A stretch of 64,000 nucleotides of DNA, taken from positions 13,738,983 through 13,802,982 of the forward strand of contig NC_087077.1 in NCBI RefSeq assembly GCF_026151205.1. The letters are read 5' to 3'. Shown piece after piece: positions 1 to 64,000 of this stretch; positions within the stretch are counted from its first letter, which is position 1, and each line of letters begins with the position of its first letter. Made by a program: the position numbers and the translations under genes. This DNA is from Bolinopsis microptera (Eukaryota > Ctenophora > Tentaculata > Lobata > Bolinopsidae). Under the pieces are notes generated by a model. That model did no database searches. It saw only the letters and a program-made list of their open reading frames with translations, and had not been told where the DNA came from.

Positions 1-243
1 CAAACCTTTGAAACGCTAGCCTCCAAATAATCCCAACGGATCCAAGCCTGAAGGCCATGCAACTCATTTCTGATGAAAAAAAAAGATATTTTCGAGCTAA
101 AAACAAAGATCGAAAACAACTCGATACGACCTGACGGCTGACAGCCCTTGCATCAGGGTTAATATTACAAATTACATAATAACATAAGTTAATGTACATG
201 CATATTGCATATTATGTCTGATATTTAGCACCTCCTGTACAGA

Positions 244-501
244 TCAGTACTCAAAGTCCACCGTATAACATACTGTTTCTTTCTCGCTAATGAACGCATC
301 CATTGTGCACTCGGTCGGGGTTTCAATCATCATTACCACCATTTGATACCCGTGGTGGACTTGCGGGGTTTCTGGTGCCGCAATGTCCACTGATGACGTG
401 CTTTCGTCTCCTGATGACGTCATTTCGTCCTCTGATGAAGTAAGTTCTATCATTTCCTCTTCTGTTATAATGATTTCCTTCTCGCAGATGATATCAGACA
501 T
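244..501 (-). CDS. Possible acidic Ser/Glu-rich exon or short ORF (85 aa), unrecognised
   Basis: This is an ATG-to-stop reading frame rich in Glu, Ser, Thr and Asp, with repeated SSEDE/SSGDE/SSVD-like steps in the first half and a more ordinary, Met- and Thr-containing second half. No domain is recognised. The composition would suit the cytoplasmic tail of a larger minus-strand protein, or a terminal exon. The complementary strand is also open for 68 codons, as expected where a GATGA-type repeat is translated, so it could equally be a chance ORF. No upstream exon was identified. Confidence 0.28.
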   Translation of the reverse strand: MSDIICEKEIIITEEEMIELTSSEDEMTSSGDESTSSVDIAAPETPQVHHGYQMVVMMIETPTECTMDAFISEKETVCYTVDFEY

Positions 502-2610
502 GCTATTTTCTCAAGCGCTGCCGTTCTTCAGACTGATCCTAGATATGTTCCCTGGTTGCTTCAGCACACTGTCCAGGTCAGCTAATTAATTAGTAATTAT
601 TTAATCGTGGTGATTTATCATGTTTAGTAATAATTGTTAACGTATTCATTATAATTATGTAAGTTACAAATATCCGACAAAGAGAACTGACGACGAAAAC
701 ACAAAGTGGCTCACTGGTGCCGCAAACTTAAATATATTAAACAATTGTAACCACTTTACTTGCTTATAGCCAATAGCCATGTTATAGTTATCGAGACAAG
801 GCGCCCAATTGAAAGTAAAAAAGCAACGTTTCTTTCAAGTTTCATAGCTAAAAGTCTGGAAGAAAATGAGTTAGTAAGTTGTTGTAGACTTGTGCATTAA
901 CTACTTGACAACGGTACACTTTATACATTAAAGAACTAAGTGACTTTGTAACAAGACTTCTATGACAAAGCCACTAACAGCAAAAATCTTAATGAAAACA
1001 ATTTTCTTCTGTATATATTATTTGTATTATATGTAATACTTGTAGCTCATTTTTACGATTTCCAAGTATCACGCAGGACCATTACTTTTTTAATACATTG
1101 CCATTCTAAAAACTTTTAAACTTAATCTTCTGATGACAGCTCTAGGATAAAGTTTGAAAATGAAATTTTATTTAAACGTACGAATATTGCGTCTACTAGA
1201 CCGGGGCTATTTTATGATGATTTCACGGCTTATTTGTCTTTACATTATACTTGTATAATTAACACTTTTGTTGTTGGCGACTATGCTTTTAGTTTAGTAA
1301 ATAAATAATACTGAAGAATTTTTAACGCATTAGCTTTACACATTCCGGTACTTCAAAGATGTAAACAAACAATTACGGATCGATTTCACGATGATAACTA
1401 AAAAGACATAACGACTCAGTCTTCATCTTTATCAGCATCTAATAGACATTTTGTAACGTTAAATTTTATTTTTAAATGAGTTTTTGATTTATTGATTGAT
1501 TGATTGATTGATTAAGGAGCACTGTTAAGCACTAACTAACATGTTTAATTACAATCAATTCAAAGATATATGAAATATACATATATTTGAGATCACTATC
1601 AGAAAGTCAAAATAGTTTTTATCTCTGATATTTGTTTTAAACAGTAACAAAGGGTCTGAAACAATGCACACAAATATTTTATCAACATGGGCATCAAAAC
1701 AAACAAGAATCAACCAAACAAGAATAAGCCTTCCTAACTACAACCCTGTCAAAGTGAGCTCTTGATCACGCACATCAAAAAGTGAACAAGATGATATGGA
1801 GGGTGACGGTAGGGCAGAATAGCATGCGTCACCAGACAGACCGAAATATCTGCAACATATTATTATACCACATATTATGCACATATCATTATAAGATATT
1901 AAAAAACTTTACAAAACACGACACACAGTAATTGCTCACTCTCTAGGGCGCTTACGGCTGGTAACCCTGGTATAGGCGCACTGTGATGTAGAATCATGAG
2001 ATTGGGACGGTTAAGAGTGGAATTTTTGTACATTTTCAGGTGTGGTTCTGGGATTGTGTTTCCGATTGGTCGGTGGTACTTTTTGTTTTATGCGCGTGAT
2101 ACTTGATAGGTGGTCATACATTTTGCTCTCATGTGTTTCTCGGAACTGAATTTGTCGAAAATATTAACAAATATAATTTAGACAACTAGCACAATATATC
2201 AAGGGATATAATGCTGATCAATTTTAATGAACGCTGGTTTACACTACACGACAGAATTACGTCGGCTTATACCCTGTTACATAATTAGCATGGTCGAGAC
2301 TATTAAGAGTCAGAATCTGGTATTAAAGTGTTAACGAGGGATGGTAAGTAGCAGGGCCTAGAGGGGTGGAGCAACTTTCTCTTGGCACTGTGCCAAGTTA
2401 GCACGTGACAGTGATAAACCAACCAGCTCACAGTTTTGATAATTCAAATCCCAGTATCGCCGTCACGTGTCAAAACAATCTTGTGCATTTTCCCGCTATT
2501 TCCTCCGTCTATAGAGCGTATCACATAGAACTCTCCCTAGAAGTCTGATAAACTGGAAATAAGGGGCATGCATGCGCGTCAACCAAACACGTCACTGTTC
2601 ACAAGTTGTA
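502..2610. other. Intergenic, AT-rich; no gene seen
   Basis: No reading frame with a recognisable domain was found here. The stretch holds a short ATTG microsatellite near 1490-1514 and otherwise unstructured AT-rich DNA. Confidence 0.5.
1490..1514. repeat. (ATTG)n microsatellite
   Basis: About six perfect tetranucleotide repeats of ATTG/TGAT. Confidence 0.9.
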
Positions 2611-3248
2611 AGGTAGCAACATATGGCTCAAAGTGGCAACATATGGATCAAGGTGGCAGCATATGGATCAAGGTGGCAACATATGGATCAAGGTGGCAAC
2701 ATATGGATCAAGGTGGCAACATATGGCTCAAAGTGGCAACATATGGATCAAGGTGGCACCATATGGATCAAGGTGGCAACATATGGCTCAAGTTGGCAAC
2801 ATATGGATCAAGGTGGCAACATATGGCTCAAAGTGGCAACATATGGATCAAGGTGGCAGCATATGGATCAAGGTGGCAACATATGGATCAAGGTGGCAAC
2901 ATATGGATCAAGGTGGCAACATATGGCTCAAAGTGGCAACATATGGATCAAGGTGGCAGCATATGGATCAAAGTGGCAACATATGGATCAAGGTGGCAAC
3001 ATATGGATCAAGGTGGCAACATATGGCTCAAAGTGGCAACTTATGGATCAAGGTGGCAACATATGGATCAAGGTGGCAACATATGGATCAAGGTGGCAAA
3101 ATATGGCTTGAGGTGGCAACATATGGATCTAAGTGGCAACATATGGCTCAAAGTGTCAACACATGGATCAAGGTGGCAACATATGGCTCAAAGTGGCAAC
3201 ATATGGCTCAAGGTGGCAACATATGGATCAAGGTGGCAACATATGGCT
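2611..3248 (+). repeat. 20-bp minisatellite, about 32 units
   Basis: The consensus unit is ATATGGATCAAGGTGGCAAC, with variants GGCTCAAAG and GGCAGC. The unit holds no stop codon in any forward frame, and 20 is not a multiple of 3. All three forward frames are therefore open for 160-232 codons and encode rotations of the same 20-residue cycle (Met-Asp-Gln-Gly-Gly-Asn-Ile-Trp...). This explains the overlapping ORFs here and argues against a protein gene. Variant units are interspersed rather than blocked. Confidence 0.95.
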
Positions 3249-3832
3249 GTCGTATTGGTTCAGTGAGGTTAACCCTTTGAATGTACTGATTATGTATGAA
3301 TACTGATGAAGTGCAAAAGCAAATGTTAGACCGTTCTTGCCATTTTCATGAAAGTCTGGTAAGATATTGAAAAGAATGTGTTGTCGGACTATATTACCCT
3401 GTAGAAAGCTATTGGAAATGCTTATAGTTATAATACGAGTTACAAGATGTTCTACATTATACAGAGCACTAAAATCTACAATAGCAACTGTTATGTGGAG
3501 TTATTAATGGAGCACACATAGTTAGAATATCACATATTCCTGCAGGTAAGATATGCGCTGTCGAACGAAGTTTTAAAATGTCCGAATACCAACTTTGTAC
3601 TCGAATGAATGCAGCAATCTTAGTCTGCCTACGATAGTTATTTCTAATTGCAGCCTGATCTAATTATAAACTTCGAGTCCTGTTTTTACTATATTTTATT
3701 CGATTAACTGTGCTAACTGCTATCACCTTGACGTATACTGTTGGGTCGAATACCTGAGTTATTTACACAGCAAGTGCGGACCGTTTTCAGTTCTTTTAAA
3801 ATAGACCGCTATATAGGGCCACTATGTTGATT
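3249..3832. other. Spacer between two minisatellites
   Basis: AT-rich single-copy-looking DNA with no supported gene. Confidence 0.5.
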
Positions 3833-4486
3833 GTAGGGTCGCTAAGTAGAGTCGCTAAGTAGAGTCGCTAAGTAGAGTCACTGAGTAGAGTCACTGAGTA
3901 GAGTCGCTAAGTAGAGTCGCTAAGTAGAGTCGCTAAGTAGAGTCGCTAAGTAGAGTAGCTAAGTAGATCTAGAGTCACTAAGTAGAGTCACTGAGTAGAG
4001 TCGCTAAGTAGAGTCGCTAAGTAGAGTCGCTAAGTAGAGTCACTGAGTAGAGTCACTGAGTAGAGTCACTGAGTAGAGTCGCTAAGTAGAGTCGCTAAGT
4101 AGAGTCGCTAAGTAGAGTCACTGAGTAGAGTCACTGAGTAGAGTCGCTAAGTAGAGTCGCTAAGTAGAGTCGCTAAGTAGAGTCGCTAAATAGAGTCGCT
4201 AAGAAGAGTCGCTAAGTAGAGTCACTAAGTAGAGTCGCTAAGTAGAGTCACTGAGTAGAGTCACTGAGTAGAGTCGCTAAGTAGAGTCACTAAGTAGAGT
4301 TGCTAAGTAGAGTCGCTAAGTAGAGTCGCTAAGTAGAGTCGCTAAGTAGAGTCACTAAGTAGAGTCACTGAGTAGAGTCACTGAGTAGAGTCGCTAAGTA
4401 GAGTTGCTAAGTAGAGTCACTAAGTAGAGTCACTAAGTAGAGTTGCTAAGTAGAGTTGCTAAGTAGAGCCGCTAGGTAGTCATTGA
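3833..4486 (+). repeat. 13-bp minisatellite, about 50 units
   Basis: The consensus unit is GTAGAGTCGCTAA, alternating in short blocks with the variant GTAGAGTCACTGA. Minor variants (TTGCTAA, CACTAA, one AGATCT-containing unit near 3965) mark internal duplications. The last units decay over about 50 bases before the array ends. Stops occur in several frames and no ORF is supported. Confidence 0.95.
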
Positions 4487-4983
4487 GTTGGGCCGTTTAG
4501 TAAAGTCGCTAAATCAGTAAATAGATGAGTGGTCATAGATAAGAATCCCGTAGGTGGAGTCCCCCAGCATAGCAAACCTGTGTTAAATTTGTTAATTTTA
4601 AAAATCCTATAGAATGAACAATTAAAATAACGTCAATGCTAAATTGTAAGCTAAACAATTATATAAGCATAATCTTTAGATTCCAGCCGCTGTTTGATAA
4701 GTGTGTCAGAAAGAACTCCTAAATGAGATCATTCCTTTCTTCAGACCCCCCAGCTGCATTCTCCCCTGTCTTACCTTCTTTTATTCAGGGTTTGTTAAAC
4801 TAATTAGCGAGACGGCCAGGTTGAATGAGACACGTGATAATTGGGCTAGAATAATGGAAACTCAATATTAATGAACCTCCAGTAGCAAAATTATTGAAAA
4901 TTTTTATCCTCAGCAGATGGCTAGAAACCTTGACATCTGCAACATACAAAAATTGTAACAAATTTCTCGCAAAATCTAGAAAC
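4487..4983. other. 5' flank of the ZP-domain gene
   Basis: AT-rich upstream region. A 70-codon minus-strand ORF at 4800-5012 overlaps the promoter and shows no domain, so it is not annotated. Confidence 0.4.
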
Positions 4984-4995
4984 GTATTTAAATAC
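4984..4995 (+). promoter_or_regulatory. TATA-like element of the LamG-ZP gene
   Basis: GTATTTAAATAC lies about 75 bases upstream of the ATG at 5066. A TATA box here would place the start site near 5015-5020 and give a 5' UTR of about 45-50 bases. This is inferred from spacing only. Confidence 0.4.
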
Positions 4996-5065
4996 CCCTG
5001 CTCTCGGCTCATTATTTATCAAAGAACTTTACAATAAGCAGTTAATTCGGAGACTTTTCCAGACC

Positions 5066-6537
5066 ATGATGCTGGAGATCCTACTGCTAGCCCTGGTAGC
5101 AAGTGTCTACCCAGTAGCTATAGAGCGGTCCACTATGGAGGCAGATGGGAACTGGAAATTAGTTTGGCCCAGGGTTGATGAGAGGGATTTCGTGCAGTCT
5201 TCAGGTTCCCTTAATCGAGATCTGAACGCCTTTACCATCTCTCTTTGGGTCAAAGATCTTAAAGGTGACACTCACTCTGGTTACCTTTACTATACGAACT
5301 CGAAAAACGCTTTTCTTCTTGGCCTGTACCGATACAGAGGCAACCTTTATCTACAGTTTGGTGGTGTGACTACTCATTGTGCTAGCTGCATAAGTTACGA
5401 TTCTACTTGGAAGCATATCGTCGTGACTTGGTCTGGAAATGGAGCTTCAAACGGCATGGGAACATTCTGGGTGAACGGAGAGAAAATTCACGGGTTTTCG
5501 AATTTCAAAAAAAGCTATGTCCTCCCCAGTCATCAAGGCCCAATATATCTAGGTACATTAGGTCCCTCAGAGCCTGCCTACAAGTTTAAAGGAGAGTTGG
5601 CGTACGTGAACATGTACGCTGTCAACATCTCCACAACAGAGCAAGTCATGCAACTATCCGGAACGTCTACAGATGACCCTTCAGCCATCAGGCTCTGGTT
5701 CAGGAGTTCGACATCTACACTGCTTCCTACATAGACCTGGACTGCCTTGCTACCAACATGACTGTGTACTTGACTCGCACTGCTTTCCCCCATCTCATTC
5801 CAGGGAGGATGGGACTGACAGATAGGGAGTGCGGAGCACAGTTTAGCGAGACTCATGTCTATATCACCACAAATTTGGACGAGTGTGGAACTAAGATAAC
5901 ATACACCAACAACACCGCTCAATACAGCAACTACATTGTTCCTGACATATTCTGGAGTCCTGCCAACTCTTCAATTGACACTCCGCACGCAGTCATCAAT
6001 CGAGGAACACTGCTCGTGCAGGACACCTCTATGAACTTCCACTGTACCTACCCTCTCCTGTCTCACGACACCATCCCTGCGTACGCTGTCAAGACCTCTA
6101 ACTTCGACATTGACGGAACAGGACGAAGAGAGATAGAGTTCAAGATAGAGCTGTACCACGACGCCAACTACACGAACCAGTTCAAGAAGCACGAATACCC
6201 CCTCAGAGTGGACACCGGAGAGAGAGTGTACGTTAGGGCGGTAGTGCACGGTGACAACTCCAGGATGGCTGTCTGGGTGGACAGATGTGTGGGCACTCCT
6301 AACCCCGACCCTGAGGCAGTAACTAAGCACAACCTCATCGTGAACGGATGTCCCAGCGACGAAACGGTACAGTACCACAACTCTACAGTGGAGGTGGACC
6401 AGCGGTTCAGCTTCGAGTCCTTCAGGTTCAACTCCGTACCTTCTGCAGTGGTATATCTCCACTGCTTCATTGATGTGTGCAGGGTTGACAACTTGGAATC
6501 TAGATGCAGCAAGGGCCTGGATCTTTGTCCTCAGTAG
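5066..6537 (+). CDS. Secreted LamG/pentraxin-like plus ZP-domain protein (one frameshift)
   Basis: The ATG at 5066 opens a hydrophobic signal peptide (MMLEILLLALVASVYPVA). A concanavalin-like LamG_3/pentraxin-type fold follows (about residues 30-210; FTISLWVKD, TWKHIVVTWSG, GPIYLGTLG motifs). After a one-base frame change near 5695 the frame continues into a zona pellucida domain (QEFDIYTASYIDLDC to CSKGLDLCPQ) with about ten cysteines. ZP modules polymerise extracellular matrix or cuticle proteins, and a LamG plus ZP pairing suggests a secreted structural or adhesive glycoprotein; there are several N-x-S/T sites. No transmembrane segment, GPI signal or intron is visible. The C-terminus is short after the last ZP cysteines, and the stop TAG (6535-6537) lies in the first unit of a 52-bp satellite. 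The frameshift may be an assembly error or real. Confidence 0.75.
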
Positions 6538-7253
6538 ACTTAGCGGACCGAAAATTAACAATTTGTGGTACTGCGCGGGCTGCTAGTAGATGTAGCGGAC
6601 CGAAAAGTAACAATTTGTGGTACTGCGCGGGCTGATAGTAGACGTAGTGGACCGAAAAGTAACAATTTGTGGTACTGCGCGCCGCGCGGGCTGCTAGTAG
6701 ACGTAGTGGACCGAAAAGTAACAATTTGTGGTACTGCGCGGGCTGCTAGTAGATGTAGCGGACCGAAAAGTAACAATTTGTGGTACTGCGCGGGCTGCTA
6801 GTAGATGTAGCGGACCGAAAAGTAACAATTTGTGGTACTGCGCGGGCTGATAGTAGACGTAGTGGACCGAAAAGTAACAATTTGTGGTACTGCGCGGGCT
6901 GCTAGTAGACGTAGTGGACCAAAAAGTAACAATTTGTGGTACTGCGCGGGCTGCTAGTAGACGTAGTGGACCGAAAAGTAACAATTTGTGGTACTGCGCG
7001 GGCTGCTAGTAGATGTAGTGGACCGAAAAGTAACAATTTGTGGTACTGCGTGGGCTGCTAGTAGACGTAGTGGACCGAAAAGTAACAATTTGTGGTACTG
7101 CGCGGGCTGCTAGTAGATGTAGCGGACCGAAAAGTAACAATTTGTGGTACTGCGCGGGCTGATAGTAGACGTAGTGGACCGAAAAGTAACAATTTGTGGT
7201 ACTGCGCGCCGCGCGGGCTGCTAGTAGACGTAGTGGACCGAAAAGTAACAATT
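6534..7253 (+). repeat. 52-bp satellite array, part 1 (about 14 units)
   Basis: Units contain GGACCGAAAAGTAACAATTT followed by a GTGGTACTGCGCGGGCTG core. The period is 52 bases, with two 58-base variants carrying an extra CGCCGC block (around 6680 and 7205). The first unit includes the stop codon of the upstream ZP gene. The reading frames seen on both strands are stop-free products of the repeat and are not called as genes. Confidence 0.93.
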
Positions 7254-7914
7254 GGGGGGGGGGGGGGGGGCCAACCATATTAAAGTATATTAAAGTATAT
7301 CCCCGGGTCAAAATCGGAAAAAATCCTACATTTTAATATACTTTAATATACCTACAATTAGTAGATTAGAAGATAAGCCAATTACTGGTCCCCTGAACTC
7401 ATACTTCATATATTTTGGCTCATAAATTGGTCAAGTATCTATATCTTTGAACAAGACTAACTTTACATGAAAGGTAAATCTAATCTATACATTAAATAAA
7501 ACAACATTTTTCACATAATTTTTTATAATGTAGGTATATTAAAGTATATTAAAGTATATTAAAGTATATCCCGGGTCAAAATTGGGAAAAAAACCTACAT
7601 TTTAATATACTTTAATATACCTACAATTAGTAGATTAGAAGATAAGCCAGTTGCTAGTCCCCTGAACTCTCAATTCATATATTTTGGCTCATAAATTGGT
7701 CTAGTATATGGTAAGTAATATGGATTCAATATTTTAATGGAGAAAATGTAGGTATATTAAAGTATATTAAAGTACATTAAAGTATATTAAAGTATATTAA
7801 AGTATATTAAAGTATATTAAAGTATATTAAAGTATATTAAAGTATATCCCCGGGTCAAAATTGGAAAAAATCCTACATTTTAATATACTTTAATATGGTT
7901 GGCCCCCCCCCCCC
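7254..7914. mobile_element. Insertion bounded by inverted poly-G/poly-C, with 7-bp target duplication
   Basis: The 52-bp array is split here. The left end is 17 G followed by CCAACCATATTAAAGTATAT; the right end is its complement, ATACTTTAATATGGTTGG followed by 12 C. The flanking AACAATT at 7247-7253 and 7915-7921 is a clean 7-bp duplication of array sequence. The interior holds runs of ATTAAAGTAT (about nine tandem copies near 7750-7850) and three related blocks each with a CCCGGGTCAAAAT core, making it partly palindromic. No ORF is present, so it is non-autonomous. A similar architecture occurs at 52162-52380. Confidence 0.8.
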
Positions 7915-8062
7915 AACAATTTGTGGTACTGCGCGGGCTGCTAGTAGATGTAGTGGACCGAAAAGTAACAATTTGTGGTACTGCGTGGGCTGCTAGTAGA
8001 TGTAGTGGACGGAAAAGTAACAATTGGTGGTAATGCGCGGGCTGCTAGAAGTAGAAGTAAGA
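7915..8062 (+). repeat. 52-bp satellite array, part 2 (about 2.7 units)
   Basis: This continues the array across the insertion, with the last unit degenerate (TAATGCGCGGG, GAAGTAGAAGTAAG). Part 1 and part 2 join without loss if the insertion and one AACAATT copy are removed. Confidence 0.9.
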
Positions 8063-8476
8063 AGCGGAACTTTTTAAATCTTACTGATGTAGAAGTTTAC
8101 TGATTAACATGCTTATATTCATATTTTGGAAACAAAGTTTTTGTCGGAAAATTTTATTTTATTGCAGATTTCTTTCTATGGAAAATTGGAACCATAATCT
8201 AAGGGAACTATATTTATGTGTAATAGTTAATAAATGAAAGTTCTTAACAAGGGATAGTTAAAAACAACGCCCAAGTCTAATCTTTCCCTAAAACAGATAA
8301 CTAAATATTAAAACTTCATTGTAATTTCTGCCAATATCTCTTGCCATAAGCTAAATATACGGAGATAATACAGATCAAAAATATTATTCATATAAAGGTT
8401 TCTTTTACAAAAATCATGCACAATCAGCGAGAATATAATAGTATTTTAATAATTCTCTGAAATCATCTTTTTATTA

Positions 8477-10231
8477 TTAGTCACTGGGATAATACTTCTG
8501 TATCCAGGTTGCCATGGCACTGCCAAGTTTGGGCCCGTAAAATTCAGTATCATCTCTGATCCACTGGGGGAACTCAATCTGAACGCAGTCTATCTCCCCT
8601 CCGTTCAATGAACCCCATTTTCTAGTGATGTAGCCTCCACGGAAGTATTTGCCTTCTGTTCCCATCTCTGGACGGGAATACTCGGGAGAGGGTACAACTC
8701 TAAACCCTTCGTCTTGCACCAGTTTTCCTAGACTGTTCTCTCCACGAACCAGATCATCAAATTGTATTCCACGTGCTGCTGCACGTGCAGCTAGTGCGCG
8801 CAGTGAGGATTCCTCCTCCGTAAAGTTGTCAGCGTTGAGGCGCGATCTCTGGATATTGTAACCTATCTCGGTCCAGTTGTCCGTAGCATGGGTCACATAA
8901 CCATGGATGTCAAAGTGAACTGCTGGTCCTCGTGCGGCCAAAATGTTATGTACGCGTTTGATTATCCTGAGGTTGAATATTTAATGAAATATACAAATAT
9001 AGGAAAACATGCATTTTAAGATCCTGAAAATAACCCTACCGAAAATTGGTAATTTTGTAGCAAACACTGACCCGTGGAAAGTATCGTAAGCGCGGTCAGA
9101 CACAGAGTTGTACTGAGCAGCGTCGTCTTTAAATCTGTTCGGGTCCAGTTTTGATCTGTGTAGTCTACTGACCACCAGATGAGGTGTCTTCCCTGTTTTC
9201 TCTGATATTGCTGTGTGGATTTCATAACTTCAGATTGTAATTCATATATACTCCTATACTACACTGATCAGTTATGAATCTAAACAAAAAGCTGTGGTTG
9301 GGAAAATGAGAGACGGATTGAAGGTTACTTTTTCTCATCTGTTTAGCTAGGATAGAAGAATGTAGGTCGGAGTTTGTTACAGCGTTACATTTCCCCGTCA
9401 CGCGCTCTCCAGGACAATCGTGTCTCCAGTTACACGTCTTCGTTACATTGTCATAACAACCCTGGGGATTGGATTGCTTAGAGGTTTGTTAAAACTAAAG
9501 ACACATCCGTAAATTCTAATCTTTCAACCTTTTTTATGTGCTGAAGATCGTAGTGGAAAATGAAATTTTCAGGAAAGCAATTATTGATCGCATACAATAT
9601 ACATTTTATTGTTAATACCTTAAGAACGACACATTAAGTTTAAATTGATACTTTCAACACTACTATTAACTATATAACAAATAATGTGAGGGCTTATGTC
9701 ACTGAAGATGACGCCTTGCAACATGTTTGACGATAGCCTGTAAATTGATAGTTTGATCTCAGTATTGACAACAATTCATCTAGCTTGATTGATTGAAAAA
9801 TTCCTCTGCAAGTTTAAATTGAATACGATTAAATTAACCATGGTCAATGGTCATTGATCGGATAATTCAATAGCCAACTAAAATGTTGGTAGACCATGAA
9901 TACCTTATTATAAATCCGTGTTCTTGATGAATTATTGAATCGGGGTTTACGTTTAATCAGGGCGAGGTAAGTCGGGATTTTACTATATCAGAAAACAGAA
10001 AAAGGGGAAATTCCATCTATTAACAAGTTTTTATTAGACATTTTAATGTAACATTCCACCCACCTGACGCCTGTCTGGTATTGAATCGAGTTTAATCCAA
10101 CCATCATGAGGGGCAGTGAGGATGACATTAGTGTCTTGCGAGCCCGGATAATAGTCCACGAACTTGAAGTATTTGTCTCGTGAGGTACAACTGAGAGCAA
10201 TAGCCGGTAGGAGGAGGAATATAAGTTTCAT
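8477..10231 (-). CDS. N-formylglutamate-amidohydrolase-like secreted protein, four exons
   Basis: Exon 1 (10064-10231) begins at an ATG with a signal peptide (MKLIFLLLPAIALSC) and carries NVILTAPHDG and SIPDRR. Exon 2 (9329-9461) is Cys-rich and lies between CAG and GTAACC splice signals. Exon 3 (9040-9227) carries HLVVSRLHRSKLDPNR. Exon 4 (8477-8966) carries PAVHFDIHGYVTH and NWTEIGYN and ends YYPSD. The APHxG, RLHRSKLDPNR and H-x-D-x-HG motifs match the zinc-dependent N-formylglutamate amidohydrolase fold; a secreted animal form with extra cysteines probably cleaves some other amide. Exon 1 joins exon 2 in phase, but the exon 2/3 and 3/4 junctions as drawn are each one base short, so there are base errors, misplaced splice sites or damage. 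A poly(A) signal overlaps the 3' end. A truncated copy of exon 4 lies at 16245. Confidence 0.6.
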
Positions 10232-11633
10232 TACGCACAGAAAATACCAAATTGAACGGCAATAAGTAACATTGAATTATGCGTTGATCAGTGTTGGACA
10301 ACCATTGCCAAACTGTGATTACGGCCAGGGGATCATATTTCAGGTTTCTAATTCAAAATTGTATTTCCATTTTTAATATAGGCGATTCAATCGAATGAGA
10401 ATATTATGGTAGCTCAGATGAGATTACTCATAACAGTTGGATTATTCTGTTACATTAACAGGCGAATTTTCCAAACCGGCTCTACAGAGCTGTCCCTAAT
10501 GAATGTTGAGGAACCGGGACTAAGACCGGAACCGGGATTTTTGAGTTACTTAAATTTAACTTTTTATAAAACAAGATACTTATTTTTAGGCCAGCGACGG
10601 TTAAGAAAGTGTATTTTCCGAAATCACGAATTTTCTTTTCTATTAAAACACTCAATGACACAGAATTATTTAGATTTTACTATTCTCAGTTTTTGAGAAT
10701 GATCCCCTGCTGCCTGGCAACCAACTTTTTTGTTGAGTAGTTCCATCTCATGAGAATTATCTAAATTTTACAATTCTCAGTTCCTGAGAATGGTCCCTTG
10801 GTCCCAGCTGGCAATATTTGATTGGTTATTCAGCTTCCAGAAGCAATATTTCTGCCACGTTATCATAAATTGATCTTCTTAAGAATAAGGAGCAGTTCTC
10901 GTAACTGATAGAAGGATATAAAATGGAAGTGACTTCAAAACTTGACCAGATTTTTACACAATTGGTTATTGTGTAGTGCACGAGATAATCTGTCACATTA
11001 TTGGTATTTAGTTGACATCATTAGTACTTTGTCCATGAATTTTCTTGTTTTGATCCTGCCGATATAAATAGGTCACCCAGTCAGTCATCTTAGAAACGCT
11101 CAGCCGTTTTAATTGAATGAATAATGTTCAATATTTAAGTACGTGTATTTGACATTCAAAATCAACTTTTGGCAATATCCAATACGAGGCTCAAAGATTC
11201 CACATTTCATAATGAATCATAAATTACTCCTTTATCGTATTCCAATTTAGAGGAATGAATGTTACGAAGAACACTTATTTCTATAAAATTTACGGTCAAT
11301 CCCAGCTTTTAAGTATACCGATTCATAACGACGTTATAGTCTTCCGTAAGGGCTGCGATCACCTTTGGATAGCAGGTTGCTGAGGTTACATGCCTATTTT
11401 TTCACCATGGGAAATGTGTAGGAGACCACCTACTCCACAATGGCATCTAATACTACCACAAGCCATTCCCAATAACATGATTCATATTGCAATTTAAACT
11501 CTCAAAGGATCGCTTAGTATTAGAAACCATTTCATTAGAATTACAAATGCTCGAGAAATTTTTTTTTGTGTGAAATAAATTGAACAAAAACAATAGAGGC
11601 ACGGATTTTAAAAATCCACGCCAACTGGCGGGA
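10232..11633. other. Intergenic with a small direct repeat
   Basis: No gene is supported. A 96-codon plus-strand ORF at 10406-10696 lacks any domain. The only structure seen is the direct repeat at 10655-10820. Confidence 0.5.
10655..10820 (+). repeat. Imperfect direct repeat of about 70 bases (two copies)
   Basis: The two copies share an AATTAT-TAxATTTTAC start, an ATTCTCAGTT-TGAGAAT palindrome and a GATCCC/GGTCCC tail followed by GCTGxCTGGCAA-like sequence. The CTCA...TGAG core could form a short hairpin in each copy. Function unknown. Confidence 0.6.
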
Positions 11634-11714
11634 GCTCTGCCCACACTACGCGCCTCGTTGTGTGAATCCGGTTTTTTTGACCCACGCTATGTGGCCCGTC
11701 ACCACATGGCGTAG

Positions 11715-11804
11715 TGTTGTGATTTATTTATTAACCATTTATCATTGTTAGGCATGTAGACAAATTTCCAGTTATCGCAAGAGTTGTCTCACTTGTTCAG
11801 AACA
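11715..11804 (+). repeat. 5' LTR (90 bp)
   Basis: It begins TGTTG and ends AACA, and is preceded by target duplication CGTAG. The gag reading frame is already open inside it. Confidence 0.85.
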
Positions 11805-13715
11805 TATTTGTCTACATCCCTCATCGTGGAAAAGTTTTTAAGCCCTCAGCGCTTGGACATCACCCTCACATATAAAGGTGACGAAGTTGCAGATACCTAC
11901 CTGCACTGGAAACAGACTCTAGACAATTTTATTACTATTCTTGGTGAAAAAGCTAACACCGAAGAGACACAATATATGGTGCTTTGCAATTATGTGAGCC
12001 CCTCAATATATACAACTATCAAGGGTGAAACAAAGTTTTCGGAGGCAGTTAAGATCTTGAATGGTTTGTTTGTTAAAACAAAGAATACTAACTTTGCGAG
12101 ATTTTGTTTATCTACACGGAGTCAAACTGAAGCTGAATCAGTTGATCAATTCGTCTTGGCGTTGCGGACACTGGCGAAACAGTGTAATTTTACCGAAGTA
12201 TCAGCTGCTGTTCATGGGGAAGAGAGCATTAGAACAGCTCTTATCAGTGGGCTAAGGGACAAGCAAATTCGGCAGCGCCTAATGGAGGACACTAAAAGTT
12301 TAGATGATACCATCACTCTGGCTTGTACTCTGGAGCAATCAATCTCAAACAATGAAAAGTATAACGGTTCTAATCTAAATGGTATTGTTAATGGAAACGA
12401 TTCTGGACTGGATTCAAAGGATCATGCGGTTGTAGCTGCCACTCACGGCAATTCAGTTAGTCCTAATATAAAGTGTGGATATTGTGGTAAGGAGTACCAT
12501 GTTCGAACAGCGTGTCCTGCTAATAATACTACTTGTAAAACTTGCGGTAAGCGCGGACATTGGGCACGAGTATGTCGATCAGCGACGGGTCTTGGGAAGA
12601 CCGCACCTAATGATTACTTCTCTAAGAAGAACTCTGCAAACAACGCTTATACTCCAGTTAACAACGCCTACAACGTCCCGTCTGCTGATCAGCCCCAGCA
12701 ATCATCCCCATTCTCTTATCTTTGTGCTATGTCTCCATCGACACCTTCAACGCTGTCTCAGACAACCGTCAACGCAAAGGTAAATAATCATATCGCTTAC
12801 ATTTTGATTGACACTGGTAGCTCAGAGAGTTTTGTTGACTTGGGTTTTGCTAGACGAAATGGCATAACGATAGGCCCGGGTACGAACAAAATAACTTTAG
12901 CTTCGGAATCAATGTCAACAAACACTCAGGGGTCCTGTGTAGTAGATATTGTGATTGAAGGCCACTCCTATTCAGAGTGTAAATTATCAGTTATGGACAA
13001 ACTATGTTGCGACGCAATCGTGGGTTTGGATTTACTCCGAAGTCATACGAATCTTGTGGTTAATTTCGGAGGAAATAGAGATCCCTTGGTGATAGATGAA
13101 GCTGGTAGGAACTGTGCACAGCTTTCAATGTCGAACCTTGAGCCCATACCTCTATTCTCCACATTAATGGAAGGCACCAATCCAATCGCTTGTAGGTCCA
13201 GAAAGTACTCTGATGCAGAGAGAACATTTATAGCAAAATCGGTTAAAGAGTTATTGGAACAGGGCACTATTAGGCCGAGTAATAGTCCTTGGAGAGCACA
13301 GGTCCTCGTTACAGGTTTAGATTCGGCAAGGCCCCGAATGGTGGTAGACTACTCTCGAACGATCAACAAATTCAGACACTTAGATGCGTATCCTCTGCCA
13401 AACCTTGATACTATGGCCTCGCAGATAGCTAAGTACAGGATCTATAGCACATTTGATCTTAAGTCTGCCTACCATCAAATCCCGATTCTCGAAGGAGAAA
13501 AGCCACTCACAGCCTTTGAAGCAGCTGGGAAACTATTTGAATGTTGTTGTGGCCGGACTTTACCCCTGCATTACGTAGGTCACAGAGGACTAATAAGGGA
13601 GTACCTCCTCCGCGGTTTGAGGCAGGTTGAAACTTTATTGACTTGCTGTTTAATGAATGAGATATTTTCTGGAATTGTGATTTTTATGGTATTAACCGGA
13701 TTTATAACTTGGTAG
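11784..13715 (+). pseudogene. gag-protease-RT fragment of the LTR element
   Basis: A single frame is open from inside the 5' LTR to 13715; the first in-frame ATG is at 11976, inside gag-like sequence, so the true start is uncertain. Gag ends in two CCHC knuckles, CGYCGKEYHVRTAC and CKTCGKRGHWARVC (about residues 230-265). An aspartic protease follows with DTGSSESFVDLGFA. RT starts with the SNSPWRAQVLV and MVVDYSRTIN blocks and TFDLKSAYHQIPI (first catalytic Asp). The expected sequence after this block is replaced by unrelated residues and a stop, so the YxDD motif, RNase H and integrase are absent. This looks like an internal deletion rather than point decay. Confidence 0.85.
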
Positions 13716-14019
13716 ATTTGAGGTTTTACAAATTCATGTTGAATCGTGTTTTACAAATTCATGTTTTATGAGTGCCGTTTAGAACAACACATGTTTCTGA
13801 AAGATGTATTTTTATACGAACCGATTATTTGGTTTTTGCGAGTATGTGACTTTTGAGAAGTTTTATCAATGTTTTAAATGTATCCTTATCTGCGCATTGA
13901 AATGGCGCAAATTCGTATAAAAAGCACGAATTTTCAGCTGACGCGCGCATTTGCGCGTTTCCATTTGTTAAATTTTTAAATTTTATTTGATTTTTACGGG
14001 TGACGGGGGGTGTATGTTG

Positions 14020-14307
14020 CAGTGGCGTAACGAAAGGCCCTGCTGACCCCGCTGTGCAGGGGGGCGCCGTCTTAGGGGGGCGCCAAATCGTCGTTTGAAT
14101 GTGGGACAATTTCGAAAACTTAACTAAAGTACTAGCAAAACTGCGCGTTTTGCTCTAGATACACACTTTTTTAGAGATTTTACCGGTGTATTCTTTAAAA
14201 TCACCTAATTTGTTCAATTTTAGGGAGGGGCACCAAAAGGGGAGGGGCGCCAACAGGGGGGCGCTTTTTTCGGCAGGGGGGCGCCAACAGGCAACGTTAC
14301 GCCACTG
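14020..14307. mobile_element. Non-autonomous hAT element (288 bp) with 8-bp target duplication
   Basis: Terminal inverted repeats are CAGTGGCGTAACG at 14020 and CGTTACGCCACTG ending at 14307. The 8-bp duplication GTATGTTG is perfect (14012-14019 and 14308-14315). The CAGTGGCG-type terminus and 8-bp duplication are hAT hallmarks. The interior is GC-rich, with several GGGGCGCC blocks, and has no transposase. It inserted across the first bases of the 3' LTR. Confidence 0.9.
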
Positions 14308-14310
14308 GTA

Positions 14311-14400
14311 TGTTGTGATTTATTTATTAACCATTTATCATTGTTAGGCATGTAGACAAATTTCCAGTTATCGCAAGAGTTGTCTCACTTGTTCAGAACA
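14311..14400 (+). repeat. 3' LTR (90 bp)
   Basis: Matches the 5' LTR over its length. Its first five bases are supplied by the right copy of the hAT target duplication. Followed by CGTAG. Confidence 0.85.
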
Positions 14401-14622
14401 CGTAGTGTGGGCAGAAATTCGGGGAATAGAGGCGTAGTGTGGGCAGACCCTTATATCAGGCCATCTTAGGAGAGAAGGTGTAAAAATAATAAATTAGGTT
14501 TTTCTGAATGTAGAGCAAAATATGTTTTTTCCGTATTATACACCTGTTACTCTTAGAAGAGCAAGTATGTTCTCACTTGTATTCTGTTTGTAGTTGCTCA
14601 AGGTAGGATTTCCAGTCTAGAA

Positions 14623-15609
14623 ATGAAGTACGATAATTACACAAAATATGGAATTCATGACAAAGCTGAAAGATATGTTCTCTCAGGATACATGTTCCTA
14701 ATTTTCCTATCGTCCCTGATAGGAGATACCCTCATTCTCATTGGCTCTATGAGGTATAACGCTATAAAGCTTCACAAGATCATGGTGGTATTCACTATTC
14801 ATCCAGTACATTGCTGTCTCTGATTTGGTTTGCTCCATTTTCAGAGTCCTGCCTGGTGCAGTTTCACTTGTAGCTAATGATTGGATCTTTGGTGACTTTC
14901 TCTGTTCTGCAGCATTCATTGTGATGCTCATCTTTGCAGGAACAGGGGTTCTTCTTATCAGTGCACTTACATTTGCCAAGTTTATGATAGTGAAATATCC
15001 ATTTAGAGCCGTCAATTTCTCAAAGAAACATGGCCATCTGGCAACATTTGGAATGCTTGCATTTTGGTGCTGCTGTGGAGTGATTTATATTGTTGGTGAA
15101 AAAGGTATTTACTTCAGCTACATGAGCTACAATTGCGATTTATATCACTCCCTTAATTCTAATATTTATTATGTCGCTAGAGTAGCTGCTGGAGCAATAG
15201 GTCTCATTTCTACAACAATAACCATCGTTAACAGTGCAATGCTGCTATATCTTGCAAAGAAAGTTGCCGATAGACGAACAGGGGGACTCCAGTGGCAGGG
15301 GGTCAGAACAGTGCTTCTCACTGTGGCAGCCTATGCCATATCGACTGTACCGTTAGCAGTTTACATGATAGAATTCACAGAAACCCAGCCACAGACTACT
15401 GCCAACAAATTCCATAGGCTTGCAATGTTCATTTTTATCTGAACATCGTTTCCAACTTCTACATCTACACAATCAGTCTGACCAGTTTTCGGGAATTCCT
15501 GAAGTCCAGGATCAGAGTGGTAGCTGTTTACATCGTGAGATGTTTTGTTCCCAACGGAGATCAGCCTACAGCTCATCGGGGGACGGAGCGACAAAGACTT
15601 CTGCCTTGA
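14623..15609 (+). pseudogene. Class A (rhodopsin-like) GPCR, single exon, two frameshifts
   Basis: Three consecutive frames make one seven-helix receptor: TM1 (GYMFLIFLSSLIGDTLILIG) in the first; TM2 (IQYIAVSDLVCSIFRVLPG) to TM6 (TVLLTVAAYAISTVPLAVYM) in the second, from about 14800; and TM7 (YLNIVSNFYIYTISL) plus a short basic tail ending at 15609 in the third, from about 15437. The TM2 Asp (SD) and the TM3 Cys are present. The DRY position reads AKF and the NPxxY region reads SNFYIY, both divergent. Many such orphan intronless receptors exist in invertebrates and the ligand cannot be guessed. The two indels, near 14797 and 15437, break an otherwise clean protein, so this is a young pseudogene or an assembly artefact. 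Confidence 0.75.
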
Positions 15610-16244
15610 TCTGACTTTCTCTTATTTTGCGAACTCATTAGAAACTCATAGAAACTGCCGAGAACGTTTTGGACAATTAATTGAAATATTTAAAAAAAAA
15701 CATAAAATGACAGTGAACTTTATTTTCCTTAATACTGCCCGATGCACAATCTGTTCATAACTTTAAATATTCGATTTAATTTGATTGAGTAAATTTCTAT
15801 GTTGGTGTTACAAGAAATAACTAAATTTATAAATTTGAAAATAAGTGTATGTACTTAGTCTAAGTTGTTTTTTGATGAGCTCGAATTAAAACAATATTTC
15901 TCATCGTTTGAGGCACATGATCTATATCTTATGTCGTTATTCAGTTGATTGGCATAATGAAAGCCATTATATTTTTACCGTAACATATCGACTAACCTTG
16001 CAGATGGATATAACATAGTGAATCAGTATTTTATTATTAATGAACATACTATGTATATGTATAATTTTGTACGCTTATTGATCTCAATTGTTGTGTTTCA
16101 TTACTCAAATGCACAGACACAGATGGATTGAAAAATAGATGTTTTATGTTTTATAACAATTTATAAGAATTTATATTATTATAATTATAATTATAAGAAT
16201 TAAAGTAATTGAATTAAAAATTATAATTTATAAGAATACTATAC
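15610..16244. other. AT-rich intergenic DNA
   Basis: No gene. From about 16140 to 16235 it is made almost entirely of TTATAA/AATTATAAG-type AT repeats. Confidence 0.5.
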
Positions 16245-16527
16245 TTGGTCACTCGGATAATACTTCTGAATCCACGTTGCCATGGCACTGCCGAGTTTGG
16301 GTCCGAATAACTCAGTATTATTCCTTATCCACTACACTGGGGGAACTCAATCTGAAACACAGTCTATCTCCCCTCCGTTCAATGAACCCCATTTTCTTGT
16401 GATGTAGCCTCCACGGAAGTATTTGCTTTCTGTTCCCATTTCTGGACGGGGATACTCGGGAGAGGGTACAACTCTAAACCCTTCGTCTTGCACCATTTTT
16501 CCTAGACTGTTCTCTCCACGAACTAGG
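16245..16527 (-). pseudogene. Truncated duplicate of the amidohydrolase-like last exon
   Basis: About 275 bases closely match the 3' part of exon 4 at 8483-8757 in the same orientation, starting around the stop codon and ending abruptly near CTCCACGAAC. An extra ACTACA next to the IRDDTEF equivalent and small indels around 16357 disrupt the frame. The rest of the gene is absent, so it is a dead segmental copy about 7.7 kb from its parent. Confidence 0.85.
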
Positions 16528-17066
16528 GTACACTACATTACATTGACAACACCTCATACAAATAATGGTTGAGTTAAAAGTTGTCGGTTGTGGGGTAAGG
16601 AATGAGAGTTTAGAACTCTCACCATCATCTAACAAAGAACCATATACTGTCCACAGCATAATTTACTAAAAACGAAGTGGAGAAGATAAGTGACAAGTAA
16701 TACAAGTAGCCAATCAAGCAACGACCAATTATACTCTTAACTCGCTGTTACGTGTCAAAACAAACTTGAGCCACCATTTTGTTTCTCTTCAGATCATTCA
16801 GTGTTTAATATCAGAGAGATACGAATCACACGAGTCATTTAAGTTATGAATTGTACTAATGACAGTGTAACCCGTGCCTACGGCCGGGACTTCACTATCG
16901 CAGTTCAATTGCAAAAGTATAAACGGCGCAAAATTAAAACGGCGCAAAAGTATAAACTCGCTCAGTTGAAACCGGCCGCATTAGACTTAGTGTGCCCCTC
17001 TCCTCGAAAAAACTTTCTCTCCTTATCGGAGCAGAAAGTTAAAACAAAAACTTGATTTATTATTAT
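16528..17066. other. Spacer, no supported gene
   Basis: A 69-codon basic ORF at 16846-17055 has no domain and is probably chance. Confidence 0.4.
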
Positions 17067-17196
17067 AAGGGGCCATCTACTTAGGACGTCCAGCAAATAG
17101 GGAGGGGGGTGGTTTTGTAATTTCGGACAAATCCGGACAGGGGGAGGGGGGTCTGAAAATCTGCGATTTTGGCGGACGGCCTAAGTAGATGGCCCT
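17067..17196. mobile_element. 130-bp MITE with 24-bp inverted ends
   Basis: The left end AAGGGGCCATCTACTTAGG and right end CCTAAGTAGATGGCCCTT are inverted copies. The interior contains G-rich blocks (GGGAGGGGGGTGG, GGGGGAGGGGGG). No coding capacity. A TA-rich flank prevents certain definition of the target duplication. Confidence 0.75.
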
Positions 17197-17580
17197 TAAT
17201 ATACTCCAAGAACTAATATACTAAATTTATGAATAAGATTGTTCAAAAAAAATTAAGAACCAAAACGTACTTTAAACCATCAATTAAACCACTTACTACC
17301 TGCCGATTTTTAAATGAAAATATGTTTACAATACGAATTACGATAATTGTACCTCGCTATAACGCATCGACAGTCGAGAGAGGAAACAATTTTTTCAAAA
17401 AGACCGCGTTTTTACATAATGATACGTCATGATAAAAAGTCTAGACTAAAGATAAATCTGATGATAACACATGAAACCCCCACAGGATTGCTGAACGAAG
17501 GCCCACCCTCTAACTGGAAGTCGTACATCTGGTCCCTGGCACAACTCACCTTTCTATCTGTTGATTTGTACCTCAGTAAT

Positions 17581-20500
17581 ATGGCTGACAACAGCAACTC
17601 ATCTATTGATAATGAGATTAGAGGTGAGAGTCTGCTTCCATGATACTTCTGAACTTTGGAGTTAAAACGATTATTTCAAAATGCCTTCTGTACCGATTTG
17701 TAGGTTCAATCATGGGCGTAGCAAATTGAACATGGAATGTTAACTGAATATTTTCCCCCTTGTAAACATTTATTTATTGATAATAAATACTTACTTGCAG
17801 CACCAAAAAGACAATGCCGGCGAAGACAGCTGGAGTCATTTAACCGTTCTGACAAGTTGAAGGAAGCTCTGCAGGTGTTTTGGCGGGAAATGAAAGACGT
17901 TATTAAGGAGGAGGGCTTCAGTTATTCCACCACATTCCTTCACAGGTATAGTTTTTGTTTGGGGCTGGCTTTTACACCAGTCAATGTTTACTCAAAATAT
18001 ATAATAATTGTAATAATCAATATTAATCCCCGAAGGGCACGCAAATTACATGCCATCGAACTCATAGCTATTTCGTCTAGATTTTATCAGTTTATTCTGA
18101 TGACCCTGATCTGCAAACACATTTAAAAGCTTAAACGTTTATATAAAATTCTTTACTTGATAATACTGTCGTAGGTGTTTTATCAGTATAGGTTTGCGCT
18201 AGTTGGCAGTGAAATATGGAATGTGCTGTCAGGATGGCACGATAAGTGATTTAGATGGACACTGATAATAGTGAAAGTTGAGCTGCATATGTTAGGTTGA
18301 TATCTAGTTTACTTATCTAAGGTTATTCTCGGTAGTTGATTTGTTGAGTGCCTGATCTTGCTGATTTACGTAGCCCGGGTAAATTATGTAACAGAAAAGT
18401 TGGCCATTCTTCATCGTTTCCTGAGCTTTGTAGTTCTATCATTACACGCTTTGCTGATTTCTTATAAATGCTTATTGAGAAAATGCTAGATGGGCAAGTT
18501 ATGCGACTAATGTTGTGCTCGGTAATAGCTAATATAGGACCTTTATACAGAACACTAGCGCGTAGATCTGGTTGAGAGTACGTTGTTAGCCAGTCGATAT
18601 TGTCGTCATAAGATGTGCCATACTTTGGTAAATCGGGAGGAAATAAGTCTTTTATCGACGACGGCAGAAGGCCAGGCATGTAATTTAACTTGTGCATCAG
18701 AGTCAGAGCATTTTTTATGATTACCCCGTGTACAGTTAATATTTCGTACTCTTTAAACGTAGCTTTAGTATGATCCGGAAGTTTACCATCTTTGTAATAG
18801 TAATTCACGTAACCCGGCATAACTGCTCGTATTCCTTGTTTTTGTTTAGTGAACAGTGAGTCAATGTGAGATTTTGCAGCAAAACCCCAAACGAGCGAAC
18901 AGAAATTTAAGTGAGATTGTACAAAACTTTGGAAAATCTGTAAGCGTGCTTTGATTGGTAATTTGCGTTTTATTTTGAACATAACACCTATAAACCGTGA
19001 CATTTTTGTTTTGACAGCTCGAATGTGGCTGGCCCAGTTTAGTTTGTCGTCGACAATAACTCCTAAAAATCTGGCCTCCGTTTTGCGTTCAATAGGAGTG
19101 TTGTCAATTTTTACCTGTAGAGACGATAAGTCTACCCGTCTTTTTGAAAATACCATATAGCAAGTCTTCTTTAAATTAAGAGCTAAGCCGTTTGAGTAAA
19201 CCCATTTTATCAACAGATCAGTGAGGTGGTCGATTTTGGATTCAATTTCTTGTATATTTGATCCGGTGATAATTATATTTGCGTCGTCTGCGTATAATAT
19301 AAATTTAGCTAAGTTACTGATTCCTGGTAAGTCATTGATATATATAACGAAAAGCAGGGGGCCTAATATGCTACCTTGTGGAACACCGTATACCATAGAT
19401 TCTAATGATGAATTGGAGCCGTTCAAGGAGACAAATTGACTGCGACCATTAAGGTATGACTCGAACCATTTCAAGGCAATGCCGCGAATACCGTAATGCT
19501 CAAGTTTCCTGAGTAATGTCGCGTGATCTAGGACGTCAAATGCCTTACTATAGTCTAAAAGTAATAGTAGTGTTATTTGGTTCTTATTTAGGGAATGCAG
19601 AATGGAGCTCTGAGCATTGAGAAGCGCATGCTCGCATGATCTTCCTGGTCGGAATCCGTATTGATTCTCGAATAGTGAGTTATTCTTGTCGAGAAATTCT
19701 AGTACCCGCCTGTGCATGAGTTTTTCGTAAATTTTAGAGAACGAGCCCAAAAGCGAGATAGGTCTATAATTTGCTACGTCGAGTTTGGAACCTCCTTTGT
19801 GTATAGGTGTAACTTTTGCGGTTTTCAGAGCTTTAGGGAAAGTTCCCTCTGCAAAAGATGTGTTGACTACTGATGCAAAGGTACATACAAAATTTTGGCA
19901 TGTGCTAGCTACTTTCAAAGGCTCAATTTTTGAATCGAGAGTTGCCTTATTTTTGAGGCCAATAATAATTCTATGTATCTCGGTAGGTGTCGCAGGTTCA
20001 AGGTAGATAGACGTTGGACATGACCCGGTCAGATAGTCCTGGAACCCCCCAGGATCGAAGGTCTGTCGGGAACTGATCTGAGACTTGATGTTGGCTGCGA
20101 TGCTGGAAAAGTAGCCATTAAACTTTTCAGCGACAGCCGAGTTAGTACTCAGGATCGTCCCGTCAGTATCCCTCAATCTAATCTGATCAGATCCCCGTCT
20201 TTTTCTGTTTAGCAGGCCGTTGATTATCTCCCATTGTTTTTTGGAACAGTCCTGATATTTTTCAAATTGTTTTTTGTAATATCGCTCCTTGGCAAGATTA
20301 ACGTGTTTACTGCAAAATAATTTCATTTTATCGTATGCGGCTATGTTTTCATAAGTAGGCTCAGTGATATTCAGATGATATAACTGCTGTTTACGAGAGC
20401 AGGCCGTTTCGAGCCATGGAAGTATCCACGGCTTCGGATCAGACCGTTCATTTTCGCGACGACTACGATTGCTCTTAACGGGGTATGCAGTGTTGTAATG

Positions 20501-23500
20501 TTTCATGTAGATTTCTGAGAATTTATCATACTGTTCATTTGCACAGCCTGATTCCCGCGCTTCCTCCCACGTCTCCCCTTCCAATAGCTCCTTGAAGATG
20601 GCATTGTTGGCTTCGTTAATAGTACGTGTTTGACGATATTTTGTGGTATTAGTCCTATTCGAGTGTGTGGTGTGCTTTTGTGATACTGCACGTAGCTTTA
20701 TAGTGGTTAGAGTTGCAAGATGATCAGAGATGTCGAGTGTTAGAACGTTACTACTTAATGTGTTTTCAATATTATTTGTGTAAACATGGTCAATAAGGGT
20801 GGCACTGTGGTCAGTGACTCGTGTTGGTTTGGAAACTGTTTGAGCAAAACCATATTTTGCCAGTGTATCAATGAGGTTCTGGCTTGAGGAATCAGTGTCA
20901 TATTTGATAAGATCAACATTTGCATCGCCAAAAAACATAACGTGTTTGCGTGAGTGTCTATCTAGTCTATTGAGTACGTGATCGAGTAAGCTAATGAAAT
21001 TATTAGTATCTCTTGACGGTGATCTGTAGAAATTTACTATTACCTTCGTTTTGTTAAGACCTTTGCAGTTATGAATTTTGACTAGTTGAAACTCGCCACT
21101 CATATCTTCAGGATCCAGAGCTAAGTCAATACGTTCAATTTTCTCGAAATCGCACACGCGTTTGTTTATATAGATTGCTAACCCACCTCCTCTCCCCGAT
21201 TTCCTCACAGGTGCTTGTATAACAGGTTCGTGAAAACCCTCGATCATAATATCATCAGTACCATTAGGCAGCTTGTTAATGTTACAGTTAGTTTCATTAA
21301 AGCATAATACATCGCATTTTGAGAAGGTGTGGATTTCTTCTCTGAGATATGTTATGTTTTTTGCTAGTGATCGTATATTTAATGAAAGTGCTTTTAACTC
21401 GTCTTTGGCGGAGTTTGTAACGTTTTTAGGTTCTTGATATTTGCACTTGGTTAAGATTTCGCTTATTTCATTCCAGTATTCGTTGTTTGTGTCACTGTTC
21501 TGATCTAAACTATTGCCAATGGAATTTATTACGTGCGAGCGATCATATGGATTGAAACTAAGACGTGATGCGTTAAGGTGGTCGAACTTATCATAGAGAT
21601 CGAATGTATCTACATTGTAACCAGGAATAATTGATTCGCAACATCTGATGCAACCTAAAGTTTCCTGGAAACATTTCTTGTGCACAGGGCCCTCGCACCA
21701 TGCACAAGTACGCAGGTTAGACTTAGAGTAACACCAACCCGGACAGGCCGTGCATTTGATTTTTATTTTTTGAGTATTGCTGACTTCACCATTAGTGTTC
21801 ATGAAGTTGATAAATAAAGCTGATAAAATTCCGTTATGATTTGGTTAGTCAAAAGAAAAATGTATATGATAAATGTATATTGCTATAATTAATAATTATA
21901 TATATGAAAGTCAGACCTGCTTCGCGAAAACTAACAGTTTTGTGTGCTAACAGATCCTGACTGATATTCTAACTAACTAATAATCTAAACTAATCCAAAC
22001 TATCTATTTTAAAAATAAAATTAAAAAAAAATTTAAAAAAACTAACTAACTAGCAAGCGAGTATGCTCGGAGAGCAAGTAGCTTATACTGAAACTGTGAT
22101 GAAACGTGTAGCTTTAACTTTAATGTAGCTTAACTTCAACTGTACGAAATTGACTTTTGCGAGGACAACGGAATGTGGATCAGTCAAAAGAGTAATACGG
22201 TGGAGTCATGTTTGTCTAGTAGTAAAGCAGAAGTTAGTCAAACGTCAAAAGTTAGGTGTATTGTCACTGAAATTTATTGATTTCTGTATTAGTACAATAT
22301 AGTAAAATGTGAAATGTGCTATGGGCAATGTATTTTATTGTGTAGATAGTGTATCAAAATTTCGATTTTAAGTGTTTAAGTGTTTATTACCAATAATGTT
22401 ACATAGGGGACTGTAATTACTGATTAGGATAACTGATAAGCTTTATTTAGATTACTGATAAGACGGGTTATAGTATGAAAGGTGTGAGCGTGTAACTTGT
22501 TAAGATACGACTTGTTTTAAGGTTTTAAATTTGCCGTGCTACGTTGACTTGGTTTGAAATATGTTTGCAGATCAGTCTTTTTGTTTAGTATTGGTATTGA
22601 CAATAGTTTTATTTATTCAATTCTCATCCGAAACCGAAACCGAAACTGTTCATATAGTCATAGTATAAATCTAAAAATGGACGTCTTAGGGGTAATGATC
22701 CTTTACGAAACCCTAGGCTTATTAGAATAGAGTCTACCCAGCATGCAGTTACTATAGATTTCCCAGTGTTGTTTAGGTGAAGGCCATCTCGTGCGAGGTG
22801 AGGTAGACCAAAATACAGGTTGTCAAACAGGTGAAAATTGGCCGAACGTAGAGAAAGGTGGAGTAGCAGTTCGTTCAGGTTATCAATTCTGTCGTTCAGC
22901 TCAAAATAGGGGTCTGCACTCAGGTTAAGAGGTGTGATAGCGTCAAAAATGAATTCCGTTTTGAATTTACTTGTGAAATGCTTTAGGTGGTTGTGCAAAG
23001 TCATGGGATCAGCTCGACCGTATCTGAGATCATTCACTCCGGCACTGATCAGGACTAGATCGGACTGTTCAATTAAGGCTTGGTGTTGAGCTAAGTCCCT
23101 CAGATGGAATAGGTCTTCTCTGAATGCGATGATCGGCTCTTTGAGAAGTGAACAGTCAAAGGTGCGATTCTTAGAGTCAGACAAAATGAGAACTCGCAGA
23201 TGTCGTTGCGGGGTTTGGTGATCCTCATGGTGCGGAGATGACAGACCTGGTGACATTAAGCGTCCTTGGTGTCGTCTGTTCCTCTTGTTTGGTCCGGGGT
23301 CCTCTATAGTATTTGCAGATTAATTAATTGTGACAGTTTGTGCTATGGACATAGTTGAGAGTTGTAGAGTACATGGTTTGCTTATTTGAGATTATTTTAT
23401 AATTAATAGACAATGGTATTTACAGTATTACTACCCGGGGACTTCAGGCTTAGGTGTTTAAAAACATCGAGAACATGTGACATGGTGGAGTGACAGGCTT

Positions 23501-23758
23501 TAGCTTTTCGGGTATACTTATTTGATATTAACTTTAAGTCCAACTGATAGTCCATTCTCTTGCAGGTTCATCAAGTTTGGAATAGAAATGGATAAGTCCC
23601 GATTAAAAGACATTATTGCGGATGTAGACAAGGATGTGATAAAATCTATAGCTACCCATCTCATCGAACACGAACTCATTTCAGATGGAGTAACCTTGCT
23701 CCTTTTGTCGGGGGTCGATCAGAGTCAGTGTTCTTCGATATTGCAAAGTGTTCTCTGA
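17581..23758 (+). CDS. Small basic, probably nuclear protein, three exons (126 aa), unrecognised
   Basis: Exons are 17581-17623, 17801-17945 and 23566-23758. The phases (1, then 2) match exactly at both junctions, with GTGAG/CAG and GTATAG/CAG splice signals. The protein starts MADNSNSSIDNEIR and then has a strong basic nuclear-localisation-like run (PKRQCRRRQ). Helix-prone segments follow (KLKEALQVFWREMKDVIKEE, DKDVIKSIATHLIEHEL), ending SSILQSVL. No family is recognised; the alternating charged/hydrophobic pattern suggests a small helical adaptor. Intron 2 (5.6 kb) carries an antisense LINE. An alternative upstream start is possible, since the frame is open 5' of the ATG, but the ATG gives a plausible first exon. 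Confidence 0.6.
18323..21802 (-). CDS. LINE ORF2: zinc finger, endonuclease and reverse transcriptase (1159 aa)
   Basis: ATG at 21802. Residues about 17-56 form a Cys/His-rich PHD-like finger (CTACPGWCYS...CAWCEGPVHKKC). Residues about 135-365 are an AP-endonuclease-like domain with LNIRSL, CFNETN (catalytic Glu), GGGLAIY, FFGDANVD, LIDHVYTN and the terminal SDHLAT. RT follows: KVTPIHKGG and NYRPISLL, then LDYSKAFD (about 748), YGVPQGSILGP (about 806) and YADDAN (about 837), the catalytic Asp pair. A C-terminal region of some 300 residues carries KTKMSRFIGVMFKIK-type sequence seen in jockey/CR1-like elements. It nicks target DNA and primes reverse transcription of its own RNA. No stop or frameshift is seen in 3.48 kb. 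Confidence 0.93.
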   Translation of the reverse strand: MNTNGEVSNTQKIKIKCTACPGWCYSKSNLRTCAWCEGPVHKKCFQETLGCIRCCESIIPGYNVDTFDLYDKFDHLNASRLSFNPYDRSHVINSIGNSLDQNSDTNNEYWNEISEILTKCKYQEPKNVTNSAKDELKALSLNIRSLAKNITYLREEIHTFSKCDVLCFNETNCNINKLPNGTDDIMIEGFHEPVIQAPVRKSGRGGGLAIYINKRVCDFEKIERIDLALDPEDMSGEFQLVKIHNCKGLNKTKVIVNFYRSPSRDTNNFISLLDHVLNRLDRHSRKHVMFFGDANVDLIKYDTDSSSQNLIDTLAKYGFAQTVSKPTRVTDHSATLIDHVYTNNIENTLSSNVLTLDISDHLATLTTIKLRAVSQKHTTHSNRTNTTKYRQTRTINEANNAIFKELLEGETWEEARESGCANEQYDKFSEIYMKHYNTAYPVKSNRSRRENERSDPKPWILPWLETACSRKQQLYHLNITEPTYENIAAYDKMKLFCSKHVNLAKERYYKKQFEKYQDCSKKQWEIINGLLNRKRRGSDQIRLRDTDGTILSTNSAVAEKFNGYFSSIAANIKSQISSRQTFDPGGFQDYLTGSCPTSIYLEPATPTEIHRIIIGLKNKATLDSKIEPLKVASTCQNFVCTFASVVNTSFAEGTFPKALKTAKVTPIHKGGSKLDVANYRPISLLGSFSKIYEKLMHRRVLEFLDKNNSLFENQYGFRPGRSCEHALLNAQSSILHSLNKNQITLLLLLDYSKAFDVLDHATLLRKLEHYGIRGIALKWFESYLNGRSQFVSLNGSNSSLESMVYGVPQGSILGPLLFVIYINDLPGISNLAKFILYADDANIIITGSNIQEIESKIDHLTDLLIKWVYSNGLALNLKKTCYMVFSKRRVDLSSLQVKIDNTPIERKTEARFLGVIVDDKLNWASHIRAVKTKMSRFIGVMFKIKRKLPIKARLQIFQSFVQSHLNFCSLVWGFAAKSHIDSLFTKQKQGIRAVMPGYVNYYYKDGKLPDHTKATFKEYEILTVHGVIIKNALTLMHKLNYMPGLLPSSIKDLFPPDLPKYGTSYDDNIDWLTTYSQPDLRASVLYKGPILAITEHNISRITCPSSIFSISIYKKSAKRVMIELQSSGNDEEWPTFLLHNLPGLRKSARSGTQQINYRE
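22624..23256 (-). CDS. LINE ORF1: SGNH/GDSL esterase-like protein (210 aa)
   Basis: The ATG at 23256 is preceded immediately by an in-frame TAA, fixing the start. SGNH hydrolase blocks are visible: LILSDSKNRTF (block I Ser), ISAGVNDLRYG (block III G-x-N-D) and DGLHLNNTGK (block V D-x-x-H). CR1-clade elements commonly encode such an esterase in ORF1, thought to act with the RNP or membranes. The protein is short and its tail ends in an FGFGFG run. It lacks an obvious coiled coil or zinc knuckle. Confidence 0.85.
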   Translation of the reverse strand: MSPGLSSPHHEDHQTPQRHLRVLILSDSKNRTFDCSLLKEPIIAFREDLFHLRDLAQHQALIEQSDLVLISAGVNDLRYGRADPMTLHNHLKHFTSKFKTEFIFDAITPLNLSADPYFELNDRIDNLNELLLHLSLRSANFHLFDNLYFGLPHLARDGLHLNNTGKSIVTACWVDSILISLGFRKGSLPLRRPFLDLYYDYMNSFGFGFG

Positions 23759-24778
23759 ACGCTGTCAGAGGTCTCACGAAGACCAATCTTGAAACGCTTT
23801 AAATCGACTTTCGTGTGATTATATAAATCGATATGCTTGTCACGTACCTTCACTGCTATTGAGATACTACTATTAGTATTTGTAACTATTTCATTTGTCA
23901 TTGCCTCCGGTGTTGCCAGAACTCAAGAAGAATTTGAATTTTCCGCACTTCTTAAATTTGACGGCTTTTGCCTTTTTACTTTTAGGATATTTGGGTTACA
24001 GTTGGAACTGGAAGATTTCAATTTCAAATTTTATTGTGACTGCTCGAAATTTATCTTTAAATCTCAGTTGTTTATTTTGATAATTGTCAAATCTAACTTT
24101 GCTTCCAGCTGCTTTGATTTAATATTACTATTAGCACTTTGTAGTTCGATGCACTAGTACTACTGCCACTGGGGCCGCTCCACTAAATAGGCAGTGCGCC
24201 ATCGATAATAAGACGCGCGCGCTGACCATTGAATGGTTTTTTTGCTCTTATTTCAGCCAGCACATTATTTTGGAAACAATCGAAAAGTTATAATACTTCC
24301 CATATAACAATTTGTGGAAATTTGGTCAGCTTACGTAAAGTTAAACACTTATGTTCTACTGAACCTAATTTAGTTTGAGCAATTTCGATGCTCAGAATTT
24401 GAGTTATCAACGAATTTATACCTATTTTGTCATTTTTAGACCTCTTAGTCAAGGCCAATCTCTCCCAACTAAATTAGGTTCGGTAGTTAAGTATGATTGG
24501 AAGGTTCTGACAAATTTTCAGCATGATTCATGTCCAGGAACCGAAGATATGACGTACAGAATAATACGACAAAAATCAACGAATTTCGTCAAATTACGCG
24601 ACTTTTACACCTAATTTTGCTCCAAAAGCCGCGCACCATCAAATATGGCACCTAGGCGAAACTCACTGATCATTCAAAAAAGGTATGATAAATTTGGTAC
24701 TGTGAAAATTCTCACAGTCTCTAGAAAACGATGGTACAAAAATTTTGAAAATCCGAGCAAGTTTATTTTTATCGTGCA
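23759..24778. other. 3' flank of the small gene; no further gene
   Basis: Short ORFs at 23837-24157 and 24375-24614 have no domains. GC-rich CGCGCG patches start near 24210. Confidence 0.4.
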
Positions 24779-25142
24779 CCTTGACCATTGTTAATGATCT
24801 GGCCCGGCGCGCGCTACTTCGTAGCACTTGCCATAACATTTCGAGAAGAAAGCGGCGCGCGCTACTTCGAAGAAATTTAGACGAGTAACATCCGTCAATC
24901 GTGCACCGCCTACACTAAATCGCTCGCACAAATTAAAAATCTTGTGTAACTGGAAATTTTTCATTTTCACAAGATTTTTAATTTTGTAGTAGTACTAGTG
25001 CATTGCACTTTGACGGATATTAGGATGTTACTCGTCTAAATTTCTTCGAAGTATGAAGTAGCGCGCCGCTTTCTTCTCGCCCGAGGCAAGTGCTACGAAG
25101 TAGCGCCAAGCGCGCGCCGGGCTAGTCCATTAACAATGGACG
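24779..25142. repeat. GC-rich foldback repeat (about 360 bp)
   Basis: The left arm (24779-24895) runs from CCATTGTTAATG through CGGCGCGCGCTACTTCG to TTTAGACGAGTAACATCC. The right arm (about 25014-25140) is its inverse. The inner loop has a second small palindrome, AAAAATCTTGTG...CACAAGATTTTTAA. No ORF; probably a foldback/MITE. Confidence 0.8.
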
Positions 25143-25917
25143 ATGGAGCGACTTTCAAGCTTTCATACACTCCACACTCAGGACCAGAGGACCTTCAAGG
25201 TCTTACTGGGCGGCGCTCAGCCTGTCATTCCGCCGAATCTTTATTCGGGCTGAGTGAATTATGACCTCCGATCCATCGCCCTGGCCCTGAAAAAAGTGCG
25301 AATGCTCATTGGATGTTTAACGGGTGATACTCGTAAAATATTTGTTCCATAGGTCCTGGTAGGTCGACAAATCCAACTCGGCGTGCGTCCTGGTAGGTTA
25401 TAAACCTACAACTTAACATCCCTCCATTCGATGTATTTTGGACGATGATTCCCAATCGCCCCCATTGACGTAGGGCATTTATGTTTCCCTGAGGAGTTAC
25501 AAAAATGAAAAAACTGCTACATGTTGCACATCTGTTTTCTGGCCAGAAAACATGATTAGGTCGAGTAACTGTAACATGTAAGCCTCCTTCGCATTGTACG
25601 TGTGTAAATGGACGCGTTTTCGTTTAAAGTGTCTTTTAAAGTTATAAAATATCTGATATTTTGAAATTGTTTTTACAGGATCGTAATCAGCTCTGTCCAC
25701 TATCAGACACAACTTTTGCCACTACTACTAGTACTACTACAGTACAAGTAGCGCGCGACCACCATTCGGCTCACTTGTGAAATGTGAAACAAGTGAGTCA
25801 TATCACGCGGTATGTAGACGTAGTACTATAACTATACAGATACTAGTACTAATAGCAGTAATGCGCGAAGGCCCATGGTTTTAGGTAAAGTTGAACTCTA
25901 AACCTACAGCTAGGCTT

Positions 25918-26045
25918 AACTTGACGGATGTTACTCGTCTAAATTTCTTCGAAGTAGCGCGCGCCGCTTTCTTCTCCATTCTCTACGGCAAGTGCTACGA
26001 AGTAACGCGCGCCGGGCCAGACCATTAACAATGGTCAAGGCTTAA
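25918..26045. repeat. Solo arm of the same GC-rich foldback family
   Basis: From GACGGATGTTACTCGTCTAA to CCATTAACAATGGTCAAGG it matches the right arm at 25014-25140 in the same orientation, with the extra segment CCATTCTCTACGG. Confidence 0.8.
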
Positions 26046-27557
26046 CAGTTGTACTTGTAGATTTATAATCTACAATTACAAATTACCAAGACGCGCACCG
26101 CGTGTTAGCCTCTTCGTTCTTGGACGGTCTTGGAACAAATATTTTATCGTATCACGTTGCGACCCCCACGGTCGTTTCACTATGGTGACGTGCGCGGCGG
26201 GTCGCACAACGTATGACAAATATTTTACAAGTATTTTAAGATCATCACCAGTTAAATTTGACAGGGGACATTAAATATCATTGAAAATGTAGTTTGATTT
26301 TTTGGGAAAGGATAAGTCAAAATTATATATGATATATCGAATCTATAAAATGTAGTCTATGGTCTACAAAATATAAAACCTGTCAACATCATAATTAACT
26401 TTAAAGACAGTAATACTAATAGTTATATTAATGAAAACAAAATAAAATTCAAATTTAAATTCCACAATAAATCAATACTTAATCTAATACATGATATTAA
26501 TGCATAATGGCAGTACAAAATTTGAATGTCAAATGTAAAACTAAACGTAGTTCTTATCAATATCTTAAAGTTAAAGTAAAAGTAAAACTAAAAGTAAAGT
26601 TAAATTTATCTTCTGGAGTGCAGCGAATTTCACTTTAGTTCTGGCTCTGTTGTCAGTCCAGGAAATTCAATTTCTTCTTTCGGCCCCATTTCCAGCTCTG
26701 AAATAGTAAAAGCGTAAAACTTAAAACAATATATTATGTCATCTATCAAGGTTATATGTAAAACAAAGAAATTATATCTAAAGGTCACGTTGACACTCTT
26801 TTTCATTTTGGTAATTTTCTCCATAGGTAATCATCCACCTGCGTTCTTTCGCATTTCCATACCCATTTAAGTTTAATCATAATGGTATGGACTTAAAGTG
26901 TAGAGGGGGACACACATTTCTGACATTAACTTGTACAATTTAAAGAATAAGAATAAATTAGGAAGTTCCTCAATGCTGACGGTGATTTGCAAGTGGGAGG
27001 AGGGATCGGCTCTAAAATAGCTTAGTCTTATGTAAGAATAAGATGTAGACCATGCCACACTGAAATTAGAGTGCTGACGCGACACTACAACACTACTAGT
27101 CCTTCAAGACTACAGACTACTACCAGGTACTATAACTACTAAACTGGGATTATTAAATATTAAAACAAACCCCGGCTGTTTCCTTTTCAAACCTGTAGGC
27201 GTAGCAGGAAAGTGGCCCAATGAAATCCATTTAACGGGAAAAAATATTATCCACTTTTCCCATTTCTGTGCATTTTCCAGTGACCTTATTGCTTATCACT
27301 TATATGTGCAAAGAGAGGCTGGAACACAGGAAGCTGTTTGCAATAGAATTATCTAGTATCAGAATGATATGTGATACCCTGACCGGGCGTGATGAATAAG
27401 ACTTTAGAGTCTTATTTCATGTTTCACAAAAACTGAGTACAAAGAAGCAAAAGTGCTGCTATATTTACCGTTAGATAAGGACGTCGATTGCTAAAGCTAT
27501 AAGTCATAAGTCAGTGTGTATTTCACAATTCAGCTTTTTATTGATATCGTCGTTAGA
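26046..27557. other. Intergenic; no supported gene
   Basis: AT-rich DNA. Short minus-strand ORFs at 26630-26824 (ending ISELEMGPKEEIEFPGLTTE) and 26873-27085 could be exons of an unseen gene, since a CAG precedes the ELEMGPKEE segment, but no linking phase or domain was found. Confidence 0.35.
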
Positions 27558-28164
27558 ATGGTTGTAGGGCTAATTATTGATATTTGTAAAATAGTGCTTC
27601 AACTGTGTAACTGTTGTGTTAAAGCCAAGGATGTAAGGTTACAACAGGAACAGAACGAAAGACAGAAAAGGATGGAGGAAAGACAGAGGTTGGTCAACAA
27701 AGGTAAATGGTGTACAGTGCAGTTATCTTACGAAAATTACGATTCAGCTTTTAAAAGCATTTGTTTATTACAACTTTTAAACAGCGTAATGTATGAAATA
27801 ATCAGGCTTGAATATTATGTTATAAACATTTATTCACTGGTACACATTTCTTTTGAATAGCAGCTAACACTGTACCGGTTTGAAATGTTGATAATCAGTT
27901 TGCACCTTGATAAATTGTAGTTTAAACCATAATTTGAAATTTAAAATAATGTTGTGATCGAGCTAAAGATAAAGATTCGAGAGAAAATTGGGGTTCAAAA
28001 TGAAAAATTATATTTTAGAAAATCATATTTAAGAAAGACAAAGAGTCCAACAGGAGGTTGAACAGAACCCTGTAGTGTTTAACCCGGCTTTAAATGCTGA
28101 TCTGAGAGCTGTGAACAACCACAATACTGGGGGTGCAGGAAGAGAAAGGACAAACACAATTTGA
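27558..28164 (+). CDS. Small membrane-anchored/coiled-coil protein, two exons (91 aa), unrecognised
   Basis: Exon 1 is 27558-27702 and exon 2 is 28034-28164. Both sides of the GTAAAT...TTTAAG intron are phase 1 and join cleanly. The N-terminus is hydrophobic with clustered cysteines (MVVGLIIDICKIVLQLCNCC), fitting a membrane segment or palmitoylated anchor. A highly charged Glu/Gln/Arg helix follows (QQEQNERQKRMEERQRLVNK), likely a coiled coil continuing into exon 2 (RQRVQQEVEQNP), then a polar tail ending NTGGAGRERTNTI. The layout resembles small tail-regulated membrane adaptors, but no family is recognised. Confidence 0.55.
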
Positions 28165-29008
28165 CAGAGATAATCATCATCAGATACTTTTACAACACAA
28201 AAATAAAACTGTTGGCCAACATGGTATCAAACATTTATATAATTATAACTTTATAACTTTGTTCATGATAGTATTCATGTTAATAATTATTATCGTGTGT
28301 TACATTTTTCTACCTTTTAACACCAACTTCCTTCGTGATTGATAATAATCGATAATTCAGCCGAGTTTCGACCGTATTTATGTCTTAAGCTTTTATTATT
28401 TTATAGCGGAATTTGGAAACCGAAAATTTCGTGATGGTTCAAACTGATCTGGATTGTGTATTATGTGGATTCTGGTTGAGGAAGTGGGGCATATTATTTT
28501 GACACATGACAATCCCCACCAGAATGATGTATAAATTTATAACCCATGTACCGATCAATACCCCAAGTATTCCTTATTAATGTATACAAATATCGTAGAG
28601 TACATCTTATGTTGATTGTATGCTTTCTTATTCATACGATTAATTTAATGGCAGAATTTGTCTTCATGTTCATATGTTCAATGTTCATACATAATTTTGT
28701 ATATGCACAAAATTGTCTATATCAAAATTACATATATATAATTTTGATAGTTCTCTCTGTTTTATATTTTCGATCTCCGTCATTTGTTTCTTTGTATTTC
28801 TATAGTTATTCTAAGATATCCAGACATCTCGCCACAAAGCAATGTTAGCTGTTTGAGATCCCTCGATTTACCGGGCTTTTATTTACCGTTTAATGAGTAC
28901 TCGAACTACCTGGTAACCTGGTAACCTGGTAACCTGGCAACCTGGTAACCTGGTAACCTGGTAATCGGGAACCTGAACAAGTCACTTCCCAAACTTTCAG
29001 TATTATGC
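28165..29008. other. Intergenic between convergent genes
   Basis: AT-rich; a hydrophobic 100-codon ORF at 28546-28848 is typical of translated AT-rich DNA and is not called. Contains the 8-bp minisatellite below. Confidence 0.4.
28909..28965 (+). repeat. 8-bp minisatellite CCTGGTAA, about 7 units
   Basis: Seven near-perfect CCTGGTAA units with one CCTGGCAA variant, just beyond the 3' end of the metallophosphoesterase gene. Confidence 0.9.
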
Positions 29009-32000
29009 TCAAATAACGTTAAAAAATATGTCTCTCGCATTGATTGTAAAACACGTACCTTTTTTCTTGTCATTAACAAAACACGTACCTTGTTCGAAAG
29101 GTCCGTTGGGAAGGTCGAATACAATACAATCCTGAACTGCTCGATACTGTCTATTACAGGTGCTGGCGTTTATGTAATATGTCTCCCCATCTGATGTCAT
29201 CCCTGGATCTGAAGGGGGTCATCACATTATTTGTTATGTTTACATTCCGAAGATGTACAAGAATTTCGGGGATACTGCATGATTCCTTCAACACAGAAAA
29301 TTAAATAAATAATTAAAAATACCTACCCTCGTGGATGTGTCCGAAGACGTGGTATTTGGGATGGACTCTGGTCTGAATTGTCCTCATCAGATCCACACAA
29401 CCCGCTCTCAGACCACTGTTACACAAATCTCCGTGCCCTGGGATGGTAACCTCAATCAACCAATGAATCAACCGCATGTTAACTAATACCACTATACAGA
29501 GTCATATACCACAGAGTTACCGCATGTTAATACTTGATACCACAGAGTAACCGCATTTTAATACTTGATACCACAGAGTAACCGCATTTTAATGTTTGAT
29601 ACCACAGAGTAACCGCATTTTAATGCTTGATACCACAGATTTACCGCATTTTAATACTTGATACCACAGATTTACCGCATTTTCCGTACGATTTCTGTCA
29701 GTATATGGATGCCGTGATATTGAAAAGAAAGGTCCAGGAAATAAGTCGATGCCCGATGGTTGCTTGATGGATATCATACAAATCATGCTAGTGATGCCGC
29801 CAATTTGGTGATTATATTCGTAAACGCTGCATAACAAACTACATGGGAATATTGTAAATATGCAGTATTTAATATTCAAAAGTCAAATTTTAGATAAATA
29901 TACAGTTACAACAGCGGTATTCTTACTTATAGGAGGTCCGTGAGTCATAAGAACGTCAGTATCATCAGGAATCTTCTCCCAGACCTTCTGAAGAGGTACT
30001 CCACGGTCTAAATTATAAGCCCAGGCTGCAAACTCTGGCTGCCTTCATGGGGTGTGTAAGGATTTAGAACTTTAGGTTGGATTTAAGTTAATAAATTAGA
30101 CGTCTTCGGAAGGGTTAGAATATAGTGAATTTTAACATTCGTTAACCCTCGCGGAGTGAAGTTAAGTCTCCAAATGAACTTAGGAAATCGTGTTGATGAC
30201 TGACGTATGACAAGTATCGCAACAATTCTCATCGACTTTGATTTTTAAAAGGTAATTAAAATAAAACCGAACAAACCATGGAGATCCGTAAATTTTGATT
30301 CCGTTAATCTTAACCCAATGATCCTCAAGAAAGATACAGTCGGTGATACTCTTCAGACACTCATCTCTTTTTCCTCCCGCCATATTGTACGTCGCACCCC
30401 TTCCAGCAGTCGGATCTAGTCCTAACTCGTGGTTACCTGCACCACAATTACACGGTCAGGCTGGGAAATTGATACCCAAAGTTTAGCTATAAATCTATTA
30501 ATTGTTTCAGATAGATGTAGTTAGTCCTATCTTATTTGTTGCCGACAACAGTGGGCTTACACAGCTATATTGTGCTTATATAAAGACTATAGATGCCATA
30601 AAAAACAATTGAGGTACTGGAAGTTCGAGTCCGGCCGGAGGTAATATTCCACAGAAAGTTTTTTAAAATGAAAATTCTTATTTTCTAATTCCTGTCCCGT
30701 TTTCAAATATTTCAAGAACATAAATTTCGTAGATTTGACAGGATATTTGTCCAGTGTGTTCTAGAATTAATCAGTTAACTGAGAATGGTAGACCAAATTG
30801 AGGTACTGTAAGTCAAAATTCCATGGAAAATCATAATTTTCCTTTTTCTGTCCCATTTTCAATTATTGAACATGAAATTTCCTGAACAAAAGTTTGACAG
30901 TTTTGACTGAACTTACTTCCAGTAACCAATTAGCTAGTACGTTAACTACACAATATAATACTTCAGAGCTATCCTTGCAAGGCCCTAACACTGCCCGGAC
31001 TGATTTTCTCCGGGTCTGGAATTAAAGTTAGGACCAAGATTCTCCATCTCACCTGGTATAACAACCTTGTACTTGTGTGGTAAAGACTGCATCAGCTTGC
31101 TGAATTGGACGAATTCCCCTGGCTGCCCGATCTTGGTCATGTCCCCGGCGTGCAGTAAAACATCACCTAATCCGGGATACCATGATTTTAAGTCTCTGAA
31201 TGTTACATTTAAAGTTATGCAATGTTACAGTTATAGGTTTTTGATAGCTAAACTTTAACTTATCATTCATAATTGAATTTTCTCCATATTGACACAGCGA
31301 GATTTATGGATAATTCTTTGATTTGATGATAATGTAACTCTAACTTTACCAACTTACCAAGTTAACATACTGCCGAGACAAAGACCATAAAGTCTAACAA
31401 CAGACAAATTTATATATATTTTTCTCATTCTCAACATCCGAATTCCTTCAGTATTCGATTTCGAATAAACGATCAACAAACTAAGTATATATATTTCCAG
31501 TCAATCTGTTAATATAATAGCGATGATTCGCATGATCAAATTATAATCGTAATATTAAGTTGCGTATTTCTGTCACCGGAGTAATTTCCAAAGATGCACT
31601 CCTCACTGGACTGCTTGTAGTTATCTGTTCTTATTCTTATTTTTTTATCTAATTATAAATATTTAGGGCTTGCGGTACGTGTGCATATCTTGTATTTAAT
31701 CGTCGTCATTTCGGGCACCATTTGTTTGTCTTGCATGTTTTACAAGGGGATGAAATCAAAGCTTTTCAACACAATTGTGAAAATCGTATGTGACTTTTGA
31801 GAAGCCGCTCATGTAAACTACGTCTGAACGTTTGAATGATGCAAAATTCTTAAAATCACATGATTTTCTCTAATAATCTCCCGAGACACCCTAGTATAAC
31901 ATTTTTACCCACAACTAAGGAAAGCTATCATAAGATTAAGCGCGATGTGTTTAACTATGCATACATGGATTGTGACAACTACCGTGCAAACTGTGAACTG

Positions 32001-33422
32001 TGAAGTTATCTGGCCGCTTGAGGATCCAATAACGGTATTAAAATAAATGGTATCACCGATTGTGCAAGTGCTTGTGTTCTGAAAGACTGTTAAAACGCTC
32101 CAGTATCAGTTAGACGATCCTGTTAAACTAATGTTCTTGCTTTTACCAGCATGTTCGTCCGTGTGAAACTTTCTATTTTTAATCATTCTTTCTTCGAAAT
32201 TTATATAATTTAAAGATCCTTCCAGATCATCATAGTTAATGTCTTTACGGCAGTATCCAAGAAGCCTACCCAAGTCTGCGGATACTGCCGTCTTTCCTTA
32301 CAATTCCTGATTTCGTCTACTAGACGAAATCAATGGACGATATTAGATTATGTTGTTCGAGACTTCTTATTCCAGAAAAAACCGTCTAAAGGATGCCATG
32401 TCCATGATTGAATCACAATCGCGGATTCCAGAACTATTGGAGTAACTGTTGAGCAGCAAGAATATTCTTATTATGCGGCTAGAATATTTTAGTTGTGCTT
32501 GATAAACTGATATTGTGCTTGTTACAAGATACTGATTTTAAAAAGCAGATACCATAAGGCGCAAAATCAATCGCAAAATCTTCTTTGATCAGTTATTACG
32601 CCTCACGTACTGCATTAGTCGCTTGAGTTCTAGTACCCCACAATTTGTTCCTTTGTGTGTATAAAATCTCCAATTGCTGTTGTCGAGATTATTGGTTGTT
32701 CTAGCTTCAACTTGATTAACTTAATCAACGATAATATAACGTTAACGTCAAAACATCATTAAATTGTCCATAATAATGAGACCCCTGTGAGTCGGCTTCT
32801 GCCAGAACATTCTGCCAGAACATTCTGCCAGAACATTCTCGAACTATCGATACAATCATGACCATGTGATAAGACGCAGCAGTGGCTAATCGCTGATTGG
32901 TATATCATATAGGTCTCACGAAACTATCTTATTGCTGACGTATCTGGAAGTGTAAGCATTTCAAGTCTCCGATATTAGAGTAAGCTTGAAAGCACCTCTA
33001 AGTTCTAATGGCAAGACCTTTCAGAATAAATATGATTTGAAAGCTTTTAAATGGTTACCTGCTGGTACTTCGATCTGTAACTTTCTGCTGTGAGTGTCTG
33101 ACATGCATACGAACCTGTAATTATTTCACTTGTTTTTCTCTGTTTAACTTTATTTCATTTTTAAATTTTACTTAGATTTAAAAATTAGACAATCTGCAAA
33201 AAAACATACAAACACACCGACAGTCAAACAGAAAAACAGCTGACCTACACCAAAGATTAACCTTGTATGCCCCTCCTTTTGCGGAGCGTCGTGATCTAGT
33301 GGGGTCACCTCCTCAACTAGTTGAGATACTTGGAGTCTTTCAGCGACCCAATCTGGCGATATCGACCACTTCGGCTCGTATCTTTCCCAGAAACTGGCCA
33401 GGGGCTTGGGCACTCGCGGCAT
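29009..33422 (-). CDS. MPPED1/MPPED2-like metallophosphoesterase, seven exons (about 314 aa)
   Basis: Exons on the minus strand are 33262-33422 (ATG), 33059-33114, 31053-31193, 29927-30042 preceded by 30277-30436, 29327-29437 and 29009-29208. All phases match and introns are GT-AG. The calcineurin-type metal site is complete: FVCMSDTHSRK (D-x-H), LLHAGDM (GD), GNHELGLD (GNHE), DVLMTHGPPI (H) and HVFGHIHEG (GHxH). The C-terminus has YINASTCN and FDLPNGPF, typical of MPPED proteins. It is a di-metal phosphodiesterase of cytosolic type with no signal peptide; substrate unknown. The exon 3 acceptor is the second AG of CAGAG; the exon 7 acceptor has two in-frame options 6 bases apart. The last exon may end early at a donor-like AAG/GTACGT after GPFEQ instead of reading to the stop at 29009. 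Confidence 0.9.
29519..29690 (+). repeat. 31-bp minisatellite, about 5.5 units
   Basis: Units of the form ACCGCATTTTAATACTTGAT followed by ACCACAGAGTA, in intron 5 of the metallophosphoesterase gene. Confidence 0.9.
30597..30910 (+). repeat. Imperfect direct duplication in a metallophosphoesterase intron
   Basis: ATTGAGGTACTGGAAGT (30609) and ATTGAGGTACTGTAAGT (30798) begin two copies sharing a TTCTGTCCCxTTTTCAA segment and a TTTGACAG end. The copies are about 190 bases apart, in the intron between exons 3 and 4. Confidence 0.55.
32798..32838 (+). repeat. 13-bp tandem repeat, three units
   Basis: Three perfect copies of ATTCTGCCAGAAC; each holds a TTCTGCCAGAA palindrome that could bind a dimeric factor. 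It lies in intron 2 of the metallophosphoesterase gene. Confidence 0.8.
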
Positions 33423-33575
33423 TGGGAATCTGGCGACTTCTTCTCAGCTTATCTGCACAATGTTATGGATTACTAGTTACTACCCATAGATCTGTCTAAT
33501 TGAGTTGCCTGGATAATTAGATAAAACGTGTTAGAAGGTGTCCTTCAATGCGACCATGATAAATAAAGCGATATA

Positions 33576-34003
33576 CCTTATCGGACCTTATTTTGACGGA
33601 CATTACTTGAACGGACATAATTACGAACGGACATTAATATGAACGCTAGAAGGCGATCAAAACCATCAAAAATCCGAATTTTTTTCATCTTTTTTAAAGG
33701 TTTTTTTAATTTTAGCAAATGATTTTTAAATCCATTTTTCATGCAGTAAGGAAGAAAAATACCTTGTTTTTATTGATTCAACGACATAGTTTAGTCTAAT
33801 GATAGCTATTGAAATTGACTGACATTAAAAAGTCGTCATATGCTGGACAAAAAGTTCTAAATGGAAAAAATTTTTGAAAAAATTTCAACGGACTTTAACT
33901 TGGACGGACATTAATTGAACGGACTTTATTTGAACGGACATTAAGATGAACGCTAGGGCCTCCAGCGTTCAAGTAATGTCCGTCCAAATAAGGTCCGATA
34001 AGG
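33576..34003. mobile_element. 428-bp MITE with 38-bp inverted ends and TA target duplication
   Basis: The left end CCTTATCGGACCTTATTTTG and right end CAAATAAGGTCCGATAAGG are inverted, with similarity continuing through the GACGGACATTACTTGAACG block. Flanks are TA on both sides, consistent with Tc1/mariner-type mobilisation. The interior repeats (G)AACGGACATTAA-like steps on each side of an A/T-rich core. No ORF. It sits upstream of the metallophosphoesterase start. Confidence 0.8.
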
Positions 34004-36506
34004 TAAGTCATTTTATTTAAAATTCCTGCATTTAAATTATTTACAGCACTCACGCCCGCGCCCTAATAATATATTATTCCTATTAGGTCCCAACCGCTAA
34101 ATTGGTTCACACATCGAATTACGGGATCAGTATGCATATTAAAAAACGTGGCATGGGGGCTTCCAGAAGACAACCATTGCCTATGTATAGACACAGTGAA
34201 TAAATTTTTGATTAGTGAACATTCTAGGCTGTGGTTATGTGTTTTGTACCGTGTTTTCAGTAAATCAGTTTGTTGATTCATTCCTTATCCGTATTTTGTT
34301 AGTGGAATCCAAAAAAATCACATTTTTCGTCATGTTTCTTAATGCTAGTATATCACTGTATAGTAGAGGTTGGCTGAACCTTCCGGTCGTCTGCGATATT
34401 CATCATTTAATGACGGACTATCGGGCGTGAATTATGATTTCTAATTTTAACTCAATTGTTGTACTTGATCTTAGGAGCGTTTTAACAACAACAAAAATAA
34501 CGAATACGGATTACACCCATCCAGACTCTTGGATCACTTTTAGTGTTTAGCTAGTTACAATAAATAACCGATACCATTAGATTTTATGAGGCTTGAATTA
34601 GGCTATTAGTGATAAAAGTCAAGACCTAAAGAGGGAATCAGGGAACTATTAGTCTATAAAATTGTTCAGGTTTTTCTTTAAATGTGTATCACGAGTAACC
34701 AACCACGATTCAAATTCCTCAGTTAAGCGAGTAATCAAGCAGTTAAGTGAGTTAGGATCCTTTGAGTATAAACAAGGCTTGTATATAGGCCTGTAATTAG
34801 AGTATTTATAAAGCCACAACAAAGCAGGAGCACGCACACACATACACACTTATAGTTATTATATACACGCACATTGTAGCTGGCTCGAGATTCAAGAACG
34901 ATTACCGTAGATAATGAACCGCGTACACTGCCCAGAGTACAAATGTTATATGTACAACTGTATGCAGAGTGCATGTCTCTTGTTATTATTTTGCTCTTCG
35001 TGCTAAGCTTTTTGAGTGCTGGATTTCTATTGGTCCAAGTCGGAGTCTGTCCTTCAAGTTCGGAGCTCGATCATATGTATCCGAACCAATTGATCACAAG
35101 TTGCGAGTAAGGCCATGTATGTATTAGCGAGATGATGCAGCTGCACAAGCTGCCAACAATTTCTATACAGTCTGCCAGCACAAAGCCTTTCAACAGTTCA
35201 ATATTTATACTGTAGCTGGACAAATGGTAGGTCAGCAAGGATTGGCGGTTAGGAATAATGGAACTGCTGATTATACAAGCCTCTATTGAGTGTTGTAGTG
35301 TTGTTATTGATTATAAAAGGGTTTATTGGCTGCTATATCGTAGTTATATCTCTGTAGGTACGCGGTTTACCGTGTCTTAGTATCATAATTCATAACGCAC
35401 TGCCTTGTTTTGCAATCAGCAAGTCAAAGGACAATTTTGCAAATTTCCTAACTCGCACTTGGCATTTCAGGTTAATTTTTCTAGTCGTCACAGTTTACAC
35501 CTTTTATCAAGGAATAAATATAATATTAAAGTCAGCGTTAGTTAAATTTATAATATCCTACTGGTAGTTGAAATGTCGTTGACTCATTAACATTTAATAA
35601 GAGTGTCCAATATTTGTGATACGGTGGTCTAGGTCATTACAAAATACACGTGTATACCCAACAAAATACATGTGTATACAATGCATGAATGCAATGTACA
35701 TACCCAATATAACTATTTTTGAGTAGAAAGTAGTAGTCCTAGTGGCATCATCATGATACAAACGATGATTTACATATTTTTGATTTTTACCTATGGACTG
35801 TTCTCGACTAACTCTAAATTCAACATGACAAAAACATTGCATCTTGTTAGTTTCCTGAAGCGCGCAGTTAATAATGTGATGTCAACCACTACAGCTAATA
35901 ACTAATAGCTTAGTTAGCTATCCTGCATACAGCTTTCAGTTGGCCGAACATCTAATTATGCATTTTGCTGCGTCTGTTGTATGTGTACAGCGTTGGTCAG
36001 CCCATTTTGTCTATAGTTCATTGTTGTAGCAGAAACAAGTTCACTTCTGTTCAATTCTTGAATTAGATTACTTAATTACTATGTTGTACATTTGTTCTCA
36101 ATATGGGCTATATTTTACAGATTTATCCTAACTTTAGTCTTAACCGTAATAATTGCCCTAATTTTCCATATATTTCTGCTCATTAACAACGTTGGACATT
36201 TCATTATATCGATTGTTTTGATTAATTTAAAGTTACATCAGCCGCACGTTAGTCAGTTTGATTTCTTTGCCAGAAGATATTATTTGATGAAGGAGCGCTA
36301 ACATGTATTTAGCAATTGGAACACATTTCAGGCAAACGAAAAACATTGTGTTTTTACTAGTCTTTATAACGAAACTATCCCAAAACGAGGGATTTTATAT
36401 AATTTCTTTTTTTTTAATTCCAAGATTTTACAACCTAGGATTTGAGGCTATTTTCACACGATCGAATCGTGTATTGAATGGGAAAATACATTTGGTGCAC
36501 TGATAA
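34004..36506. other. Intergenic; no supported gene
   Basis: Only short AT-rich ORFs without domains. It separates the divergent metallophosphoesterase and transporter genes, so both promoters are probably here, but no core element was recognised. Confidence 0.4.
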
Positions 36507-39500
36507 ATGGAAAATGATGATGACGACTGCAGTAATACTAGTCCTGAGCCAGAGCCAGATTTAGCTACAGATCGAGAAAGCTGTCTTCCGTTGCCAAGCG
36601 CTGTCAGCAGTCGAAGATGGATGTAAGTTCTAGTGTTTCACTCGATTTTTAGTTGTACAGATTTACCAGAGTTTAATCATTTTTAGAAGTCAGTCAAAAG
36701 GATTCAATTAAACCATATTTGTGAAAAATTTACAAGTTAATGATTTGTTCTCCTGCTATAACAATAACTAAATAAGTAAACCTTGACGTCTAAGCTAAGG
36801 GGACTATCCTGAACTTGAAAAAAAAAAAAAACCGACATTTATCAATTGCTCCTTAACCGATGTATTTTAGCAACATTTCAATTAACATTAAAACACATAT
36901 CACAAATGCCCGAACTCAGAATCAATCCGAAAGACGGTAGTCGATCACTCGATCAATATTATTTACATAGTGAACAGTAAAATGTACAAAACTACGATTA
37001 GATAGTTTCAAGATAAAATCTTGGAAGACAGGCAGCAACGAGCAAGACTTTGTCGATACATACATTGTACTCAACAAAACCTCAGGATGTAGTTTTAAGA
37101 TGTTAATGCCAATTGTATTTCAGGTCAAGAAAGTCAATCAGAATTCTAACTTTATGTACCTTGATAATCATGGTTGCAACCACGGTGCCAAACATACAGT
37201 GGGGGTATATAACCCTTTTCTTCGAAAAACAAGTAAGATAACTGATTACTAAAATAGAAATTGTTAGCAAATCCTACTGCAGGTCTAGCGTTGCATTACA
37301 CTGCCCATCAAAATGAACGACTGTTTTGCGCACAAGTTGAAGTAATACATTATACATTATACATATTTTTATTATGTATCATAAATCATATAAACAAGAA
37401 GATGGATAACTAGCTTCTATTCAGGGCGCAAGCACGATCATATAAACATAAATATCGATAACTAGCTTCTATTCAGGGCGCAAGCACGATCGGAATTGCG
37501 ATTTACGCATCATGTATGAGCGTGTTCGTCCTGTTCTCGTCAATATTCTCTCAAAACATAATGCGATTGATGACACTGAAGAAAATGCTATTTCTGTAAG
37601 TCCCGTGGAATTGCAGCAATATAATATTTGATGAGTTAAACCAGCAGTAAAGTGGCAGTCGTGTCATTTGAATTAAGTCTATAACGCAAAATTGATTCCC
37701 AAAATGGAAAAAGATTTCACTTAAATTTAAAATATCTGTGGGCTTATTGCGAATAGCTGTGAGCCCCAAAATTTAGAATCCCAAGCCTATTATCCAATTT
37801 TCCAGATCGGTCGTTCTCCTGAGTGTTTCCACTTGCCTACACGGTATCATAGTGTTAATGGATGATGTTTGTTGGATGATTGTGGCAGGAATCATCGTTC
37901 GAGCAATCCAAGGTGTCAGTTCAACTGTTATGCAGGTAATTATATAATTATATAGAAGCCACTATCTCTTTATATTTTATGCTTTTAGTAAGTAAAATTT
38001 GTATTGCAGTTCATACCGTAGTGTATCGTGATCACCCACGTGATATGAAAACCTATTATATATTAAGCTATTAAGCTATATTATATTAAGCTATTTTACT
38101 TCATTTTCATAAAAATGAACCCACTTTGATATGATATAATCATTGTACAGGTTTTGGCAGTTTCCGTCCTGATTTTGCGATTCCCGGAAAAGTGTGGAAG
38201 GGTGTCAGCCGTAAACGAAAGTGCCCTTGGCCTGGGATTTGCGATATCACCTTTACTAGGAGGCATACTCCACGATAAATGTAAGTTAAATGAAACTTCT
38301 CATCCCCATTTCGAGAGATTCAGTTGAATTGCGTTTGTACAATGTACACATTAAAACACCGAGCTCCGGGATCAAATGGCGATACCTCTAATATAGCGCT
38401 CATGGTACAGTCCTCAATTCTCATGTTAGTTATTTCAAATGCTTACGGTTGATTACGGGGGGAGGGGGGGGTGGGGTTTTGGTCGTTGATTACGTAATCA
38501 ACATTTTAATTTTTTACCGATTTTCGAAATACCAATTGGACAATTTTCGTTAATCATGTAATCAAAATTTTTTCAACAATTCCAGTTGGGTTCCTGTTGA
38601 CGTTTGTGGCAGTGGGAAGTTCCGGCCTCCTCATGCTAGTACCCCTCTTTTCCACTTCTACTAAACTTCTCAGCAGCACAACCAGCTACCAGAAAAGGTA
38701 CTCCAAGATGGACTGGAAGGATTTCCTCTTCCTGTCTCCCATAATCACGTGCTGTCTCTCCTCTGTGGTGGAGGCCTGTGTGGATTATGTCATGGCGCTT
38801 TATGTTAACGATGTGTTCGGAGAAGACGCTACATTCACTGGGCTATTACTCAGCGGCCTCTCACTATCCTCAATCTTGTTCGCTTTCGTGTTAGGTAAGT
38901 AAGCAACCTCATTTTTTATCTTTCGGCACTTCCAACATTTTTAGCTCTCCAACAAATGACGTGGTATTTACATTTTACACATTTTTAGCTAAACAGTAGG
39001 CATAGACGCATGATGATGTATTATCATCTAGATGGAAATAAAGGATTTTAAAGTTGACACAATGACACACACAACACATTCAGGGTATTTCTGCGACAAG
39101 TTCAACCCCTTTTTAACCGGGCTTATCGGCTGCTTTCTGACTTGTCTGGGACTTTTAGCCATGGTTCCTCCCCCCTTCTTGCAGCCCTTGATATTAGTTA
39201 ACAAACCTCAACTTGTTACCGCGAGCATCGTTACAGGTGATTTTCTAATTAAGAGCTTTTAAATATTTCAATATAAAAAGTTCGGATAAAATGTCTTTTG
39301 AGGAATGGACAACTTAAAAACTCTGACTTTGTTTCAGGACTAGGACAAGCGATGATCTGGTTACATGTACTACCAGCAATGCTCTTTGTGAAGACCAAAT
39401 GTAGAAATAAGCCCGTGAACGAGGAGCTATCTAACTTAGTTTCTCTGTTGTACATTGTTGCTACGAGTATGGGCGATTTCGCTGGGTCCTTTCTTGCAGG

Positions 39501-40561
39501 TTCGTGCTTATTTCATGATGTGTATATTCTTATGGAATCTAAAAACATGTAACTATGTTCAATATCATGAATATGGATATGGATATATACGGAATTTAGA
39601 GTATACGATATTTAATTGGAGATTTAACATTTTAACAAATCAACACGGTAACACGACATCTGTCCGACAGCGACATCTGTCCGAAAGCACTATTTTCGTG
39701 TATTTGAAGTGATATCTCAAATTTGGCACATAGAAATTTATCCAAACTTGCACAAGTTATTTGTCTTAAAGCTATCTTACTATCTAGAAAGTTTCAAGAA
39801 AATCGTATCGTTGGATCTCCAGATATATGCTTTGGAACCACTGAAACAACCGAATTGGATATATTTTTAGTGTTTAAGTAAAATCCGGATTGGAGTATTA
39901 TTTATGAGTCGCATTGTTGTAATGTAATTTTTTTTAATACTTTCAACACTACTATATAACAAATAATTTGAGATCATGAATACGATGTAGTTACATTGAA
40001 ACGTCGAGTAATCTCCTTTCCCTAATAAGAGCATTTTTACTTGTCGCAACAACCGGGATAAAGATAATTTTACCCAGAATACATTAGTGTTTAAGGTAAT
40101 ATCTTAAACTTGGCACATAGAAACTCGCTCAAACTTACACAGATTATTCGTCCTAAAACCAACATACTTTGTGGAAAGTTTTAAGAAAATCGTACGGTAG
40201 GATCCGACATAAACTATTGTCCAAATAACCTATTTTCTGAGTCGGACAGATGTCGCTGTCGGACAGATGTCGCCCAATCAATCAACACATATGCACTATT
40301 TTAAATTCGCAAAACTTTATAAACTAACACTAAGCTCTCTTTTCAGGAGGTCTACACGAATGGTGTGAGTACTGGCAACTGTTCACCATAATTTCCGGGG
40401 CCATGTTTTTCTGTACCATGTTCTGTTTCGTGTGTTATCTAAGATCGGCCAGATCACTGTCTCACTCTACCGACAGCATCAGTACGGTCATTACTAGCGG
40501 GGGTGACAGCAAGGATATTGGGGAAATGGCGTCTCTTACCGGTGATATGACGCCACTCTGA
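36507..40561 (+). CDS. SLC18B1-like major facilitator transporter, nine exons (480 aa)
   Basis: Exons are 36507-36622, 37124-37232, 37477-37595, 37806-37935, 38151-38280, 38586-38894, 39084-39236, 39338-39499 and 40347-40561. Every junction is in phase with GT-AG introns. An acidic cytoplasmic N-terminus (MENDDDDCSNTSPEPEPD) precedes about 12 helices. Hallmarks are GASTIGIAIYASCMSVFVLF, the motif-C-like segment ALGLGFAISPLLGGILHDKF, a WKDFLFLSP loop before TM7, and a Ser-rich C-terminal tail ending GDMTPL. SLC18 proteins are proton-coupled amine exporters of vesicles and SLC18B1 moves polyamines; the exact substrate here is inferred only from family likeness. Introns carry a duplicated splice acceptor (exon 3), a G-rich MITE fragment (intron 5) and a 620-bp element (intron 8). 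An AATAAA follows 18 bases after the stop. Confidence 0.9.
37385..37490 (+). repeat. 52-bp tandem duplication containing the exon 3 splice acceptor
   Basis: Two copies of a segment with AACTAGCTTCTATTCAG and GGCGCAAGCACGAT, 52 bases apart. Each has an intact TTCTATTCAG/GGCGCA acceptor. Using the first copy would add 52 bases and shift the frame, so the second copy (exon start 37477) must be the productive one. Confidence 0.9.
38430..38575. mobile_element. Fragment of the G-rich MITE family found at 41824
   Basis: ATTTCAAATGCTTACGGTTG, a broken G tract (GGGGGGAGGGGGGGGTGGGG) and a TTTTGGTCGTT...CAATTTTCGTTAAT core match the middle of the element at 41824-42159. Terminal repeats are missing. 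It ends only about 10 bases before exon 6 of the transporter. Confidence 0.8.
39654..40272. mobile_element. 620-bp element with CGACATCTGTCC inverted ends
   Basis: The ends are two tandem CGACATCTGTCCGA motifs, inverted at the other side (40237-40272). Inside are two diverged direct repeats of about 115 bases, each starting TTGGCACATAGAAA and ending AAGAAAATCGTA. AATCAACAC occurs just outside both ends (39638 and 40279) and could be a 9-bp target duplication, which would suggest a Mutator-like element. No ORF. It lies in intron 8 of the transporter. Confidence 0.7.
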
Positions 40562-40579
40562 GGGGTTATCCCTCTTGGC

Positions 40580-40585
40580 AATAAA
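40580..40585 (+). terminator. Poly(A) signal of the transporter gene
   Basis: AATAAA 18 bases after the TGA stop. Confidence 0.6.
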
Positions 40586-41823
40586 AGACGTTTTTTAGAG
40601 ATTTTCCTGTGATGGACACAGTTACTGTAAATAATCGTAGAAATAAATGTATTTTGGATAGTGAAAAAGGATTGAATATTGCTGTCATGCTCTCAGGATT
40701 TTAAATGTTTAATTATTTCGATACAATCAAACACAATATTTGTTTATTGTCAACCAAACAAGGTTTTATTCAGAATTTAAAATGCATGAAGGATTTGCAA
40801 CAAATTTTTACATTCAGCAATAATTTAAGTGTTGTGTTTTTATTTGTACGACTTCAGTACCACTTACCAGCCTAGGTCATAATCTTACATCAACTAACAT
40901 ACTATTACATCAGTGTCACTAGATGAGTAAATAAAGAATGGCTTTATCAGCTGTTTGAATCTGTTCAACGTTCCACATTGATTATCAGGTTAATTATTCA
41001 TATTCGATATGTCACAAATTCTTTACTGAGGAAATTATCCATACTCTAATTTTGTATCAGCTTACATCTAAAAACTGGATCAATGCCAGCCAAACAAAAG
41101 TGGTTAATTGACGCGACAATTTATTTCTACACAATTAAATCAAGCTAGCTAAGATAAATCAGTACGTGCGCGCACACTACCCAGCAATAAAGCTAGTGCC
41201 GCGTACGTTATTGATCTTCTGTAGACCTACCCCCCAGTGGATGTCAGGATGGCAGAGGGTTTATTATCGGTTTTTGTGGCGAATGTGAATCTCGTCCCAT
41301 CATGTAATTTGCTGATTATTGAGCTATTACCAGTATTATTCTGACTTGAGCTATTAATAACTATGAAATCAATTATCGAGAATTGAACAAGTAATTAGGT
41401 CAGATATAGAATATTATGGCTGGGGGAAAGCGTGCCACAAATGGGGACAAGAAATGGGGGCGTGCCACAAATTTGCCACAAATATTTAGAATACGTCGCC
41501 TCAGTAGATTTAATGGATGCACTTTTGCGAAGAAAAGTCAGAGTGCTGTTCTTTATATAAAAATTCAAGAGTGACCAACTATACACCATACTATACCATA
41601 TACATAGGTTTGTTTCATTGCGATCCCACCATCAATAATGGAACACACAACATTTCAAGACTAACAATAATAAACTAATTAACGTATGATCATTTAAGCG
41701 TATTTAGCTATTTCAATCAGGTACAATAATGGTACCGATTGACATCCAGCAATAAGAACAACTTGAAAAATATAAAGTATACTAAATCTTGCCAAAGAAG
41801 AAGTTCAAATTTATTTTCAGAAG
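40586..41823. other. Intergenic; no supported gene
   Basis: AT-rich sequence with no domain-bearing ORF. A local duplicate GCGTGCCACAAAT occurs near 41430 and 41460. Confidence 0.4.
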
Positions 41824-42159
41824 GGGGTCGTTCACATATATTACGTAATCAGCCGAGGGGGGGGGGGGGGTTTCAAATGCTTACGGTTGATTACGGGGGG
41901 GGGGGGGGGGGGGGGTTTTGGTCGTTTGGATTTGGACGTAATCAAAATTTTAATTTTTTATCGATTTTCGAAATACCAAGTGGACAATTTTCGTTAATTA
42001 TGTAATCAAAATTTTCGTTTTTTAAACCAATTTTCGTTTAGTAAGTGCTTTGCGATTATTTCATTCATTAATCCGTTGTGATAGCTTTTAATAAATAAAT
42101 GGCTTAACATGAACATTGAACATGCAAAAATATTGATTACGTAATATGTGAACGACCCC
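41824..42159. mobile_element. 336-bp MITE with GGGGTCGTTCACATAT ends and two poly-G tracts
   Basis: Left GGGGTCGTTCACATAT(AT)ATTACGTAATCA is inverted at the right end (TGATTACGTAATATGTGAACGACCCC, ending 42159). Inside are G14 (41857-41870) and G21 (41895-41915) tracts and TTTTCGTTAATxATGTAATC steps. No ORF. The termini resemble those of GGGGTCGT-type MITEs common in invertebrates; superfamily not assigned. It lies just 3' of the acyltransferase gene. Confidence 0.8.
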
Positions 42160-42220
42160 AAACCTCAGTCTTACTTTTTTATCAATAAACTTTCAAAATG
42201 TTTACAAACACATCATTTTA

Positions 42221-43108
42221 TTACGAAGAAAATTCGCCGAATGTACGAAAAAGTAAACTCTTAAAGTTGAAAGACCGTTGAAGTTCCCAACCTTCTGATA
42301 GGAACAAGTTCATAGACGCAGTATTTTCCTTTTTGATACAGACATGTATCCGACATTCCATCTCCTGAGCTGTTTTCAGTGTATGTCGGATAAGGATTCT
42401 AGCAAGTCCTCTTCCTTTGTGATCATTCTTGACGTTTAATTGTCCGACGGTTCCTTCGCTGTACACACATATCCAAGCGATCGGAGTCGTCGGATCACTT
42501 TCGGTGAAAATACCGAAGCTCGGTCTTTCTTTTATATTCCTTAATGACATCGAAAGAAGACTGTCATCGTTTGCATTCTCGAATCTAATATTCGAAGCCC
42601 ACTGTTTAGTGATGACCTCAGCATGCGCCTCCAACAGTGGACCGAGTGTGTAGCCTTGTGGTACAGGGATTTGTACTGGTTTTGAGGCAGGAGCAGTGAT
42701 TATGTTCATGTTCTGGCTAAATTTAACGGGGTCTTCTCCAAAGTGAAAGCCGACACGTTGGATGACACCTTTGACAATATAATCATAATATCTTGTTTGG
42801 ATATTCATTATGAACCAACTACTAAAATTAGCCTCATTCTTGTTGTTCAGTACTTCATCTAAAAAAAGGTCGATCTCTTCCAAGGTTGCCTCATCATCGA
42901 TGAAGCAGTCGATTCTTAAAATTAGTTCATTGTCATCTCGGTGATGGATGATGCCAGAGAAAATATGCCTCGCAGCAGATTGATAAGATTCTACCACCGC
43001 ATTACCGTCCTTTGGCAGCCAACCCTTTTCAATAAATCTAAGATGAGTCTTAAAAAGAAACAGCTCTTCCGGGATCTCCGACGACTTTAAAGAAGCAATT
43101 TTCTCCAT
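42221..43108 (-). CDS. GNAT acyltransferase, GLYAT-like (295 aa, single exon)
   Basis: The ATG at 43106-43108 is chosen because the open frame further upstream begins only with GTG. The C-terminal GNAT fold (about residues 150-290) shows PIAWICVYSEGTVGQLNV followed by NDHKGRGLARILIRH, the acyl-CoA pyrophosphate-binding loop (x-x-x-G-x-G/A), then IHVCIKKENTASMNLFLSEG, the strand-helix pair typical of the family. The N-terminal half (EELFLFKTHLRFIEKGWLPK, YYDYIVKGVIQRVGF) matches glycine-N-acyltransferase-like proteins, which conjugate acyl-CoA to amino acids. Length agrees with GLYAT-type enzymes (about 295). No targeting signal is obvious. The stop codon overlaps a TAATAAA, a possible poly(A) signal. 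Confidence 0.85.
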   Translation of the reverse strand: MEKIASLKSSEIPEELFLFKTHLRFIEKGWLPKDGNAVVESYQSAARHIFSGIIHHRDDNELILRIDCFIDDEATLEEIDLFLDEVLNNKNEANFSSWFIMNIQTRYYDYIVKGVIQRVGFHFGEDPVKFSQNMNIITAPASKPVQIPVPQGYTLGPLLEAHAEVITKQWASNIRFENANDDSLLSMSLRNIKERPSFGIFTESDPTTPIAWICVYSEGTVGQLNVKNDHKGRGLARILIRHTLKTAQEMECRIHVCIKKENTASMNLFLSEGWELQRSFNFKSLLFRTFGEFSS

Positions 43109-43319
43109 AAAGAAAAATGCAGTAACCACACCCTAGCAATTCTGATTAAGTTAACAATGTTTATCTATCAATGTTTGACAATACCTTAAAAAACCAAACT
43201 CCAGTTTTTGCAGGGTAGATTAAGATAATCAACTTCAGGTGTGAAGAAAAAGGAACGCGTGCCGCGTTGCAATATGTGTTACGTAACAATAATAGACAAG
43301 AGAATATCATATTATGATT

Positions 43320-45205
43320 ACCACTTTTTACCACCTTTCTTGTTTGTCGAATATCCTTAGTTTTGAACATCGTAAAAGCTTGCGGATTAATCGAAGGTGT
43401 ACATCTTATCAGGAGGAAAAACTTTTGTAAGGCAATTTTTACGTCAGACAATTAGTAAATTGGATAATTATCAATAAGCTATTAAGCAAAATTCTAAAAT
43501 TTTTTATTGGCTCAAATTGATTGGAATAGCTTGAAACACGGAGAAAAGTGGTTTTTAGAAAAACTTTGTCACTTACATTTTTTTCCGAAAATTCTAAATA
43601 TTTTTGTCGCCAAAAGTGATCAAATTGCATGAAACGCGGAGAAAAATGATTTTCAAAAAAACTTAGCGAATTTTTCGTTTCAAGAATACTTAAATCACCA
43701 ATATTTGTAGTTGGAGTTCAGTAAATCTCGGCAGATTTTAGTAATCAGGAATTACTAAGTGGAAAGGTCTGAAACTGAAAAACGTTAACCATACGATATT
43801 ATACTTTCATAACTAATTACAATACAGCCTTATCGATTTTCACAGAAACTGCACCAATGGCACAATCAAGATCGAACCGATAGCCTGCTGTACTATCATT
43901 TTATTGATTTCAATGATGAATTAGTGGGGTTAAGATAATCACATTTATAATAAAGAAAACCTCTCTGTACCGTCAATTGTGCTAATCTAAACCGGCTTAT
44001 CTGGAATCTGGATTACCAGACCTCTTCTTTTCCTCAACAATCAAACCGAGTTGTTCATATCGCGTTTGGTGGAACAGTGGGTGATGTAAGTACATATCGA
44101 GCTGTATTCAATCACAATACGACATAATACGCATGTATATTATATGGCCCTTAATGCGGTATATGAAACGCTACCTGGTGAGTGGTGGGGTTGAACTCGC
44201 AACCTTTTGAATAGTAGTAAGGGTAAAAGGGTTATGTTACATTCCTCAAATTATTCTAATTGCAGATTAGGACGACGAGAAACATCCTTTCTGTCCCTGG
44301 GGGGGGGGGGGGGGGGGGGGGGGGGTATAGTGAGCACCATTCTCTGTTCTGTGGTGGGGAACTACCTGACTCTCCTACTCTCAAGGGCCCTCATTGGTTT
44401 TACTGTCGGGTTGCACCTGTCGGTCTGCTTTGTGCTGCTGACTGAGCAAGCTAGCAGTAAGAAGGTTCTAGTCGGCTGCTTAGGTTACTCTTTAGGTAGT
44501 ATCTGGGTTCCAGTACTCGGGTATTATATTTTAGATATGCTCGGCTGGAGAACACTTCTGATTATTGCCTCTCTTCCAGTCATGATACCTCCAATGTTAA
44601 TCCTACACTTTTCCATAACCAGTACATCGAAGTTGGAACTTAGCAACCAGACAGAACAAAGTGAAGATGAAGAAACAGAAGTTGTGGATGTACCAAATTT
44701 CAAAATGAGACTATTTAAATTGTGCTTGTTTTCAAGCATCAATGATTACCATGGCTCGGGGACTATTCTACTTTTGCCAGCATTGATAAAACTTTTCAAC
44801 ATTAAAAAAGGGGGAGGAGGAGGTAGCAACTGCGAATCAATCACTCACGGAACTGAATTCTTCCTCCTAGCATGTGTCGCTGGAGCAGCAGCACTGGGAA
44901 GAATTGCATCTCCAATCATCAGGAAGAAGATAAGATTTAAAATTTTGTACTCCTCGATTGCTGTGCTCGTCCTAACATCATTTTTCTCCGCGTTTCATGC
45001 AATTTGATCACTTTTGGCGGGAAAAAAATTTGAATTTTTCCAAGTCTCGAAGTGATTTTTAGAATTTTGTTAATTAACTTATTGATAATTATCCAATTAA
45101 CTGATTGTCTGACGTAAAAATTGCCCTCGATTAATCTGCAAAGCTTTTACGATGTTCAAAACTAAAGATATTCGACAAACAAAGAAAGGTGGTAAACAGT
45201 GGTAA
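43320..45205. repeat. Long imperfect inverted repeat around a transporter fragment
   Basis: The left arm (about 43320-43650) and right arm (about 44990-45205) are inverse copies sharing CTTTCTTTGTTTGTCGAATA-like, TGAACATCGTAAAAGCTT, ATTTTTACGTCAGACAAT, GGATAATTATCAATAAG and CAAAAGTGATCAAATTGCAT blocks. The left arm has extra sequence. The arms enclose about 1.34 kb holding the ORF at 44234. The inner end of the right arm supplies the stop codon of that ORF. Confidence 0.8.
44234..45007 (+). pseudogene. SVOP/SV2-like transporter fragment, interrupted by a 27-G tract
   Basis: After the G27 run (44299-44325) the frame reads LTLLLSRALIGFTVGLHLSV, GCLGYSLGSIWVPVLGYY and LGWRTLLIIASLPVM, which fit helices 4-6 of an MFS protein of the SVOP/SV2/OCT group. 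An acidic loop (SEDEETEVVDVPNFK) and helices 7-9 follow (TEFFLLACVAGAAALGRIAS, ILYSSIAVLVLTSFFSAF). It stops abruptly after AFHAI, where the inverted repeat begins. Helices 1-3 and 10-12 are not recognised, though a short HIAFGGTVGD segment with a following GTAAGT lies at about 44058. A (G)5 insertion (KKGGGGGSN) replaces a loop. Probably a partial, captured or decayed gene. Confidence 0.65.
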
Positions 45206-46245
45206 AAGTGGCAAAAGTGGCCTTAAGACACGTGGAAAAGTTTGGAAAAGTTGGTCAGCCATAAAGGGCACCACCTAATGGGACTAAAAAACGTCAAAAA
45301 TCCTTAGAAAGCTTCTTGTCTCGGTAAATCGATTTTTCAGACGGATCTGTCTAAAGTACTAAAGATTGAAATGTTTCATGGTGTTTATATTTTATAACTC
45401 ATATTTATATTAAATGTTAGGGATAATTTCCAAGCAGAATAAGTACCTAATCGATGAAACATGCAAACGAAACAATGAATATATATCCGGTAAGTGCATT
45501 GAATGCGATCATGAACATTCTATACAATAATATTCTGCGTAATTCACTTCCTAATTTCATTCGAACTAGACAGCAAAGCCACGGACATAATTTAATATAG
45601 TATTGTACGCGGTTTTATATCCGTATTGTACGCGGTTTTATATCCGTCCTGATTCGAGTATTTCTTAAAGTCCAAATATGAATATATACTAACATTTTGA
45701 TATGATCGTAAATTATTGTAAAGATCGTGAAACTTACAGTCCAATTACTACGGAACCTCCCACGGATTCTGTACCCTTATAGCCGGAAGGAGCTTGGCGA
45801 AACAACATTCTTACTGTATACTGTGTATACTGTGTATACTGTGTACTTACCTTGTGGTTTACGTAAGTATAGCTTACCTTGTGGTTTACGTAAGTATAGC
45901 TTACCTTGTGGTTTACGTAAGTATAGCTTACCTTGTGGTTTCCGTTACCAATGTCGCTAAAAGTGCACACTCAACACCTCAACCAGTTACCGGAGTATTG
46001 AACTGCATGCCCTCAATAATTATGCAGAATAAAATAACTTTTTAATTAAAAAAACACAGACACAAATTAATAGTCCAAAATTTACATACCGTCAGCTGCT
46101 AAAAGGGGGAGATGCTAAATGCTTTTCAAAGAAACACTCACCAGTAAAGGTTTGAGAGTAGAGACACACCCGATTAACACGACATCCTATAGGTGATGTT
46201 ATAACAATAATTATAACAATTAGTGGAATCAATGGAATCAAAGCA
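45206..46245. other. Repeat-rich intergenic DNA
   Basis: No gene. Contains TACTGTGTA triplication near 45815-45845 and a 27-bp array. Confidence 0.5.
45846..45945 (+). repeat. 27-bp tandem repeat, nearly four units
   Basis: Units CTTACCTTGTGGTTTACGTA plus AGTATAG. Because 27 is a multiple of 3, the same nine-residue cycle appears in the ORFs on both strands; these are not genes. Each unit contains CTTAC...GTAAG, an inverted splice-donor-like motif. Confidence 0.9.
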
Positions 46246-46400
46246 GTAAATAGGTCATTTTAATCTAGATTAAATGGAATGTGTAGCCTCTACGCATCAG
46301 AGCCTACAAATTGACTCTACGAAGTAACAAAAATGTTATCCCAGATGAACATTTTAAAGCACATTATCATAATCTAGATTACAATGACCCATTTACACTG
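46246..46400. mobile_element. 155-bp MITE with 27-bp inverted ends
   Basis: GTAAATAGGTCATTTTAATC on the left and GATTACAATGACCCATTTAC on the right are inverted, each containing AATCTAGATTA. The ends could be extended to CAG/ACTG. No clear target duplication, no ORF. Confidence 0.75.
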
Positions 46401-47344
46401 TAGAATCGTAGACTGACTAGGGTCAGGTCACTCAGGGGTTTGGTATTTCGCATACAACAGGAATCACTTTGAAAGATCTAATCATTATAATCTAGTTGAT
46501 TTAGTTTGTATTTGGTATTCATGACACCGGGATAGATATAGAATATGCTTGTGATGGCAAACATTAAGCTTCTGCTAAATTATATCTTGAATCCTGATCG
46601 AGGGGGGGGGGGGGGGGGGGCTCCTGAAGTCTTCAATATTTAGACATTTACACTTGATAGTTAACAGTTAATTACATTTACACTTGATTGAAACATATAG
46701 AAATATGGATACTTTACCATGCAGAGCAGACTCAAACTTAAAATTAGAAATATAGATCCGACTTACTATAATAAGTTTTGTACTTGAAATTCGTTTAGAT
46801 ATTTGTGAACATTTTATCAAATGAGAATCAAAGAAGCACATCATGTCATTATTAAAAGAATAAAAATTTAAACATTAAACAGAATATATAGTCAGATATT
46901 CTCAAAACAGAAATAATCAAGAAACCAGATTTTGCAGTGCTAACGAAACACATAGCTATTTTACTGTCAATAAATCTATTAACATCAGAATTGAACGTAC
47001 CACAAAGGTGAAACAGAAAGTTAACCTGATACCAACGGAAGTAATCGTAAAAATGTTTTTAACCAGAACTTTGCAATAAATATTCACCCGCACTTGACTT
47101 TTAAAAACTTCGGATTTACAACAAATATAAAATATTTGACTGAGATAAAACTTAAAAGAAACAGAAATACAAACAACAATCTAACCTCTGAAATACCAGT
47201 CCTGAAACTCAATAACCCTTCGTTCTTACATACCTACAGTAGTACAGAGTAACAGTACTCAGTGCTCCAAACTATATTCACAAGGAGCCAGTAAACAATA
47301 ATCAGCCAGTGAGTTAAATAAACAGTATAACACACCACAATACA
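46401..47344. other. Intergenic with a 19-G tract
   Basis: AT-rich; G19 at 46602-46620 is the only outstanding feature. No gene. Confidence 0.5.
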
Positions 47345-50300
47345 CTACAATAACCCAATGTTAGCAACTCTTTGTCTCACATCATTCACACTCATATCAC
47401 ACTTACCCTGGCTGTTCCTGCCGTAGAACTTCCACTCATACTGAGACGGGTCATAGTCCACACTAGCCCTGTCACTAGTGACATTAAACATCACCAACCC
47501 ACTTGATGGTCCTAATGGTTTGACTGATATTATGGCGATGTGTAATTCCTCTTTGAAATCCAATTTCTGATTGAAAGTGTTGTTTATCTCCTCGAATTTT
47601 ACTTCTACCAACGATGGAGGAATGGTAAGTGATCCGTTGGTTCGCTTTAGAATTTCTTTATCAGTCATGATGTCATCGATAAGAAGGTTAATATCGTCAC
47701 TCATCTTTCTGTCAAGCTTTAATCCCATAATAGTCCCTTTTTCGTCTGGCACGACTCCAACAAAAATATCTCCTCCTTTGTGGTTCAACATTGAAATCAA
47801 TTCTTTAGCTATCTCATTCTGTAGCGAGCATTGTTCGCATGCTGCACAAACGCACATTTCTCGCCCATGTAAATCTTGTAATTCCTCAGTTCCTCACCTT
47901 GACTGAACTTCTGTTTAAAGTCGGGTATTGCTCCTGGATTGTAAGGAGGTCGTACTCTGGGAGCTGAAGATACGAGTGGAAGTGACGAGCTATTATTGGG
48001 AGTCTCAGCTTTCTCTTCAGATATCTCATATCCCTTGAACACCTCCCTGGCAATGTCTACAAAATGTGCTTTAATCACTTCATCCTTTTGGTGTTCACTG
48101 AATATCTTCATAATGAGGCCCATCCCTGGGCCCTCTGCCAACTTTTGAACAACCTTCAAGTTCTTCCCCACTACAGTCATGTAAAACAACATAACAGGGC
48201 GCATCACGTCTGCACACTCCATATACTGGCCCACGTGCGCTGTGACAGGGTCGAGGAGTGCGCGGCCCGATCTGCCTGTCCGCAGCAGCGTTAGCTAGCA
48301 CGTAGAGCACGTGTCGTGCAGTGTCTAGATCGTGAGAATTGTAGAGAAGAGAGAGGAGGAGAGTCTGGTGGGCGGGATTAGAGAACGCTGCTGTTGCAAA
48401 GGTCAAGTTCTGAGTTATTCTGTGGAGCACTTTTAGGCTTCCTGGGAGGGGGATTGTTTAAAACGGTTAAGAAATTTTAAAATATCTTTAATATAAATTC
48501 GCATTTTTGACTCACTAAGACATCTTTATTTAAAATTTGTGCGATTGGAAGCTAACCTAAAATGAGAGCTTTGTCGTTTGATTCCGTGGGGATAACATCA
48601 GCTAGTTTGCAAAGACAAGCGATATTGTAATCGTGACTTTTACCTAGCACCCTCCTTTTCTGGTAAATATCCTTCTTGGGCACGGTACAAGTCCATCCAA
48701 AGTCAATAGCGAGCACTTCGGCTGGTTCACCTCCTAATGCTGTGGATCCTGAGTGAATATTGCAATGTGTGAACAATTTTTGTTTACAAAATATGGCGAA
48801 AAAGTGACTGTTTTATTACAATTTGTTGTTTTGTTTTATTTTTCAGCAAATTGATAACGGCAATTATATTTATGCCAATTCGTGCCGTGCTGCATGTTAT
48901 TCATAACATACACAAACAAACTTTGAGGATGAAAAACACCAATACTTTCTGGGAACATGACATAATATTATGAATGTTCAAAATTATCAAAAGTTAACAA
49001 AACAATCATTTCACTAAATCAGTTTTTAAAAAGAACACCTTCATTTGAACTTTTGAAAATACTTAGTATAACTAGTACCTACATTCGTAAAAAAACAAAA
49101 CAACTTCAAAATTTCAGAGGAATCTCACAATCATTATTTAGAAATCTTCCATAACTTTTAATAACTAATAAGGTTTCATAATAATATGATAATGCTTCCA
49201 TTGCTCCAGCAGCAATTTACTTAAATATTCAACATAATAGAACTACATCATAATATTATTATCACAATCTACATCGTCGTCGAAAGAACTAGCTCCTGAT
49301 TCACCGTCTTTTCTTCTTTTTCTTCTTTTTTTTCTTTTTCCTTTTTATTTTGTTCGATTTATCGTCTTGTAGCTGTTTTTTTAGCGCCATAGTCTCGGAG
49401 GGATTTTGAGGGGTTTCGAATTCAATAATTCTACATACGTCACGACGCTGTTTTAACTCCTCTATAAGTTGTTCGTCATATTTACAAATATTCGTTGCAT
49501 TATAATCACGCATGATCGCTGCTGAGTACACTCTGGCTCGTGAGATTCCACTGTAAAGATTTGGAATAATATTACTGAGTGTAAACTTATTCTCACTTTC
49601 ATCAGGTGCGTATCTTATTGATGGTGTGCATGTGTGGATATAGATAATAGCTGGCCACTCTGCAGACGTAGAATTCGCATTCCACATCATCATAATCTCG
49701 TTATCTTTCTCATTCCACATACTTAATACGCTGGTTACAGTAATCTGTGTATGTTCATGTTGATCTATACCTGCATAGATTATCACTGCGATATCCTTGT
49801 TTTCAAGATAACTGTCAGGCCCTTTTACTTTCTCCAGCTCTTTAACAAGGATTTCTTTCCATGTAGCTGTATTATCATCGGTCAATAGGTAGATTACAGG
49901 TTTACTAGCACGGAGAAAATGACCTATATCCTGTTTTTGATTGCGGTTTACAGGGATATTCTCACTAATATCCATTATCTCATCGTGTTCTTTGATTATA
50001 GACAGCACAGAAGAAATCTCGTAAGCGTTCCTTAGATTAACAGATAAATCTAAGTTAGCGAAGCAACGTTTAAATTCTTCTCTATTGAGGTTGAATTTAA
50101 ATGGATACTTTTGAAACTTAACGTTTGTATACGATTGAAGTTCGTCACAGAATACCCAAATACTAGTATTATTGGAATCACTTTTCTTCACAACATGAAA
50201 TAATCCATCAGATATGATATTTTCACCCGCACAGCCAGCTAACCTTGCATAATTTAGATCAGAGCCTGTACGATTGACGAGAAGCTGATAATCGTCTACA

Positions 50301-52159
50301 AAAATGTAATCAAATTTCCGTAGAAAACTCTGTGTATCTTTAGCTAAACCTTTCCCGACAATTAGTAATACGATTTTACTAGTACAGACTGTCATTTGGT
50401 ATGATAAAATACAGTCTACTACAAACTGATTATACTTGACAATATAATCCTTTTTGTGTTCGTTACTGTATTCGTACGTAATCATCTCGCACTTAACAGT
50501 ATCATTTATATCGTTAAGTATTTCTAATTGACGCACCGCGGCGGGAAACCTTTTAGGCATCAACGATCCAGTTAGAATAACAAGTATTCTCTCCTCTGGA
50601 GGTGTGGTTAAAGCAAGATCTATAACTTTACCCAACATTACTATGGTTTTCCCTGAGCCAGCAGGGCCCTCCACCCAGAGAAACCTCTCATCACTTTGGA
50701 AAGCATCAAGTTGATCTTTTGTAAGACTGTTTATCTTTAAGTAGTCTTTAAAAAGTTGCGGCGCATCAACCATTTCAGGATTATAGGGATACTTCTTAAT
50801 CTTTCCTTTCCATTTTCCCTTTTTTGGGTACTCCTCTGATTTTGCTTCATCGACTAGTTTTCGTGTTATTAACGCATATCTCAGTTTTTCATCTACATCT
50901 TTCAAACATTTAGGGAAGCTACAGCTATTGAAATCCCATTTATTTTCCAGGTTTATACACCACAATCCTAGAAGGCAGCAACGTGATCCGTCCATTACAC
51001 TTACAGTTCCCAAAGAGCTCCTTTCTTCACAAGAGTCGACTATCGAAACCAAGTTCATGAGATCATTACTGAAAAGGATTGTTTCATCACAGAGATATGA
51101 CTCGTCTACCTCATCCTTGGAAATATTCGGGAAGACTGTGAACTCGAATATCATGACAGAAGGTTCTATAGATTTGATGAAATCTTTCGTCCTTTTCCTT
51201 TGTGTGAGAGCGCTATCGCAACAACCCTTAAACTTAATATTGTCTTCGTTTGTTTGCTGCAGAGATAGTCCTTTAACTTCAAACACAGCCACATAATGAT
51301 CTCCCATAACGACAAAGTCGCACTCTCCTTCAATTTCTCTCGCCTTTTTATGACACAGATGTTTTTCTGGTCCTTTCTTGCACTTTTTGGTGTTACAATG
51401 ATGCTCTGGGAGAAATACAGAATATTGTTCGTGAGTATACTCTAACTGATGAACAACTAGATGATTTCCTTTTGTCTCCTCAAAATACCGATACAGTTCT
51501 ACTTCTGCTACATAGCCGTCCTGATGTTTTTTTTCTTGTACATTAGCCCCCTCTAACGAATCTTTGGGAGTTTATCAAAAAACTTGGAATTGGGTATTGG
51601 AGGAATCATTATTGGACTTGAAAACTCATCTCCCCTCGAACAGTGTTTTTCCAGAATTTTCCTGCCGATGACATATTCAATTTTCTTCCGGAGTCAGACT
51701 TGAACTCATAACCTAATAAGGATTCGAAACTAAAACAAAAAACGATTATGAAAACACGAATTTGCCATTTTAGAACTTTGGATGAATCTAAATTGTTAAA
51801 AATTGCAAGTCAGCCGAAATGAGTTACATCTATTCTAGCCCAAGAGAGGTTTAAATTATACCAATTAATTAGAAGCAACAGGATGAGCCATTGTCAGTTT
51901 GTCACATACATTGTATGCTTATAAAAGGACGGTATCTGAACTTTTGAGGGCGCACAAAGGCAAAAAACTGCAAGATGAATATCAAAAATATGTAGCATTG
52001 CCATTGACATTCCATGGAACTACTGCACTGGTAAATTAGATGAAGAAAGGATGAAGAAACTTGGTCTTGCGAACTGAAATGAGGATTGAGGGTGATGTTT
52101 AATTGGGTGATAACTTAGCTTACTAGTTTACTAGCTTACTAGCTTACTAGCTTACTAGC

Positions 52160-52194
<35 letters not shown>

Positions 52195-52316
52195 ATATTC
52201 CTACTTTATCTTACTTTATTCTACGTTGGCCCCAAAAGTACTTGTAGATTAAGGTAGATAAAAGTATAATGTTCATCCATTTTCTTTTGCGAATTCTACT
52301 CTACCTTTATTCTACT

Positions 52317-52381
<65 letters not shown>

Positions 52382-55300
52382 TAGCTTACTACTAGGTAAG
52401 TTAAAGTGAATTCAGCTCAAGTAGAATGCGATGGAAGTGGTGAATGAACTGAAACAATCTGGAATCGTAAAAGGATAATTAATACACACGCGGTAAACAA
52501 ATATTTGCAGCCATTACAAAACTTTGAACTTATTTTAACTTCAAACGAATGTATCGCACAAACACAATTCAAAAGGGAGAGCCTTCAACATACAACACGA
52601 ACGTGATGTACAAAAGTATATAAAAATAATTATTCCATATATAGGAAAAACATAACAAAACAATTTTGAAGCATCCATATTAATATAATGACATTTCTGC
52701 CGTTTTCTGACAAAAGTGCTTAAGTAACACAAGGTTCATTTTGTGCAAATTGACTTGAAAGATTTCAATTCTGTAATTGCTCTGGGCTAGCTGCTGTCAA
52801 ATTTAGACTGCACCCACTATGTTTCTAAGGTGCTTTGTCGACTTTTGATACTAATGACAAGGTTTCATCTAGGCTCACTTTCATCATCCTAACTTCTCGG
52901 AAAGTGCCTCAAAATCAAAAATTATAGTTTGAATTTCATAGAAAAGTGCTAAAGTACAGCCACATCGGCAAAAACTCCACATGCACATTCTTATGAAAAT
53001 TACCCGTTCAAACCATTGGTCATCGAAAATAAAACGAAAAATTAGCCTTAAACTGTTGTGATGAAACACGATGAGGACACGCTGAAATAAAAAATTTCGT
53101 TTTCTGAGAAAAGTGCATACACCAAACCTGTCCAACCCGAATGACCTCATAGGCAGTTCAGTGACCATCTAGCGCACCGTTTCCACATAAAACAAATCAT
53201 TTTGAGAATACCCATTTTTGTAATCGAGCATTTCCTGGTTAGAGTGGAATTTTCGGAAAAACACAATTTGTTTCATGGAGAGGCTATAAGTTAATCATTT
53301 CTTGCGGTATCGGGTTGAAATTTTGCTGGCCGTTTATTCACATCTATTTCAAGGTGTGTGTAAAATCTTGATATCGTGTCTAAAAAGGCTGGTGTGTTAT
53401 AAATTTGTAAAGTCAGAAAGCTAAAATTGTCCTTTTCAGGCTTATTTTAACAAAAAGTCAGTCAGGGAAGATCGGATTGATTTGATGCTTGACATCAAAT
53501 TGTTCTCTGAATTCTGGCGCAGTTTTCGATGCCCTCAAAAATGTTTTTACTTATTTATCTTCAGATCTATTGGACCTCAAAGCCAAACAACAAGTTTGGG
53601 CACATTTTTCGTTTGAAAAATCAGTAAATATTAAAAACGAAAAATGTACCTAAATTTGTTGTTTGGCTTTGAGGTCCAATAGATCTGAAGATAAATGACT
53701 AAATGAGAAAAAACATTTTTGAGGGCATCGAAAACTGCGCCAGAATTCAGAGAACAATTTGATGTCAAGCATCAAATCAATCCGATCTTCCCTGACTGAC
53801 TTTTTGTTAAAATAAGCCTGAAAAGGACAATTTTAGCTTTCTGACTTTAAAAATTTATAACACACCAGCCTTTTTAGACACGATATCAAGATTTTACACA
53901 CACCTTGAAATAGATGTGAATAAACGGCCAGCAAAATTTCAACCCGATACAGCAAGAAATGATTAACTTATAGCCTCTCCATGAAACAAATTGTGTTTTT
54001 CCGAAAATTCCACTCTAACCAGGAAATGCTCGATTACAAAAATGGGTATTCTCAAAATAAATTTTTCTGATGTGGAAACGGTGCGCTAGATGGTAACTGA
54101 ACTGCCTATGAGGTCATTTGGGCTGGACGGCACTAACCACTGTTTTGGTGTATGCCCCCTAAAGTGCACCAACATTAGTGGGAACTTTATCTGCGATCAT
54201 TCAGACGTAAAATTTTACGACAAATTGATTGGTGACGGTTTAAGAACACCAAAACACTCCCTTCTCCCAAGCGGATTAAAAAATAGTGGCAACGAGCGGG
54301 AATAAACGTTGCAATTCCTTATAAAATTTTGTTTTCGAATCGGAATTACTAGCTTACTACTAGGTTACAAGTTAAATTGAATTCAAGTAGGATGCGATGG
54401 AAGTGGTGAATGAACTAAAACAATATGGAATCGTAAAAGGATAATTAATACACACGTGGTAAACAAATATAGTTAAAAATATTTGCAGCCGTTACAAAAC
54501 AAAACAAAAACAACAACTAGCCCCACAACGAAGCACAAGACGTAATGTAATAGATATCTGAGTACTAATGATATAATGATGTAATGTAAATACACCGGAG
54601 GGTATGTGAGTATATATTATTTTATGAGTAATATGATGAACATTGAGCATCGTTATAAGCTTAGAAGTTCGAATATTTAATATTTATGCATGTGTCTGAT
54701 AACGGATAAAACCTTTTATAGTTTCCAGCTACTCCAGATTCCTTTATGTGGCTATAACATTACCGGCAATAGGATTAACGGTTTTTGAAAGATAAATCCG
54801 ACGACTGTACTGCCGTTTTCTGACAAAAGTGCTTAAAGTAACACAAGGTTCATTTTGTGCAAATTGACTTAAAGATTTCAATTCTGTAATTGCTCTGGGC
54901 TAACTGCTGTCAAATTTAAACTGCACCCACTATGTTTCTAAAATGCTTTGTCGACTTTTGAAGTTTTGAGACAAGGTTTCATCATCCTAACTTCTCGGAA
55001 AGTGCCTCAAAATCACAAATTATAATTTGAATTTCTTAGAAAAGTGCTTAAGTATAATAACAGCCACATCGGCAAAAACTCCACGTTCTGATGAAAATGA
55101 CCCGTTCAAACCATTGGTCATCGAAAACTCGAAAATAAGACGAAGAATTAGCCTTAAACTGTTGTGATGAAACACTAGTTGTAATATTGGGAGACGCTGA
55201 AATAAAAAATTTTAAAATTTCGTTTTCTGAGAAAAGTACTTAAGTGCACCAACATTAGTGGGAACTTTATCTGCGATCATTCTGAACTAAAATTTTACGA

Positions 55301-58300
55301 CAAATTGATTGGTGATGGTTTAAGAACACAAAAACACTCCCTTCTCCCCAGCGGATTAAAAAATAGTGGCAACGAGCGGGAATAAAACGTTGCAATTCCT
55401 TATATAAATTTGTTTTCAAATCGGAATTCTACCAGTATTTTGACGCTTGTTTTGACGAAGAGTCGATTGGTGATAGTACGGGATAATAATAACTTAATAA
55501 ATAAGTTTCTTTCTTTAGATATTAAATTAAGAACTAAATTAAGGCCAAGGTTTTGCGAATTATCTATATTATATTTTAAACTTGACGAATTCCCCCCGGC
55601 CCCGGCAACGGGGACAAAACACTGAAAATTTACCTAAAAATGACCCTCTGGCGTGACCAATTTCAGCTCGCAAATGGAGTTGAAACATCGCTATTTTTAG
55701 CAGAATTGTAAAAAAAGGATTATAGGAATAGCCTATAGCATTCTTAGAATTTTGATTAAGGCTTAATATTTTCTATAATTAACGTCGGAAGTGAGGTAAA
55801 ATAAACGTTAGAATAATGGCGTTATTTTAGCAAAGGTAAACAGCGTCGTTGCTTAGCAACATCAAGAGATTGCACGTGCACGAGCTAGAACAGATTAGCG
55901 CGTTGTCACTTGTCATGCTCTATGATACGTCATAACTAGCTCACATTACAATTTACGCTATGACTATCCATAACTTTGGCTGTGATTAATGTTTTTTGAT
56001 GCAGTAAAAGTATCGATTAGGGAAAACTTAAATAAAACCTTTATCGTTATCGGCAAATAAAAATCCATACGCCGAGCTAGATCGTAGATAGATAGATGAT
56101 AACAAGAAACTATAACATAACTGATTTTAAATTTCCTTGAATAAAGCGTTCAGCTAGCGGATGTACAGGTTTGAGGAAGCCTATGAGCTAGGCAAGCGGA
56201 TAACTAAAACTTAGTGTTTACCATGTTATAAGGCACAACACTCATTCTCGAAAAAAGCTTTAAAATCGTACAAGAAAAATGTATTGTCAGGAACAGGTTG
56301 TAATAATACGGAATATTGAATCCGTCCCTTTGATCACGAATCAATACGAACAAAAAGGTAGATTGAAAACAGCGTGAATATGAGGTATATAAGATGAGCT
56401 ATAGAAATGAATAGATATGTTTCGCTCTATAGCTTGTTGAGTATTACATGCGATGAGCTATTCTTACTTTATATCGCAAGATCCAATCATGTCCTAACAT
56501 TCCCTACTCAAAGTCAATATCCCATTCACTATAATTGATAAGCTAAGGTACACGAAACGTGTGTGAACAATGTTGCGTTATCCAGCTATTGTCGTACGGA
56601 GTACCTACAGCTTTACACGTCACGAGGCACACTGTTCCTACTCAAGTATTGTATCCTACAAATCTTCTCTCCAGATACTATTTATTCAGGCAATACTACC
56701 GAGAATATATCTATTTATATTTAAAACTTAACGAAAAAATCGGGGCTCATAAGTCTACAAAGTTTTAAAACTATATCTTTCTTTTTATCGCTTGCTAATC
56801 CCGTGTGATTGATTTTGTGATTGATTTTGTGGGAAAGCTATGATTATACCTAACCGGATCAATCTCTCTTCTTTCTGCCGCAGAAATGGAGCAGAACAGA
56901 AGGAAACCTCGTTCTGCTCTGATTTCCATTCCATTTGGACCGAGCCACGCTGAAACCTGATAACCTCCACCTTCTCGAGCAGTGGTCTTTCTGTTTTGCA
57001 GCGGTTGCTTGTCCAATATGACCTTATAGGCCAAAAATGAAAGTCCGAACAGGCCATAGAAACAGCGGTACCCACCTTTTCCACTGCACCACCAAAGTCC
57101 TCAAGTCATAATTGATGATTATGTAGCTGTCCGCACTGTTTGATGAACAGTTCCACTTTATGGTGGAACGAGTCAGCGCTTATGAACGTATGGCCTGGCT
57201 CCAGATATTTCACGGTTATCGTGTCAAGCCCGAGGTCAGGGCTGTTTATGGCGAACATAACGCAGTGAAAAGCGTCCAGCATTTGTTCTGAGCGGAACAA
57301 TTGTCTGCCCACAGAATTTTTTCCCGGCTTTCACCATTTCTTCCTTCAGCATAATACCTTATAGCTTTGACCCAGGTTGAAGATACGTTCTCATCTTTCC
57401 TCCCAGCAATAGCAATTTGCTTCATTTTAGGTCAGACAAGCTAAAAATCTGCAGTCTCAACTGATTAGAGAATACAAATTTTAAAGCAAATTAATCAGAA
57501 TCAACATTTAATTATAAAAGTATATGGCACTTAAGCACTTTTGTGAGAAAACGAGCTCGTTTTCACAAAAGTGCTTAAGTGCAATAAATTGTTTTTTCCA
57601 GGTCAAAGGACCCACGATCACCAAATTGCCGTCACTAGGCCAGTTTTGGACGTAGAAAACAATGACACCATTTTTTGTATTTTAGGGGGTTCCAAAAAGG
57701 GGGTTTCGGGGGGTCGGCGAATGTATCCAATGGTCCTCAGGGATAGTTCTTGACCCAAAAACAAAAGTTAGACCAAAAAACCCGAAATTTCCAAAATGTT
57801 ACTTAAGCACTTTTGTCAGAAAACGGCAGTGTACAGGTTGTTATCATCGGAGGGAACGTGAACAGCAAAATAAGTTTAATTTGATATGTAATGATCGAAA
57901 TTGTAACATTAAAGTCGCAGAGAAGTTTTGCCAAAATAAACTAAACTTTTACAATCAATTAATGATAGTTGAGTGTTGTCACGGCCACGGGTCTTAACAG
58001 TTTTGCTTACTTACTCCACTGTGTTTAGTGTTCAGAATTTTCGATTATTCCGTAAATACGACCTAGGGAAACTACTCTTTTCAAAGGTAAAGGTAACTGT
58101 GCGAAGTTTCAACGTAACTACATCATATTCATGATGTCTGAAATTATTTGTCATACAGTAGTATTAAAAGCATTAAAACTCTTACAAAATAATAAATTAC
58201 TATGATTAACAATAAAACTGCTCACCCTCAAGAATCCTAGCTCTGAAAGTGAACCCAGTCACCGAGAGTCTCACTATTACATCCTCGTCTGTGTAATCGC

Positions 58301-60104
58301 TTGGCAGGGGCATCAGCTCAAAGCTGGGCTTGTTCAACTCTTGTTGGATCTTGTCTAACGTGCCCCAGTCCTCTTCAAACTGTATCCACACATATTGTGG
58401 TGATATCACCTGGCTTATCTGATGGAACATTGAGATATTATCACCTAAATTGTCTGATAGAACATCGAAACTTGATATTTTGTCGAATCTGGAATGTAAT
58501 TTTTCGTAAAATATAAGAATGTACGCAATGTTGCAGAATGTATTTTTAAACACAGTCCTCTCACCCGGCAAGTGTCTAAGATAGCATCAGTGTGTAGTGA
58601 GTCTGGACTGTAAGATCTAAAGTGCGGAACTGAGCAGATGTTGTGAGAAAACAGCAGTTCTGATACCAGCATGTTACCTGAAATTAGAGACAAGATGCAA
58701 CTAGACTGGAGAAATGTTACATGAAACACGACTTATATTGAGAAATAAACCAGGATTCCAGGAAAAGCTAAGGTTCCAGGAAAAGCTAGGATTCCAGGAA
58801 AAGCTAGGAATCGGGCAGTTCTGAGACGTAACCAGTTAACTTCATGTCTACAAGATAAGAGCAAAGAACAGTGTAGCCTTTTTACCATGTTCAGTAGTCA
58901 GCACCACCTCAAGTAACTCCCCGTATCTCGTCTTTTTATTCGATATCTTCTTTCTCAGCATCTGAGCGTAATATACTGTGTTATTCAACATGTAGAAACA
59001 TTCACAGAACATATAAAAACAGGAACTTTAATGAACTAATTTAGGGAAAATAGTATTGCCTCGTTTTTTGATGAGTTTTAAATGAAGCCTTTAGAAATAA
59101 GTTTAAATAATACTAGAAGCGGGAAGAAGTACAACCCTGATAAAATTGTTCTACTTTTAAATATAAATAAATGTAAAAAGGGGTTAAAATTAACCCTCCC
59201 CCAGCCTTCCTCTGTTTCATACCCCGAATGTGTTCCCAGAAAGGTGCTGGTGAGCAGTTGCAGTTTGTTGTTTGGACCAGGTGGTGGTCAGGTTGTCAAG
59301 GCAACAGTACACGTGCTTGTTCTTAGCGTCCACTAGATCCAACAGTCTGCTTAGTTCCTCTGAAAAAACTCTCGTTTTAGATGAGATCTGTGAGCGGGTA
59401 TTTCCTTCAACTTGTCATCATAATTTATTGCCCAATTAGACAAATTTATCGCCGCAATCATTCTAGAACTTAGGAAGTCAGTGCTTGCTTTTTACGTTAA
59501 AAGTTAAATCATAAAACGCATTTCGGTCAAGATCTCAGCAATGTGTTATGAATAGGTAAAACTGATATAACTATAAGTATAACACACCGGTATGGATGAT
59601 ATTGAGACTAAGAAACATCACAGTATCATGCTCCAGTACCATATCCAGGATACGGAGACACACCACATGGAGCTGGAACTTAAGAGAGCCGGAGTTCCTG
59701 ACATAGGTCAGTGTGTGCCCGTCATCTGACCTAGTGTAGTTCCACACCGCCTTCAGTAGGTCGCAGAATTCTCTTGTTAACAACTGGGGAGGGGAGGGGT
59801 TACGTTTCTAAATGACATTATTTTGAAATTATAATCTTTAATTTTGTAATAAAACCTCATTGAGGATAAAGTGAAAGTACGCGGTAATACGCACACGTAC
59901 AATGTACATTGTAATTTAAGATAATCAGCAGAAACATACCTCACGAATAACGTCAGGTCTCTTCATAAACTCTAACAAACCCCTCAATATCTCGAGCCGA
60001 GTTCGAGCATTAGGCCGGACAATCAACAACTTCTTGGAGTACTCTCGGAGTGCGTGGAGCATGTTACCTTCGGTACATGAAGCAAAGCAATCAGTCAGCA
60101 TCAT
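47345..60104 (-). CDS. Tudor-ARM-Schlafen (AlbA_2) protein, at least eight exons, with a 9.5-kb intron
   Basis: Minus-strand exons: A 59940-60104 (start uncertain, possibly further 5'), B 59588-59783, C 59223-59359, D 58886-about 59030, E 58565-58677, F 58226-58488, G 48557-48748, H 47345-48441. A-E are helical, HEAT/ARM-like (REYSKKLLIVRPNARTRLEI, LHVVCLRILDMVLEHD). F and G share an extended Tudor domain: YVWIQFEEDWGTLDKIQQEL, then GFTFRARILEG before the intron and AEVLAIDFGWTCTVPKKDIY after it. G-H continue with ARM-like repeats (LHRITQNLTFATAAF, ARHVLYVLANAA, IKAHFVDIAREVFKG). The C-terminus is a Schlafen AlbA_2-type fold (ISMLNHKGGDIFVGVVPDEK). Phases agree at A/B, B/C, D/E, F/G and G/H; C/D and E/F are unresolved. 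Exon H has two one-base frame changes, near 48265 and 47830. Tudor domains bind methylarginine of germline RNP proteins, and Schlafen folds bind or cut RNA, so an RNP/small-RNA role is inferred. Confidence 0.65.
48749..49300. other. Intron sequence 3' of the nested helicase gene
   Basis: AT-rich, no feature beyond the intron of the Tudor gene. Confidence 0.4.
49301..51709 (-). CDS. NERD-like nuclease plus superfamily 1 helicase, nested in the Tudor-gene intron
   Basis: A 668-codon frame (49301-51307) extends upstream without stop to about 51570 and, across one-base frame changes near 51565 and 51690, to an ATG at 51709 (MSSSLTPEE). Domains in order: a PD-(D/E)xK/NERD-type core (GECDFVVMGDHYVAVFEVKG, catalytic D...ExK) with a nearby CNTKKCKKGPEKHLC cluster; the helicase Walker A VEGPAGSGKTIVM; Walker B YIFVDDYQ; CDELQ and a late NLYSGISRARVYS (motif VI-like Arg). 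The tail is almost pure Lys/Arg (KIKRKKKKKKKKKKRR), a likely nuclear signal. NERD-helicase pairings occur in prokaryotic defence proteins and Schlafen C-terminal helicases are related, but the function here is inferred. No introns seen. Same strand as its host gene. Confidence 0.75.
52162..52380. mobile_element. Second insertion bounded by poly-G (32) and poly-C (62), 7-bp target duplication
   Basis: G32 at 52162-52193, a 125-base core with CTACTTTATCTTACTTTATTC and CTCTACCTTTATTCTACTTG blocks, then C62 at 52319-52380. CTAGCTT flanks both sides (52155-52161 and 52381-52387). It interrupts a short CTTACTAG tandem repeat. No ORF. The plan matches 7254-7914 but the cores differ. Confidence 0.75.
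52697..54345 (+). mobile_element. Truncated left end of the CTGCCGTTTTCTGAC transposon, copy 1
   Basis: Starts CTGCCGTTTTCTGACAAAAG and matches 54810-55430, including TTCAATTCTGTAATTGCTCT and TAGTGGGAACTTTATCTGCG. It lacks the right half and transposase and is split at 53115-54155 by the foldback element. Confidence 0.8.
53115..54155. mobile_element. 1.04-kb foldback (palindromic) element
   Basis: Arms of about 500 bases (53115-53614 and 53635-54155) are near-perfect inverse copies around a 20-base spacer. The ends are GCATACACCAAA and TTTGGTGTATGC. The right arm has about 20 extra bases near 54130. The mirrored ORFs at 52884-53168 and 54090-54305 (MVTELPMRSFGLD) are just the two arms. It inserted into transposon copy 1. 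Confidence 0.88.
54810..57829. mobile_element. 3.0-kb DNA transposon with TGTA target duplication, copy 2
   Basis: Terminal inverted repeats CTGCCGTTTTCTGACAAAAG (54810) and CTTTTGTCAGAAAACGGCAG (ending 57829), with similarity to about 32 bases. TGTA flanks both sides (54806-54809 and 57830-57833). The motif AAAAGTGCTTAAGT recurs inside near 55035, 55228, 57530 and 57565, as subterminal repeats that a transposase might bind. A degenerate transposase lies on the minus strand near the right end. It sits in the large intron of the Tudor gene. Confidence 0.85.
56785..57425 (-). pseudogene. Decayed transposase-like gene
   Basis: From ATG 57425 the frame has ILWADNCSAQNKCWTLFTAL; one frame change later ITVKYLEPGHTFISADSFHH appears. 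These two blocks characterise a transposon-borne RNase H-like protein family frequent in cnidarian and mollusc genomes (usual form W-x-DNCxAQNKNW and K-x-EPGHT-x-M-SADSFH). Downstream sequence to 56785 needs several frame changes (SYWTSNRCKTERPLLEKV). The N-terminal half of the protein is absent, so it cannot act. Confidence 0.75.
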
Positions 60105-60799
60105 ATTGATAGAATGTAGTACGTAGTATAGAACACAAAGCAGAATAATGGAGGGCAGTATTAAATTTTGAGAAAGAGATTGAAAACCACTGCCTGAAAT
60201 CAACCAGGTCCCTAGCCTATGGTTACACATACTGGCATCACGTGACTACAAGAAACTATATATCAGATCCAGGAACACTGTCACAATCCCATGGTAACAG
60301 TACGGTTACCATAGCAACACGCTTCCAGGGATACTAGACCCTTGTTTATTATGTAAGTGATAGCTGGAGCATTAAGTGGCAGTTTAAATTACAAGGTGAA
60401 GCTTTCAGGTTAACACTTTTTACATCGTTTGGTTTTAAATTAAAATTTCAATGAAATAATAGGAAACTTAATATCAATAATACGCCAGAGTTTATTGTAA
60501 AATGATGATTGATCACATTCAATTATATGATACATCTGTAAGTCTGATACATAAAATATTGTACTGTTTAATAAAGAGTAAAATAGTAGTAACTATTCTG
60601 CGATATACATGATAACTTTATGAGGGTCGATCTATGTTTTAAAACTATTCCCATAAAAATAATAAAAAATCAATTTAGAATCGTTTTTAGTCTGTCACAC
60701 CCAATTCAGTCCTCTCACCTTCAGCTAGCTTTCACAATAAGAGGACGAGAGGTCCTTATTATATTATATTAACAATTACTCTGTTTGCACAAAAGACAG
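60105..60799. other. Spacer between the Tudor gene and the MOSC gene
   Basis: No clear exon; 5' exons of the Tudor gene might lie here but none was recognised. Confidence 0.35.
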
Positions 60800-61834
60800 T
60801 CACCCCAAAATAAATTCGTCGGATAAAACATACGGTCCAGTTAGTTCACGATCAACAGACTTCAGCACCACAATCTCATCTCCAACCTTCACCTTACCTG
60901 GTCGCAACACCTTCCAGTAACTTCCAAAACAAGCCCTGTTTCGTGTATCCCTGAACGGTCCATGTTTAAAGACAGTGTCATACACCTTGGTGTCCATTTC
61001 ACCTTTAAAAGCATTGATAACCCCACATCTAGGACTCATGAACGTTTGCTCCAACTCCAGCTGATCCCCAATTCTGACAACTTTCCAGAGGTTCTCTGCC
61101 CCAGCCTCACATCCAGTAACCACCACACTCGGTCTGAACCTTTCCATTTCCACTGCAGTACCTGCCTCCGCGTTCATCCTGTCCAACGTGCTCACGGAAG
61201 TTATAAGAACAGGAGGTATTGCTGCTGGTTTCTTATTTGGTGCTCTGTACACAGGGAAGTTGTGTTCACCTGATAGTTTTCTATCTGGTACATAGAGTAG
61301 GGTTACTGGTTGTCCACCAAGAACAGCAGTCATCCAATTGCCAGCCTCCTCACCAGCGTTTATATACTCCCTGTCATCGGAGAGCAGATCATCATTGAAC
61401 TTCAACCCAAAGATTCGTTCTCCAGACACAATTTCACGCAGGCACAAGATCAAATCATCGTGTCCTTGACAGGAGATGCACATCTTCTCACAAGAGGGAT
61501 CAGTAAAGGTGCATGATATGCTGGTTAACTTGCTTCCCAGCTTTGTATTCCCATAAAGCCGAGCTATTTCAGGGTTTTTAACATACACAGCCAGACGTTT
61601 GTTGTGCTTGAGGCCGACTGTTGTAACGTCCCATGATTCTACGGATAGCATCTTTGTTGTTCTGATCGGAGCAACATTTACTTTACTGACGATACCAACA
61701 ATTTCTTGTTTGTCATGATGGAGGTATCTCTGCACTGTTTCGATGACTGCCAAGGTACCATTCATTGCCACGATAGGAATGAAAAGCAATGATTTAATAT
61801 GATTTTCAAGAAACTGGATCGTAGTTTCTGTCAT
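60800..61834 (-). CDS. MOSC/mARC-like molybdenum-cofactor protein (344 aa, single exon)
   Basis: ATG at 61832-61834; the frame is open further upstream only through an AAC repeat without an ATG. A hydrophobic N-terminal segment (IKSLLFIPIVAMNGTLAVIE) could anchor the protein as in mARC. Next is a MOSC_N beta-barrel-like region (about 50-190) with an unusual CEKMCISC cysteine group. The MOSC domain (about 200-340) has DRMNAEAGTAVEMERFRPSV, ENLWKVVRIGD and SPRCGVINAF, whose Cys at about residue 270 is positioned like the Mo-binding Cys of mARC. ACFGSYWKVLRPGKVKVGD closes the domain. mARC enzymes reduce N-hydroxylated compounds; the activity here is inferred. A paralogue follows in tandem at 63808. 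Confidence 0.85.
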   Translation of the reverse strand: MTETTIQFLENHIKSLLFIPIVAMNGTLAVIETVQRYLHHDKQEIVGIVSKVNVAPIRTTKMLSVESWDVTTVGLKHNKRLAVYVKNPEIARLYGNTKLGSKLTSISCTFTDPSCEKMCISCQGHDDLILCLREIVSGERIFGLKFNDDLLSDDREYINAGEEAGNWMTAVLGGQPVTLLYVPDRKLSGEHNFPVYRAPNKKPAAIPPVLITSVSTLDRMNAEAGTAVEMERFRPSVVVTGCEAGAENLWKVVRIGDQLELEQTFMSPRCGVINAFKGEMDTKVYDTVFKHGPFRDTRNRACFGSYWKVLRPGKVKVGDEIVVLKSVDRELTGPYVLSDEFILG

Positions 61835-61982
61835 GTTGTACACAGAGTTTCTGGAAACAAAGAATTGGTATGTTGTAGAACAATTATTGTTATTGTTGAA
61901 CAATTATTGTTATTGTTGAACAATTGAGGTCAAAATGAAAAGTTTTTATTGTTGGACAATTCTAATTGTTGATCAATAGTAC

Positions 61983-62700
61983 TGTAGCTATTCTGGACCG
62001 CTTCAATGGGCAACCAGGTTGGATGGGATCAATAGTTTGTTCTGAAGCTATTGAAACTGAATGATTGGTATTTTTATGAACATAGTTGTTTTCAGAGAAT
62101 TGGGTTCAAGTTCAAAGAAAATCCTGGACCACTTCAATGGGCAACCAGGTTGGATGGGATCAATAGTTTGTTCTGAAGCTATTGAAACTGAATGATTGGT
62201 ATTTTTATGAACATAGTTGTTTTCAGAGAATTGGGTTCAAGTTCAAAGAAAATCCTGGACCACTTCAATGGGCAACCAGGTTGGATGGGATCAATAGTTT
62301 GTTCTGAAGCTATTGAAACTGAATGATTGGTATTTTTATGAACGTAGTTGTTTTCAGAGAATTGGGTTCAAGTTCAAAGAAAATCCTGAACCACTTCAAT
62401 GGGCAACCAGGTAGGATGGGATTAATCATCAATAGTTTGTTCTGAAGCTATTGAAACTGAATGATTGGTATTTTTATGAACATAGTTGTTTTCAGAGAAT
62501 TGGGTTCAAGTTCAAAGAAAATCCTGAACCACTTCAATGGGCAACCAGGTAGGATGGGATTAATCATCAATAGTTTGTTCTGAAGCTATTGAAACTGAAT
62601 GATTGGTATTTTTATGAACATAGTTGTTTTCAGAGAATTGGGTTCAAGTTCAAAGAAAATACTGAATCACTTCAATGGGCAACCAGGTAGGATGGGAATC
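61983..62700 (+). repeat. 131-138-bp minisatellite, about 5.3 units
   Basis: Units begin CCTGGACCACTTCAATGGGC and include AGTTTGTTCTGAAGCTATTG and GTTTTCAGAGAATTGGGTTC. The first three are 131 bases, the last two 138 with an added TAATCAT. It lies just upstream of the MOSC gene. Confidence 0.9.
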
Positions 62701-63807
62701 AATGAGGTTTAACTGAATAGGTCAAGTAACAGTAATAGAACATTCAATTTACGGTAAAATGTAACCGTTCAAATTGAAAACCTTTTTCAATTTCGAATGA
62801 GTACGATATAGAAAGCAAATATTTCATCACAGCTTTATCTCCGTTTTCTCTTTTGTTAATCTCTGAACTCTATTATTATTGTTCTAGCTCCATATGAACA
62901 GGGGGAACTTTAGTGCATGCCCTTCCTAAATTCCTAGGATTTCAATGAAACCCTTCTCCCTGTGTAAAAAGCTTGGGTGATGAAAATAGAACGGCCAAAA
63001 ATCTTTCCCAGAGGGAATTCTAATATTGGGACCGATATCCAGCTGAGTAAGGTTAAAACTTCAAACTCGACTGGGGGAATCTGGTACTAAACTCTCATGA
63101 GATACTGAAGAGTATTGTTGTCGAATGTCGTTGTGCTATTGCAGTTTTAATAGCAAAATTTTCTATTAAAACTGAATGATGGTTCAAGTTCAAAGTAAAT
63201 TCCAGACCACTTCAATGGGTAACCGGTTGGATGGGATTCAATGAGGTTTTAAAATAGTTGAGTAAAAGCAAATTTAGAACAATCCACTTACAGTAAAATG
63301 TAACCTCTCAAAGTGATTCTCACTTTTATTTTCTTTACTGAACAAATCGAGTAAGTATATAGAAATCAGATGTTTCATAGTGCTTTATACCTGTTTTATT
63401 TCACAGCAATCTCTGATGATATGATGTTTATCATATTCTACCTCTCAAATGCTTAGGGAAGTATGAGCATCCCTCCTGCTCCTAATGCCAGCCTTTCCTG
63501 TCAGTTTGTTTAATTGATTATTTGTTTAATTGAGTTATTTTCACTCTGGGAAAGTTCCCATAGCCGAGGATCATATTGGCTAATGATCCAGTAGTATAGT
63601 CAACTACCTTTCCCAAACTGACACCCATCTCCTGACGAGGCAGGGGAGTGTCATTGATCCATTGTTAACTACGTCAGGTGATAGCAGTGGTGGAAATAGT
63701 AAGGTCCCCCCTGGCAAGCCAAAAGGGTACGACCCCCTAATATGATCCCCAGATTGATAATTATAAATAGGTATCAGATATAAGTCTTACAGATATAATG
63801 CATCATT
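62701..63807. other. Spacer with a duplicated upstream segment
   Basis: GGTTCAAGTTCAAAGxAAAT to AATGTAACCxxTCAAA at 63180-63320 matches 62640-62780, so part of the upstream region was duplicated along with the MOSC genes. No ORF supported. Confidence 0.5.
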
Positions 63808-64000
63808 TTATCCCACTACAAACTGATCTGTCAGGCTGTACGGGCCAGTTATGTTGCTCTCTAAGGACTTCAATAGCATGACTTTATCTCCAACATGAAC
63901 ATCCCCTGGTCTAAGAACCTTCCAATAGCTTCCAAAACAGGGTCTGTTCCGCATGTCCCTAAAAGGTCCTTGCTTGTATATTGTATCATATACCTTTGGG
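63808..64000 (-). CDS. Second MOSC/mARC-like gene, 3' end only
   Basis: The frame reads from the window edge: YDTIYKQGPFRDMRNRPCFG, then SYWKVLRPGDVHVGDKVMLL and the end TDQFVVG before TAA. It aligns throughout with the last 63 residues of the MOSC gene at 60800 (about 65 percent identical by eye), so it is a tandem paralogue on the same strand. The start lies beyond the window. Confidence 0.85.
   Translation of the reverse strand, partial: PKVYDTIYKQGPFRDMRNRPCFGSYWKVLRPGDVHVGDKVMLLKSLESNITGPYSLTDQFVVG

What the first reader, a model, noticed from the sequence alone, without database searches (positions are those of the whole stretch)
47345..60104. A single gene joining Tudor, ARM-like and Schlafen (AlbA_2) domains
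Exons F (58226-58488) and G (48557-48748) are 9.5 kb apart, yet both are phase 1 at the junction. Joined, they restore one extended Tudor domain (TFRARIL then VLAIDFGWTCTV). Downstream exons add ARM-like repeats and a Schlafen-type AlbA_2 domain. Known biology: in C. elegans the PUCH enzyme that cleaves piRNA precursors is made of Schlafen-like-domain proteins (TOFU-1, TOFU-2, SLFL-3) and meets PETISCO, which has an extended Tudor subunit (TOFU-6). Finding both modules in one animal polypeptide is, to my knowledge, undescribed and suggests a fused piRNA or RNP-processing factor.
Basis: partly seen in the sequence, partly recalled or inferred. Interest (0 to 1): 0.78.

Follow-up and report, generated by a model that had tools for sequence, protein, structure and literature searches.

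The report
Comb-jelly gene fusing Tudor and Schlafen
This comb-jelly (ctenophore) genome has a gene, with an intronless sister gene, that joins a Tudor domain and a Schlafen-type domain in one protein; these are two parts that work together as separate proteins in the worm small-RNA machinery, but what the joined protein does is not known.

Summary
The architecture holds, with corrections. On the minus strand, 60104-47345, eight exons in matching phase encode ARM-like / Tudor / ARM-like / Schlafen AlbA_2. Joining F and G lifts the Tudor score above Pfam's cut-off. Independent of splicing, the same genome holds an intronless 763-codon sister gene (contigs C105, C15), colinear at 21-22% identity, with both domains above cut-off in one open frame; its two copies differ almost only silently. 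The 9.5-kb F-G intron contains a separate NERD-helicase-like gene and inverted repeats.
Corrections: exon F starts at 58409 or 58418, not 58488, and exon H as assembled is broken by two frame shifts (assembly error or lesion, unresolved). The organism is a ctenophore, probably Bolinopsis.
The piRNA/PUCH reading is only partly supported: the AlbA_2 domains lack the canonical E-x4-E-F-K element, the Tudor cage is altered in both genes, and the genome has Zucchini/PLD6-like genes, which C. elegans lacks. Best guess: a non-catalytic Schlafen-Tudor adaptor of RNP granules, perhaps partnering the motif-complete SLFNL1-like protein on C10. Searches of open-access papers found no such fusion; other animal genomes could not be searched.

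The parts
59940..60104 (-). Exon A (165 nt), possible start codon, helical ARM-like N-terminal region
   Evidence: ATG at 60104, donor GTATGT. The spliced alignment starts only at 59999 and ended this exon at 59952 instead of 59940; the start codon is not tested
59588..59783 (-). Exon B (196 nt), ARM-like region
   Evidence: CAG/GT borders, phase 0 in; donor recovered by the spliced alignment, which began the exon at 59807 instead of 59783
59223..59359 (-). Exon C (137 nt), ARM-like region
   Evidence: borders, same; second-best of 8 tblastn hits of the sister ORF in the whole window (59336-59226, E 0.12)
58886..58961 (-). Exon D (76 nt)
   Evidence: borders; same borders in the spliced alignment of the trimmed region
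58565..58677 (-). Exon E (113 nt), leads into the first strand of the Tudor domain
   Evidence: borders
58226..58409 (-). Exon F (184 nt), first half of the Tudor domain; start corrected from 58488 (58418 also possible, and is what chose)
   Evidence: Tudor 18.5 bits, profile 11-74; phase test; gapless alignment to the sister protein across E/F at 58409
48749..58225 (-). Intron F-G, 9,477 nt, phase 1
   Evidence: GT/AG and phase; the trimmed-region alignment used an acceptor 9 nt further on (48740); holds the NERD-helicase ORF and inverted repeats
48557..48748 (-). Exon G (192 nt), second half of the Tudor domain
   Evidence: Tudor 13.0 bits, profile 77-106; best of 8 tblastn hits of the sister ORF in the window (48716-48591, E 0.07)
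47345..48441 (-). Exon H (1,097 nt): ARM-like region then AlbA_2 domain; two frame breaks
   Evidence: three overlapping open frames 48457-48095, 48294-47809, 47893-47345; breaks placed by the spliced alignment at 48283 and 47813 (which in some settings adds short introns or a third break at 47990)
47522..47821 (-). Schlafen AlbA_2 domain (Pfam match)
   Evidence: PF04326 29.4 bits, cut-off 25.3; found as C6:13786504-13786803 in the whole-genome search
49301..51571 (-). Separate intronless ORF (756 codons, weak NERD nuclease and SF1 helicase matches) inside the F-G intron, not part of the fused protein
   Evidence: Pfam matches all below cut-off; one of a dispersed family

Best explanation
It is one gene of a small ctenophore family with the order ARM-like / Tudor / ARM-like / Schlafen AlbA_2. 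SHOWN: the architecture, in the window gene by exon joining (with two unresolved frame breaks) and in an intronless sister gene as one open frame whose two copies differ almost only silently. INFERRED: the ARM-like repeats and the cage-altered Tudor domain act as protein-binding surfaces, and the AlbA_2 domain is a non-catalytic Schlafen fold that binds nucleic acid or pairs with a catalytic Schlafen partner, as non-catalytic TOFU-1 pairs with TOFU-2 in PUCH. The natural partner in this genome is the stand-alone SLFNL1-like protein on C10, which keeps the E-x4-E-F-K element. The fused protein would thus tether a Schlafen nuclease or RNA to Tudor-type RNP granules. I put the architecture at about 0.93, a non-catalytic RNP/nucleic-acid adaptor role at about 0.45, and pairing with the C10 protein at about 0.2.
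For: Architecture. Sister ORFs on C105 and C15 differ at 35 of 2,292 nt, 32 at third codon positions, 3 amino-acid changes; dN 0.0017, dS 0.067. Tudor identity: a profile of both genes matches one PDB sequence up to E 10, 4q5w 'Maternal protein tudor', E 0.0089, across F and G. AlbA_2 identity: Pfam; the profile that includes the C10 protein matches SAMD9, SLFN11, SLFN5, SLFN14, SLFN12. Degenerate active site: the C10 protein matches Pfam positions 1-117 with ESKTVEFK at positions 1-8, while the fused domains match only from position 8-9 (sister) or 14-19 (window). Altered cage: A-I-D-F-G-W and A-I-D-Y-G-W in the two fused genes, against YYLDYGN, YYLDFGN, LFVDYGN in three of five other Tudor exons of the same genome that I read (of 23 matches). 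PUCH facts (catalytic residues found in TOFU-2 but not TOFU-1; TOFU-1 binds the TOFU-6 eTudor, whose cage is degenerate): passages of PMC10567574.
Against: No expression, interaction or structure data. Both AlphaFold jobs gave unusable models (single sequences, mean pLDDT 31.1 and 38.7). An ungapped extension leaves an acidic residue (E in the window, D in the sister) at the second Glu position, so loss of catalysis is not proven. With only the two fused domains as query, the sole PDB match under E 0.01 is SAMD9, and SLFN12 is at E 0.95, level with unrelated hits; the single window sequence matches no Schlafen (3 unrelated hits up to E 10), and the Tudor part alone one unrelated hit. The other two of the five control Tudor exons also deviate from a perfect cage (HLDFGT, KLVDYGE). 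The C105 and C15 copies may be alleles, so the selection signal covers a short time. SLFNL1 is reported as dispensable for spermatogenesis (passage of PMC10567574), which gives the C10 partner no proven role. The window copy has two frame breaks.
Confidence: 0.5

Rival explanations
1. The window copy is a decaying gene (pseudogene): the family is real, but this member has lost its reading frame in exon H and would make only an ARM-Tudor-ARM fragment.
For: Two frame breaks within the 1.1-kb exon H; the genome search showed no second copy of this gene to check against.
Against: No in-frame stop in joined exons A-G and all seven introns keep GT and AG. 2 of 4 long single-exon iGluR genes examined show the same kind of break with no room for an intron (L015, L016), so indel errors in the assembly are plausible. 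The AlbA_2 part still aligns to the sister at 25%.
Confidence: 0.35
2. Two separate genes (A-F and G-H) happen to lie on the same strand, and the Tudor domain is not restored by splicing.
For: 9,477-nt intron with another open frame on the same strand inside. A spliced alignment over the full 13 kb wandered through this intron and did not pick exon G in any of the settings tried.
Against: The sister gene has both halves in one open frame. The halves match adjacent parts of the Tudor profile, 11-74 and 77-106, and share phase 1. On the region without the intron interior the sister aligns through F-G-H at score 296 against a maximum of 169 in 30 shuffles.
Confidence: 0.04
3. The fused protein is itself a piRNA 5'-end nuclease, a one-chain counterpart of PUCH plus PETISCO.
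For: Same two module types that meet in C. elegans (PMC10567574, passages); Piwi-domain genes present.
Against: No E-x4-E-F-K element in either fused gene; the third acid site differs (PDEKG in the window, TYQG in the sister). Zucchini/PLD6-like ORFs are present at four of eight PLDc_2 places, two of them read and one tested against the PDB, whereas C. elegans lacks Zucchini (PMC10567574).
Confidence: 0.06
4. It is an innate-immunity nucleic-acid sensor or restriction factor, closer to SAMD9 or mammalian Schlafens than to the germline pathway.
For: SAMD9 is the best PDB match of both AlbA_2 profiles.
Against: Pfam lists no NTPase or helicase part in either protein; Tudor domains of this extended type are mostly germline RNP parts (recalled).
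Confidence: 0.25

Closest known systems
PUCH (TOFU-1, TOFU-2, SLFL-3/4) with PETISCO subunit TOFU-6, C. elegans
   Same: Schlafen-like fold and extended Tudor domain brought together; one Schlafen subunit (TOFU-1) shows no catalytic residues and TOFU-6 has a degenerate aromatic cage (passages of PMC10567574)
   Different: Separate proteins in the worm, joined here in one chain with ARM-like repeats; no canonical catalytic element here; this genome keeps Zucchini-like genes
SLFNL1 (Schlafen-like 1)
   Same: Single C-terminal Schlafen fold (passage of PMC10567574); the C10 protein of this genome has a stand-alone AlbA_2 match in the exon read
   Different: No Tudor domain known; no Tudor match on C10 (a search that misses Tudors split over exons, the window's own included)
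SAMD9 AlbA_2 domain
   Same: Best PDB sequence match of the fused AlbA_2 domains, E 0.0018
   Different: SAMD9 is a large multi-domain protein without Tudor (recalled)
Drosophila Tudor / TDRD extended Tudor proteins
   Same: Tudor domain in an extended context, PDB match 4q5w
   Different: None known to me carries AlbA_2; cage residues replaced by A and W here
ZYG11B / ZER1 armadillo domain
   Same: Weak profile match of the region after the Tudor domain
   Different: Pfam lists no leucine-rich repeats or VHL box here

Membership tests
Tudor domain (PF00567) | Profile score above the curated cut-off (23 bits) | tested here: met
   29.5 bits in the joined model, 24.3 in the intronless sister
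Tudor domain (PF00567) | Aromatic cage for dimethyl-arginine (Y-R, Y/F-x-D-Y/F-G-N) | tested here: not met
   F-R and A-I-D-F/Y-G-W in both fused genes; three of five Tudor exons read from the same genome show the canonical pattern, two do not; cage positions recalled
Extended Tudor (eTudor) | Tudor core flanked by a split SN-like domain | tested here: inconclusive
   PDB match 4q5w covers profile columns 7-96, which includes the N-terminal flank; C-terminal part not matched; no usable model
Schlafen AlbA_2 (PF04326) | Profile score above the curated cut-off (25.3 bits) | tested here: met
   29.4 bits, 27.2 in the model and 30.1 in the sister
Schlafen nuclease | Acidic triad with E-x4-E near the N-terminus of the fold (spacing recalled) | tested here: not met
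   Present in the C10 protein (ESKTVEFK); corresponding positions in the sister read NIETSDFV by ungapped extension; the profile match starts at position 8 or later in both fused genes. One acidic residue remains at the second site
PUCH | Trimer of single-Schlafen-fold proteins that cuts capped piRNA precursors | not testable with these tools
   Needs biochemistry
PUCH | Works in an animal without Zucchini (a circumstance, not a strict definition) | tested here: not met
   Zucchini/PLD6-like ORFs of 235-236 codons at C1 (2) and C6 (2); best PDB match of the one tested is 4ggj, mitochondrial cardiolipin hydrolase, E 3.9e-26
PETISCO TOFU-6 | RRM next to the eTudor domain (recalled) | tested here: not met
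   Pfam lists no RRM in either fused protein at E up to 5 (its filters drop most weak matches)
Armadillo repeats | Repeat profile above cut-off | tested here: inconclusive
   Pfam below cut-off (HEAT_ULK4 12.2, ZER1-like 15.5 bits); PDB profile match 4d4e E 3.4e-4 for the region after Tudor only

The most novel reading that the evidence does not exclude
The fusion is a 'Rosetta stone': an ancient Schlafen-Tudor partnership in small-RNA or RNP control, known to me so far only as the transient PUCH-PETISCO contact in nematodes, exists as one polypeptide in comb jellies, where the fused non-catalytic Schlafen lobe pairs with a catalytic SLFNL1-like protein to make a Tudor-tethered ribonuclease beside Zucchini.
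Probability: 0.15. Interest if true: 0.85.

Novelty: new variant of a known kind. Interest (0 to 1): 0.55.

Why it matters
[quoted passage not shown] If functional, the fusion suggests that the Schlafen-Tudor link is older than nematodes, or arose twice, and gives a concrete protein with which to test what stand-alone Schlafen-like genes such as testis-enriched SLFNL1 do.

Tried and rejected
Considered and rejected: (1) a 56-nt intron in exon H (47897-47842) in place of the second frame break: it would remove a stretch that aligns without gaps to the sister protein, and the trimmed-region alignment used a frame break, not this intron. (2) A short intron at the first break: looked for by eye in the sequence, no donor in the needed phase. 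(3) The 756-codon ORF in the F-G intron as part of the fused gene: it belongs to a dispersed intronless family and would interrupt the Tudor domain. (4) C10 AlbA_2 genes as further fusions: no Tudor match on C10, though that search also misses the window's own split Tudor.

Led nowhere: spliced alignment of the sister protein over the whole 13 kb wandered through the big intron in every setting (one; three; three). Its scores still beat shuffles where shuffles were run (315 against at most 223 in 20; 213 against 112 and 434 against 351 in 20 each), but the path is not the gene. Only the run without the intron interior is informative (257 and 296; 30 shuffles for the second setting, maximum 169, mean 105); it too adds a few doubtful short introns and, in one setting, a third break. 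tblastn of the sister ORF on the window gave 8 hits at E 0.07-9: the best three are G, C and F in the right strand and order; of the other five, one lies just past the end of H, one in the E-F intron, three elsewhere; the reversed protein gave none. Two single-sequence AlphaFold jobs gave unusable models, so no fold search was run. No COX1 match in the assembly. Single-sequence PDB searches of the AlbA_2 and Tudor parts gave only unrelated hits, and the C10 protein none at E 0.01. NCBIfam gave nothing relevant for the fused sister protein. A first iGluR search did not settle the organism.

Full report
WHAT IS THERE. The window lies on contig C6 of a 264.7-Mb assembly in 232 contigs. On the minus strand, eight exons (60104-59940, 59783-59588, 59359-59223, 58961-58886, 58677-58565, 58409-58226, 48748-48557, 48441-47345) are bounded by GT and AG and match in phase at 7 of 7 junctions. 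The start codon at 60104 was not tested against any relative.

TUDOR. The frame with exon F alone matches PF00567 at profile positions 11-74 with 18.5 bits, the frame with exon G alone at 77-106 with 13.0 bits, both under the cut-off of 23. Joined, the score is 29.5. A profile made from this gene and its sister finds one PDB sequence up to E 10, 'Maternal protein tudor' (4q5w, E 0.0089), aligned over F and G. The single sequence finds only an unrelated hit.

SCHLAFEN. The AlbA_2 domain passes Pfam's cut-off (29.4 bits for the exon's last frame). In the whole genome PF04326 has five matches: two on C10, one each on C15 and C105, and this one. A profile of window, sister and C10 sequences finds SAMD9 (E 1.2e-4), SLFN11, SLFN5, SLFN14 and SLFN12 (E 0.006-0.07). 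With the two fused sequences only, SAMD9 7ksp remains (E 0.0018) and SLFN12 drops to E 0.95, level with unrelated hits. The single sequence finds no Schlafen.

THE SISTER GENE. Searching the genome with the joined model gave, besides the gene itself, one HSP each on C105 (E 1.6e-18) and C15 (E 6.6e-18), both spanning residues 35-661 inside one open frame of 763 codons. That frame holds Tudor (24.3 bits) and AlbA_2 (30.1 bits), both over their cut-offs. BLASTP aligns the two proteins colinearly from model residue 36 to 717 at 21% identity (E 5e-24). The two copies, perhaps alleles, differ at 35 of 2,292 nt, 32 of them at third positions, with 3 amino-acid changes; dN 0.0017, dS 0.067, while the flanks that align (234 of 692 nt upstream, all of 1,016 downstream) differ by about 6-9%, gaps included. 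If the intronless gene is a retrocopy, its parent mRNA carried all domains in one transcript; this direction is inference.

THE LONG INTRON. It holds a 756-codon open frame on the same strand with NERD, UvrD, ResIII and P-loop matches, all below cut-off. This ORF belongs to a dispersed intronless family: 96 matches (itself included) from 60 scored of 265 candidates, the best-scoring other copy 54% identical, partial matches up to 65%. The intron also holds inverted repeats with 367-nt arms, 98% complementary. Insertions thus plausibly explain the 9.5 kb.

FRAME BREAKS. Exon H is read in three successive frames, with breaks that the spliced alignment places at 48283 and 47813. The sister aligns through both. 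Two of the four long iGluR genes I looked at (L014-L017) have similar breaks with no room for an intron (L015, L016), so assembly indels are plausible, but a recent lesion in this copy cannot be excluded.

ARM-LIKE REPEATS. No Pfam repeat passes its cut-off. A two-sequence profile of the region after the Tudor domain matches 'Armadillo repeat protein ARM00016' (4d4e, E 3.4e-4), 5mfb (E 5.5e-4; recalled as a designed armadillo protein) and ZYG11B (E 0.03). The N-terminal region has only a weak HEAT match (12.2 bits).

THE ORGANISM. An iGluR ligand-binding piece has as best PDB matches ML032222a (E 4e-34) and then 4zdm (E 4.5e-24), with NMDA receptors at E 1e-16 (best 60 of 359 shown). I recall these two as Mnemiopsis and Pleurobrachia, both ctenophores; the output gives no species. 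Contigs C2, C5, C6, C9 and C10 have 17-24 Mb, C13 at least 15.9 Mb, and C15 only 167.5 kb. Bolinopsis microptera has 13 chromosome-scale scaffolds (PMC10232365, passages) and 265 Mb (PMC11797021, passages). I infer a lobate ctenophore, most likely Bolinopsis.

FUNCTION. The C10 protein carries ESKTVEFK at Pfam positions 1-8; the fused domains match only from position 8 on, with NIETSDFV at the corresponding place in the sister and, by ungapped alignment, KIYMGEKC in the window. One acidic residue remains at the second Glu position. That E-x4-E is the Schlafen active-site spacing is recalled. The Tudor cage reads A-I-D-F/Y-G-W in both fused genes, against YYLDYGN, YYLDFGN and LFVDYGN in three of five other Tudor exons of this genome; the other two read HLDFGT and KLVDYGE (five read of 23 matches). 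The genome has Piwi-domain genes (19 exon matches, Piwi and Argonaute not separated) and Zucchini/PLD6-like ORFs at four of eight PLDc_2 places (two read); the one tested has mitochondrial cardiolipin hydrolase 4ggj (recalled as mouse Zucchini) as best PDB match. In C. elegans, which lacks Zucchini, TOFU-1, without catalytic residues, pairs with catalytic TOFU-2 and binds the degenerate-cage eTudor of TOFU-6 (PMC10567574, passages). The most economical reading is a non-catalytic adaptor of RNP granules; pairing with the C10 protein is a guess that can be tested. In Mnemiopsis, Piwi and Tudor genes have been reported (PMC4971632, passages); that paper does not mention Schlafen.

NOVELTY. Searches of the open-access library for Schlafen with Tudor, armadillo, PUCH, fusion, ctenophore, metazoan Piwi, for SLFNL1 with piRNA, and for AlbA_2 with Tudor, listed no paper that describes such a fusion in title or abstract start; of the listed papers I read passages of PMC10567574 only. 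Subscription papers and database annotations were not searched, and no other animal genome could be searched, so 'undescribed' is limited to that. Known domains in an order new to me: a new variant of a known kind.

Noticed in passing
window 49301-51571 (-): 756-codon intronless ORF with weak NERD nuclease and SF1 helicase matches; a dispersed family in this genome (96 matches, itself included, from 60 of 265 candidates scored; 21 of the 96 with stops inside).
   Followed up: partly
window 53130-54128: Nearly perfect inverted repeat (367-nt arms, 98%), plus diverged direct repeats, inside the F-G intron; looks like a DNA-transposon or palindromic insertion.
   Followed up: partly
G000 C1:24414979, C1:24420669, C6:20097364, C6:20434266: Zucchini/PLD6-like open frames of 235-236 codons at four places, in two pairs; two of them read, one tested.
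   Followed up: partly
L011:5282-5974 (C10:284344) and C10:634964: Two copies, about 95% identical over 3.3 kb, of an AlbA_2 (SLFNL1-like) gene; the one read has the E-x4-E-F-K element.
   Followed up: partly
L015 and L016 (C6:2375156, C12:11809015): Long single-exon iGluR genes interrupted by a frame break with no room for an intron; suggests residual indels in the assembly.
   Followed up: partly
window 4934-6537 (+): Pentraxin/laminin-G-like domain frame followed by a frame with ZP-N and ZP-C domains (Pfam 105.8 bits).
   Followed up: no
window 18323-21844 (-): LINE-type open frame of 1173 codons with endonuclease and reverse transcriptase domains.
   Followed up: no
window 11760-13715 (+): LTR-retrotransposon type frame: zinc knuckle, aspartyl protease and a partial reverse transcriptase match.
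   Followed up: no
window 2541-3280 (+): Tandem repeat open in three overlapping forward frames (units like GSRWQHMDQGGNIWIKVATY).
   Followed up: no
window 60800-61903 (-): 367-codon open frame with a MOSC domain (mARC-like, recalled), about 700 nt upstream of the fused gene, same strand.
   Followed up: no
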